A DNA stretch of 64,000 nucleotides. Source: Phytoseiulus persimilis. Lineage: Eukaryota > Arthropoda > Arachnida > Mesostigmata > Phytoseiidae. Position 1 is the first letter of the stretch; the number at the start of each line of letters is the position of its first letter. Positions 1-64,000 of the stretch are shown here, piece by piece. The notes below the pieces were generated by a model. That model worked only from the letters and a program-made list of their open reading frames with translations. It had not been told where the DNA came from and made no database searches. Made by a program: the position numbers and the translations under genes. The stretch is from contig CM075102.1 of assembly GCA_037576195.1 (NCBI GenBank), positions 558,001 through 622,000 of the forward strand. The letters are read 5' to 3'.

Positions 1-3000
1 TCTGTCGGGGAGCTTCCGTCTTTTTCTCTTGACTCCTCTCATGGCGTGGAGCACCGGTCCGAACTCATTGATGTGAGTTTCTCCGCCGCTATCGCGAGGA
101 CTTCCCACGAATCCGTCGCGCAGGCTTTCCGTTGAGCTCCTGATGTTGTCCTGATCTCAGTGTCCGATCTGTCGATGTTTGAACTAAAACCGAGGAGTTC
201 GGAGGTCAAACTATTCCCATAGCTTCAGCGAGTCTTTCGATTGGGACACCGAAACCCTTGTTCCAGATCGGACACAACTCACTCGCCCTGGGTGGAAACA
301 GGAACAACAAGTGGTCCTGAGTCGCGAGCTTCAACGCACGTTGCGCCCTCAGGCAGGTTCACTGCGAACAGACGAAGGGTGGAAGCCGAGGGCCGGCGCG
401 ATCTATATGGATCTAGACGGATGCTGTGACTCTCAGCCAGCGTTCATCGCAAGCTGTGCCCGGCTCCGACGGTTCACTTTTGGGAAGAAGTTGCGACCGC
501 TACGAGCCTATCACTACGGAGAATCTGCGTGCGTTCAAGAACATCAAGCAGGCTTCCGGTGCTATCGAATCAGATGGCGTGAGGTACGCCATGACCTCGA
601 CGCCTGAGTGTTTCAAGATTTCAGAGCGCCTTTTTGGCCAATCCACCTTCGAAAACCTCCCTCCTCTCGGACAGAGTCAACGACGGAACTTGCAAAACGA
701 TCTCGGCGAACAATGAAATTTCATTAGAGTCCACCGTTGGCTCTCGTACCCGAGGCCATTGTTGCAGTCTATTCGATTGCCAAACTCTAAAGTCTATGCG
801 GAAAGCGCTCTTCGGGGGGCTCCTCCCTTGAGCAGTTTCGGCGGAAGTAGACACTCGCGAGGCTGTCAAACACGTCCAACGGTCGCGGTAGGAGATTTCG
901 AAGAACTGGCTCGTGGCAGCCTGAGTAAACCCGGGTCCCACACTGGGGAAAATTCTCTCGAATGAAAGAAACTTTTCTCAGAACGGCGAGTGGTCTCAGT
1001 TGGCTGTTTCCTCCGATGGTCGACCCAGCGGGCGTGTATGTGGATCTCTGGATTGTTCTTCCCAGAACTCCATTATGACATGCTTGGAAGCTTCCGTGTG
1101 ATATTAACCGTTGTTCGCATCTTCCGCCAACACCTTCGAGTTGCACAGACCACTCTTCTCCTTCTATCTCTCTCTCTCTCTGAGATGATTTCACTCCCTC
1201 ACGAGTGTCTGTCGTCACATCAAAGACTGAATGGCCTTGGTATAGCGCCGGAATTCAAGTCGCTCTCCATCGTATTCTGGTTGTTTCAAACCCGCTGAAC
1301 TTCCATATCGACTTGGCATGCATCGGCCTTGGAGCTTTTGCGGTTTTCTCAGTCTATAGTTTTCCTCGGTCAGCGCGGAGTTGTATCCCAAGGTATTCCG
1401 ATGTGCGTTCTGGGAAGAAACGGGGTGTCCGTATGCGAACAAGAGGCGGAGTGCTCGAGGGAGTCGCCGCTCCATGGCAGCACGGTGTTTCGATCGAACC
1501 TATCATTTTTGCGCATGCATCCCGCTCCTCCTGAAAATCCCGTGCCATTTCAGCTCCCGTGCTTTCGGGCAAGGATATTCAGCAAACTGTTATTGGGGTG
1601 CTCGTCGCACTTTAAGAGGAAGCTCTCCAGACTCCGGTGGATGCTGGAATCGGCGGAGACTTGAAAATAAACTGGATCAGGCTGTCGATTTGTCCTCAAA
1701 CCCTCTGCTGAGGAGAACTTGTGAAAAAATTTGCTCCCTCGTATCGCTTATCGGTGTGCGGTCATGGCCACGCAACGACGTTTCGAGTAACCAAGAGCAC
1801 GGCACTGTACTCAAAGAGTAAATTTCTGTCGAGTCTCTCATGGCGAGAGTCTTCTGTCAATTACCTTGAGACGCATATAACATCGGGACTGGGTCACACT
1901 AAACGTATTTCTCGAACCCGAAAGTTGGGTAAGGACAGGAAGCCCAGAATGAAACCGTGTCATCGACAAAATATTTCGGGTGAGTGGTCTGACCCTGAAT
2001 ACCTTGAGCACCGTCACGTTTGTGCCAAATATCTGGAACAGCTCAAACAACAACCACAGAGGAAGACGCGGTCCCTTATATTGCTGTATCCACCTCTCGG
2101 AGTGCATGGGAACGAGTGTCTCACCGGATCGTTATTATGTGGAGACCACGCCAGACGCTGGTCGAGCGACCATTTGCGATTTATGTGGTCGAGGAACCGT
2201 TTCCAATCAGCTTACCTAATGGACAGGCGAGCTCCTCGTCATAATGGTTTGGACTGAATACCGCGCAGCTCTCCTGACCAGATGATTATCCTGGCTAGGG
2301 AATTCCTAGCATCCCATGAGAAAACCGTCTGGTAATCCTGGAGAGTCGTGTTTGCACCGATCGCTCCTCCACTCCCTTGTGGGCCCGGCCCGAGCGTGTA
2401 TGAAGTCGGTGAAGAGTCGGTTAAGGGCGGTCAACGAGGGGGAGCAACCCTGAGCACCTCATCCGTTCGGTTCCTACTTTGTCCTCGACGTCCCTTACCC
2501 AAATCTTGAAAATCATCGACGCCGGTCGCTGTTCGGACCAATGTTTCGGCGTTTATTGTCGATGTAAGCAACCCCTGAGGCTCCTGCGAAACATGCGTTC
2601 CGCATAACAACCCTTGGGGCGCTGAACCGTCCGGCCTATTCATTCTCCATCATCATTTCTATAACCCTAATGATCGATTACCGAACTCGGCGGAATCGTG
2701 CACGACTTGAGCTCAAACACTCGCGAGTGTTGGTCAGCGGCGAAACATGCGAAATCAGACACAAGCAGACTGGTGGACTCCATACGATTCGTTACTACGA
2801 TTCGATACATTTCGTTACTCCATTTCAAATCACGAGATTCGATTCTCGATGCCCTGATGCTTCACAAGGCCATGCTTTCTGCAACGTAGGATGACGCAGT
2901 TCGCGATCGAACCCTCCGAATCGAATGATCCGAAGTCAACGGAGGACATTCGATCCGCCGCTCCGACAAACTCTGCAACATTCTGTTCCCAGGAGCGATC

Positions 3001-3358
3001 ACGACATTCCGAGTTTCGAGGTGAATGAATTCTCCTCGGAGAATACCCGTTGGACAGTTCGGGAGCTGAATGCTTGATATGCATAATAAAAGGGGCGCCA
3101 TTCCGACAAAACCTCCATAATATGCTCTTGAGGGTGGAGACTGCTCGGAAGAAGTCGCGCGAAATGATCTCCAACTCTCTTCTATGTCTAAAAATATTCC
3201 CATACTGGGGTCGTGGTGTGTCATTGATGGCACGGACCGGAAACCCAACACGGTTGTCGGGAGCAAAACATCCATCTGAATTTTAGTCCACGAGCATACA
3301 GTCAGAAGAAGCTACCTGTGTGCTGCCGACCGGGCTCCGAGGAGCAGCCCCCGGATCG
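1..3358. other. Anonymous sequence, no gene recognised
   Basis: No open frame here exceeds about 180 codons, and none shows a recognisable domain. A short CT dinucleotide run lies near 1161-1182. Nothing resembling a tRNA, rRNA or transposon end was seen. It could be intergenic or intronic DNA. Confidence 0.5.
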
Positions 3359-3366
3359 GGCAAAGC
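3359..3366. repeat. Target-site duplication of hAT copy 1 (left)
   Basis: The 8-mer GGCAAAGC stands immediately before the terminal repeat of the hAT element and recurs at 4595-4602 immediately after it. An 8-bp duplication is the hallmark of hAT insertion. Confidence 0.85.
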
Positions 3367-4594
3367 TAGGCTTCGCAAATAACCGCATTTCTAAATAACC
3401 GCGGTTACGGTTAACAGATAACCGCAAATCCATAACCGCAATAGCGGTTAACCGCAAAACTAGGACCGAAAACCGCGGTTATAACCGCAAATAACCGCGG
3501 TTATATGGAAGAATGCTGCCTGGAAGATTTCCAGGAAGTTTCTCCTCTTTTATCAGAAAGATAGTTCCATTATGAACGGATGCAACCAGATCTCAAAACA
3601 CATCTCATAAAGACTCGTTTGTTACAACTCGACCTCGATCAGATGGGGCCGGGGACATTGGTTGAATGTTTCAAGTCGCGAAATCTTCGGCAAATTATCC
3701 CGATGCCGGAGAGATCATCTCGCATTGTGAAGCCCCCCGTCCGATGAATGTAGTCAGCGATTTTGGGATCAACTCCTCACGATCCGCTGAGGAAGTTTTG
3801 CAATTTCTGGAATGTGGAAGTGGCGCCGATTTCTGCACGGTTTCAGGAGCAAAGAGAGCCCAAAGGCATGGTTCCTTGTTGGGTAGAGATGACTCACGTA
3901 AATTTCACGTCCTGATTCTCGAGTTTTTTTTCATTGGGAATCCTCGAGGTCGTCTTTTGAGGTGCTTTCAATTTTTGTCTGGCTCCAAATTAGTGCTCCC
4001 GACTTCGATATCACCGTTATCGAATTTGGAAAGGGCGTATGTCCTCCGTTCCGACCAGTGCACGAGGGATAGCCGTTTTCTGGTCGGACTTCATAACAAT
4101 TCTTTCAACGATGCCTTCAAACGGGGGTGCAACCCACAAAATAGCTACTTCCGCTGTGCTCTGTTCCCTGATCCTACCAAATGCGCGAAGCTCTGGAAGA
4201 TCGAGCCTTCCGCCTCCGATGCTGGCTTTTCGATTCCTTGAACGGCTTGCTCATGGGGTCATGGGGAGGCTATTCCTGATGTGTGATATGTCCAGGTGTA
4301 ATTGCTAGCCAGGCCCGGCTTTCGGGAGCGTGTACGAACTTCGTTTAACGGGAGTCATCACACAAGATGTCACAGTTCTAGAAGCAATTCATTCCTCTTC
4401 AATCGCTCAGCACCTAACTCCAGATTCCCAGCCAGAGTACGCTCAACAGGCGCGACGCTTTGTCGAAAAATCATAGGTTTCGGGAAATTGCGGTTATAAC
4501 CGCTATTCGCTCGCGGTTATTGCGGTTAAAAACCGCAAAATATTTGCGGTCATTGCGGTTATTAACCGCGGGTGAATAACCGTTGCAAAACCTA
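3367..4594 (-). mobile_element. Short non-autonomous hAT element, copy 1
   Basis: This 1228-bp element starts with TAGGCTTCGCAA and ends with TTGCAAAACCTA, which are inverted repeats of each other. It is flanked by the 8-bp duplication GGCAAAGC. About 150 bp at each end is packed with the palindrome AACCGCGGTT and AACCGC motifs, arranged like the subterminal transposase-binding repeats known in hAT elements. The interior has no recognisable transposase; the open frames in it (3666-4241, 4039-4308) look like chance frames. It is nearly identical to the copy at 24239-25439, which lies in the opposite orientation, and it is related to the copy at about 38551-41751. Strand is set arbitrarily as opposite to those two copies. 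It is probably mobilised by a hAT transposase encoded elsewhere. Confidence 0.85.
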
Positions 4595-4602
4595 GGCAAA
4601 GC
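4595..4602. repeat. Target-site duplication of hAT copy 1 (right)
   Basis: Perfect copy of the 8-mer at 3359-3366, directly after the terminal CCTA of the element. Confidence 0.85.
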
Positions 4603-7600
4603 CCATGTTAGATGTGGAGTGCTCGGTGGAACGATGGATGTTTCATACCGACGATGAACTTCTGCGCCGTCTAAGACGGAACGAACAACGCCACTGGAGT
4701 GGGAGGGACAGAAACCATTTCGTTTAATTAAATCAATTTTGTAACAATCGCAGCAGTGAATGGCCTGACATGATTATCCGGCGACTCGAACGGAGCCCTT
4801 CCGGCCCTGGCACCATTGAAACGAACCGTCCACACACTTGTCTGTTGGCAATCGTGGTTCGTCGCTCATGGGGCCCCATCATCAAACCGAGTCAAGAGAT
4901 CCCCGCCTCGGATGAGTGAGCTTCATCTCAGGATAGAGTCCGAGCTTCTTCGAATCCAGAGTTTCAGATGAGTTCCTCAAGTTGAAGGGACCCGGAGCAT
5001 TGTATGTTCGAATCTTCGAGCGATTATCCCAATCTTGGAAGAAGCTTTCTCATCGAACTCCACTGGAGATGAAACTCACGACAGAAATACGGAGTTTGAG
5101 CCCTCTGGAGTCACACAAAGGTGAGTTCCCAGGTTGAGTGCTCTCGTTCCGACAGGACCTCGAGAATATCAGGATCGAAATCGCCACGTGATACACAAAC
5201 TCAGGCCGAGGAAACCAGAAAGTGCATCCGTTCCCGTGAGAATCGGCTCTGGTTGTTCGACAGGCTCTCGCAATACCAATCCTTGATGTATTTTTGTGCT
5301 CGGGAGTGAAGTGTTCCCCCGCCCTCCAGGGATTACCGAGGCGGTCGAGAGGGCGCCTGATCTATTCCTCGAGAGAATCGTTCATCTCTGGCAATGAAGA
5401 CTTATTAAAACGTGCTCATCCTTATCATTAAGCTCCAACAGGACCACCGGGCGCTCTTCCGGTCGTTCCAGTGCCGGAGGACTCATGGTTCCCGAGGCAT
5501 ACGCCCTTTGGGAACACGACGCGGCCCCTCTGGGGTCGATTTCCAGACAAGACTTTCGTACACTCATCTCGGACGAATCCAGTGGGCCGCGTGGGTCCAG
5601 CAGGTTGGAAACTGCAATCACCCTAGAGTCTAGGCGTCTAGGGGAACTGCTTTTACGGATGTAAAAATTACTTCTGCCTGTGTGCACGCATGTGAATCCC
5701 GACAATTTCGCTCGATTGAGCAACGTTCCGTCTATTACGGAAGAATGCCGGACCTTGAAAATTCCATCGATGACTGTGGATTCTGGGTATGTGTATGCTT
5801 GAAGAGTGGTCCCTTCTACGCCAGACTTCAGCTTGAAGGCTCAGAACTCCATCACCGCATCATGAGAAAGGCGATCGTCCAGTACGTCTTCTCGGAGAGC
5901 GAAGTCACTCCGTTCACGATGGAGTCGAATTTGGAACACGGTTCTGGAAAACTGCTTTCAGAGAGTGTTGCGACAGTGCTCCGGATCGCGGTCGATGTAC
6001 AGATGACTACCATCCTTCAGGGCCTAAATTTATCGGGACAGCGAAGCTTGGCCCGGAAACGCCACGCACCGACGACTGCTGTGGGGGATAAACCGCCCAG
6101 TGCGATTCAAGAGGAATTTCGGTACCCCAGCTTCGGCAACGAACCTCGTCTCGAAGCCATTTTGTGGAGCGGAATCAAATTCAGATGAGCAGCTCACAGA
6201 GGTTTCGAACGAGGGATCCGCGATGGCATGTTCAGACGGAGAATCCTCGCACGCGCACGAGAACGTCTGCGGCAGAATCCATCAGAACCTCGTGACGGGA
6301 GGGACAACTTCTCGTTCCCCTCCCAGCGGTTTCGGGCACGATGTGCTTATAAGTGACCACGAAATTTCTAGGGCTCTGTCACAGAGCCCTACCGTTGGTC
6401 CAGCGTGTGCTTTCGGTGCTCCCATACACATTTCAAGCCACTCTGAGAAAAATTCATACGCTCATTCATTATTCGGAAGCAGGTTCTCACGCATCATTGG
6501 GTCCCGTCACCCCACATTTACAGCTCAGAAAAATTCGATGGCTATCGAAAGGACATTCAGCGAATCTTTAGCATCGGTCAGAGTAGAGCTTGATTCAAGT
6601 CGTCGACTGACCTTTCCGAGAAACTCAATAAGTCGAGAACAAATGCCAAACAGAGAACTGGCTCGAGAAAACGAGATCCTTTATTCTGTCAGCCCACTCG
6701 ATTTTCATGAGATGGGGGACGTCGGGACATTTGTTCATTTCTGATGGCCTAGTGCACGTGACTCCTCCATCGGAGCAGGGGAAGAATTCGTAAACCATCT
6801 CATTACGTTCGAGTACCGATTCCAGAAACGTCTCCGGACATTCTCATGTCGGCCGCGGAGGCATACTATATCGGAATGGGTCATTCTCTCTGCGCAGATC
6901 CACGCACCCGAGCGCAGAAACAAAGTATATCAGCCTCCAGTAAGAACTCCGTCGGGAAAACCCAACTTCGACTGGACGATTTCACTGAAGCGCTTCTCGA
7001 GACCTGGAAGTTAGGCTTTCAGTTCAGCAACGTCTTGCAAGGGAATGTAGACAGAAGACGCTCTCCGCTAACTCAATTTCAAGCCTCGCCGCAAAAAGAA
7101 ACGACACGATGTTTGAACAACAGGTCCTCAGAGACTCGCACCCGGTGGCCAAAGTTCCCAAAATGCCCCTCCGACGCGATTTTAAACAGGGCCAATAGGT
7201 CTCGTTTATCAGGACAGCACTCCTCTTGATTCACGAGACTAGTCTCGCCAACCGAGTGGTTCAATAGCTTGCCTCGTTCCTCTGTGCACTTCCCGAACTG
7301 AAATGTGGCCTATGCTGGAACTGACTCGGATCCCACCGTGGCGGGAATCATCTTGTGAACTCAATCAACGCGAGGCCTCATGTATAGATTATGGGATAGC
7401 ACCGCGCTCATTACTATTCCCATAGGACGTGCTGGCCTGGGGCGACAGCTTCAGGTCCACGGTAGAGGCCACGCAACAGCTTCCGATGCTCGCTTCCAAC
7501 ATGAGCTGCGAACCGTCGAAGAATCCGAGAGTAACTTATTTGTTTCGACCGGGAACGCCGTCAATGTAGAGTTCTCGATCTCATTCTGGCTCTCCGCTCG

Positions 7601-10390
7601 TTCTTCGGACAAGGGAAGCTCTAACGGAAGGCTTATGCACAGGGTTGGTTTCGGCGCCAGAGAACCTCGGGGGGAGAAGGTCTCGGTCCGAACTGGCTGT
7701 GCTCAAACCTGAATATCGTCTAGAGGACCATGGTGAGGGAGTTGTTCGAGCGGGGAGAGCAGTGGGCCCTGGCTGAGAACTCCCGGCACGTTCGCGGGAG
7801 CTTTCTCCCGAGTCCAGGGTCGATGATTGCGGAACCGAGGAGTTCAGTTTTTTGGTCGCACGGGAATGTTAGTTCTTGGTGGAGCGGCATTTGCTCATCG
7901 TTCACGTTTCCTTCTAGCTGACTATGCTCTCATTTGCCTGCCATTTCATAGGATCGAATTTCACTCGTTTTGATTGATGTTCATGGTATCTGTTGGAGCC
8001 GTTCGTGTAGAACATCGCACGTGGACGCCCCAATTCTGAATCTGCTCGAGTCGTCAATCCATGACATGCCCAGTCCCTCCTGAAAACATGTAGCGACTGT
8101 ACGATAGATTGCTGCTCGAGCTGACGACGTCTGACGGCGTACGGCATCCGAAACTTTCGTTTCTTCCCTGCGCGTCCTGCATCCACGCCTTCGGCAGCTC
8201 TCCGTCCTGGAAAACGATGTCGCGTGCTGACGATGCGTTCGAGCATAATATGCAGGCCCGAGATGGAAAAACAGCGGCAACGTACTTCCCCTTGATCGAA
8301 GCCCGCTCTCGACAACGTCGAAATTTGAATTTTGCTCGATTTGCAAGATCAACAAGAAGTCTAACCATGTTTACCGATGGCGGGCGACCTTTTCTCCGAG
8401 CGACTGATATTCATCGTGTAGATTCACCAAGACGCCGCTGCGGAATGAGCTCGAGCAAGACTCTGAAGGCAATTCCTGTTTTCTGTCCCGCACTCTGCCA
8501 TTGCGGGAGGAAATCGAGCGCGACAATAGATATTGGAGATGATTCTCCCACGGGGAAAAGGAGTAACAGCTCACACGGGATTATCATCAGCCGTCATCAC
8601 AGGAGCCTACAGAACAAATCCGATGAAAGCAGATGGATGCTCGGTGCACCGCTCTCCAGATCATGACGATGATGGTTCCAAAAGTGCTCCAGAAGAGTTA
8701 GAATTCGTGGGCTTTCCCAGGCTCGTTTCCTATCATCCAGATTCACGGGATGGAAAGCTGAGTTTTGCTTTCAAAGCCTCGTGAGAGCGGTCGTCGCGAG
8801 GAACCGGTGATCGCTGACTTGTCTCAGCGGAACGTGCAGAAACTGAACTTCCTCTGCTTCCTGTCGCGAGGTCATCGGTTCGTCGAGCTCATTCCGCGCC
8901 TCGTTCGGCATCGAGAGCTTTGGCCTGCGAAGTCGAGTCCTATCTTCAAGCGCGATTCGGGTCCAGTTCACGAGCAGTAGACAAAAACCACATGACCGCT
9001 AGAATGTCCGAGAAGTGAGCGTGGTCCCTGGCGTCCACGGTTCTTCCCCCATCACATTGCTCAACACCCTGAACGATTGCGGTGTGACCCCTTGGTGAGC
9101 TTCCTGGATTCGTCACCCCAGAGGAAGTCTGACCTTTCTGCATTCCTGCCATGTCTCTTCCCTGTCAACATCCGTCTGATCAAATTACACATGCACACAC
9201 ACATACTTGAACTCCTCTTCGCCTTCATGTCACTGAGTATCCCGTGTTGCGATAGCAGATACCTCATTCCTCAACGACTGTCATTGCTTCTCAGTTGACT
9301 TCGCGGACTCGTTTTTGGCGAGTCTCATATGACGCGTAGGGCCTGTGGCGTACGATGTATGTGCCAACCGCACAGCGTTGCCTGCATCAACCTCGGATGG
9401 GAAGTGAGCTAACCCGATTTTCGGGTGCTCCAAGCGGAACTGGAGCACGACGATGCGTGACGATCGGGATCAAATGATCCGATAGGTACTGATTCACGGT
9501 AGGAGGTGGAATGTGCCAACACGAGATCCACCATCAAGACATCGGTCTGAATGATTCGTTGGGACATATGTCGACCAACATATGCAGCGAAAGGTCGAGT
9601 GCGTGCCTTCCGCGCCATATTTAGCCTGCCATTCTTCTGACAAGTGGTTGCTTGTCGCCCACTACATATTCGCGTCGCGACACTTGTCGTCTCGACTCAA
9701 TGGAATCATGCATCTGAGAGGAGTCTGACAGTTCTGGCCGCGCTCCTTCGAAATGGATCACCAGTCTCCGTCGGGACTCATCCCCACCTACAGTACTTCC
9801 CCCAATGAACGCCCCTCCACAATTGGAGGCCTAATAATCATGCATTGGGGGTTTTCGCCCCCACGGCTCTCACTTCAGGGTTGGGGGCGAGATTTTCTCC
9901 GTCGAGCAGGACTTCTCGCTCAAGTTCCCGCCCCAAACTCGGCGGAGCAGACGGTCGGCCCCCCAACCCGTAGCAGCCTCATGCAACCGCCTTGTGAAAA
10001 ATAGAGCAGGTACCTCGATGGAAGCCGATCGGAATCTCAGGGAATGAGGCTGACGAACGTGACGGGAGGAGGAGCGAGGATCTCGGACCCGACTCGCTCC
10101 GAGTTGTCAACTTGGCGTGAATGGTGTGGTGGAACGGCAAATATGCTGAAAAAATTATCACCCAAACATGGGCGAACCCCACGAATTTTAATGAGGAGCA
10201 TGTCGTGAGGCACGGAGCTTTACTTATAATGCGCAACTTGATCTCGATGTACGAAGAAGCTTCCTGAAACAGCTTGAGACAGGTCTCCATTGGTCTGGGG
10301 GCCTCTATACCAACAAGCTGCTGGAAAACCTTGTCAGAATCCGGGATGTCACGTTTGGGCGAAAAGGGCAACGATCATAGCCGAAGATAA
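4603..10390. other. Anonymous sequence, no gene recognised
   Basis: The longest open frame is 214 codons (6100-6744), with no recognisable motif and a composition typical of a chance frame. No repeat ends or RNA genes were recognised. Confidence 0.45.
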
Positions 10391-10392
10391 TA

Positions 10393-10590
10393 CAGTCCGC
10401 AACACGAATTTATCGACACGCATTCTATGTGGATGATTTCCGCACCCGCTGGATAACGAAGTCAGTGTTGCCATGGGAATTCCACTAGGTGCGACAGACT
10501 TTGAGATTATATCAACCGACTGAGAAGAACGAAGTTTAGGCTCAGGATCGAACATTTTTGATATCCAGCTGTAACACGAAATTATCGACA
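10393..10590 (+). repeat. Left IR/DR arm of Tc1 element
   Basis: Two directly repeated sites (10393-10418 and 10567-10590) face two inverted partners at the right end. The inner left and inner right sites match at nearly every base over about 25 bp. Confidence 0.85.
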
Positions 10591-11424
10591 GCGTTGAAAT
10601 CGCGCATTCGGTTGGAGTTTCAGCATTTTCTCGTGAGGCTGATACCGACGAACGTCAAGTTAGTGCTAACGAAGGACACACAAGTACGATTTGTCGACTC
10701 AGAACTCCGGCTCGTCAAGATTTGTGAGAAAAAATTCATTCCCTCAATATGGGACGAAAACCGGCTCTGACTCCTCAAGAAAGGACTCGCATCGATCAAT
10801 TACACGGCTCTGGGCTCGCAGCAAGAGCTATCGGACGAGAGATCGGCAGAACAGCGGACGTAGAGCTTCGGTATTTGAGATTAGGGGCGGAATATGGCAT
10901 CAGATCGTACAAGAAACGAAGCACAAAGCTCTCAGATCGTCAGAAACGGAAGATAATTCAGGATGCGAGCAACAAGAGTGTCTCTTGCGCTCAAATCAGA
11001 GACTCAAACAACCTCCCAGTGCATAAACAGACCGTCTGGCGCGTTTTGAGAAGTGCGTATCATCTGAAATTCAAGAAAATGTGCGGGAAGCCCCCGCTGA
11101 CGAAAAAGCACCGAGACACTAGGCTCGATCGCGCCCAGGAATGGATGAGTTGGACTTCGGAATGGGATAAAGTTGTCTTCAGCGATGAGAAAAAGTTCAA
11201 TCTGGACGGCCCGGATGGATTCCATAACTACTATCACGATCTTCGAAAAGAGCCTCGATTCGGACTATAAGCTGCTACTCGAGAACCACCTGCGACCTCA
11301 AGCTTTGGAGAAAGTTGGAACGGATTTCATCTTCCAGCAAGATTGCGCCTCCGTGCACACGGCGGCGATAATCAAAGATTGGTTCCGGGAGAGCGGAGTA
11401 CGTTTTCTTGACTGGCCTCCGAAG

Positions 11425-11434
11425 AGCCCCGACC
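11425..11434. repeat. 10-bp target duplication (left)
   Basis: AGCCCCGACC lies here and again at 12041-12050, flanking the inserted long-TIR element. Both copies derive from the SPD codons of the transposase. Confidence 0.85.
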
Positions 11435-12040
11435 AGACATCAATTTCCGTATTACGGAGTACGGAAATTCTTAGCCTTAGAAGCATTGAATATAGACGAA
11501 AAAGTCTTTGAGTGAAATTGTTCACCGCAATGAGCTTTAAAACATTGCTTCGTTGTTTTCACTTTTTCCTCTCCATCCCTTACGGTGCTAGATAGGGGAA
11601 AATGATGAAGAGCTTCTTTGTCCACCTCTCCGTGCTGAACAATTTCGGTTATGAGACTTTTCCGTCTATCTCAACTCGTTCCGATACAAATGAGGGAAAC
11701 TCCCGCGAGAGTTCTCAAAAATTCTAAGTCCGATTATCGCACTTAGTCTTATGAGCCCAGTTGTGGAGCCCACGTTTTTTCGAGTTTCCGGTAGAATCGT
11801 TGCGAATAGACGGAAAATTGTCATGACCGAAATCGTTCAGAAAAGTGAGGCAGACAAAAAAGCTCTTCATCATTTTCATCTATCTAGCACCGTGAGGGAG
11901 TTGGAGGAAAAAGTGAAAACGACGAAGCGATGTTTTAAAGCTCATTGCGGTGAACAATTTCACTCAAGGTCTTTGTGCTCTATCGTCAATGCTTCCGAGG
12001 CTAAGAATTTCCGTACTCCGTATTACGGGAATTGAAGTCT
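11435..12040. mobile_element. Long-TIR (Mutator-like) element inside Tc1
   Basis: This 606-bp element consists of two inverted arms of about 250-260 bp (11435 to about 11690, and about 11785 to 12040) around a short centre. The tips read AGACATCAATT and, reverse-complemented from the right, AGACTTCAATT. Arms are roughly 85-90 percent similar by eye. The 9-10 bp duplication and the long terminal repeats fit a Mutator-like, non-autonomous foldback element. It has no coding capacity; the frame at 11751-12035 lies across the right arm and is a chance frame. It inserted after the Tc1 element was in place. Confidence 0.85.
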
Positions 12041-12050
12041 AGCCCCGACC
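12041..12050. repeat. 10-bp target duplication (right)
   Basis: Exact second copy of the 10-mer at 11425-11434; the transposase reading resumes within it. Confidence 0.85.
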
Positions 12051-12292
12051 TGAACATTATTGAGAACCTCTGGGGAACGTTAGCTCGGCTCGTCTATCCC
12101 AATGGGAAGCAGTACAACTCAAGAGAAGAACTGAAACATGCGATTCTTTCTTCTTGGGCCAGAATTGGGGAACGAGACATAAAACCACTCTATGATTCTC
12201 TCCCAAGGCGCATTTTTGAGGTCATCAAGGCGAAAGGGGGTTCGACGAAGTATTAACTTTCGAGAATTCCGAAATCGTGGAATAAATCAGCC

Positions 12293-12489
12293 TGTCGATA
12301 ATTTCATGTTACGGCTCGAAATCGATTTCCTGGAATCTTACGCGTCGTCTTCCTCGAATCGAAGAAATATTATATCGCCACAATCGTGGTGATGCTGGGA
12401 GTATTCCATGGCAGCATCAACATCATCTCTCTTTGTCATCAGGAATAGTCTAGAAAACTTGACTGTCGATAATTTCGTGTTGTGGGCTG
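12293..12489 (-). repeat. Right IR/DR arm of Tc1 element
   Basis: Inner site 12293-12316 and outer site 12464-12489 are inverted relative to the left arm. The outer site is followed directly by TA. Confidence 0.85.
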
Positions 12490-13108
12490 TATGCGAAATT
12501 CGGCCTAGGAGGCGCTTCCGCGCACGAGTTGCTGATTTCTGATGTTGCAGCAGGAGAGCGCTGCATATAGGTAGAGGAAATCGATATTTCTCCCGAAATA
12601 CTCGGGCATGCAACCAGAGCTTGAGATTCGAAGCTACCGCACCAGTTCGTGTATATCCCAGCGTGTATAAGCAGTTGATGTGCGCAATCAGCGATACATA
12701 TTGCGTCATTATCGTCTTCAAAGAGTAAATATTCTCATTTTGAAATCCTGAATCTATCCTCCGCGACCTGATGATCGTGACTGACGGATTGATCATGGGT
12801 CGTCGGGTCATTTTCGGTGTTATATATAGGCCTGCTATTAATAGGCCAGCCATGAAGGACGAGGCTGTGGCGAGTGAGCTCCGTCTCTGAGAGGGTAATC
12901 GAGAGAGACGTGTCACGAAGAGCTTCCCGAGGCGACGAATAAATGCGAGAGCAAGAAGCAGAGAATGGCGATGAGTTCCTCTAACCCACTGCGCGGGAAG
13001 GCCAGAGTAGCGCCTGTCAGGCTCAAAATACGACCGGATGGAGCTGGGCCCCCTACAGATCGAGGAGGAGACCCCAAAAGTTCGGGTCCCGATCAATTCG
13101 CACGACAT
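12338..13108 (-). CDS. Unexplained 256-codon open frame
   Basis: This is the longest open frame in the first 30 kb that I could not attribute to anything. Its C-terminal part overlaps the right arm of the Tc1 element, so at least that part is not conserved host protein. The middle has a hydrophobic stretch (FMAGLLIAGLYI) and it carries many Arg and Ser residues, which is common in chance frames. No domain is recognised. It is most likely spurious; a decayed exon is possible. Confidence 0.12.
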   Translation of the reverse strand: MSCELIGTRTFGVSSSICRGPSSIRSYFEPDRRYSGLPAQWVRGTHRHSLLLALAFIRRLGKLFVTRLSRLPSQRRSSLATASSFMAGLLIAGLYITPKMTRRPMINPSVTIIRSRRIDSGFQNENIYSLKTIMTQYVSLIAHINCLYTLGYTRTGAVASNLKLWLHARVFREKYRFPLPICSALLLQHQKSATRARKRLLGRISHTAHNTKLSTVKFSRLFLMTKRDDVDAAMEYSQHHHDCGDIIFLRFEEDDA

Positions 13109-16100
13109 CTTTCCTGAAAACCTTCTCGAACCGAGACCTTGAGTCGCGAAGGAATGATCCAGGTGAAGTTCGAGAGCGTTTTCGGCTACTGAACTCTATC
13201 GGGAAGAGCCTCCCATGGCCTTGCAGCACGATTCTGGATGGCTTTTCTTTGGAAATGTGATGGGGGGAACACTTGCTCGCTCTCAAATTGGCTCTTTGAG
13301 TACGAGTAGCAGAGCCCCCCTAATTATGAGCACACTTCAATCAGAACTCCGGGTGAGGGAACAGCGGAAACTGCCGAACACGCACCATTTCTAATTGAAT
13401 CGGTATTCCCAACAAGAATCGTTCATTTCACCGTTTCCAGAGATGGATGGGCCTACGTATCTGGCTCTGACGTCTCCGTCCATGAGGAATACCACGAAGA
13501 AGGTGCATGGAAACCGCTTCAGGGTCACGTCACCGGTTCGTCGAGCTCAAGGGGAAGGAGCGCTCTCTAGCGATTCAGAGACCAGAACTCCGTCGACTTC
13601 ATTCCCACGTGAGGGGCAACTCTTTCGTGAGGAGCCTATGGTTTGAATGAGTCAAAGCTTTCCGAAATCTCGTCTCTCCCCTGAAATTGACCCTCCTAAT
13701 GATGATGAGGATTCTGATGTCCGAATGCATGTCCGAGATTGCAAACCGCAGATTATCGATGAGCAGGCTTTTTGCGGACTGGATATCAATTCCGATCGAA
13801 GAAAGAGAGCCTTTCGCGGTTTCGGAATCAAATCTTTCGGGGAATCGATAAGAAAATGGCCGACCAGACATGTTTCTGCCCTGGGAAGAAGGCGGCCACC
13901 GTCACTGCCGGATTCGACGCATCGCTTGTGCCTTCAAATCCAGCACATCCGGCTTGTGAAGTGAATTTGTCTTTTGGCCTCGATGCGAAGGCACACACAC
14001 AAAAAGAATCCGGTCTCGAATCCGTTAGTTTTGCTGCTCATGTTGACAGAAAGAACAGGAGGCCATTGGTCCTACGAAGAGAGTGTCTCGATGTTCGGAT
14101 TCTGCTCAAACTTCGTCAGCGTAGGTTTCATGATTCACTGAGCCGAACTCCGCCACGAAGCACGGCATCTTATTCGTACGAATAAATTCTGATCTTTCGT
14201 AGTTCGCTGAGGGTGGCGCGATTTGGCCGAGCGTTGCCGTACCTGTATCAAACTTGAAGGCGCCCGAGCGTCAGGGCCCAGGAGCCTGCCGGGGGGTAAA
14301 GAAGGAATGCATTCACCTGAACAGTCCGGCTGCCGGGTTTCGACTCAGGCAACCGCGGGCAGATTTGTTCCGGATTCTGCTCCCCGCAGGAGGTAAGTTA
14401 CGTTTCATCGTCGGGAGAAGAGATTTTGGTCAGAATCTCGAAAAGGACGGCCAGCGAGAAGGAGTCACGATCGGGCAGGTCTCTGTAGCGGGTGTCATTT
14501 GCACTGAAATGTTCCGCGAAACTCGTTGGATCCGATCGCTGTTGCATTAGTGATCCATCGTCCATCCACGAGTCGCAACGCAGGTGGACAACCCATTCAT
14601 TACGTGAAGCGAATATGTATACTCATCGACACGCTCGAGAGGTTCGGAAAAGTAACGACGCCGTTGGATGCGACTCGTTAATTGTCTTCCTCATGTGCAC
14701 CTCCCATGGAATAAATCTCGTGGGTTCCAATCCAAGTTTCGGCAGGAGAGATCCAGTCAACTGATGCATCAACCTCCGCACGCAACACGTCGGCATGAAA
14801 AACAAAATCGCACAGCCCTGGTCGCAACGAAGCGAGTCATCTGGAAACACGTGACATACTCACCAATCTCTGTTGGGATTTGCAGGCGCTCCTGCTTCAC
14901 GCATGATGCGGCCGCTTCTCCCAGCCGGGTCGAGTGAGTGTTTCCGCGTGGCATCGTCTGACCTGAAAACCGCCGCGGATGTATACTCAACAGGATTCTG
15001 GAGAGAACACATGAGTTGCCGCAGCAGGTGGAGTCTCTCTTCCCAGAAGTGCGGACTCGAGAGGACGGGAATCCAACGCCATTGAGGAACATGTGGGTGT
15101 TCTCATGTATACGACGGCCTCGCGCGACTGCCGAAACTCCCTCAATTTTGGTCGGACGAAGCGTGAAAATCGATCAAGTGTATCGGGAGGATATTCTGAT
15201 AGCCGTCGGGCTTCCTTTGGGGAAAGCGAATTTCGAGACCCCTCTTTAACCTTACGGAGAAATTCAGCTCCATCTCAGCGAGCAAAATTGACGCAGCAGT
15301 GCCGGAGAGAATGCCCATATCCCTGACAGCATCTCATTAGCACGATGGCCACCTAACTCAACCGATTCCTTCGTGATGGATTATCTCGTGTGGTTCATTC
15401 CGGAAACTAGGGCGCGTGTGAGCCCTCACAAAAGTCCGAACTGACTCATTCAGTAAACAACGTGCGTGTTAGTGGGGTTGCATGGCAAATGGGTAGGAAA
15501 TTTTGTATGATTTCCGGATGCGTTCAATCCAAAACGAACTGTGGCTATCATTGGTGGGCAGGTTGCATGACGTGGGAGCAGAATTCAGAGACGCCCGGTC
15601 TTCCGCATTCGACCTACATGAGGGTGGAGTCCTTGTTTTCTCTAGAGCACGCGCGGCACCTATCGAGAGAGACCCGTGGATACAGGGTGTGCGAATACCA
15701 GAGGCTGCATCGTGCAAGAACTCCGGAATCAGGTTGTCAACCAAAGGAGGCCTCTTGAACCAGCATTGGGCGAACCTGAACTAGATAGGCATGTCGGAGA
15801 CTCAACGCGAGAACGCCTCGAGCATTCCAAAGCAACCGAAATTCTCGGGGAAGCCACTCACATGTGTCACTCAACTCGTGTCTCGCAACGCAGTATTCAC
15901 GATGCTCGAAGCACTGAGAAAGGTCATCAGAGTCAAGTAGCGGGGCGATGAGCTCTCGGTATACCAGACTAAACTTTGTCAAAGAAGTTTATGGAACAGA
16001 CCCAGATGAGACTTACTTCGTTGTCTGAGAAACAGCGCGAAGAACGATGTTCGCCGAAGAGATGATATCTTTGGAAACAACTAGACGGCCGAACATGGAG

Positions 16101-16901
16101 GTTACAGAAGTAGAGAAGCTCAAAGGATCAGCAGTTAGACCAGGGGAATCTCGAGTCGACCGAGAATGCACAAGGCACAGCATGGTGGAATCTATTCTGC
16201 GGAAGTCCTTAAAGAGTGCAGCATGTATCGGATCATGCATGGGAACAAATCATGGGAGCTAGATCCACACTGTGCTTACATCAAAGATTCAGAGAGAACA
16301 GAGGTCGCCCACTGGATTTGAAGTTCGAACGAAATAACTCGAAACTGTTCGTCTCAACCTGGATGCGCTATGTGACGCGCTCTCGCATATCAGCTCACTC
16401 ATTTGAGCTCAGTGAGGCCGAGGAGGCTCCAGAAAATACCATTCTGCCTCCTGGCAACTTTTTTATTAGAGTTCACCCATGCATTCAACTCTGAGAATAA
16501 CGAATTGTTTACCGCAGCACAAGAACAGTTCCTCTCACAGACATTCATTCTGAAATCATCTCACAAGTGACAATGACCGGTCGTGGGGAATCGAGTTCTC
16601 CACGAACGCCCCAACTCGATTCACCCGTTCAACCATTGACTGCTCGCAGTTCGACCTAGAATCCATGTAAACATCGGGTTTCCCAGCTGCGGGGCACCGC
16701 GCCGACGCGCCGCGAGATGGTCGTAGGGCCCGACTGAGGCTCGTAGGCCTCGGCGGCGCCGTCTTTCGGCGAATTTACGACGCGACTCACACCTGCCTGA
16801 GAGGGGAATACACTTCTTTCTTTAATTCAAGGAAGAAAAAAAGCCCCCACGGGGATTCTGTACCGACTGGGATTCCAGCACTGAGAGTCCACACCGGAAG
16901 A
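12492..16901. other. Anonymous sequence, no gene recognised
   Basis: Apart from the doubtful frame at 12338-13108, only short frames of up to about 140 codons without recognisable domains occur. A GC-rich stretch lies near 16690-16770. No transposon ends were found. Confidence 0.45.
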
Positions 16902-16910
16902 CCTCAAAGG
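16902..16910. repeat. 9-bp target duplication (left)
   Basis: CCTCAAAGG occurs here and at 17570-17578, bracketing the foldback element. Confidence 0.75.
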
Positions 16911-17569
16911 GGTTAGAGTCCGACAAGCCGAAAATTCGAACCCGAAACGCATGAAGCCGAAAAATCGAACCCGAAAAATCGAGCCCGAAAAGCATGAAGC
17001 CGAAATGCATGAAGCCGGAAACCTCCTCTCCCAACGGCGGAGTGTTCGGGACTGGTTTGGCGGGATGGGATATCTGTATCGTTTCGTCGATCTGTACCTT
17101 TGTGAGACTCATTTGGATGACACGCACCTGCTGCGAAGAATCAGTGTTTCGATGCCGGTTTTCCCTCTTCGGTGGGAAAGAACAAGGTGTTGTAACAGCG
17201 TATTCTGCGAATAGTACTGGAGCTGGAGCTGGAGATCCCTCTTCAGTTCTAGCGAGCTGACCTCGGAAACTTCAATATTCGCGCTCAGCAGATTGCTTTC
17301 TGTAGCAGCTACACCTTTGCTCAGTTCGAACTAGCGACCGTAGATGTGGAACAGCGAGGACGTAAGCGAGGCAGAAGAAGTAGGTAGGCTGAGCATAACG
17401 AAGGTGCAATTCCTCCCCGCTAAGCCAGTCCCGACCGCTCCGCTGTTGGGAGAGGAGGTTTTCGGCTTCACGCTCTTCAACTTCATGCCTTTCGGCTTCA
17501 TGCTTTTCGGGCTCGATTTTTCGGCTTCATGCATTTCTGGCTCGATTTTTCGGCATCCAGGGTATACAC
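16911..17569. mobile_element. Foldback element with tandem-repeat arms
   Basis: This 659-bp element has inverted arms (about 16911-17075 and about 17400-17569). The outer arm is built from short tandem units rich in GAAGCCGAAA, GAACCCGAAA and GCATGAAGCC on the left, with their complements on the right. The inner arm is a unique inverted block around CTCCCAACGGCGGAG. The centre (about 17075-17400) carries a short GGAGCT repeat and no gene. A 9-bp duplication flanks it. Arms made of tandem repeats are the defining trait of foldback elements. It would form a large hairpin in single strands. Mobilisation presumably depends on a transposase in trans, by inference Mutator-like from the 9-bp duplication. 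Confidence 0.8.
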
Positions 17570-17578
17570 CCTCAAAGG
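17570..17578. repeat. 9-bp target duplication (right)
   Basis: Exact second copy of CCTCAAAGG. Confidence 0.75.
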
Positions 17579-20500
17579 AACAAAGCGAATCGCTCGTTGC
17601 TGGGGAAACGAAGAATAATATTCTGCGAACGAGAAACCATCTACCCCTGGAACGAGAGAGATTCTGTATGCTCACGAGAGGTCGGAATCAAATGAAATTG
17701 AATCATGCCAGGGGTCATCTGTGTTCGCATTCCTTGTACCTCCCACAAATGGAGTCTAGTGTGTGAGCACGGTGCTCACTATCAGGTTAGCGGTGGTACG
17801 CCACACAGCTCGACCCCTGGATCGCTTTGACCGTTCCGTCCGTGCCCAGAGTTACTTCTCTCGACTTTTGTGTTCCTCTGCCCGTATGTTGGACTTTTTG
17901 CTGTCGCGCGTTCTTGAACCTAGCTCGCCCTCACACTTTCGTCCCCGCGGAACGCTTCCAATTCTTCCATTCTCGATCATCAGTCCACCTCACCACTCAT
18001 GAGGTAGAGTCCTCAGGAGCGTGATGCCCTCGAGCGTCTCTCGTCTGCGTGTCGGACCGATGCCCGAGAGGCGTCGTTGTCTCAACAGCAACTGCTCTTC
18101 GAAACAACGGATTACAGCTAGTTTCGATGTGTTTCTCGCTGAGTCACGCTGCGGCCGCAGGCTCACTTCGCGCGAAACTTCAGAGCAAGATGTTCTCCTC
18201 CCTGTTCGGAATGAGGTGAAACCTCGATTATACGAACTCTCCATCCGTGAGCCTCGATTCTCGGCGAAAAAGACTATGCGTACCACCCACGGCAACTGTT
18301 AGTGTTAGTTGCGTCGACTCATTAACGGTACTTGCGGTAACCATGTGAGGACCCTTTTCCCCACATCCGGGAGTGCGAGAAAATCGAGATTCCGTTGTAT
18401 GTTCACCTCACAACATCTTTCGACAGAAGTTCATGGAAGTCGGAAATTTCAAATGCTGTCAATCGAGGACCGGCCCGGTAACTGAGAACGCGTCGTTGAG
18501 ACCTCGTCCAGGCCAGGTGGCGCTTTCACCGGGCCGCCCTAGAGTTCGAATTCTCGAGGTCCGCGAGAGAAGAAGTTTACTCCAGCGAGAAAGTAGACCT
18601 ACGTTCGGACAGGTTCGAGTTGCCCATGTTATCAGCGGCGAGCCTCTCCACTACATGCATCGCCTGTATTTCCTCCGTCCTAGTTGGGTTCGGCCAGAAA
18701 AAAGCCTAGCGAGTTTGGTTTGCGTCTGCATCATCGGGCTGAGCACGAACTATGAATGGACCTTCGAATTTTTCCGGTTGCGATCCCAACGACAATCCAA
18801 TCACCCCCGAAACATTCCTAAATCTGACGTGAAGCTTTGGAGGAACATACTGTCGCGCTTAATGGGGGATCAGAACGCAAACAGCGGAAGTTTCGTTGTC
18901 GTGGTTGAACATTTCCGGTTTCATGGGATCAGTCACCATGGAATTCTCGGAAACTACTTCATCGGATGAAATGATCGAAAAAAAACGGACGCCCATGATG
19001 AGAGTTTCTCTAAACGGACCATCGCCATGATTTTCCGGACATTTCACCCCTTGATGCGTGCACTAGACCGTTCGCGAGCATCAAGCCCGCGTGCACGTGC
19101 TAGCCATACCTGATGTGACGTGACGCAGAACACACTCCGCGTATCTGACCGTCTAGATACTGTTCAGCGAATGTTTTGAAACAGCGGGATCATTGTATAT
19201 CTCGATGGAATGCATCGGAACTTAAGATCTGCCTACGAGCTCAAAGAACCCCTGCTGGTCCGAAGAAAATAATAGTACGAGACCGACGGTTGTGAAAGAG
19301 CAGTAGTGGTTCGCTATCGATCGCAAACAGACGGGCAGCTCCACATGTTGAGATGCAGCACTTTCCAAAGGTGAGCGGTCCACTACTCCTTTGAATACGA
19401 AATCAGAGGAGCTTGGAAGTTCGGGCAGATAAGGAACGATGCCCATTCCGCCTGATTCGCCCAGACAGCATAAATTGCCTTATTTGCCTTCCTTTTCTTG
19501 GAATGCCCTCTGCTGACTGCACTGGCTCCGAGCGCCGGTGGAACAGTCTCTCCCGATTTCCTCTTCGTAATATTGCGATGGCTATGTTGAGCTAATTTCA
19601 AATTAGAGTCGACGCTCATTTCTCGGATATGAGCCTAAGTGATCAACCCGGTTGGTTCGATCTCTCACTCGGACGCGACAATATCTTTTACGTGAGTTGT
19701 TTTCGCTGGAGAACCCTCAGGTGGAGGTCAGAGCTCTTCATGCGACGGGCGAACGAAAGCTCCAAGAGTTTTGGAGCAGTACTATTCGCACCCTGAATCA
19801 TGCAGGTTATCCTGAAGAGTTCCTTGAGGTCGGGGCAGCCCTCGGCGGCAATAATTCAACCGGGAACTCACGTTTATAGCTGCTCACACTCCCGGCCTCC
19901 CCTGCTATATGAATCAGCTTGAATGAACCATTCCAACACTGACTGCTACCACGGGTATCATCAGAGACAGGGGGAAATGTGACGAGCCGACGGCGGGGTA
20001 GGCGCGGTGCATACCAAAGAAGATATCCAGCGGATAGTTCAGAAAAATCCGACCCTAGAACATGCTGCGAGTGACGCGAGACATGGTCCACAGCAGAATC
20101 ACGATCATACGGATCAATGGCTTCCAAGGAAGATTCATAGAATCGAGACTCATACCTTTGAGGTCGTCCGTGAACACCTCACTGTCACCCCACTTAGCGA
20201 TAATAGCTGTTGTGGTCATATTAGATTGCTAACGCAACCGTCACAAATGGTCAGCTCGCGAAGAGCTCATATTCGAAACCTATTCACCAACCGAGTGTTG
20301 TGTTCTGTGAACATGGGATGTTCCTCTCCAATGAATACAATCGCGAATCATCCCGTTCTCCAGTCAGCGTTCAGATTCCTCCGCTCCCAGCATCGAAGCC
20401 GCACTTTCTTCTCCTCCAAACCGATGCGTATTGAGTTCCTAATCTCGTTCCCAAGTGTAGACGCTGGGAAGTGGCTGGCAGCTCCACGAGTACTACAGCT

Positions 20501-23500
20501 GATCGAGCCGTCATCATGGGTTGTCTTGAGTGATCGAAATCAATCGTTATACGCGAAAAGCTTGATGGTGCGTGCTTCCCAAGACACCCGAGGAATTCGC
20601 AATGCTGTCGAAGGGCTTCTCTTGGACTCTGTTTGGAGACAAGGGCGTGCTCGTGCCCCGCCGAATATTTCTGCTCGCCGAGACGCTTCGTGGCGCTGTT
20701 CAAGTCTCAGGCAGATCGATATCTGAGCGAACGGCTGCCTCAATCTCGTTGAGCGGGTTTCGAGGCTTCCTTTAAAACTTATGGACGAGACGGAGCGATT
20801 CGGTTCACAATCAGAGCTGTGCGCTGTGAGGATTTTGACGGCGGCAAACGGAGACACCGGCGGCGGAGGAAGTTGTCCCGGCGCGCCGCAGATTCCTGCT
20901 CATAGGCAATATCCAGTGAGATTCATCTTGTTCGTCGTCGGAAGATGTTTGTGCTCAGCGAATCACAAGAGTCATTTTCAAATATCTCTAGTCCTCTAAC
21001 CTAGTTGAGACTCGATGTGCAAAATGTCTATCCCAGGTACGGAACTGGAGAAATCTCACAAGAGCGAACGCAAGTTTCATATTATATTCAAAGATGAAAG
21101 CCAAACATCTACAGGAACTTTCCGTTGCCGTGAATGAACAGGGTTTGGTAACATCGGAGGAAGATCTATCTAGCAGGGCTTTTCACGCAAAACCTTCCCG
21201 ACCGACGAGAATCGTCTTCCTGGCTCTGCTGACGCCGCCGCTATGGAACCCACAACGCACTAGTTCCGATACGCTTAGGGATACGGTTGCGTTCCTCGAC
21301 CACCATTGCAGAAGTCTGCCTTCCTCGTCAGCGCTGCACGTTTCATCAACAATGCAGGATACCGGTCGACTTCGCTGGACATGGTCTCGGTGTCGTAGAA
21401 AGCGCGTGATCGTGGACGACCTTTATCGTTCGGTTCGATTCCGGCAATAAAGCCGCACCATGCACACTGTTATGAAATCTACGCCCAGCTAACCAGAAAG
21501 ACACAAGGGGTTGTGACATTGCCGCCTGGAGAAGTCCCGGCTCTGACGCAGTGTTCTTCAGCTCCAATCGAGAACCTCTCGATTACCGTGCATCCGACAG
21601 GGGAGTTGCGATGTAACTGACCCTAGCGCCGCCGGCCGCCCGCCGCCGGCCGCCCGCCACCGGCCGTGCAAACGCTCGAATCCTGAGAACCATGCGCCAA
21701 ATTCCCGGGCTCCCCAACACTCCTCATTGAGTATCCATAGTTATCCGTATCAGTCGGACAACCTTGATTCATTGTGGCCATCACAATATCATCATATTTT
21801 ATTATGAACCCTAGGATTCCTTCGGGGAATCTCCCGTTCTTGGCTAACACTTTAACGCCACCTGGCGGCCTCGTCTGACGGTGGCCAAGATCCGCAAGGG
21901 AGCCCTCCCACTGCGGCGTTCCCGAGAAACGCCATCCGTTTCGCTACACACAAAGCCAGAGCACGCCAGCCCATTGCCGTGTTCCGCTCATCGAGGCTTC
22001 TTGTGCATGTCTAGCTCCGCTCCATTCCTGGGATCATGATTGGACACTCATGACGTCTCAAGATACCGGCGGATCTACGGCGCGGCGCACAGCGCTGCTA
22101 ACGACGATTTGAAGAGTCAAGAGGGAGATTTAGCGATACATTCACGATATTTTGCGGACATGTCCTCGCTTCGACCTATATATAGTTCGCGAGTTGAAAA
22201 AACTCTCACCATGAGAATGCTCACAGGGTTAAACGCCGTGATTGGATCTGCTCCGAGCATCACAAACTCATGCCAGTGTCCAGGTAGAGTGCACACGATG
22301 AGGCAGCGCTAATGAAATCAGGACTGCATGGAAGAACAATGATTTCAAGATTATGGTTTAATTTGGATCGGTGTGTGTATAAAACATAATATAAATGCAC
22401 ACCAGCCTCTCACTTCAGGCGCGACCAAGCTGAGCGAATCCCATGTGTTCACGCTCCTATTTCTCTAGGAGTCATTTTGCTGCTTCCACGGCAAATCGTT
22501 TCATCTCCCTGTTCAGCGCATGGCCCCAACAAAGGCAAGAGACAGGGACTGGACAGTTATCGGATCCTCACATCAGCGTTGAAGGCGACAGGTCGGGGAA
22601 ATGAAGGTTTCTCCGTGGGATCGACCATAACAGCGAACGGGAGGTCCCGTGGAGCGAGGGTCTGCCAGATTCTGTTCAAGAAAGTCTTGGGCAGCTGTAC
22701 ACAGCGACGGAGCCCTATCTGAGGTACGCTCACATCCGAAATTCGATCAAGCGAGAAGGGCTTGCAACCGAGAGGTACACCTTGGCCCGAAGCAATTCAT
22801 CAATCGTACTCCCGTTTCGGACGGAGAGTCGGTGGGAAGGGCTCAGAAAGGAGACGATGAATTCGTTCGACCTGCGTCAGTCCGAATAGCAAAAGATCAG
22901 CGTTTTGTTGTTTGCAGGCGCTTCGATAGTCGTGGCCCAGTCGAAGGAGCGAGAGGCGAGAGCTTCACACACTGTGTCTGCAGCGGATTGTCCCGATGAA
23001 CCAGCCTCAGAACCAAAGCTAAATGAGAAAACGATAAGAGTGGGGCAGGATAGGAATGCACCACTGTCATCATGGCTGCGATCGGAGACATGGAATCACC
23101 ATGGAACGCAGGATGAGTTCCCACAGCGGAACTCGCGATGTTCAGTATGACATTCATGTACATCACGATCCACACTAGAATTAGAGAACTGGAAGGGTAT
23201 TTCGAGAATGGGGACCTGGGACGTACTGAAGGAAGCATGAAAATCCAATATAGGTGTCGACGAATCGTGCACAATAGTCTGAGAGTTTCACCGGACTTGC
23301 CCGAGGAATGTCCCGCTGTCAGACATGCAAGTGACACATGTGTCCCAGATGTGGAGGTCAAGATGAACGCATGGCCCTCACGAGCTGCAAAGCAAGACTC
23401 TACAATGCTTCGGAGAATATATCTACGCTGACTAATTTTCGACTCGCTGGAGAAATGAGGGAGAACGAGCTAATCGAACCTCACTCCACACGAAACACGC

Positions 23501-24230
23501 AATCCACAGCCGACCGGTAGGGCAACCGCGTAGCGAGGCTCTCTGATGCCCGCGGCGGTGCTTCTCTTTGATGTCCCAATTGAGTACTCACCCGGTGACC
23601 CTCTCTTTGCTCTCCTTCATCCATCTCAGTCACCCAAATTCCAGTAACTCGACTCCCGGTTTCCAACTCCCGGTTCCCTAACTCCGAATTATCCTGGTGA
23701 TCGTCGCAGATTCGAATCGAAGGGCAATCGTGTGTCGAATATCTCCGGAATCAAGTCCGACCACTGAGCTTTTATCAAAGATGAAACAATTGGAATGTTT
23801 TCTTCAATATCCTGAGCAAATATCTGAGAAAGTAACAGAGACAATCGCGATATCAAGCTGAGGTGATTGTAACAGGAGACTCGTATTCCGACCGTAAGGG
23901 TATGATGGAATTCACGGAGCCCATCCTCGAATCGACCGGCAGTCGTTGCCGAACTGCTTCCAATTCTGCACCCCTCCCCATCGCTCAAGGCTTCATTGTG
24001 GAGTCAACGCAGATCTGCATCTGTGGCGTCGACCATTCAGTCATTCCGGCAGTCAAACTCGAAAGGAATCCTCATCAATACTGGTACATCCGGAAGTAAA
24101 GGAAGAATGCTCGAGATACCGTCAACGGATAAAAAGCACGTGGAGAGCTCATGTCGGGTTACGATAGTTCCCGTAGCTCCCAACAAGAGACTTGGTCAAG
24201 GTCCCCTGCGTTTGTTCTCACAGTGAAACA
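17579..24230. other. Anonymous sequence, no gene recognised
   Basis: Frames such as 18373-18969 and 20007-20726 (239 codons) have no recognisable domain. A short, very GC-rich tandem repeat with units of about 14 bp (CCGCCCGCCGCCGG-like) lies at about 21628-21668. No RNA gene or transposon end was seen. Confidence 0.45.
21628..21668. repeat. GC-rich short tandem repeat
   Basis: About three imperfect units built from GCCGGCCGCCCGCC. This is low-complexity sequence without an evident function. Confidence 0.6.
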
Positions 24231-24238
24231 CTCACAAG
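24231..24238. repeat. Target-site duplication of hAT copy 2 (left)
   Basis: CTCACAAG, repeated exactly at 25440-25447. Confidence 0.88.
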
Positions 24239-25439
24239 TAGGTTTTGCAACGGTTATTTAACCGCGGTTAATAACCGCAATAACCTCGAGCGAATAGCGG
24301 TTATAACCGCATTCAACCGCAATTTCCCGAAACCTATGATTTTTCGACAAAGCGTCGCGTCTGATGAGCGTACTCTGGCTGGGAATCTGGAGTTAGGTGC
24401 TGAGCGATTGAAGAGGAATGAATTGCTCCTAGAACTGTGACATCTTGTGTGATGACTCCCGTTAAACGAAGTTCGTACACGCTCCCGAAAGCCGGGCCTG
24501 GCTAGCAATTACACCTGGACATATCACACATCAGGAATAGCCTCCCCATGAACCCATGAGCAAGCCGTTCAAGGAATCGAAAAGCCAGCATCGGAGGCGG
24601 AAGGCTCGATCTTCCAGAGCTGTGCGCATTTGGTAGGATCAGGGAACAGAGCACAGCGGAAGTAGCTATTTTGTGGGTTGCACCCCCGTTGGAAGGCATC
24701 GTTGAAAGAATTGTTATGAAGTCCGACCAGAAAACGGCTATCTCTCGTGCACTGTTCGGAACGGAGGACATACACCCTTTCCAAATTCGATAACGGTGAT
24801 ATCGAAGTCGGGAGCACTAATTTGGAGCCAGACAAAAATTGAAAGCACCTCAAAAGACGACCTCGAGGATTCCCAATGAAAAAAAACTCGAGAATCAGGA
24901 CGTGGAATTTACGTGAGTCATCTCTACCCAACAAGGAACCATGCCTTTGGGCTCTCTTTGCTCCTGAAACCGTGCAGAAATTGGCGCCACTTCCACATTC
25001 CAGAAATTGCAAAACTTCCTCAGCGGATCGTGAGGAGTTGATCCCAAAATCGCTGACTACATTCATCGGACGGCTTCACAATGCGAGATGATTTCTCCGG
25101 CATCGGGATAATTTGCCAAAGATTTCGCGACTTGAAACATTCAACCAATGTCCCCGGTCCCATCTGATCGAGGTCGAGTTGTAACAAACGAGTCTTTATG
25201 AGATGTGTTTTGAGATCTGGTTGTATCCGTTCATAATGGAACTATCTTTCTGATAAAAGAGGAGAAACTTCCTGGAAATCTTCCAGGCAGCATTCTTCCA
25301 TATAACCGCGGTTATATGCGGTTATAACCGCGGTTTTCGGTCGTAATTTTGCGGTTAACCGCTATTGCGGTTACGGATTTGCGGTTATCGGTTAACCGTA
25401 ACCGCGGTTATTTAGAAATGCGGTTATTTGCAAAGCCTA
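24239..25439 (+). mobile_element. Short non-autonomous hAT element, copy 2
   Basis: This 1201-bp element begins TAGGTTTTGCAA and ends TTTGCAAAGCCTA, with its own 8-bp duplication CTCACAAG. It is the inverted counterpart of the element at 3367-4594 and matches it nearly base for base, with only scattered substitutions and small indels. Both ends carry the same AACCGCGGTT palindrome clusters. No transposase is recognisable; open frames inside (24502-24771, 24569-25066 on the minus strand) are shared with copy 1 because of sequence identity, not evident selection. Since copies 1 and 2 have different, internally matching duplications, they inserted independently. Confidence 0.87.
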
Positions 25440-25447
25440 CTCACAAG
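25440..25447. repeat. Target-site duplication of hAT copy 2 (right)
   Basis: Exact second copy of CTCACAAG. Confidence 0.88.
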
Positions 25448-28400
25448 GATATTATACGAAGTGTAACACCAAGATTTGAATGAGAGGACGCCCGTTTGGT
25501 AGTCTATGTTGGGCCATGTTCGAGCCCGCATTTGATCGTCTTGAATGGGTCCGTGGTTTTCTTCTCGAGGAGCCCGAAATCCGGAAAAAACAAGACGTTC
25601 TCCGACCTTCCAGGGCCGATTGACTCCCTTATTTCTGATTAGTGACTAGAGTTTTCAACTCTGAATCAGTGACTGGACTAGGTAGTACACAGAGAGATCG
25701 AGTGAATCTTGTTTCACCTAACTCAGAGCGGAAAGCAATATCCTGGGTGACCAATGAGGCATAGTCTTCAACAGGTGTTCAGCCCATTTCATACCATGCC
25801 GCTCACATATGCAAAGTTTTTCTTGGTGTCATCAACAAAACTTGGGAGAGAAATGCTACAGAATATGTTCGCTTGTTATTGATTGTTTTTTTTGCGTCGT
25901 TTCCCTTGATAGGAGTTTCTTGCGTCATCCTCAGGACGTCTGAACCCATACTGAACCGGGACGTTTTCGAACAAGACTAGTATCCTGTCTGGCCTTATAG
26001 TAGAGCCCTGAATTCGTAGCTGAATTGAAATCTCATGAAGTCTAATCCGGCAGCGAAGTTATGATCTGCTTTTATACTGAAGCAAGTTGACGCACTTGCA
26101 GTGGATGGTGCGCAATTCTATCACCAGGGAGGATTGAGGAGCTAGTCCACAATCGTGACCGCAAGGAAGTGTCATATCGTGCTGTCGCTCGGTCGCAAAC
26201 GATCCAGGGGGAAGAAGTGAGTGCCTAGTCCGTCTCAATGCGTATTCCCCACATCAGTCACCAATTCAAGCTGGAAAACTCGAGTCACCAATCAAGAACA
26301 GGGGGGTCAATCCGCGCTGGAAAGCAGGAGAACCTCTTTTTTTTAGGATTCCGGACTTTCGTAGGAAAAAACCACGGGTCCATTCAAGACTATCAACGGT
26401 GGGCCTGAACATGGCTCACCATGGACTACCGAATGGGCACCTTCTCATTTGAATCTGGGTGTTACACTTGGTATAGTTCCCTTGTCAGATGGTCGAGGAT
26501 TGTGTTTCGGGAATGATCACGGGGGAAGCATGGTGGGGCCCCCTCTGATCGATCGCATTCGCTCCGAATCGGAGCTATTCATACTCATTCCACGCTAGTG
26601 GCTCCGAGGTAGTTGGAACTCCGACTGGAACACGATGAAATTCCTCGAGCGAGGCTTCGTGGAGCGGGAGCAACCGACGTTGACAGATCGGCGCAATCGC
26701 TCCCCAGTAAATTCCTGGGAGGTTGTCCAGGCTCGCGGTAGAGCACGACCTCCCAAACATGCCACCAGAAGGATGACGTTGGATGATATCAGACAGCGAG
26801 CCTCTTGCTTCGTCTCCGTGTCCCTCGTATTCCAGGGGCCTTTTTAGAGGCTCTGTAGTAACCAAATTTGTCACCTGGTGAGTTCTTCCTCCCGGTAGTT
26901 CTTAATCTCACAAAATCGCTATAACCGAGATTCAGAGATTCCATGCAGTTCGATCGATTCCAATGATCAACTTCGGCTGTCAGTTTGATTGCTATGTTGA
27001 TCATCGAGACGGCAATCCCAATAAGTGTGTAACAGCTCTGATGATGGGTGAAGTAAAGCCCAATCGTCTGAACAAAGGGGTGTCGGGTTCAATTGGAAGG
27101 AATGCGTGCGATTGGCGTGTAGCATTGGACATGTGCGTTGGTCTGAGCATCGATCGACTTTGACTTCAGTCGTAGAGAGGTCTAGGGTGCTTTCTGCCCT
27201 CAGAGCCCTGTCACTGGCAACCAGCCGAGCTCGTGAGCTCCTTGAATGAAACGTGCAGCGCTCACCGACTCCGAACACCGCGAGGGCAGCGGTCGGTGCG
27301 CAAAATATGGGAGAAACTCGCCTCCTCCCGATCTCAATGATTCCCGCAACAGAACCGGAAGGGCTGCTCCGAGGTTTTCGATGCCTCTCTCCAACAGGTG
27401 TCATGAGACCAACTGCGACCTGTGCAGCTGGTTACGCGCAGGGCGCCCCGCCCTAATGATTGGTCCGGCGCCGATCATGCCTCGGTTATCGTCTTCATCC
27501 GAGCCGTCTGATGAGCTCGGCTTAAGCGTGATACTTACTTCGAGCGCTCTCGGGGTAAAACAGCAGCTGGGCTTCAACGCCCCGACAGGGGCGTTGAACA
27601 GGGGCGTCAAGTACGACGTCAATATCCGGACCACCCTTGACAAAAGTCAGTGCATGGGATGGGTGGAGCTCCTCCGAGGGACCGCTGGTGATAGTCTCCG
27701 CCGTTGTTCTCACCCCGCTCTCACTTCCTTCTAATAACATAGCTAGCGGATTATTCGTTATTCGAAGCCTTTCCAGACCAGTCATCCCGAAGAAAGGACG
27801 CAAGATCTACAGGCTCAGCGTGGGGGGATATCCGACACGTCATGGGGGCCCGGACACAATAGTGCCGAGCAGCGGATTCGTGCTCATCTTGGAACCATCG
27901 TGTCATAATGAGACCACGGGATCGGGAATACCTTCGGAACGATTTCCGAAACGCGCCCCTCTGGGCATCTCGCGTGATAAGAAGTTCGACAAGCACCGCT
28001 CAAATGAGATGGTAGGATAAACTGAGAATCGCTTCCCCGCCTGCACTCAAAGCGCCGCAACCAGGAGAACAATGCGAGTTATTCTTCTGCTAGAGACGGA
28101 GGAAAACGTCACTACTCAGCTCGAAGAAATTCCGTTGTGCGATTGAATACATTTGTTTGGCTTCGCATCACTATTCAGCTACTATACAAAGGTTCAGCGC
28201 TGCGACGGCCACACTGGTGTTCGTCGATGACGAGCTGGCGATATTCGCGTATGTCGAATGCTCGGCAGTGATCCTTCTCAGAAAACACGCACGGTGCGCG
28301 GTCCGCGAGTCCAGACACAGGCATGACTCCGGAACAGCGCCTATGATGAAAACGTTCCGGGCCATTCCTCCATCGTTACTGATTCTTTCATTGCCGATCC

Positions 28401-30238
28401 CCACGGACGTCGCGAATGCGAATAAATCATGAGGCTTTCAAGATCCCGAGCGGCCATTAGACATTTGTCCAGGCGAGTTCCATGAAATCCAGAGGGGGTC
28501 CCGCAGCGTTTGTCCCCGCGAGGGGAAAACAGCGATATATCCTCGAACCATTCTGAAAGCACTCCCCGAAACCCCTGGAGAACGGCCAAATATTTCCGGA
28601 AGTATTCTCGGAGCGTCCCCAGACTCATGGTGGGACGTTCCTGATACTAAGGGCTCCCGACCAGCCTCGAAATTATGGAAGAAGCATCCGTGATTTTTCC
28701 TGAGCTCTTGCTCCGTATCTCCGCGAGGCTCTTAAGGGAGTGTGCTCGAACAGAATCAGGGAACATGGCCAGACCTCCTGAAAGTTCGTGCGGAACTGGG
28801 AATGTGATTTGGGAAACGGAAGCCTCTCGCAACAATTTTGTTTCGTTGCCGAGCATTCTTCAGAGACGAGGATTGGTTTTCGACCCCTAGTGGAAGAACA
28901 GATGGATACCCTCCCGAATCGTTGTCAAGCACGGAAGGCGTTATACGCGTATCCTTCGTTGAAAGCGAATCCTTTCGTCAACATTGCTTCAATGACTCGG
29001 ATTCTTTGTTCAAGAATACACGCTCTGGAAACTCGCTTTCTAATCTGATCAGGTCTGGCAGCGTGGTGCACTGGAGCCGCGAGCGAGCTGAGTTCCTGAG
29101 AAGCTGGTTGACAGGAAACATTTCGAGCCGATTGTTATCCCGATTTCAATGAACCAATCCGGAAAGGATGTGAAACCAACTAGATTCCGAGTACTCCACC
29201 AATGTTGTCGATTCACTTGGCATGCTTGGATTACGATACTACACATAACAGAGGGAGGATCCTTCACGAATTCGCGACTCTCTTCGAACAGAACTTCAGG
29301 ATGCAGATTTCTGGAGTACCTCTCGTGTCTCACGGCGCAGAAGGCGAGAGCCCTACGTTTTTGTGTTGTTTGGAATTTGCGACCCAGAGATCAATACGTT
29401 TCAGGTATCTCTGATTTCGACAGTTCGTAACGGAATCGGGCAACACATTGTCGTCTCAATGGCTGATCTGCGGAAGTCCGCCAACCCGGATGCCCTCGTT
29501 AGAGAAATATCTCCATTCAGGAACCCAGGGAGCGTTTTTGCGGAACCTGACGGCGTGTTTCACTCCATTCAATCATCGCATGGGAGAGTTCTGGCTCGAC
29601 TGAACTGCGAGCCGGGTCGACCGAAGCTCGTTTCTATGGCAATCGGCTGTCTCGGCATCGATGACACGCGACTCTTTCCTCGGATGCCATTCCCGTCTTC
29701 CACGGTTCTAACAAAATTGCTGATCCTGCTATTCTTCAACGTTCGCTCTGTGTCTGCGACCGGCTGATGGGCAACCCCTCCTCAAGTGTCCCGAGCGAAA
29801 CGAATTGGGCGGTAATGAACGCGAACAGTGTGAGGGCGACAGACTGGGGCCTGGCGCTCTCACGAAAAGAAAAACAATGAAAGAACTTCACGCTAAACTT
29901 GGCAGAGAACTCGCCGAAGGACCCGAGATCTCGGAATCTATCGTGCGCATCACCCAACAGTTGAATTTCTTGCTGGATTTGACAGGCGGCTCGATCCTGG
30001 CAGAGAGATATACTGAAGGGAGGCCTGAAGGGAGTGCCACGAGGGATCGGCACTGGGAAAACGGAAAATCTCAGCTCGAAGAAAAATCAGCGCGTTTTCT
30101 CACCTCCATGGAGCAATGAGACAGGAGTTGAAGAAGTTGCCTGATACTTTCGGGGGCGTGTAGATCACCAAATCGTTGCTCGGAGTGAGGTACGTCGACC
30201 GATTACCCACACCAGACAGGAGTAGTAAGTAGTAAGCA
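25448..30238. other. Anonymous sequence upstream of the F-box gene 3' end
   Basis: Only short frames without domains (the longest are about 160 codons at 27246-27734 and 134 codons at 29363-29767). I see no RNA genes or transposon ends. Confidence 0.45.
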
Positions 30239-30244
30239 TTTATT
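30239..30244 (-). terminator. Poly(A) signal of the first F-box gene
   Basis: AATAAA on the minus strand, about 125 bases downstream of the stop codon of the gene ending at 30369. Spacing is reasonable for a short 3' UTR. Confidence 0.5.
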
Positions 30245-30368
30245 TCAACGAGCTTTCTATCAATACCCGAATGTATTAAAACTTCTCACAGACAGTGTGG
30301 CTCCCCGAGAGCTGGGCTCCCTGACATGTGGAGCCCCGGGAGAGCCGGGATGAACACGGAAATGAAGA

Positions 30369-32105
30369 CTAGGCGGTCGGTCTCGCGAAGGAGCGTTCCA
30401 GGCAGCACAGGTTCCGCCCAGGGAACTTGGGCACCGCGGCGTGCCTCATGTCGCTGATGGAAAGCCTGACGTCGAGGTATCTCACGGGATTGTTCATCCT
30501 CACGGCGTCAGCTCTCCGTACCTCGTTCTCAACCAGCGCGCGGAGCTCTTCTACATTCGCCACGTGCTTGCTGTGCAAATGCAGGACATCGAGGTCCCTG
30601 AGGAGATCAGGAAGCCTCGGAGCCAGCGTCTGGATGCGGATTCTCTCTTCGCTGTTTGAAGCGAGGCAGAGCTGCTTGAGTCTGATCCCGCCCAGCGCAT
30701 CCCAGAGCTGGATTGAGTCGAGGGACAGACCCGGCGTTTCCAAGGTGAACACACGTAAGCGGCTGCAGTGGTGGAAGAAGCGTTTCAGCCCCTTCAAATC
30801 CTTCACGTAGCGCAGCTTCAGCTTCAGGGTTTCCAGCGTGCAGGGTGCTTCGAGCGAGCTGAAGAAGTCGCCGCTCATCTGGACGCTACGCATCGTGAGC
30901 TCCCGCAGTCGGGAGAAGTCGTTGAGGTACTTGGAGAAGACGCCCGAAAACTCGGCCCAGCACTTGGTGCAGCCCTCCCTCACCGACTCGACGTGGAGCG
31001 CTCTCAGGTTCAGGTTCCGCAGCGCTTTCACGGTGCCCTCGTTCATCGTCGGAAGGTAGTCGGGCTCGTGCGTGAACAGCGAGCACGCCGGCACTGCCAG
31101 AGCCTCCACTGTGGGCGACGCCCTGACCAGCGTCCACCACGAGGCAGATGAGTACAGGTAGTGGCAGCCAGTGAAATCGAGCTCCAGCAACGGTGAGAGG
31201 CCGGCCATGCTAGGCACCGCGAACGGGATCGAGGACCCGGTGACCCTGGCCCCGACCTGACCTTCGCCGAACTCCCACGGAAACTCCCCGAGATCCTCGA
31301 CGTCATCCAAATCGACCCGCTCGTAGGACGGCGGGTGCAGGGCGGGCCATTCGTCGCCTTCATCCGAGGCGGCCTCGAACTGCGGCCGCCGCTCGAACCA
31401 GTAGATGTCCTCCGAGAAGCGCTGGAGCAACTCGTAGTGGGGGAGAGATACGTCCCTGTTGAACACGTGACAGAGCAAACACGACCTCGAGCTCTGCGGA
31501 TCCCTCGAGAACACCATCTTCTCGAAGCCGTTGAGCCGCGCCGCACTGATGTCGAGCGTCCGATCCGAGATCCTGGTCTTCGCGATCCCAACCACGTTGA
31601 CGTGCAGGTTCTTGACGCTGGGACACACGTCCAGGAAGCGCGCGACCCAGTTCATGGCTTCGTGATCGGGAGGGAATTCGATGTAAACTCTCCGGATGCT
31701 AGGGTAGAAACCGAAGACGCAGTCCGCGCTGACCTCGGCGATCGTGGCGCTGAGGCTCTTCAGGTGCTTCAGGTTCTCCAGCGCATCGAGGAGGTCCTCG
31801 TCCGTTAACGAAGAGTTGAGCACGTCGAGCTCCATCAGGTTGGAACATTGCTCGATGAGCATTCTCATGGTCACCGAGCTTGTCCAGCAATCCGACAAGT
31901 TCAAGCATCGTACTCTCGCGCCGCTGATAGACAGAAACGTGATCAGAGGTTCGTGGATGCTCTTGCGATCGATGAGCTCCAGAGGATAGTACTCACCGAC
32001 GCAATGGAGCCGAGGGTGTGCGCAGGCCATGGCGGCGAGCGCTGCGACGTCGAGGTACTCTGCGATGCGGTGGAGCATTTCTTCCGGCAAATCGATCAGA
32101 CTCAT
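30369..32105 (-). CDS. F-box/leucine-rich-repeat protein
   Basis: A 578-residue intronless frame that starts at an ATG. Residues about 3-40 form an F-box, the Skp1-binding helix bundle: LPEEMLHRIAEYLDV followed by AHPRL. The rest is a degenerate leucine-rich-repeat solenoid with recurrent L..L.L units, for example VRCLNLSDCW near residue 68 and MELDVLNSSLTDEDLL near 91-106. Family knowledge suggests a substrate receptor of an SCF (Skp1-Cullin-F-box) ubiquitin ligase acting in cytoplasm or nucleus; the substrate cannot be inferred. Third positions are strongly G/C-rich compared with the surroundings, and overlapping frames on the other strand (30768-31151, 31335-31808) are shadows of this bias. 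The paralogue at 60543-62327 aligns over the whole length (LSDCW, NSSLT, YPSIR, CHYLYSS/LHFEFSP blocks). Neither signal peptide nor membrane segment is seen. Confidence 0.9.
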   Translation of the reverse strand: MSLIDLPEEMLHRIAEYLDVAALAAMACAHPRLHCVGEYYPLELIDRKSIHEPLITFLSISGARVRCLNLSDCWTSSVTMRMLIEQCSNLMELDVLNSSLTDEDLLDALENLKHLKSLSATIAEVSADCVFGFYPSIRRVYIEFPPDHEAMNWVARFLDVCPSVKNLHVNVVGIAKTRISDRTLDISAARLNGFEKMVFSRDPQSSRSCLLCHVFNRDVSLPHYELLQRFSEDIYWFERRPQFEAASDEGDEWPALHPPSYERVDLDDVEDLGEFPWEFGEGQVGARVTGSSIPFAVPSMAGLSPLLELDFTGCHYLYSSASWWTLVRASPTVEALAVPACSLFTHEPDYLPTMNEGTVKALRNLNLRALHVESVREGCTKCWAEFSGVFSKYLNDFSRLRELTMRSVQMSGDFFSSLEAPCTLETLKLKLRYVKDLKGLKRFFHHCSRLRVFTLETPGLSLDSIQLWDALGGIRLKQLCLASNSEERIRIQTLAPRLPDLLRDLDVLHLHSKHVANVEELRALVENEVRRADAVRMNNPVRYLDVRLSISDMRHAAVPKFPGRNLCCLERSFARPTA

Positions 32106-35100
32106 TGCGATCTTCTTGAAGCTGATGTCGCGTCAGGATTCACGCGATCCGGCTAGAGATCACGAAGCCACCGGGATACACGGCCGAAGTCAGAGCTAAA
32201 ACTGCAGCTCTGATTCTAACACTGGCACTGGAGAGGGATCCTCAACAGGGTTGTTCTTCGAGCCGCGAATATCGGCATCGTAGCCTACCCGTTCGATCCC
32301 ACCGAACGCCCCACGTGGGGTGTTCGTGAAACAATCGTCTGTGAGGACTTCTTCATTGCAGACAACCGGCTTCAGCACAGGGCGCGTTGCTCCTGGAGGG
32401 AGAAAGAAGCTACACCGACTTTTTTGGCCTTCCGTGTCTTGCGTCCTACGCTTCGTCCTCTTCCTTAGGAATGTTCTCCACGAATGCGTTCATGCTTTCT
32501 CCAGGTTACCCGGACAATGGATTTGAAGAAGAGCGAGATCATTGACCAGGGTAATCATCTCGACTCAAACGTCCGATGCGCCAACCCTCAGAGAGGACCG
32601 ACCGAACTCACGGAACTAGAAGAAATCGCCAACGCTCGATGCGAGAGATCGATTCCGACCGTGAGAGACTCCCTCCCTGATTGTGTTCAGGCCCGACAGT
32701 CATTAGTGGGGTCATTGGCTAATGATGCAGCGACGGAATGCTTGAGCTCAAGAAGCTCTTCAGACAGAGGCTTCCATTAGTTTCAAATATGCTGTCAGTC
32801 GCGATGTCTGCAGATTAACTCTGCGATCCTCATGCATTCAATTGACGATTCTTCAGCAGCGGTTCGGTCAATGCGAACGGATTTACAGGATGATAGCTGA
32901 GCCAGGATGATGGGATCCCTCCTTTCGACTATAACTCAGCCGCTGGAGGATATTTTCCGGATCTGTTCTCCTTTTTCGCTCGATAGGTCTCCAAAGCACG
33001 CATCTGTGCCCCGTGCCAAAGTCGTCTTGGCACTTTCGTTCGACCGCCAACATCAACGGGCTCGTTAATGTTCAATTCTCAACGTATCTGCGTTTATCAG
33101 AATGGGTTCCACTCGTCTTTGATCCATCTCCAGTATGCGCCAGATAGCGCGCGAAACCTGCGCCGATTCGAGTAAAATCCAGTAAATCGCCCGTGGCTCT
33201 TTGGGAAGGCCGATCTTGAAGATTCTTTCCGCAGACGTGAGGCTCCTCTTCGAGCAAAGTATCCGGCAAATCGTGGTTTTTATTCAACGTATCGACGGTG
33301 TACCGATCGAACGTTCTCGACTAGCGGACGGCTTGATGAACCTATGAACATCGGATCGTTGATGGGGTGCGTCGCTATGATGATCGGTCAGCTGTAATTT
33401 TGTGTCGAGTTCTCCGAGTTCGCGCTCGACCCGCGCTCTAATGGGTGTATTCAGAGAGGGATCAGAGACGAATCGAACCCAATCTGAACATCGCCGATCC
33501 GTTGAGAATAGACGATTAACGAGCCTGTTGATGTTGGTGGTCGAAAAAGAGGAAAACAGACTTCGACAGGCTCTCAAATCACCTATTCTCAACAGGATTT
33601 CGAAAACATAACCGGGAAAGATGCATCTCTCGGAGAGCCACCGAACGAAAGAAGGACGAGAAGAAAGATGACCATCGGCTGAGTTATGGCCACAAGAAGG
33701 ACGACAATGATCGCTGCTGAGCTTACAGCTATCACCGTGTATAGGATGGGCTGGCTGGAAACGCAGACCGCGGTTCTCCTCTCCTGTTCTGGAACATGAG
33801 TTCGCGCGGGCGTCCTGGCGAATACGGTGTTATCGACAGCGGCTACAGGAGTATTTCCCGAAACGGGATCCGCCGGAACCTGGAGTCACTCGACGCTGTA
33901 TCCAGTCCAGGTGGCGCACTCCTTTATTCTGGTGAGGATTGGCTGAATTTTTGGAATCGACCTCCGCTGAAGCCGCGCAACGATTCCGCTAGCAGTGTTT
34001 GTGAGGTACGTCCTTTCAATCAAAGCATGCACAGAACGAGGAGCCTGGGAGGACGACAGAAGACAGAACCCTTCCAGTATTGCTCGACCATCGCACGAAT
34101 ATCGTCCATGAGACCCCGTCTCCATGAACACATCGTTCAAACCTTCAGCTGAGGCCTGACATTTCGAAATAATGGATATATCTATCACTTCGATGTTCGT
34201 TGAGCGATCACTGAGAACTGAATCTCTGTAGTTGGTGCCCGACGCCGGAGTTCACGCTCCGTAGTATCAATGAAATCAAGAGTGGGAGAGGAGAAAATAC
34301 ACGTGGCAGTGAATTCCGCTCCTGCCGTGATTCGTCTGAGCAACACTGATATTCGGGCTCGAATCCATGAAGCACCGCTATGAAAACAATGCAAGGAGTT
34401 CGCAGCGCCTGACGGACCGCTGTCAGACTCCGCGCGCCGAAGCGGCGGTAAGTCCGTGACTAGCGGTACAGCCCTGGTCTACACTCCATGTCAAATGACT
34501 CACCATAAAGCGAAAGGGGGAGTGGGCATTCGAACCGATGAAAACAAACGTCTCGCACAACACTCGACGATCAACATCAGCGATCGAGTAGGCTCACCAA
34601 TCCGTGCTTCCCTCCATCTCACTTCGCGAAGAACTTTCCCTCAATACGAGCCCGAACAAGAAACCCATACTTCGAATACGGGCACGGCTAGCGAAATCCT
34701 TTTGTCAGCTCGGTGCGTCGATCATCAAGTGATTCCGGACCTCCGGCACCTTCCCTCCAAGGCCAGTATCCTTTTCCTCCGGATGAGATTCATTACCAAC
34801 CTTGGCTCGCCGCTCAGACTGGGAACTCTGTTGACCCAATCGCATGGAAGCTGCACGGGGACTGAGAGATCAGGAGCCGTTTCCAAGAGTTGATATCGGG
34901 AAGTTTTCTCCAGCTTAGGCTTTTCAGGTCCCATCTGCGCTCTACGGTGTTGCACTAAGGAACCCGCTCGATAGTGTTTTCATTCGGAACCCACTCATTC
35001 CCCGCTCTAAAAGTCGCTTCCATCGAAGCATTTCCTCCAGTTTCTTTCCGAAAAATCATCCAATCATGGGAATGATTGGGGATGTTCTTCCCGGCTCCGC

Positions 35101-35108
35101 CCCAGTTC
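32106..35108. other. Upstream region of the F-box gene and anonymous sequence
   Basis: The first 200 bases should hold the promoter of the minus-strand F-box gene, but no clear TATA box was found. The remainder has only short frames without domains. Confidence 0.4.
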
Positions 35109-35960
35109 TACTCACCGAAATTAGGATCGAGCCACTCTATTTTTCGAATGATAAAGTGAATGAACGGAGGCGGAACTCTCAGAGGTGATGGCCATGGATG
35201 TCTGCCGGGAGAACAAACATGATCCACAGACAAGCGCGACTTGTCCAGCAGATGTAAACAGAAAAAAGCAAAATGATTGGTTTTGGAGTGCGGAATCAGA
35301 ATAGAGCCACCCATGGAAATGATTTATTTCACATGAAGGGACGCGGAAAAAGCTCCTTGAGGTGGATGTTACGCTTTCTAATATGTCGTCGAACCTCCCG
35401 GTGCCTGAATGACGGCGAAAAAGTCTCCGAGGCATACTCTCGATGAGGTTGCGCAAAAAAAAGAAAAGAAGACGCCCAAGCTGCCCTGATGGCGTCTTTG
35501 AGCTCCGGAACGCTTCTGAATTGGCGACCATCCTTGTAAACACGTCGCGCAATCACGCCCCAGAGGTTCTTGATGGGGCTCGAATCCGGACTGACCGCCG
35601 GCCACGGCAGTACATTGATTTCTTTCCGGCGAAACCACTTACCATATGAATCGATGCGTTGTCTCGCTGTAACACATGGTTCTCGTCATCTATCTCCTCG
35701 TACAGCCGAACAAGTTCGTCTTCCAGGATGTCCACGTAGTTCGTCGCCGTCATCTTGGTGGAAATCCAGGCTATCCGCGATTTGGCACGACTTCCAGAGG
35801 CCGCCCAGATCATTACGCTGCCTCCGCCGAAGTTGCGGCTCATTCTTACGTCCTTCTCTTGCCGCAGATCATGCCAAAAATATTGGAGGCCGTCCGGACC
35901 ATCCAAATTGAAATTTTTCTCGTCACTGAACAGCACATTTTGCCATTCGGACCTCCAGCC

Positions 35961-37080
35961 TAGGCATGAATTTCCGAGACCCGGAACTCGGAAAATAATT
36001 TCCGACTCGGGAAATCATCCAAAAAATAGTTTCCGACTTGGGCATGAGAAACGGGGCATCTAGGGGAGGATATGATGATTTTTTTTTCCAACGAGGTGTC
36101 TAGGCCCATCGGCTCGTTGGCCGTGTGGCATAAACCAACGCCTTGGGTGCCACGCTAAGCTAGCAATCGCGGGTTCGATCCCCGGCCGGGACAACAAATT
36201 TCTTATGTGGTAAAAAGAGGATTTAATTTATATCAGAATTAAATCTGAACCATCTTAAGACCCAAGCCCACCGCCCGCAATGGGATTTGCGAGGCGATAG
36301 GGAGTGTTACTGAAGCAATACCGAAAAGGTGAATCCGGGACACTCCTGAGGGCTGGCTGAGAGGTTCAGCCGAAAACAGAGGTGTCTAGGCCAGTTGCTG
36401 GCCGGGGAATCTATTCACGGAAACTACTTCTCTGATGATTTCGGTGGGTTGGAAATGTCCGTTGATGATGGATCTCCGTTCCCGAGTCAAATATTAATTT
36501 CTGAGTTGGGAATTTTTTTTTGATGTTGTAGCGAAAATTTATTTGATGATAATGGTTGTATGCACTGCGGGAGTCTAGCCGATACCGACTAGATTAGAAG
36601 CCTCAGGTAAAGAGCCGCTGACCGCCGCACTGTTGCCTTTCTGGACCTCAATGGACACACGCTGAAACAGGAACTCCGAGGCCCTTCTGTCTCCCGTAAC
36701 AACTTCAATTCGCCTTCCGTGTTGTTCACAAGAAGACCTTTGGCAGCACGTTTAGACTGACCATGATGATGCTTGCCTCGGAATCGACGCTGTCGACTAC
36801 GGGTTGAGCTAGCACACGTGCGCTTACTGGTGCTTTTCGCTCTGACATCGGCAGTGTCACGATGGCTTCCGCTGCGACCCGTCGAACCGGCGACCTGTTC
36901 GCACTCACACAAAATACTGGAGGGTATGTCGGTTACGAATCATGGAAGAACAGCGGGGACAGGCTTCCAAGAACTCGGAAGCCCTCGTGAGCGCGAAGAT
37001 GCCAAAACGGGAAGGGTTGGGAAATCATTTCCGAGTCGGAAATTATTTTCCGAGTTTCGAGTCTCGGAAAATCATGCCTA
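35961..37080. mobile_element. 1.1-kb TIR element (Mutator-like) inside Tc1
   Basis: The element starts TAGGCATGA and ends TCATGCCTA, with inverted repeats of about 60-65 bp per end that contain internal CTCGGAAAT/ATTTCCGAG motifs. The flanks CCTCCAGCC (35952-35960) and AGTCCAGCC (37081-37089) match at 7 of 9 positions and are read as a decayed 9-bp target duplication. The interior has no recognisable transposase; the minus frame at 36589-36912 has no domain. It does contain a tRNA-like stretch at about 36110-36192, possibly a SINE head. Confidence 0.75.
36110..36192 (+). repeat. tRNA-like sequence, probable SINE head
   Basis: An A-box-like TGGCCGTGTGG (36118-36128) and a B-box-like GGGTTCGATCC (36171-36181) are spaced as in tRNA genes and tRNA-derived SINEs. 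The acceptor strands do not pair, so it is unlikely to be a working tRNA gene. A short inverted repeat CAACGAG/CTCGTTG precedes it, and the motif GAGGTGTCTAGGCC occurs at about 36093 and again at about 36379, possibly marking a SINE-like unit of about 290 bp. Confidence 0.45.
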
Positions 37081-37761
37081 AGTCCAGCCCATGAACTGGC
37101 GAGCGAAGTCCAACCTGGCTGTTTTGTGGTGAGGCTTAAACGAGGGTTTCGCGCGGCGCTTGTTGTACGCGAGATGCTCATCACTCGAGAGAATTTGTTG
37201 CACGCGTCGAACCGTCAAAGGGAGCCTGAGATCATCGCGTAGAGTTGACGCGACTCCCTTGCCGCTCCTTGCGTGACGCAGAACGAGCCGCTTTTGTGCC
37301 TCGGAGAGCTTCTTGTTCGTTCCGCCCACCCATTGCGCGGAGTAGGACGATCCCAGGTCGACGAAATGGTCCACAGCGCTTCTGGAACGTCCGACGAGCC
37401 TTGCAAAAAGTCCATTAGAGAGCCCCTGTCTCTTGAGGACAGAGATTTGAGCTCTTTCCTCACTTGAAAGACTTTTTCATCTACCCATCGTAGCGCGAGC
37501 GCGATGATTCCTTCCGCGACTTCGTTACCGTTCTTGAATGGATTCATTTCGGCAGCAGAACACCAACCGTGGTGATTCGACCGTCAGAAGTCGGATCGAG
37601 AAGTTTGCTGTGCTCTCGCGCAGTGAAAACGACGATGTTCCATGGGTTGCTCTATCCCAATTTCGCACTCAAAAACGGATAATTCTGCTTTTTTTTTTCT
37701 TTACATCTGCTGGTCAATTCGCACTTGTCTGTGGATCAAGTTTGTTCTTCTGGTAGTCATC

Positions 37762-38291
37762 CATGATCATCACCTCTCACAGTTCCGCCTCTCGGCAGCC
37801 CTTCGACAAAATACGCCTCCATTTACTTACTTTTTCATTCGAAAAATAGGGTGGCTCTATCCTGATTTCGGTCACTGTGTGGTATTTCACTCTCAGAGTA
37901 TCTCACTCTCGTCGATCACGAATCCTGTAGCACTCATCCACAGCCCTGAGACATTGTCTCAGAACTCGCCTCTTCCAAGGTGATGAACTTGTCTCTTCTG
38001 ATCAGCGTTCATTCCTCGTTGTCATGCAGCTGACCTCTCACAGTTCCGCCTCTCGGCAGCCCTTCAACGAAATATGCCTCCATTTACTTACTTTTTTATT
38101 CGAAAAATAGGGTGGCTCTATCCTGATTTCGGTCACTGTATGGTATTTCACTCTCAGAGTATCTCACTCTCGTCGATCACGACTCCAGTAGCACTTATCC
38201 ACAGCCCTGAGACATTGTCTCAGAACGCGCCTCTTCCAAGGTGATGAACTTGTCTCTTCTGACCAGCGTTCATTCCTCGTTGACATGCAGC
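37762..38291 (+). repeat. 261-bp tandem repeat, units 1 and 2
   Basis: Two adjacent units (about 37762-38022 and 38023-38283), with the marker 8-mer CATGCAGC at 38023 and 38284, repeat with a period of 261 bp. Unit 1 is partly the right end of the Tc1 element (up to 37877) and partly its flank. Unit 2 therefore contains a second Tc1 terminal repeat ending CGGTCACTG followed by TA. A third unit lies at 43387-43646, displaced by the 5.1-kb hAT element. Short frames running through the units are shadows. Confidence 0.9.
38284..38291. repeat. Target-site duplication of the large hAT (left)
   Basis: CATGCAGC, repeated exactly at 43387-43394. Joining the two sides restores the normal junction between tandem units. 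Confidence 0.9.
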
Positions 38292-38309
38292 CAAAGGCGT
38301 ACCCAGGGA

Positions 38310-38336
38310 GGGGGGGGGGGGGGGGGGGGGGGGGGG
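38310..38336 (+). repeat. G homopolymer, 27 bases
   Basis: An uninterrupted run of 27 G directly behind the left hAT terminus; length may be affected by assembly error. A 17-base G run at 53752-53768 followed by TTACCGGG resembles the TACCGGGG that follows here. Confidence 0.9.
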
Positions 38337-39188
38337 TACCGGGGCAAGGGGGTCATGCGCCCCCCCCCAAAACTCCCCGATTATACTGGAAAGGTGGATT
38401 ATATTCTACTTTTATGGATGAAAGTATAGCGCACGGATCCAGTCTCACCAGAAACATCTCCACGAGTTCGAAAAGCTCCCCGTATCTCTCGTTACCATCG
38501 TTTGAAGGGCCTTGAGTTTTGGGATGAGCCGCGGCGTACGTGACTTCTGGAGGCTTTGCAACGGTTATTTAACCGCGGTTAATGACCGCCATAATCGCAA
38601 ATAATTTGCGGTAACCGAAAATTTCCGGCGTATTCGACGTTTTTCTCCTCCAAAAATGCGGACTCAAATCAAGGATGTGTCTTATCTGATACGCATATGA
38701 TTTTTGGGGAAACGTATTATCTGATGAGCAGACGGGGGAGGACTGAGGTATCGAATTTGGCGCTTAGAATTGAACAGAAATGAACTGACAGACGTTGAAG
38801 TTGCTCTCAGCATTCAGCTCGGTACAGCGAATGTGCAGAGACAATGTTCCGGGTAAATGTGATCTAATGATATTTAAGCTGAGTCGTCGGAAACTATGAG
38901 ACGATCGACTCCGCTCGGCATATTTGATTCGCTCGCCGAACTAGTGAGATGGTGTCACTGACATCTCGTGTGATGGCTCCCGTTGAACGAAGTTCGAACA
39001 CGCTTCCGAAATGAGGACTCGACCAGCAATCATACCTGGAGATCTCATGCAACACCTGCAGGCTCTTGATGCTTCAATTAACAAGCCGTCCAAGGACTTT
39101 ATGAGAGAGCACCGCACGCGGTGGACTCAATCTTCAAGACGGGTGCTCTTCGCATCCGGTAAGATCAAGAAACCAAGCACAGTGGAAG

Positions 39189-39190
39189 TA
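39189..39190. repeat. TA target duplication of Tigger element (left)
   Basis: TA before CACTAGG; the second copy is at 41331-41332. The uninterrupted sequence GAAGTAGCTA is present in the intact hAT copy near 24660. Confidence 0.9.
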
Positions 39191-41330
39191 CACTAGGACC
39201 CCGTTTAACGCGGTGGATACGTTCCCGAGCGCAGAGCGCTAAACGGAACCGCGTTGAACGGGGTCGCTCTAACACGGCCGGGATAGTGATAGGGGTTAGA
39301 AGGCGTGTAAGTGGTCTCTATAGAGCTTCTACCAGCTTTGAAATCAGATGAAGATATCGATCGATCTATATAGAGGTATGGGGTTGGTTCAGAACGAGCA
39401 TTTATTAAATTTGAGGTTGGATGAGATTACCGGGTGATGTGGGTGTACATTATACGTCACATCGTTACCCGTGGGGTAAATCTCGGTTCTCTGTGAGGAA
39501 ACGATCCAAAGTTGATTGCTTCTTCTGTCTTTGACGCTCCTCGAGGAGGATACGATAGCAGGAGATGGCATCCAAGACACCCTGTTTGGCCTTCAGACTC
39601 CTATCACCATCTGGATCGTCTTCAACGAGTTAATTCAAGCCCTCTATGATCTTCATCAAACTATGCTCCAGAATTCCGGTCTCCTTTTCCTCTTCCTCGG
39701 GAATGGTCGGCCTCTCGGTCTGATTCGAAAGTTCTACGATCTCGACAAGATATCTCTTCCCGCCAAGATACCCTCGCTGGCCGTCGTAAGAAGCTCCTCG
39801 ATGTCTTCTGCGTTCACGTTATCAAGCCCCGTTTTCATTCCCAGCTGGACGAGCTCGTCTACATCAACCGATGCTTCTCCGGTTCGACTTTCCTCGTTGA
39901 GATCGGGCCAAATCTTCTTCCAGACGCCCGTAATACAGATCTGCGAAACTTCTTTCCACGCGTCGTCGACGGCTCTCACCGCGTCCATGATAGAGTAGGA
40001 TTCCCAGAACTCTCGGATCGACTGTTTGTCTTTGCCGTCGGTTTCCTTGATGAGTCTACGGAAAGTTGACCTCAGATAGTAGGCCTTGAAGTTCGATATC
40101 ACTCCTTGGTCCATTGGCTGCATCAAAGACGTCGTGTTCGGTGGAAGAAAAATTATTTTCACGGGAATGCAGGTTTTGAGATCCGACAAGTGAGCCGGAT
40201 GACTCGGAACGTTATCAATAAGGAGGAGGGCTCTGGGTTCCAAATCTTTCGATTCGCAGTAGCGTTTCACGGTCGGGCAAAACTGATTCAAGAACCAATC
40301 TTGGAAGATGGTTCCCGTCATCCATGACTTCTCATTAGTGGTCCAGATCACGGGCACACTGGATTTGGGGATTCCTTTCATAGCTCTCGGGTTCTCGGAA
40401 TGATAAATGAGCAAAGGTTTCAACTCCAAGTCCCCCGTAACATTGCCTCCGAGGAGCAGTGTAAATCGGTCCTTGGCAGCTTTGTGACCAGGAGCGCGTT
40501 TCTGCTCGCGTGAGAGGAATGTCCGCCTAGGCATCCGTTTCCAATAAAGGCCAGTCTCGTCCACATTGAAATTGAGCTCTGGAGGATAATTTCTCACTTG
40601 CACTAGGGACTTCAGTGTGGCTGGAAAGGCTGAGGCTGCTTCGACGCATGATTTTTTCTCTGTTGCTGAGAATCATTCTGATTGTGGACGTTGGAATCTT
40701 CTCTGAATCACTGACGTCAACTTGACGCATACCAGCGTCTAATTTCCTGAGGATCGCACCTTTGGTGTCCAGGGTAATGGCTTTCCTTGTCATTCTCGGT
40801 CATTGTGCACCGCTCCCTTTCATCGTGAGATGATTTTAGTGCCCAATCTTCGGAGGTTCCCGGGCTCGATGTTTAAACGGAAGACCCCCGCCTTGAAACT
40901 CCACCGCGCTACCGCCAGCAGCGGAATTCTTTTCGGATTCGAGACTGGAGTGCCGCTTTTTCGGGAGATAAAAGAATGGTAGGAATCTGTCAGGGACTAG
41001 GGAAATATCTACGGTGGACAACATCATCTGATTTCCCGCCATACCTCGAGCTCGTGGAGATAAGGAGTTATTGCCGGCGCTGCCCTCCGCCGTTTCAGCG
41101 ATGCAGCAGCGCCTTTCCACAGAAGCGGCAACCTTCCTCCCTGCACCGCTTCGAGAACGGAGAGACTTAGTCTTCTTTGTATTCCATTCATGAACAATCT
41201 ACTCCATATGCTTGGAAGCAAAGCGCTCATCTCGTTTTAACGCTCCGCGTGGTCAGAGGTCGACCAGAAAAAAGAACAGAGTTATAGCGAAACCGCGTTA
41301 AACGGGACCGCGTTAACCGGGGTTCTAGTG
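39191..41330 (-). mobile_element. Tigger-like (pogo) DNA transposon
   Basis: This 2140-bp element has terminal repeats CACTAGGACCCCG and, on the right, the complement of CACTAGAACCCCG, flanked by TA. The ends carry repeated GTTTAACGCGG motifs, likely transposase-binding sites. The minus strand encodes a CENP-B/Tigger-type transposase (39465-40793) with frame damage and an internal loss. The insertion point can be proved by the intact sister hAT sequence at 24239-25439, which has the empty site. Confidence 0.93.
39465..40793 (-). pseudogene. Tigger/pogo transposase, decayed
   Basis: The start ATG is at 40793, and MTRKAITLDTKGAILRKLDAG opens a CENP-B-like psq helix-turn-helix. The second DNA-binding domain is largely missing, with a frame change near 40600. 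A 289-residue stretch (40603-39734) then holds the DDE nuclease: FNVDETGLYWK (first Asp), LLIDNVPSHP (second Asp) and QPMDQGVISNF (third acidic residue). All three catalytic positions are kept. After another frame change near 39735, the C-terminus continues with an acidic stretch and ends KKQSTLDRFL, a tail typical of Tigger transposases. The internal loss and at least two frame changes make it non-functional. Confidence 0.9.
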
Positions 41331-41332
41331 TA
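41331..41332. repeat. TA target duplication of Tigger element (right)
   Basis: TA directly after TTCTAGTG, the right end of the element. Confidence 0.9.
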
Positions 41333-42127
41333 GCTACAATGTGCGTCGCACCCGCATGTTGAGGCATCTATTGAAGAATCGTGATAGGATCCCTCGAGAA
41401 AACGGAGATCTCTAATCCACTGGCACAGCAACGATGATCTCAGAGCCGAAAGCAGCGACTTGGGGTCAGCGAAAAGATGAAGCAGCTCGAGGGGAGGACA
41501 TCAAGGATTGCAATGATAGGTTGAGACTGGTTCCCAATGAGGAACGAGAGAATCAGGACGTCGAGAAATCTGTAGTTCTAGATCATGAAATTGTGTCAAA
41601 TAGATATGGGGTGGGGCTTCGAGAAACTGAGTTGTCGGTTCTATTCCCCTGAAATCAGCTGGTTCCGGACGTCATTGCCGTGGAAATCATTGCAAAATAT
41701 CCTAGCCATGCCCAAGATCACTTTATGAAGCCCCAGTTATTTGCAGAGCCAAGTGACCACTGAGGTCTCGGGAAAACATCATTCCGAAATAGATGAGAAA
41801 TCTCGCAAAATGTCCATCGAACCTCCCAACTCGCAGTTCGTCGGCGCCGAGCGATGGGTGTTATGAATGGATGCCTGGACAGTGAGATTTCGGAGGAAAC
41901 GATTCACTCGAACCGGTCACGCACAATCCATCAGGGCTCAGCGAAATCACCACATACATTTATTGCGCACGTATGGTTGGTGAAATGAGTTGAAGCACTA
42001 TCATTGACGTGCACCGCGAGGCTGCTCGAGGAGGACTATCCCAAAATCTCGACCCTGCTCCAAATTTTCGCAACACTGCCGGTGACAACTTCGACTCTCG
42101 AACGTACTTTCAGTGTGCTGGAGATGC

Positions 42128-42136
42128 TGAAAACAC
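42128..42136. repeat. 9-bp target duplication (left)
   Basis: TGAAAACAC, repeated at 42962-42970. Both derive from the Leu-Lys-Thr codons of the hAT transposase. Confidence 0.88.
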
Positions 42137-42961
42137 CGGTCTAGGACATTTTGGCTTTTGACATTTTGGCTTCGGACGTTCTGGCACGGACACTTTGGCC
42201 CCGAAGACAGTTTGGCTTCAGACATTTTGGCCTCGGAGACATCTTGGCTTAAGACATTTTGGCCTCGGAGACATCTTGGCTCAGGACATTTTGGTCTCGG
42301 AGTGTTTGGCTTCGGACGTTTCGACTCGATTTCGATGGCGAGTTATATTCGATACCTTGAGGGTTTGACCAATGCTTGCGTAGCTTATCCGTTGTTCTGA
42401 TGACCTTTACCGATCTTGACGTAGGCCCTCGCGAATCGAGCCTGTTTTCAGATTCCATACCGCTAGCTTTGTAACCCGAATATAGGAGTACGGGATGATT
42501 TCCGCGCCACGGAGAGCGGAAATCATCTGACATTAATATCTGCTAGTATCTTGTTGAGCATGATTCTATCGAAACTACAAGGCCTCTTTCCGATCAATTC
42601 AGGATAGAATCATGGTTGGCAACATGGGAAGATCCTCGCAGGAATCGATATCAAGTGATTCCCGCTCTCCGTGGTGCGGAATTCATTCCTGCTCTAAGAT
42701 AGCGGACGAGATGCACCATAGATCCGGGTGTACCATACGACTTCGCTCTCCGAAGATGAGGATGTCATAAGCCAGGATGTCTCCGAGGCCAAAATGTCCA
42801 AAGCCAAGATGTCTCCGAGGCCAAAATGTCCAAAGCCAAGATGTCTCCGAGGCCAAAATGTCTCCGAGGCCAAAATGTCTAAAGCCAAAGAGTCCGTGCC
42901 AAAACGTCTGAAGCCAAAATGTCCAAAGCCAAAATGTCTAAAGCCAAAATGACCGGCGCCG
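42137..42961. mobile_element. Foldback element with tandem-repeat arms, inside hAT
   Basis: This 825-bp element has a left arm (42137 to about 42320) made of tandem units such as GACATTTTGGCCTCGGA and CATCTTGGCTTAGGA. The right arm (about 42760-42961) is made of the complementary units AAGCCAAAATGTC and CCGAGGCCAAAATGTC. Both tips contain CCGGTC/GACCGG. The centre (about 42320-42760) has no recognisable gene; it carries a shorter inverted block around CGGAAATCATCT and GGAATTCATTC-like sequences. The 9-bp duplication and restoration of a conserved hAT protein motif on removal fix both boundaries. Long frames within the arms (42158-42400, 42728-42952) are periodic shadows. Confidence 0.9.
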
Positions 42962-42970
42962 TGAAAACAC
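42962..42970. repeat. 9-bp target duplication (right)
   Basis: Exact second copy of TGAAAACAC; the hAT reading resumes here. Confidence 0.88.
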
Positions 42971-43386
42971 ACCTGCAAACCTCGATGAAAGATTAGAGAC
43001 TCAACGGTCTCACAGTGATGAAGATTCACCGGGAAATTCCTATCGCCGTTGAGGAGGTCGTTGAACTACTCGCTGCTAGCGCACGAAAGCTCGATCTTAT
43101 CCTATAAACTCTTTTACATGCGGACTTCCCAATACGCGTTGTGTACGTGAAAAATTAAATGGTTCCCTCTCAATTGTGGAGAGATATCACGGAATCGCAG
43201 TCGTGCCTCTTTCCCTACCGTTCCAATAGTTTCAATTGCAATGAGCGTAGCACAAGGCACATACGCACGAGAAAGCACACAAAGTAATACGCTGGTCCTC
43301 AGCATCTACGGCATGATGATGATCATCATCGTCATCATCATCACATCCCTTGGCCCCCCTCAAAAAAGAAGCTGGGTACGCCCCTG

Positions 43387-43646
43387 CATGCAGCTGCAAC
43401 TCACAGTTCCGCCTCTCGGCATCCCATCGACAAAATACGCCTTCATTCACTTACTTTTTCATTCGAGAAATAGGGTGGCTCTATCCCAATTTCGGTCACT
43501 GTATGGTATTTCACTCTCGGAGTATCTCACTCTCGTCGATCACGACTCCAGTAGCACTTATCCACAGCCCTGAGACATTGTCTCAGAACGCGCCTCTTCC
43601 AAGGTGATGAACTTGTCTCTTCAGAGCAGCGCTCATTCCTCGTTGT
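43387..43646 (+). repeat. 261-bp tandem repeat, unit 3
   Basis: Starts with the hAT duplication CATGCAGC and runs for 260 bp to the next CATGCAGC at 43647. It contains the Tc1 end CGGTCACTG followed by TA (about 43500) and the same flank as units 1 and 2. Confidence 0.9.
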
Positions 43647-43654
43647 CATGCAGC

Positions 43655-44421
43655 TCATGTCACATCTTCGATCAAGTGTTTCCTGTCAACTTTGGATCCT
43701 CCTGATGCGCAGAGCTGCGGGGTTCAGGCATTATCCATTAATCATCATCATTGTTGAGCTGACGCAGCAAAAACTGCTCAGGATCCGTCTTCGTTATCCA
43801 GATAGTATATATATAGGTGTGGAAATGAATATCCTTCACTTCGTCCCACCACTAAACCACGTGTGCTTCGTCTCTCACCCTGTCTAGCCAGTTACCATCT
43901 AGGATTGGATAACTCATCAATCCATCGATCTATGAGTTCATGCCCTGATGGATTGATGAATCATGGATTATTGCCATGGAAACGGATGAGCTCCGCCATC
44001 AGAGACTCATCTATCCATCTACTCATATGGATGGATTGGAGGTCTTAAATAGTGATAGCCTGTACTTCCAAGCTCGACTCATCAGCACGAAGGCATCCGC
44101 CTCTGGCTCGCCCGGCCCGAGGGGGAACCAACTACGCGCCACCGTTTCTATTCATTGGAACTGTTGGGTGCTGAACTTTGACAGCTCATAACTCCGCTCC
44201 CAGAAGTCGCAGAAAGGCTTTGAAACACTCAAAATACGCGGAATTTTCGATTTCTAATAATGATCGAAGTTTAGCACTCGGCACTTCTGCACGCACCCAA
44301 AATTAGAGTTCGAATGGTCAGACATTGAAAAAAAGGTGAATATGCATCCAAAAAGGAGGAAACCCCCAAATCAAACTAGAACTTCGCGTGAACGGTCCAT
44401 CGCGGATTCAGAGCCAGGGCG
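43655..44421. other. Anonymous spacer
   Basis: No gene recognised. A short stretch at 43905-44040 contains repeated ATGGATTGATG/CATCAATCCAT words in both orientations, possibly a small hairpin-forming repeat. Confidence 0.4.
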
Positions 44422-44426
44422 AATAT
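44422..44426. repeat. Target-site duplication of LTR element (left)
   Basis: AATAT, repeated at 49017-49021. Confidence 0.85.
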
Positions 44427-44567
44427 TGTTGTGTTCGACGATCAACTACAACGAAGCGTTCCCCGCGACGCTATAAAAGGAGCGGTCTACTTCGAATAAA
44501 TGCTTGCTTGCCCATTCACTCTTCAAGTCTGAACGTCGATGTCCTGATCCTATTTTGATACACCTCA
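44427..44567 (+). repeat. 5' LTR
   Basis: 141 bp, TGTTGTG to CACCTCA. A TATA-like CTATAAAAGG lies at 44471-44480 and an AATAAA at about 44495-44500, consistent with the promoter and polyadenylation signals of a very short LTR. Confidence 0.93.
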
Positions 44568-44611
44568 TTGGCGCAGTCGAGAACTTGAACAGTCTGCAAA
44601 CCTGTCGAACC

Positions 44612-46015
44612 ATGGCAGGTGGAAGACTAGACGGGGATCAGGATCAGGAAGTCAACCTTAAGGAAGTTCTGAGGACGATGGCCGATGCTATCAGGATGTT
44701 GACAGAAAGTCATCAACGAGGGGACACGGCGGCGTCAGCTCTGCAAAGTACGACGACCCTGCTAGGTACTTTCTTCCACAAGCCGGATCAAGACCTCATT
44801 TTCGAAACGTGGTATTCACGACACAAGGCCATTCTGGAGGAAGCGACCCCATCAAGTAAACTCCGAACCCAACTGCTGCTGAAGGCGTTGGGGCCGATGG
44901 AATATGCTAGACTCCTTAGTCGTCTCTCGCCAGAGCTGCCGGAAGCTAAACGGTATGATGACCTCGTTGAAATCCTTAAGACGACCTTCGGATCCTCGAA
45001 ATCAATATTTCGGAGACGGCATGACATCTTGAGTCAACATGCTCCGTTGACAGCTCTGGATAATCCAGAGGAAATCGTCGATTGGGCTAACCTCAAAGGC
45101 GATCACTTCGAGTGGGGCAGCATGTCCGTGGAAAAGTTCAAAATTTTCCTAGCAATCAACTACGCAGCCGGTCCGACCTTCAAAAACATCCGCAATGTAA
45201 TGCTGAAGGCAGCTGATGACAAGGCTGACCTAACGGTGAAAGAGTTACGGGAGGTTGTCACGCGGTACGTTACCCGAGCAAGAGATTCTACGATCGACAC
45301 ATCTGACCCCGGCGGGGTGAGTCCCACTATCAGCTATGTTCAACAGAGACCAGTGCGCAATCTTCCGAATTCACGACAAGACTCGAAACCACGAGATCAA
45401 CCGAAGCGACAAGCTCCGAAAGCAGGTGATTCCTCAATCTGTGCCAGTTGTGGAGGCCCACATGATCGACGAACCTGTAAGCATCTCACGTCGACCTGTA
45501 TCTTCTGTCACAAAAAGGGCCATATTAAACCAGCTTGTCGAGCCTTCCAGCGCAAGGAACAGAAACTTAGTTTCGGGACAGTGACTGTCGTCGCCTCCAG
45601 TGTGGAAGAATCTCCGCCGGATCGCGGGCGCCCGTTCGCATCAATTTTCCTCAATCGAATGCCGGTCAAATTCCGAGTCGACACCGGCGCAGATGTAACT
45701 GTGATAGGGAAGACGTTATGGACGCGCCTCGGGTCGCCAGGTTTACGGTCCATGAAATTCCGTTGTATGGCAGCCAACGGTCAAGGTTTGGATGCCCTTG
45801 GCTACTTCGAAGCTGATTTCTCACTGTCTCGTGATGCGAGCGCCAGTTTCCGCGATCGTGTCATCGTCCTGCACAACCAACAGACGGCTCTTCTTGGTTG
45901 TCGCCCAACATTCGAGCTAGGTCTTCTCGTACCAGGCTCCTCCATCCAGATATCATCTGCCGAAGAAGTCAGAACTCCGGAAATGTGGGCATCGCGTTTT
46001 CCTGACGTATTCTAA
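44612..46015 (+). other. gag and protease part of the gypsy element
   Basis: The likely start is the ATG at 44612, downstream of the primer-binding site (MAGGRLDGDQ). The first part is a gag capsid-like region with matches to the second gypsy fossil at 57830. Two zinc-binding stretches follow, CASCGGPHDRRTC and CIFCHKKGHIKPAC (a CCHC knuckle). Near the end is the aspartic protease signature FRVDTGADVTVIG. This part would form the particle and process the polyprotein. Confidence 0.9.
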
Positions 46016-46021
46016 GAAGGC

Positions 46022-48856
46022 TTGGGACGCTGTACCAAGATGCAAGTCACTCTCGAGCTCAAGGAGGGTTCCAAACCTATCCACCTTCGAGCAAGACCCG
46101 TTGCGGCGCCTTTCCGCGAAGCGGTGGACAAAGAGCTAGACCGGCTGGTTGAGAATGGAACTCTTTCGGCTGTGGAATCATCCCCGTGGGCCTGCCCCAT
46201 CGTCGTTGCACGCAAAGCGAACGGAAAGATCAGAGTGTGCGCCGACTACTCCACAGGTCTCAACGACGCTCTTCAGGATGTTTCACATCCAATTCCAAAC
46301 ATGGAGGAGATCATGTCTAACTTCTCAGGTCATAAGTTGTTCACTCAACTCGACCTTTCAGACGCGTATCTCCAACTCGAACTTGATCCATCTAGTCGGC
46401 CGCTGACAACCATAAACACTCATCGAGGTTTGTTTCAGTATAATCGCCTGGTTTTCGGGCTTAAGACAGCCCCGGCCATTTTTCAGCGCGCCATGGATCA
46501 AGCTCTCGCAGGTCTGGATGGCACGTTGGTTTACCTTGATGACATACTGGTGATGGGAGCGACCGTTGTGGAGCACGATCGTCGTTTGGGCCAGGTTCTG
46601 TCAAGGCTCCAAGACTGGGGTTTCCGGTTGGGATTGCCCAAGTGTCTTTTCAACTCCCGTGAAGTCAAGTATTTGGGTGTGATCGTCAACGACCAAGGCA
46701 TTCGAGCAGATCCGCAGAAAATCGCTGCAATCAAAGACCTCAAACGTCCCACTAACGTGTCGGAAGTTCGATCCCTTTTAGGCTTGATCAACTACTATGG
46801 AAAGTTCGTCACCCAGCTGCATCGCTACAAAGCGCATTTCGAGGCTCTCCTCTCGAAATCATCGCGCTTCGAATGGACCTCCGTGCTCGACGGAGCGTTC
46901 GATGACATCAAGGAAGTTCTCTCGGGCCCGCTCGCACTGGCACATTATGACCCTCGTCAACAACTGATTATCGCTGCGGACGCCTGTAATACCGGAATCG
47001 GCGGTGTCCTGCTCCAACGTTATGCTGACGGCACGGAGAAAGCCGTTTTCCACGTGTCCAAATCTCTGTCTCCTGCGCAACGCAATTACGGACAAATAGA
47101 AAAAGAAGCCTTTGCGCTGGTGTACACCGTGGAACGTCTGAAGAAGTTTGTTTGGGGCCGCCACTTCACCCTTCAAACGGACCATCGTCCGTTGCTCGCC
47201 CTCTTCCGCACTTCGCAGACCAAGGGTTTGGACGAACGGACGGCGCCCAGGTTACGCCGCTGGGCTCTGCGCCTCGTCGGGTATGATTTCGATATTGAGT
47301 ACGTTCGGACATCGGAGTTTGGTCAAGCTGACGCGCTGTCGAGATTGATTCAGGAAACACGTAGAGACGCAGCAAACTCTGGTATGGACGAAGTAATCGC
47401 CTCTTTGGAAGTCGACGAGATCGACATCAAGCATCTCGTCAACTCAAAGGTGTTCACACCAACGGGAGTTGAAGTTCAGAAGGCAACGTCCACAGACCCG
47501 GTCTTGAGGGTTGTGTTGGAACGTCTCCGTCACGGCTGGGAGAGAGCCGACTTCAAAAGCCACACACTTCGCGTGTTCGCTCAACAGGCAGATTCCCTGT
47601 GTAGTTCGCAAGGGATTCTCATCCTACATGATCGGTTGGTAGTGCCATCTTCTCTCCGGCCCACCGTCTTGAGGAAGCTTCATCGAGCCCATCCAGGTAT
47701 TGTCCGGATGAAGGCACTGGCGCGCGCCCATTTCTATTGGCCGGGCATGTCCACGGACGTCGAGACCCTCGTCAAATCGTGTGCGCATTGCGCTCAGCAT
47801 GTCGCGAGTCCGACGAAAGTTCCCCTCGCCCCGTGGCCAGATCCGAGGAAGCCGTGGGTCCGTCTTCACATGGATTACGCGGAACCCCAAGAAGGTCATT
47901 CGTTCCTCGTCATTGTGGACGCTTTTTCCAAGTACGTAGATGCCACGTACATGTATCCGGCATCGTGCGGTACACTCGTCGACTATTTGAGAATGGTTTT
48001 TCGCCTGCTTGGTCCCCCGGAGACCCTCGTCACCGACAACGGGGGTCAGTTCACCTCCGCTTCGTTTGCGGAACTCTGTCAGGAGTTCTCAATCATCCAC
48101 CTGCGATCTTCCCCGTACTCTCCAATGAGTAATGGCTTGGCCGAGAAAATGGTGTGTACGCTGAAAAATGCCATCGAGAGTACAGGTCCGTTGAGCTTAG
48201 ACGAGGCCGTATCGGTTTACAATTACACGCCAACTGCATCTCTCAACGGGAAAACTCCTTTTGAGACTCTCTTCGGTCGCCCGCGTCGTTCGTTTTTCCC
48301 CATTTTCAGGTCCCAGGCTTCCACGATTTCGGACAGCAGCAGGAAGTTCAAGCTTGATTTCGACAGGCACCATGGGACGCGTCCACGTCTCTTTCGAAGA
48401 GGGGAGAAAGTTGTCGTCGCGTTGGACAAACGGCGTCGAGTACCCGCGACTTTTGTGGAACCGGTTGGGGCGGTTTTGGCTCGTCTTGAGGTAGATGGCA
48501 GACAAGTCGTCCGGCATCTCAATCAAATCTGGAAACGGGCTGCTTCATGGACCGACGAAAACGACTTCCCCCTCGAGCTCTTGCCTTCTTCGCCGGTGAC
48601 CGTAACCGGCGCCGAGCTGGCCGAAGAGTCAGAGTGCAATGCGGGTCCGTGTCCGAGTCCCTCGCTCCGGGAAAACGAAGAAGGCGGCCTTTCAGCTCCG
48701 TCGGTCGAGGATGACAGCGAGGAGAGTATCCGTCCTATTCCCCCAAAAGAGCTCGTGCAAGCTCAAGGTCCGGCACGATTGCAGCCCGCGCGCGTCGCGA
48801 AGAACGTCGAGGATTACGGAGTCCTCGCGGGCGTCAGGCGCATGTTCGGACGCTAG
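46022..48856 (+). other. pol part of the gypsy element (RT, RNase H, integrase)
   Basis: In order: reverse transcriptase with FTQLDLSDAYLQ and the catalytic YLDDILVMG; RNase H with IIAADACNTGIGG and the LQTDHRPL block; integrase with an HHCC zinc domain (LHRAHPGIVRM then CAHC), a catalytic core with HMDYAEP and VTDNGGQFTS, and the glutamate motif near SPYSPMSNGLAEK. The carboxy end is a tail of about 180 residues rich in acidic and proline residues. All hallmark residues of an active family member are present by eye. Confidence 0.93.
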
Positions 48857-48864
48857 CCCGCTGA

Positions 48865-48875
48865 AGAGGGAGGAA
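48865..48875 (+). promoter_or_regulatory. Polypurine tract
   Basis: A purine-rich run directly before the 3' LTR, the expected primer for plus-strand DNA synthesis. Confidence 0.75.
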
Positions 48876-49016
48876 TGTTGTGTTCGACGATCAACTACAA
48901 CGAAGCGTTCCCCGCGACGCTTTAAAAGGAGCGGTCTACTTCGAATAAATGCTTGCTTGCCCATTCACTCTTCAAGTCTGAACGTCGTTGCCCTGATCCT
49001 ATTTTGATACACCTCA
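48876..49016 (+). repeat. 3' LTR
   Basis: 141 bp, same length and ends as the left LTR, with three substitutions. Confidence 0.93.
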
Positions 49017-49021
49017 AATAT
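49017..49021. repeat. Target-site duplication of LTR element (right)
   Basis: Exact copy of AATAT. Confidence 0.85.
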
Positions 49022-49999
49022 CACTATCTGATGCAATGTACCACAAGGGCCTTTTCAAGATTGTTGGATGTCAAACGGTACCAGCGGTCGTTCATCATCA
49101 AGAAGCTCAGTTCCACGTCTGTGGACGTCAGAGGCTCAAACCTGAACCTGGATCATTCAGTCGGAGTTAGCAGCCCGCCATGGCATGCATGAGAGGGGTG
49201 CCGGGTAGAACTCTGCTATTGCTTCTAGACGATCGTGATCAGGACTGCGATTCGGAATGAAGAATGCGGAGCCGGGACTCCACCATTATCTCGCGAAGGA
49301 CCGTTTCGGAAGCTTTCGCGGAACCGGTCAGAAAAAAATTCTCCTCCTCCAGGTGCCGGATTCAATCGGGGAGACATCCGAAGATGGCGTCCCTCAACGC
49401 CGAATCGCGTTGAAGGAATATATCCTCCAGTGAGCGTTGAGTCACTCAAAGTCCTGGAGCGTCCTCTCAGTCGAGAGAATGAACGACCGACGAGAAGATG
49501 CGGAGACGTTTCGCGCAATTTACAGCCGCTTCCACTCAAGTTCCCCGTCCGGTTGAACTAGTCTGAGGCAGCAGTGGTGTCCGACGCCATTCCACGGAAC
49601 AAGGTGACACGCGAAGCTGATTCTCGGAAGATCTTCATTTCGCACGAGACGAGGGTGTCCCAGAGCAGAAACATGAATCGGATCACTTCTGCCATCCGAA
49701 GGAAAAATCCTGCACGATGGTAACCATAACTTTCAGAACTGACCCATCCTCTATCATGTAGGCTGTGTCGACGGAAACGAGTCACAACGCTTCATCGTAC
49801 TCAACTCAATCGGGCCAGAGGAGCGTCAGGGCGTTCTCGAAGAACTGCGGTATGGTTTAGCCGTTCGTTTCCTCCAAACTTTCTGCATTGAGGGGGGAGC
49901 TCTGGCTCCCCATTATTCCTCGAGCTCCCACCACGGCGTGTGCCACGGAGCGTCCCTCGACGTTCGTCGTTCCATCCACGGAGATCCAGATATACACAT
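49022..49999. other. Anonymous spacer
   Basis: Short frames only (up to 108 codons), no domains recognised. Confidence 0.4.
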
Positions 50000-50019
50000 T
50001 TGTCCTCATCAGCAATGGA

Positions 50020-51919
50020 TGAAGGAGCGGCGGAAAACATAGTATTCAGAATTAAAAATTCGAGTATGAGGATGCTCGTATCCGCCGTCTACAGACCACC
50101 CGAGAAAGACCTCAGTGCCTTCGAGGAAAATCTGTTCGACCAGCTAAACGGCGTTAGCTGAGGTCTGGTGATTGGGGACATCAATGTGGACTGGTTCTCG
50201 GCTGCAGCAGACGGTGTGAAGAGGGTGCTAGAAAGTCTCGGATGGATCAATCATGTCAACGAAGTCACCAGGAAGTTTCTCAAGAGACTGAATCAAACAG
50301 GTGCTGTCACACTCCCAGCGGCGCTAGAGGTGAATTCGGTGCGAGTAACCGGGAAGATCGAGCGATGGTCCTGAACGAATACTTCACTGAGTGCGCGGAC
50401 TTCTACCCGAAGAAGGTACCGAATGTGAATAAAGAGGTTAAGTGCATACCGAGAGGAACGCATGCTGAATTCGGCTTCCAAAGAACCAGTCAGGAGGTGA
50501 TCGAGGCGATCATTAGCGGCTTCGGCAACCCAGCTGCTGGACAAAACGGAACATCTGCTCACGTCCCTGAGTGTATCTCCAAAGTGATACTGCCCGCGCT
50601 CACCAGAATAGTCAATACCATTATAGACTCCTCCGTATACTCAGAGGCCCTCAAGGTTGCCAGAGCAGTCCCAATTCTTAAAGTCAAAACCCCAAAGTCC
50701 CCATGCGACGTCAGACCAATCTCGGTGCTCCCGACCATGAACAAAGTGGTCGAGAAAGTATTGGTCACGCAGCTCACAGACTTTCTGGAGACCAACAATA
50801 TTATTCATGAAAATCAGTTCGGATATCGGCAAAAAAAAAAAAAAAAAAAAATCGGAGCACAGTGCACGCTGTCGTCGAGACAGTCGAGCACATCAGAAGC
50901 GGACTCGAAAGGGTAAGGTATCTGGAGCTCTTCTGATTGATATGACAAAAGCTTCTGACTCAGTGAAAAAGGAGATCCTATTGGCGAAACTGGGCGCGTA
51001 TGGCGTCAACCGCCAAGCGTTAAGTCTGATGGACTCCTACCTCACAGACCGAAAACAATACATGGAACTAGAGGGAGTCTCAACTCCACCTCTCAACGTC
51101 AAACTAGGTCTGCCTCAAGGGAGTATCTTCGGCCCAGTGGGATTCTTGGTGGTAATTAATGATCTGCCGTCTGTATGCTGCGGTAATGTAAACATATTTG
51201 CGGACGATACCAGTGTAATATACGAAGCGAACAACTACTCCGAACTGGAGAAAATTATGCAAGATGATCTCACGAGCATAGACAAATGATGTTCGGCGAA
51301 TCATCTCAAACTAGACGCCAGTAAAACTCAATACATGTTGTTCTCCAGGCGAAAAGATGAACCTCCCGAATTAAACGTAGCGGTTGATGGTAGGTGTATA
51401 GACAAAGTTTCTCATACAAAGTTCTTAGGCTGCATAGTGGATTCGAGACTGTTGTTGTCGGCGCACGTCGAGGAGCTAAGCAAAAAGCTCCAAAAAGCGA
51501 CTTTCCTTTGTTAAAACCTCTGTGAACAAGCTGGATACGATACAGCTAAACGTGTTTACAACGCTTACTTCCACTCGCATCTCAACTACTGCGCGGGTTT
51601 CTGGTGTATGGCACCGAAAGCCAAGCTCAAGAAACTCTTCACACTCCAAAGAAGAGCTCTCAGAGCGATATCACGCCCAGAAAGAAGACTTCACGCATTC
51701 AAAGATCTGAACGTCCTCCCCCTGCCGTCGGCCTTGACCTTCAATGTGTGCAACTTCCTGCACGAACAGATAACCAAGCAGGGACCTGTGGTTTCGGACC
51801 TAAAGCTGCTGGGGACTGGAAGGAATACAAGGGCAGAGGGTTCGAGACTAATCAAACTCGAAAGAAGAATCACGAAACTGGGTAGAGATTCCTACTACGT
51901 GAGGGCAGCCAACCTCTAG
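50020..51919 (+). pseudogene. LINE endonuclease and reverse transcriptase, decayed
   Basis: The residual APE-type endonuclease shows VSAVYRPPEKDLSAFEE and, after a TGA at 50159, VIGDINVDWFS. A deletion near 50290-50340 removes the rest of the linker. The RT region starts around NEYFTECADF; its blocks are PIPV-like VPILKVKTPKSPCDVRPIS, then ENQFGYR. At that point 21 consecutive A (50831-50851) replace the normal codons and change frame; the RSTVHAVVETVEHI block follows in another frame, and a further frame change leads to LIDMTKASDSV, LPQGSIFGPVGF and the catalytic FADDT (about 51198-51212). More frame changes after 51290 separate the C-terminal HLNYCAGFW, LFTLQRRALRAI and FKDLNVLPLPS segments. 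Clearly inactive. Confidence 0.88.
50831..50851 (+). repeat. 21-base A tract inside the RT
   Basis: A homopolymer inside the conserved RT block following FGYR. Either an expanded slippage tract or an assembly error; it shifts the frame. Confidence 0.9.
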
Positions 51920-52180
51920 AACTCTTTACCTGAAGAAATACGGAAGATCAACTCTAGAAAATTATTCAAGAGAAAGCTCAAGTCACTCCTGGCGGAGGAC
52001 ACGAATGTTAGACTGCGGTTTTTCTGACTGTAGGACACTGTGTTGTGTATATAAGACAGAAGCAAACGCTGGGATTCCGCTGGACAGGAACTATCCCTCA
52101 CGGATAATGTTCGCGCCATTTCCCATCCCCCCGGGTTTCAAATAGAGCCTCTCGAGGCAAGCCATAATACTGAAAATAAA

Positions 52181-53330
52181 TCAAGAAGTTTTTTTGGTTA
52201 TCAAAGGAAAAAAAACCCAACTTGTTCTCGCACACGTTTTCCATGAAGTTAAATCGAAGACTGGCTTAGTATGGCATGGGCTATTGGTGACTTGCCCGCG
52301 ATCGAGTAACGCGTCGAGCTCCCTCATGTGCGTCTTCTGGGCTAACTTATCATCCCCGAACTTCCTTCTCAGGATATCCTTAGCAAGCTGGTAATGACTT
52401 TCTTCCCAGTGCAGGTCAGCGACCGCCTCTCTAGCATTCCCCGTCAACGAGTTCCGCAACACATTGAATTTCTCTATCGCCAGAGCGGAAGTCTCGTGTA
52501 CGAAAATCATGAAGAGCCTGCCTGGCCTCCCTGCCTAAGGAGACAATGTCCGAAGAGCGCGAGCCCTGCGGTTGGCGCGAAGGCTCCGAGAACGCGGTCT
52601 TCAGTTGACTCGGCCACGGAGCGGCTTGCGGAGGGGGTGGAACAGCTACGTCGCTGGTAACGCCGGAGAAGGCAATGGAGTGCCGTGTCGGCATGCGCTG
52701 ATTTGGGTCCGTCGGAGGATAGTAGACTTTGCTCATGGGGAGCGCCCTCTGCGGAGCCGTCGGAAATGGCTGTCCCTGTGAGGTCTTCTGCGAAAGCTGC
52801 TGGGGCGGTCGCTCCGCCGATTGACGAGATGAGCGCTCCGCCAGTTGCTGGGGTGTCTGCTGCTCTGGCTGAGGAAGGGGCGGCGTGGATTCATTGTTCT
52901 AGTCCGTCTCGAGCTAAACTGGCGACATCCATGAAGCTGTACTGGAACCGGGCCCCAATCATCGGAGGCTTGGTGTGGCGGGTTCAGCGGTGTGCTCTCG
53001 AGTCTGCCCGTCGACGGGCGCTGCGCGCACTCTTGAGGTTCGTCCGCGTATGCGGCCCGGGGAACTACCCTGGAGGGGGTCGGAAGTCACCCAATCTCCG
53101 AACTGATTCAGGTAGACTTTGGCCTCCTCAATCACGTAATGATCTTGTTCCGTCCTGGGACTGTCTTCGATGTCTTGACGCCTCAGGTGGACGATTAATC
53201 TGTCGATTTCACTCGACAGTGACACCCGTTCCGCCTCCAGCGGGTCGAACCTGCGAGCGATGGCTGCGGTTTTCGTGCCGACCTGCTCAGGAGTCAAATC
53301 TGACGCATCGATGCTGACGATTATGTTCTT
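52181..53330 (-). mobile_element. BEL/Pao LTR-retrotransposon fossil (gag portion)
   Basis: The minus strand carries a gag-like segment with IEKFNVLRNSLTGNAREAV and LRRKFGDDKLAQKTHMREL, the pattern of the Pao-type gag domain (DUF1759). An upstream, Glu/Arg-rich helical segment (53297-52959) fits the gag N-terminus. No LTR, protease, RT or integrase of this family was found near it. It is a partial and broken copy with several breaks, probably old. The LINE tail abuts its downstream end. Confidence 0.65.
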
Positions 53331-54679
53331 AACCGTGATCAGTTTGTCAGAACGGTGCGACGCTCAAACTTCTTCTGGTCCTGAAGTGCGATGAGTTTGC
53401 CTTCTTTGGACGGGGGACCTCGAATCGAAGGGATATTCGTCGGGAACGGATCTTCTTCGTTGCAACTTGAGGCCGATGCATTTGAGGGTCTGGGCGCCGC
53501 TAAGGGCGAGTGCTTCCCGGGTTCGACATCCTCGCTCACCGGGACCTTGAGAGTATGTGCTGAGCTGCCGTCGGAGACCGCGGGAACCTCGCTTATCTAG
53601 CGGATCCGGGTAGCTCACCGTGTGCTGCAGGACGGATATTTTCAAGAACGGCGGTGACCAGGGGGGCGTGCCGGTTCGTCAAAACTTCTGATGTTGAATT
53701 GATGCTGAAACTAAGATGTCACGCACCAGACGGAGAACTGGCAACTTGCGAGGGGGGGGGGGGGGGGGTTACCGGGTGGAACCGTGCATAGGAAGCCTGC
53801 GTGACGAGCCACGCCGAGAATGCAGAAACACTCTATCGCACTTACTTCCCTCTGGTGGGAGCGGTGTTACTCTTTTTCGCTCGCCCCCGCAGCAGCAGGT
53901 GCACGCCGCGGTGCACGTGGTTTTCAGAACGACGCGCAGCGGCCTGAACGCCGCTCGCGTCGAGAAGATGCTCTAGATTGATACTTAAAAGCCCCGCACC
54001 GGATATCAATCCGTGACAGCATTCAGCTGCACAACACTGGATTAGCTCCACTTCCCCCTCGTTTCCGATAATGCTCTGTGCTTTGCAGCATGGATGTGCT
54101 GCGACACTGAGAATTCCTTGTCGGACGAAATTCCTCGTTCAAAAGTTCTACGTATCACTACTAGGCCGCCAGAGGGCAGCACCTCACTTCCAAAATTTTT
54201 CGCGAAGCCTTGCAAATCCGTCTTCGTCTAAGATTCCATCGGCGCATTCGGCTAGCTTGCACAGGCATCACGGTTTTCCTAGGGACTCGAACGCGTATCG
54301 ACTTCCGAGAGGGCTCGATGGAGAAACAACGGTTGTGGAATCTCACCGTTAATCCCACTCATGGGGTACAACCAGAATTCATCCCACGCACCTGCAAGAT
54401 CAACGACTAACAATCTAAACGAGCTGAGTGTATTCGCCCCCGCGTATGGGGTGTCTGACGTATGGCGAGATGAATATTGACAATAAATGGTCAACAAACC
54501 AATCAATCGGTCGATGAGAGTTCAGAAAAAAATGACGTCGAATTCAAATCACCCGATCAACGCTGGACTCATGCTCAGGGATTCACGATGCTCACAGTGC
54601 CAAGATCCATGCATTTCCAGCCGAAACTCCTCGATTAATTCTCTTTCATGCATTTGATGCATTGTGCTCGAACATTCTC
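53331..54679. other. Anonymous spacer with a G run
   Basis: No gene recognised. A 17-base G homopolymer lies at 53752-53768 followed by TTACCGGG, vaguely like the left part of the hAT element at 38292. The rest has only short chance frames. Confidence 0.4.
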
Positions 54680-55325
54680 ACTCTAACCCCAGGCATCACT
54701 CTCGGGCTCGAGGCACTTCATCAAACGGTTTTCTATAGTTTCCCTTCGAAAACTTTGTCTCGGAAAATGGGCATCCGCGGCGGCTATCACCTCAGCATCG
54801 GAAGCAGATTTGCGACCGAAAAAGAATCTCCCATGGTGTTTGAACAGGAAGTAGTCACGAGGCTCTGAATCAGGCGACAAGGGGTGTTGGGGATGAGATG
54901 GAACTTCAATCTTTCCAATCTGTCTTCGGCAAGGCGGCATGTATACGGGGTGGCGTTGACATGATGGAACAGCACGTTTTCCTTCCTGAGGGCGGGTCGT
55001 TAGAGTGCGATGATCGCTGCAAAACGCTGCAAGAAGGCGACATTTCTAAGTCCATTGATTGTGGCACCTCTCTCCTGGTGATCCACCAGTGAGATTCCCT
55101 TCTTATCTAAAAAAGGACGACGCTATGACCTCCCCCGCCGAGGACGTCATCATGGGTCGCTCTGGAGTTGGTAGTCCGTCTCCAATCTGAAATGGAGTCT
55201 GTTGTGTACTGCGCCTCCGGACTCTAGTTGTGAATCCAAGCATCGTCCATGGTGATGTACCAACGCTCGAAATCCGAATAATTCCTCCAGTATAGCTCCG
55301 AATTAGGTACGGGAAGCGCGACACG
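54680..55325 (-). pseudogene. mariner transposase remnant
   Basis: Read on the minus strand: ELYWRNYSDFERWYITMDDAWIHN (quoted in part; first catalytic Asp region at about 55230-55258), a KKGISLVDHQERGATING block, VLFHHVNATPY at about 54960-54985 where the family has HDNARPH, then SHPQHPLSPDSEPRDYFLF and FFFGRKSASDAEVIAA. The catalytic Asp of the second motif is replaced by Val, so the enzyme is dead. Several frame changes separate the blocks, and the N-terminal DNA-binding half was not found. Family knowledge: mariner transposases move elements at TA sites. Inverted ends were not located. Confidence 0.82.
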
Positions 55326-56429
55326 CTCCTCTCTGCACCGAGGAGAGCTCATGAGGCATCCATCCGACAGCGACTTATTTCATTCTCCGATCGTACGGGG
55401 GAAGACTGATACGATCGATTGAGGCCAGCCATAAAATCTCCGCCATCCTCAACCACAAAATATTGAACTTTCGAGGTGCGTTCTCCGAACTCGGAGGAAC
55501 GCCCAGCAAATACGTAATTCCGCAAACTTTCCGAACGAGGTATATTCTCCCGCGGGTAAAACTCCAACCTGATGGTTTATTTGTGTGAATGGCTCTGGCC
55601 GATCTAAGCTGTCGGAGCCCCTACCGTGGGGCTTCGACAACGTTTTCAATGAACACCTCAAGGCGCATCACATGACGATGGCCAAATGCAGGGAACAAAG
55701 CCCTCGACGAGCAGGACGCTGTCGCTGCCGAAGTCGCTGAAATCCGAGAGCGTGGCAATAAACTGTAAATGCCGGAAGCTGAATGAGGAGGGAAGGAAGG
55801 CTTTCAATCCCCGAGGAAGACTGAAAAAGCGCAGAAAGTCGAGCAGAGCGGGAAGGCTCCTCATATATATAGAGGTAATTCCTTTTGAAACTCTGGACTC
55901 ATGGCCGCGCCTGTGTCACGAAGAGCTTTGCTAGAAAAATATCATTTTGCGCTCAAGCGATGCATCTTCCCGGCTGGGATTAAGCTTTCAGGAGGATTGA
56001 CTGTGAGAATCGCCCTTTCATAAATATTCAGCTACACCCGTTGAATCTCGAGGAGGGCCTGCCTCAGAGACAATGAAGGCTGGACGAAGAGCATGACAAC
56101 ACTCAACTTGTGTCTAAGCGCGAATCGGACGGCGAATTCGTCGGGGTCTCTCCTTCCTCGGGGAGCAATGTCTGAATGCCATCACCTCGGAGAATGGGCG
56201 CCAAGCTCCCAAGGGTTCCCGGAATGAACCCATCCCGAGAATGGGGCGGAAATTCAGGGATGTTCTGTTCGCCCGTCCTCATCACCGTTGCGCCGCACGA
56301 GACCGTGCGCCGAGACCTAAGCTTCGAGTCCTCCATCTGCTGAACGATCAGAAGAACGTCGTGTACTCGGAGGCAGCATTTGTGGTTAAGCTGAAGAACG
56401 GCCGAGATCGTTCCCGGTCGGAGCCCGCT
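55326..56429. other. Anonymous spacer
   Basis: Short frames only; none has a recognisable domain. Confidence 0.4.
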
Positions 56430-56650
56430 ATCGGCGCCTCCCCAGTCTCCTGCCAACTTCCATTTCCTTCGAGTGAATCGACCTTAACAAGAACAGGGGC
56501 GGCCAATTTCGATGCTAGTAGCTACTGTCCATACGACGGTCAACACTCTCCCACAGATTCTCTATGGGGCTAGTCTGGTGACTGGCGGAGCCGGCCAATC
56601 CAGGACGCGAACACGTTGCCCACACGAGAATTATTTCGTTTTCTGCTTCC
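56430..56650 (-). pseudogene. Tc1 transposase fragment
   Basis: The minus strand reads QRVRVLDWPAPP followed, after an in-frame stop and a shift, by SPIENLWESVDRRM. These are the two blocks around the third catalytic residue of Tc1 transposases (LDWPxxSPDxxPIENLW). Nothing else of the element could be recognised with confidence. It is a short, old fragment. Confidence 0.6.
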
Positions 56651-57829
56651 CATGATCCATTGGGACTTACAGCTGAACCCCAAAATCGAGAAATTATCGA
56701 TTACGATGTGACGAACACGATATGACTCATACGGGGCGTGAAAGACAACAAGAATCAATTCTGAGAATGAAATGCTTGGGTTCATTTGCGAATTGTGTCT
56801 GGCGAAAAGTGACGCTCATTGTGCACAATACGCAAATGTGCGAGTTTGTAACACAGGTCGAGGCATTGAACTTGTTGGCTCGAAGTATTCATCATTTCCT
56901 CGGAGCGCTCCGTAATCTAATTACTGTATTTCCTGTACATCAGTTCCTAGCTCGGATGTTGAAGGCAGACCAGGCCTACGCCCTCGGAGCGTTCCTCGCA
57001 TCAATTTTGGGTGCCTCTATCTTTTGACCGATACTCGAGCCATGTATTGTCATCCGTAGCTTCGACGTAGAGGTCCGATTCCAGAAAACAAAGGTTTAAA
57101 CGAAATCTCTGTTCTTGAGCCATGAGACGATCTATTTATGGGTGCGCGTAGCGACGGTCGTTCTCACACATCGGGGTTCGGAATCGATGCAGGAAAATTT
57201 GAAGATGGCAAACTTCGAAGTCCATTCTCTCCGCTGAGATGTTTTTATTCAACGCTGTTACGCTCTTCGGAGCGCTCTTCCCCCATTCACAAACCTCTAC
57301 ATCCTGCTTCGATTTCTCAAAATACACAAACTTTTTATAATTGACATTCGGAGCATTTTCAGAAGAGTTTTCGATGGTTGAAGAAAAGCTGCAATCGCTG
57401 AGGGTGGCTCGATTTCATGGATCACCTTTCCATATGAATGTCGTTCGAAGAGGGTGGGGGATTGGACGCACTGTGCGTTACGGGGTCGAACCAAGTGAAG
57501 CATTATAGCGAAGTCGAGGCGCCGAGAATCCTAAGGCTCGAAGGATTTTGGTTCATTCCGCGTATCGAGTTCTCAAGGAGAGAAGAATATATGGGCCCTG
57601 AAATCCCACACGACATCGCTGAACTTGGCGCTTCCGCGCTCACGTATCCGTTCGCAAATCTCTCCTCGTCCATCCAGGAGCGTAGCGACCTTCGATGATG
57701 CCCGGGGCAGACCTCCGGCTCGATGCCTCGTGTAAGCTTGCGCGGCACATCCTATTCCAAGCAGGGCAGTGCACCACGTCACGAACTCGCCGGCACGACA
57801 GAACCGTGTAAAAAAAAGAAGGCGTCATC
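56651..57829. other. Anonymous spacer
   Basis: No gene or repeat recognised; the longest frame is about 100 codons (56722-57027). Confidence 0.4.
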
Positions 57830-59545
57830 AGTCGCATCTTCAGCCATGCAAAACGCTTCAAAACTTCCCGGCTCGTTGCTGCACAAGCCGGACGGAGACT
57901 TTACCTCCAGAAACGGGTTTGTTCGGAACAAGGCGATTCTCGAGGAGTCCACTCCGGTGGAGAAGTATGAGTCCAACTGATCTTGAAAGCACCAGGGCCA
58001 AACAGGAATGCAAGGCTCCGGAGTCGTATGTCGCCAGACACTCCGGAATCACGAGGGTACGATGAAATCATCGATATTCTGGAGAGAATCTTCGGCCTCA
58101 CGGAATCGATCTCTCGTCGGCGACATAACATCCTCAGTCAGGGTGCGCCGCTGTCCGCTCTCACCAATCTTCAAGGAATCGCGGATTGGGCGAATCTCAA
58201 AGGAGATCAACTCGAGTGGAAGTCTCTGACCAGCGAACAGGTCAAAATCAATTTGGCAATCGATCACGCCTCCGGTCCAGCGTTCAAGAACCTCCGTAAC
58301 GTGATGCTCAAAGCAGTGAAAGATAAGCCCAAACTTACTATCACTGGTCTTCGGGAGATTCTGACCAACTACGCCACTCGAACTCGAGACTCAGCCATCG
58401 ATTCAACCGGTGTCGGCGCAGACTCATGCAACGTGAACTCCATGCAGCAAAATCGGTCTCCGTCATCAAAGGGCAACCCGAGTTCACGTTGCAAGCGCCA
58501 GGTCCCAAGCAAGAGGCAGTCCGTAGGTCGAACGGAATTCGGACAAATCGGTGCTTGCGCTAGTTGCGGCGGCTCACACGGAAGGGTGTCTCCTGTTCGA
58601 ATGTGAGAAATTCTTCCGCGTCTCGCAAGCGCGCTTTCGAACCTGTGTCGGTGAACGGCGTAGCAGTGAGCTTCCGTGGTGATACTGGCACTGATCTGAT
58701 CACCATAGGCAGAACCGTTTGGGCGCGTCTTGGTTCTCCCCAACTTCATCAGTTGGACTCAGCTTGCACCGCAATCAACGGTGAAGCTCTGAAAGTCTTT
58801 CTCATGGCAGACATCGCTTCAATGTCAAACCCAGGTGTGTGCTTCCGGAAGAAAGTTATCGTTCTCTGCAATCACGAAAGGCTCTGCTTGGGTGTCGTCA
58901 AACTTCAGTCTTGGACTTCTCGTTCCTGGTCCTGGCATCAAGTTCTTCTCGCTATCTGAAGCCTCCCGCACAGCGGAAGCATTGGATGAACGTTACCCGG
59001 ATGTCTTCAAAGAGGGCTCAGGTCGGTGCACGAAGATCCAGGTCAAGTTGGACCTCAAGGAGCAGTCTTCTCCGGTACATCTTCGCGCCCGACCACTCGT
59101 AGAACCATTCCGGGTTACCGTCAACATGAAGTTGGATCGGCTGCTTGGAAATGGAGTTCTCTCTCCGTTGGATTCTTCTACTTGGGCTTACCCGATCGTC
59201 GTGGCCCGGAAGGCAAACGGCAAAATCAGAGTCTGTGCTGACTATTCCACAGGTCTGAACGATGCTATGCATGATGTCTCGCACCTGATCCCGAATATGG
59301 AAGAAATCATGACTGAGTACTCTGGTAGCAAGGTTTTCACGCAATTATATCTTTCCGATGCGTACCTGTAGCTGGAATCAGATTCTGCTAGACGCCCACT
59401 CACGACAATCGACGAACGTCTTTTCCAATACAATCGTCTCGTCTTTGGTCTCAAAACGGCTCCAGCAATTTTTCAGAGCGCAATGGATCAAGCCCTGGCC
59501 GGTCTCGACGGCACTCTCGTCTATCTCGAAAATATTCCCGTCAAT
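57830..59545 (+). mobile_element. Second Ty3/gypsy element, broken fossil
   Basis: A degraded relative of the gypsy element at 44427-49016. Parts recognised in order are gag (HKPD..., KAILEE, and a block from about 58010 to 58590), a zinc-knuckle remnant, the protease region (about 58640-58960) and the first half of the reverse transcriptase (about 58980-59545). The second half of RT, RNase H, integrase and both LTRs are absent. It is broken by several changes and truncated, and is clearly older than the whole copy. Confidence 0.85.
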
Positions 59546-60470
59546 CCCGTTTGAATGATCCCTGGTGCGCCACTGGCTGTACGCAGTTACTTGTCGAGAC
59601 CAGCCGAGATGGATATGGTCAAAACTCGATGAATGCTATGGCTGATGACATCCGTACAAAGCTGATACTCTTTCCCGAAAATGGGGGCGCGGACTCGGAG
59701 GATCCAAGATCGAGCAAAAGGATTGCAGAAACGCTCTCTCGACTTGCTATCTCGAAGAATTCCAATATCACGGCGCTGGACGTCCGCATGTGTAAGATGC
59801 TGGATTAAACGGCCATCACGTCCATGGCAAAATTAGTCCGAAATTCGTCACCCCCTTCCGTGGAACGAAGACCAAAGTGGCTGAGTGGGTTCTCGACATC
59901 ATAGCAACGTCCAATGAATCGATTTCCGTTTATATCAACCTCTATTGTATGAAATTTCGATTAGATCAATCGCAGACTGTGTAGAAATTCGAAGCTCAAC
60001 CTCGATGATATCCAGCACGTTGAATGTCGCCCTCTTCGAAGAAGAGACAGATCCCATACTGGGCGAAGCCTGGAAACCGAGAACATCTATGCTGGACAGC
60101 TCAAACGTAAGGCTCCAAGGGCTTACACGAACACACAAACGAGTGCTCCGAGCGACGAGCCGACTAAGAAGGCAGCTTCGCTCAGACTCATCCGCAAGAA
60201 TATTTTCCGACAGTCTCGATTATGTCAGAACCTTGATCTTATCGAAGCATTTCGACATCCATACTTGATACATTCGACGCTTTTCTGTACTCCTGTGTCA
60301 GAATTCTGACAAAAGATGGATCCTCTTTTTGAATTGGGGCTCGCTTTGGAGTTATCGCTTTAACATCGGGACATATTTCGACGACTTTCAGAGAGCTTCA
60401 CTCCTCATACAGCCATATTTCGGCGCGAACTGAGGAAAGGAGGGAACGTAAATTTCGGACTTCGGAAGAG
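59546..60470. other. Spacer with a possible old Tc1 remnant
   Basis: No host gene recognised. Between about 59640 and 60010 plus-strand fragments (RIAETLSRLAISK, GLNGHHVHGKISPKFV, MKFRLDQSQT) faintly resemble successive Tc1 blocks (helix-turn-helix, GLNGRRPVKKP, SKFNLFGSDG), but frames change between them and similarity is weak. Confidence 0.3.
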
Positions 60471-60476
60471 TTTATT
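60471..60476 (-). terminator. Poly(A) signal of the second F-box gene
   Basis: AATAAA on the minus strand, about 67 bases downstream of the stop codon at 60543. Confidence 0.55.
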
Positions 60477-60542
60477 CCAACAGAAATAGATCTTGACAGC
60501 ACTGTTTGATCAAGGGGACGAATGCTCCTTCCGCCGGCTGAG

Positions 60543-62327
60543 CTAGTCGCTCGTTACCCAGCTGATCGGCTTCACTCTACCGGCGAAGTTCCTCAAACTG
60601 CAGAAACTCCGTCCCGGGAACCGAGCCATGGACAGTCCTTTGATGTTGCTGACCGATGGCTCTTCCGGTCCGACGAATATAACGGGGTTGATTCCTCGAT
60701 GAAGATTCGCTTCTCGAGCTCCATGTTCCAGCGCACAACGAACCTCCTCGGCGTTTGGGATGCGTATCGCGTGGAGGTGAAAAACGTCGAGACTGCTGAA
60801 AAGTTTAGGGAGGTTCGCCTCGAGCATGTCGACATCAATCGGCCTGGCTCCGCTAGATGAGAGGCAGAGCTGCTTAAGCTGAACCGCGCTCAAGGCCTCC
60901 CAAAGTGAAGGAGAATCGACGGAAAGATCGAACGATTCTAGTTTGAACTTCTTCAGATCCTTGCACAAAGAGAGGAAATCTCCAAGTCGCCTCAAGCTCG
61001 GTTCGTTGTACAAACTGAGCTTGACCGACTTCAGGGAGCAAGGTTCTTCGACAAGTTCAAACAAGTCCTCCTCCACCTCAACCCCGTTGAGAGTAAGCTC
61101 CTCGAGGCTTTTGAAGGAGCTGAGAAACTTCACGAAAAGACCCGAGAGCTTCCTGTCAAGGCAGTCATCGCATTCCGGGTCTCTCGCTTCGATGCAGAGC
61201 GTCTTCAGCTCGAGCTTGCTGAGCGCCTCGAGGATGCCTTCGTTCACGACTGGATTGCCTTCTGTGGTCGCGAAGAGGGAGCAGTTGGGTAGGGCCAAGG
61301 CGCAGACAGCCGGGGATGTCTCCACGAGCGATTGCCATGATTCTGGCGAGAACTCGAAATGAAGTTTCGAGAAATCGAGCTCCGTCAAAGCTGAAAGCGT
61401 CTTCAAGCTCGGCATCCTGAGCCCTCTCCGATGGGAATAGACGCGTAGCCCGATCTGACCCTCGGAGAACGAATCCGGGAACTCGAACTCGTCACCGTAA
61501 ATGTAGTGCACCGGGTACGAGTGGCTGAGTGTTCCCGGCATGGTTCCCAGCTCCACGCCCTCTTCGTCGAAGTTTTCCCGCTCGAACCAACAGCAATGGT
61601 TTACGGCCACGTTGAACTGGAGGAAGTGATTGAGGAAAGTGTCGTTCTTCAGAATCCGGGAGAAGACTCTGGAGCGTAGCTGCTGTGAGCGACTCAGCAG
61701 CTCTGTGGATAAGATCAGAGTCCTGTACCCGCTCAATCGTTCAGCGCTCAGGCTCACACTCTCAGTCGACGCCGGCTCTCGACTGTACCCGATGGGATTG
61801 AGGTGGAGATAGGTGACCCCGGGGCAAGCTTCCAAGAGTCTCACCACGCTGTCCATGACATCATCACTGGGGGCGAACTCAACGTAGAGTTTCCGGATGC
61901 TGGGATAGAGTCCGAGACAGTTGTTTCCGGAATTTTCACTGATGGTAACACTCAGGTCCTTCAACTCCTTCAGCTCCGGGACAACTTCAAGTAGATCTTG
62001 CAGCGTCAGCGAGGAGTTCACAACATTCAACTCAGAGACGTTGCGGCAGCTTCCGATGAGCGTTTTCATGCTCTCCGACCCGGACCAGCAGTCGGAGAGA
62101 TCCAGAGAACGCACTTCCGATGCTCTGGGGGAAACGAATTGCAACAACGATCCGGTGATGTTGTTACTCCTTATGCGCTCCAAGGAGGACAAGCTCTGGC
62201 AGACCGCCTGGAGGCGGGGATGGGCGGCGGCGAATGAACACAACGACCCTTGTCCGAGGAACTTCGAGAGATGATCCAGCATCTCATTGGGGAGATCCAT
62301 CAGCTGCGTGAACGACCTGGACGCCAT
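60543..62327 (-). CDS. F-box/leucine-rich-repeat protein, paralogue
   Basis: An intronless frame of 594 residues from the ATG at 62327. The open frame extends 17 codons further upstream but only to a GTG; the chosen ATG has a good context (GCAATGG) and places the F-box near the N-terminus as in the paralogue. The F-box is at residues about 10-45 (MDLPNEMLDHLSKFLG, then AAHPRLQAV). A degenerate leucine-rich-repeat array follows, with VRSLDLSDCW, ELNVVNSSLTLQDLL, LYPSIRKLYVEF, LTELDFSKLHFEF and LKQLCLSSSG. The same blocks in the same order occur in the gene at 30369-32105, so they are ancient duplicates. By family knowledge it is a probable SCF ubiquitin-ligase substrate receptor; the target is unknown. 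GC bias at third positions is weaker than in the paralogue. Confidence 0.9.
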   Translation of the reverse strand: MASRSFTQLMDLPNEMLDHLSKFLGQGSLCSFAAAHPRLQAVCQSLSSLERIRSNNITGSLLQFVSPRASEVRSLDLSDCWSGSESMKTLIGSCRNVSELNVVNSSLTLQDLLEVVPELKELKDLSVTISENSGNNCLGLYPSIRKLYVEFAPSDDVMDSVVRLLEACPGVTYLHLNPIGYSREPASTESVSLSAERLSGYRTLILSTELLSRSQQLRSRVFSRILKNDTFLNHFLQFNVAVNHCCWFERENFDEEGVELGTMPGTLSHSYPVHYIYGDEFEFPDSFSEGQIGLRVYSHRRGLRMPSLKTLSALTELDFSKLHFEFSPESWQSLVETSPAVCALALPNCSLFATTEGNPVVNEGILEALSKLELKTLCIEARDPECDDCLDRKLSGLFVKFLSSFKSLEELTLNGVEVEEDLFELVEEPCSLKSVKLSLYNEPSLRRLGDFLSLCKDLKKFKLESFDLSVDSPSLWEALSAVQLKQLCLSSSGARPIDVDMLEANLPKLFSSLDVFHLHAIRIPNAEEVRCALEHGAREANLHRGINPVIFVGPEEPSVSNIKGLSMARFPGRSFCSLRNFAGRVKPISWVTSD

Positions 62328-62389
62328 TGCAGTAGAAGCGTAACTACGGAGCCACGAACGATGCACGAGCGAGCACACTACGCACTAAT

Positions 62390-62425
62390 GTGATCTATGC
62401 CGCTGGAGCCGGTGGTTTTATCTCG
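62390..62425 (-). promoter_or_regulatory. Possible core promoter of the second F-box gene
   Basis: On the minus strand a TATA-like GATAAAA (about 62418-62424) lies some 26-30 bases upstream of an initiator-like TCACATT (about 62388-62394), and about 90 bases before the ATG. Spacing is right, but the match is weak. Confidence 0.3.
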
Positions 62426-62429
62426 ATAA

Positions 62430-64000
62430 CCCTCTCCGTATTCGGGCTCCCTCAGCTCGGACCGTGAGCGCCCTCTCGAGGAACCAGACACGGTTGGTGG
62501 TCGCAGCGGCAGCCAACCCCCGCTTCAAGGTTCGTGAGGCGCCGTATTCGGAACCCCGGAAGCCCCATCGATCTCGGGTTGGCGGAAGCTCTCCCGAGGT
62601 TGACTCTGGGGATGAGACCGTCGAAACTACTTTCTCACTTAAGAGAGTGGCCGAGGTACCGTTTGATACCTCTGATTTCCGATTGAGGAGGCCTCAGCGT
62701 TCGTATGAATAAGCAAAACAGAACTACATGGAAGATGGAGAGCATCTTAAGCAATTTGTGCAGATGATTTCCAGTTCATGACCGAGCCCGTGAGATCCGC
62801 CCATCTGGATTTGACTTCGAAATGGCCATGAATGAAGTGGCGAGACTCGGATACGAGTTTAGCTCTGATCCAAGATCGATACCATCGGAACCTCTGCTCG
62901 ATTGTCAATGGTGACCATCGATATTCATTTAGTGTGTACCGTTCAATTTCATGCGACCCCGATTCAGAGGCGAGTGGTGTCAATAGATCCGAAATTCTTC
63001 CAGCGCGGAGCTTACAGCTTCATTCCCGTTCTACGGACGGCCTTACCAAGCGAAGTCTACGCGCGATGACAGAATCACAGTGTTCTAACACACAATCTTC
63101 GTGAGCTGGTTTAATCCTGATTTCGAGCTGGGAAACATGCTGGTGATGAGGGCAATCAACTCGTCGGATACTCTGGGGTGGGGTTATTCGAAGCCACCAC
63201 TCCGCTTCAATCGCTCGGAAGTCCATTACAGTCAGCGTTTTTCGTGGAAGCGATTCATTGCATTTGAAAGATAAGCTCGGGTTTTGTTCGGAGCTCCTAG
63301 AGGGATTCCACTTTTGGGCATGCTGAAGAATGAGAAGCGCGGCTCGATTGCACGATTGACCCACCGCATTGTTGGGGTCGGAAATCGACAGCGGTGGTGA
63401 AATGAAGTTCATGAATTCGAAATTGTTTCTCCACCGGTACATCGATGTACTCACAGAGAACATCAGAGCACCCCGCCCGCGTTCAGAAGCAACGGACTCC
63501 AGAACATGGGAACCAACAAACGCATCGATCGCTCTCGTTGTTTACGCCATCGACAGTTCGATAGCTCCACCGTTACAGAATGTAAGAGAATATAGCTTAT
63601 TTTCCTACAATATTTGATGTATGAAATTTAATTCTCATAAAATCTTGAAAACTAAATTTTCAATACGTACTATTCAATTCTCGAAATCTGTCACCCAGTG
63701 ATTTCTGACAACACTTGATCTTTTACTGACCAGAACTGTCCGACGGGGATTCGGAAAACTCTGTGTGGCATCGATAGAGGGTCCCGAAGCATGAAACAAA
63801 ACACATGAGTTTTCGGCAGGTGGGCCTGCCTTGGATTGTTTCGCCTGCGGTTACGTATGAAGCTCGGAAAGGCCTTCAGCATCAGCAGGAGCGCCATACC
63901 GTCACACATGATCATTATGAAAATAAAGCGAAATAAATTGCAGCGAGCGTGTGCACGGGGTCTAGGGAATAAGGATGCGGTTTATTAACAAGATTCATTT
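62430..64000. other. Anonymous sequence to the window end
   Basis: An 82-codon frame at 62464-62712 starts with GTG and has no recognisable domain. Nothing else beyond short chance frames; the last 500 bases are AT-richer. Confidence 0.4.

Follow-up and report, generated by a model that had tools for sequence, protein, structure and literature searches.

The window (the whole 64,000-nucleotide stretch of DNA analyzed) contains a genuine nest of transposons inserted within one another, as judged from the window and the 181-Mb genome, and its coordinates, 35111-43646, were confirmed. The nest is very probably an ordinary one, in which six transposons arrived by successive independent insertions, the nest was copied once within an inverted segmental duplication, and was then hit again. 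The features are:

33154-54280, no strand assigned: block with an inverted duplicate (partner C2:750832-726221)
35111-37877, minus strand: Tc1/mariner-type element with long terminal repeats and a broken transposase (relatives L018, L030)
35961-37080, no strand assigned: putatively hAT-like non-autonomous element with terminal inverted repeats (TIR element), ends TAGGCATGA, inside the Tc1
36107-36378, plus strand: SINE inside the TIR element
36520-37026, no strand assigned: 507-bp patchwork insert in the TIR element, also present in the duplicate
37772-38032, plus strand: 261-bp unit 1, the Tc1 right end with about 155 bp of flank
38033-38293, plus strand: 261-bp unit 2, cut at its end by the hAT
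38292-43386, plus strand: hAT with an internal deletion of about 2.2 kb at about 42028
39191-41330, minus strand: Tigger (pogo group) inside the hAT (relatives L076, L077)
42137-42961, no strand assigned: foldback-type, MULE-related non-autonomous element inside the hAT
43396-43654, plus strand: 261-bp unit 3, on the far side of the hAT

The full order of events can be proposed with equally high confidence. A Tc1 inserted first, and its right end plus flank was then triplicated, an order that follows from what the 261-bp units contain. A hAT, internally deleted beforehand, next entered the triplication, as shown by its target duplication and the interrupted unit, and a Tigger entered the hAT, as shown by empty sites. 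A 21-kb block was then copied in inverted orientation, and only afterwards did the foldback enter the hAT and the SINE the TIR element, both in the window copy only; these last steps are shown by the content of the inverted duplicate. The TIR element entered the Tc1 at some point between the Tc1 insertion and the duplication. Each insertion was presumably the work of a transposase from the element's own family, or of a LINE partner in the case of the SINE.

The initial annotation had described six insertions with a datable order, and much of this stood: the Tc1, its 261-bp tandem repeat, the hAT in that repeat, the 1.1-kb TIR element and the foldback were all recovered, as was the succession of Tc1, triplication, hAT and Tigger. 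The insertion of a hAT into a hAT fell away, and the foldback had been placed too early. The total is still six transposons, with the shorter hAT removed and the previously missed SINE added; the 507-bp insert had escaped the earlier list as well. The count of at least five superfamilies holds only if pogo/Tigger is separated from Tc1/mariner; if the two are merged, the nest has three DNA superfamilies and a SINE.

The inverted duplicate (C2:726221-750832) shares the Tc1, the triplication, the TIR element, the hAT and the Tigger with the window. The two copies differ by about 2%, except along two tracts (33154-36106 and 37080-38140) that are nearly identical. These tracts differ by only about 0.2%, and differences in the Tc1 are therefore unable to date the duplication. 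Of 40 differences between the two copies of the hAT, 26 lie on the duplicate side, 13 on the window side and one is ambiguous, so the clock is uneven. An assembly artefact, for example a misplaced second haplotype, would suit the divergence of about 2% and the private insertions as well, but is very unlikely to account for the nest or its duplicate: both copies lie on the same contig, C2, inverted and separated by about 114 kb, with no N in the window or in the 40 kb fetched for the duplicate; no diagonal matches past 33154 or 54280 were found in the duplicate's fetched flanks, of 9.2 and 6.2 kb; and the 0.2% tracts flank a 1.9% stretch (p=8e-7, from rounded lengths and limits picked post hoc), the pattern that conversion between paralogues would leave.

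The Tc1 has inverted arms and Pfam matches to HTH_38 and, in two pieces, to DDE_3 (E from 5e-6 to 6e-5, or 5e-6 to 1.4e-3 with HTH_Tnp_Tc3_1 and _2 included), all below gathering scores because the frame is broken; a DDE_3-type transposase with a Tc3-like HTH assigns it to Tc1/mariner. It is bordered on the left by TA (35109-35110) and on the right by TG in unit 1 (37878-37879) and by TA in units 2 and 3. The 261-bp unit is present in three copies. Among 36 matches, its flank part matches only the nest and its duplicate, and the remaining ones cover the Tc1 end alone. As the flank was found nowhere else, no empty site is available for comparison of the Tc1 target. A tree of the tandem units groups every unit of the window with the corresponding unit of the duplicate (duplicate unit 3 being partly out of register). 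Unit 3 differs between window and duplicate at 7 of 243 positions after realignment, and from unit 1 at 19 of 259. The triplication is therefore older than the duplication.

On C4, three loci at 16-kb spacing, possibly copies of a single event, have four 174-bp terminal-repeat units of this Tc1 family each. It is a conceivable but unlikely reading of these arrays, and of the three flank-containing 261-bp units, that the ends of this family are repeatedly multiplied in tandem, through an aberrant act of the family's own transposase or of repair at the ends; if they were, tandem arrays of Tc1 ends would raise the number of transposase-binding sites or act as seeds of satellites. For the foldback Tetris and its satellite in Drosophila virilis (PMC4079207), tandem repeats made of parts of a transposon are likewise described; unlike Tetris, the array here has only three units, each a Tc1 end plus unrelated flank.

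The TIR element has an empty site in L018, read base by base, and is absent from seven of eight aligned Tc1 loci, where 35960 joins 37073 or 37082 (L017 does not span the site; L019 and L030 count as one locus). Its 8-bp duplication, CTCCAGCC at 35953-35960 and GTCCAGCC at 37082-37089, agrees at 7 of 8 bases, with one mismatch and an extra A at 37081. In three shorter relatives the duplication, scored by eye, is 8/8 (L067) or 7/8 (L063, L068). The element's 8-bp duplication fits the hAT type; duplications of this length are made by further superfamilies as well. Two parts of the 507-bp insert within it (36536-36726 and 36716-36876) match different dispersed repeats.

The SINE is flanked by GAGGTGTCTAGGCC (36093-36106 and 36379-36392) and is absent both from the duplicate, which has a clean empty site, and from L063, an independent copy of the TIR element. 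Near-identical copies occur genome-wide, eight of the nine fetched being identical over 266/266 bases, and the variable duplications, fixed ends and lack of inverted repeats are signs of retroposition. Duplications were seen by eye in 9 of 10 copies, counting that in the window; the one at L079 is displaced by 9 bases, that at L084 has one mismatch, and L082 has none. The motif GGTTCGATCCC, also picked out by eye, is B-box-like; for a tRNA-derived pol III head, Rfam and ARAGORN gave no match.

The hAT carries Dimer_Tnp_hAT (PF05699, E=1.1e-4, above the Pfam cut-off) and is flanked by an 8-bp duplication, CATGCAGC (38284-38291 and 43387-43394), a combination that identifies it as a hAT; its relatives L003 and L071 have 8-bp duplications too. 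This element had been divided into an outer hAT and a separately inserted shorter one. However, L003, which has its own ends and its own 8-bp duplication (GGCGACAG), is continuous through 38348-39190, 41330-42136 and 42962-43386; L008 is continuous over the same segments except that it lacks 38456-38612; and L071 and L072 have the same left part plus an extra 2.2 kb or so at about 42028, L071 encoding DUF4371 and Dimer_Tnp_hAT. The "outer" and "shorter" hATs are one internally deleted element. With the Tigger and foldback removed, no 8-bp duplication (at most one mismatch) with inverted ends (8/12 or 9/14 bases matching) was found in the hAT. A search with the candidate end TTGCAAAGCC gave 54 matches against 55 expected by chance, and a second hAT, for which no ends or 8-bp duplication of its own were found and whose sequence occupies the same place in relatives, was rejected.

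The "shorter" part (about 38551-41572) might be a fossil insertion of another element into an ancestor of the hAT family, inherited since. L069 matches only 38551-39190 plus 41330-41572, L070 matches only 38701-39190 plus 41330-41572 (78-82% identity), and in L071 this part lies upstream of the transposase frame. Such a history is possible rather than probable: no 8-bp duplication with inverted ends was found. All seven hAT copies examined hold at least part of the segment, which also counts against it; the segment is therefore not a step of this nest.

The Tigger has the pogo/Tigger combination of DDE_1 (Pfam E=1.2e-41), a CENP-B-type domain (CENP-B_N, E=2.4e-4, scoring 21.1 bits where the cut-off is 21.2) and a TA duplication (39189-39190 and 41331-41332), and its site is empty in all six hAT copies examined. 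The foldback is flanked by a 9-bp duplication typical of MULE/Foldback elements, TGAAAACAC (42128-42136 and 42962-42970), and its site is empty in 7/7 hAT copies and clean and single in the duplicate. The initial annotation had the foldback and a separate shorter hAT entering the outer hAT, with the Tigger last. Nesting alone is compatible with either order of foldback and Tigger, yet the duplicate holds the Tigger alongside an empty foldback site, and the hAT is a single element (L003, L008, L071, L072), which leaves that order very unlikely: the foldback is younger than the Tigger. It could have gone from the duplicate through precise excision or a short conversion from another hAT; a long conversion tract is disfavoured by duplicate-private substitutions at 41911 and 42989.

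A perfect 9-bp duplication flanks 9 of 19 other foldback copies. A coding relative, L087, matches the foldback at its ends and, with 90% identity, along 625 bp, and one of its frames contains FLYWCH and MULE domains, although a search there for a 9-bp duplication with matching ends gave none; on this sequence resemblance the foldback is classed as MULE-related. The family tree retained 13 of the 19 copies (the six without a plus-strand match of 200 bp were excluded), among which L053 and L054 overlap L047 and L048 and give equal values. The Tm1 Mutator/Foldback element of root-knot nematodes (PMC3169594) likewise has mostly 9-bp duplications and unlike 7-bp end motifs, with CGGTTAA at one end where CGGTCTA is found here; in both, GGA adjoins this motif and short tandem units follow. 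Its putative transposase has 496 aa, as does a stop-to-stop frame of L087, a likeness in length. Unlike Tm1, the foldback here has a CATTTTGGC-type repeated unit and GGT, not GGA, at the other end.

Nothing in the nest is a new kind of system, and for the field at large the locus is ordinary; among the titles and abstract openings returned by searches based on topic rather than organism, none described it. A protein search with the neighbouring F-box-like protein gave no match at E<=0.001 in 7998 scored candidates. As in the age-resolved nested clusters of REANNOTATE (PMC2672092), order is read from which element contains which. Unlike there, the inverted duplicate supplies empty sites in a paralogue, and these allow the ordering even of insertions of which neither lies inside the other. 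The locus is thus a clean teaching case, in which a built-in comparison orders insertions left open by nesting alone, and it exposes a SINE family so young that it has identical copies, together with a Tm1-like family of MULE foldbacks that includes a coding element.

Divergence from the nearest fetched copy, proposed earlier as a check on the nesting, agrees broadly with the order, with the caveat that such values limit family history rather than date insertion. It falls from Tc1 (106/1546, 6.9%, CI 5.6-8.2%, excluding the misaligned L024, K2P 0.20-0.25) to hAT (72/1858, 3.9%; Fisher p=1.4e-4) to Tigger (39/1439, 2.7%, with L076; p=0.025). The ranking fails for the Tigger if L077 is used instead (40/979, 4.1%, not below the hAT value), for the TIR element (26/304, 8.6%, CI 5.7-12.3%, nominally above its host Tc1) and for the foldback (30/745, 4.0%, above the older Tigger); the last two are not placed by these values. 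Between window and duplicate, the hAT differs at 40/2051 positions (2.0%) and the Tigger at 26/1454 (1.8%, from block 39192-40645, as extra DNA in the duplicate inflates the full-length alignment); the SINE shows 0/266 differences from eight of its nine copies. The other two long Tigger copies fetched each carry at least one private extra stretch, of about 1.4 kb in L076 and about 0.3 kb in L077, which hints that interruption is common in this genome.

The structure of the hAT element in the nest was examined by comparison with its genomic relatives. One relative, L003, aligned to 38348-39190, 41330-42136 and 42962-43386; its ends resemble those of the window hAT, and it has its own 8-bp duplication. 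L008 aligned in the same way, but from 38363 and without 38456-38612. In L071, a hAT element of ~4.5 kb with the duplication GCGATCGA, and in L072, the left part is as in the window hAT and is followed by an extra ~2.2 kb and then by the right part from 42028. Most of the hAT transposase lies in this extra ~2.2 kb, and pieces of L071 matched DUF4371 and Dimer_Tnp_hAT. By these alignments, the window hAT is one deletion derivative, with a deletion common to L003 and L008. Three further relatives (L073-L075) join at other points, and so have different internal deletions.

The initial annotation had described a separate, shorter hAT inserted within the outer one; by the same four relatives, that sequence is the left half of the single element. 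Since this left half has separate distant relatives of its own (L069 and L070), it could descend from an ancient insertion in the ancestor of the hAT family, a history that we regard as possible, if rather unlikely. The deletion derivative in the window is also without 101 bp at 38468-38474, which are kept in L003, L005, L006 and L007 and in the duplicate, the inverted second copy of this region on the same contig (C2).

The Tigger target is intact in all six of the hAT copies compared (L003-L008), and the 9-bp target of the foldback element is single in seven of seven hAT copies and in the duplicate. A perfect 9-bp duplication was found at nine of the 19 other foldback copies fetched; four more matched at 8 of the 9 duplication bases, with well-matching ends in one (L051) only, and the search for a 9-bp duplication found nothing in the remaining six. 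At another locus (L087), foldback-like ends enclose a stop-to-stop frame of 496 aa that contains FLYWCH and MULE domains; a 9-bp duplication was looked for at the ends of this locus and not found. At C3:357.6-361.0 kb, foldback matches flank a second MULE match, which likewise has a 496-aa frame. Because of the 9-bp duplications and the MULE frames between foldback-like ends, the foldback is most plausibly a non-autonomous MULE, with a build like that of Tm1 (PMC3169594). Genome-wide, at least 147 MULE-domain matches were over the cut-off (147 of the 150 scored, from 220 candidates), one of them only with its neighbours, and many sit in open frames.

The assembly comprises 181 Mb in 127 contigs, the window being C2:558001-622000. 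The Tc1 element of the nest is as follows:

35111-37877, transposase pieces on the minus strand: Tc1-type element

The Tc1 transposase is broken, and all of its pieces fall below the Pfam gathering score. The right end of the element and ~155 bp of flank form three units with a 261-bp period, the third of which sits past the hAT. Among 36 matches, the flank of this unit occurred only in the nest and the duplicate. Three Tc1 relatives (L030, L019 and L022, at C4:25.877, 25.893 and 25.909 Mb) are spaced 16 kb apart, and at these loci the terminal repeat is present in four tandem copies with a 174-bp period.

The TIR element has shorter relatives of about 360-465 bp (L063, L067 and L068). The TIR element of the window additionally holds the SINE and a 507-bp insert, the latter made up partly of pieces of two other repeats. 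The SINE showed 0/266 differences to eight of nine fetched copies and two to the ninth; these nine are the top of the best 40 scored of 1178 candidates, and the identity is that of the best copies and not of the family.

Window 33154-54280 matches C2:750832-726221 in inverted orientation and with many gaps, and there are no N bases in the window or in the fetched 40 kb of the duplicate. There were 194 mismatches in 13,445 aligned bases. Only eight of these fall in the tracts 33154-36106 and 37080-38140 (~0.2%), the remainder of the match differing by ~2%; between the two tracts there are 13 mismatches in ~690 bases. The contrast gave p=8e-7, with lengths rounded and limits chosen after inspection. 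As the ~0.2% tracts contrast with the stretch between them, these near-identical tracts either side of the inner TIR element suggest gene conversion between the inverted duplicates. The foldback and SINE are absent from the duplicate, which has single target sites in their place. The duplicate has kept the left copy of the hAT duplication, CATGCAGC, and has lost 21 bp of the hAT right end. It also holds ~180 bp of extra DNA in the hAT, opposite 38335-38376, and ~360 bp in the Tigger, opposite 41143-41304.

The inferred insertion order was compared with divergence. Nearest-copy divergence was 6.9% for Tc1 (L018), 3.9% (L008) and 4.2% (L003) for the hAT, and 2.7% (L076) and 4.1% (L077) for the Tigger; the tandem units differ by 4.2-7.3%, the window and duplicate by 1.8-2.0%, and the SINE by 0% from all but one of its fetched copies. 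Ranks and inferred order broadly agreed for Tc1, the hAT, the Tigger, the duplication and the SINE. Out of rank, each with a wide interval, were the TIR element (8.6%) and the foldback, which differs by 4.0% from the closest of its aligned copies and has a terminal branch of 0.009 in the tree; these two divergences are a measure of family age. The divergence ranks support the inferred order and are, alone, no proof of it. Ordering nests by containment is established (PMC2672092), and nothing observed at the nest needs a new mechanism. A topic-based literature search found no account of the present locus.

Two long open frames on the minus strand, 30369-32132 and 60543-62384, look by eye like related F-box/leucine-rich proteins; a protein search (E<=0.001, 7998 scored candidates) found no homologue of the former. 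An LTR-retrotransposon-like insertion at 44164-49183 is absent from the duplicate and has two open frames (512 and 946 aa) that are, by eye, gag- and pol-like.
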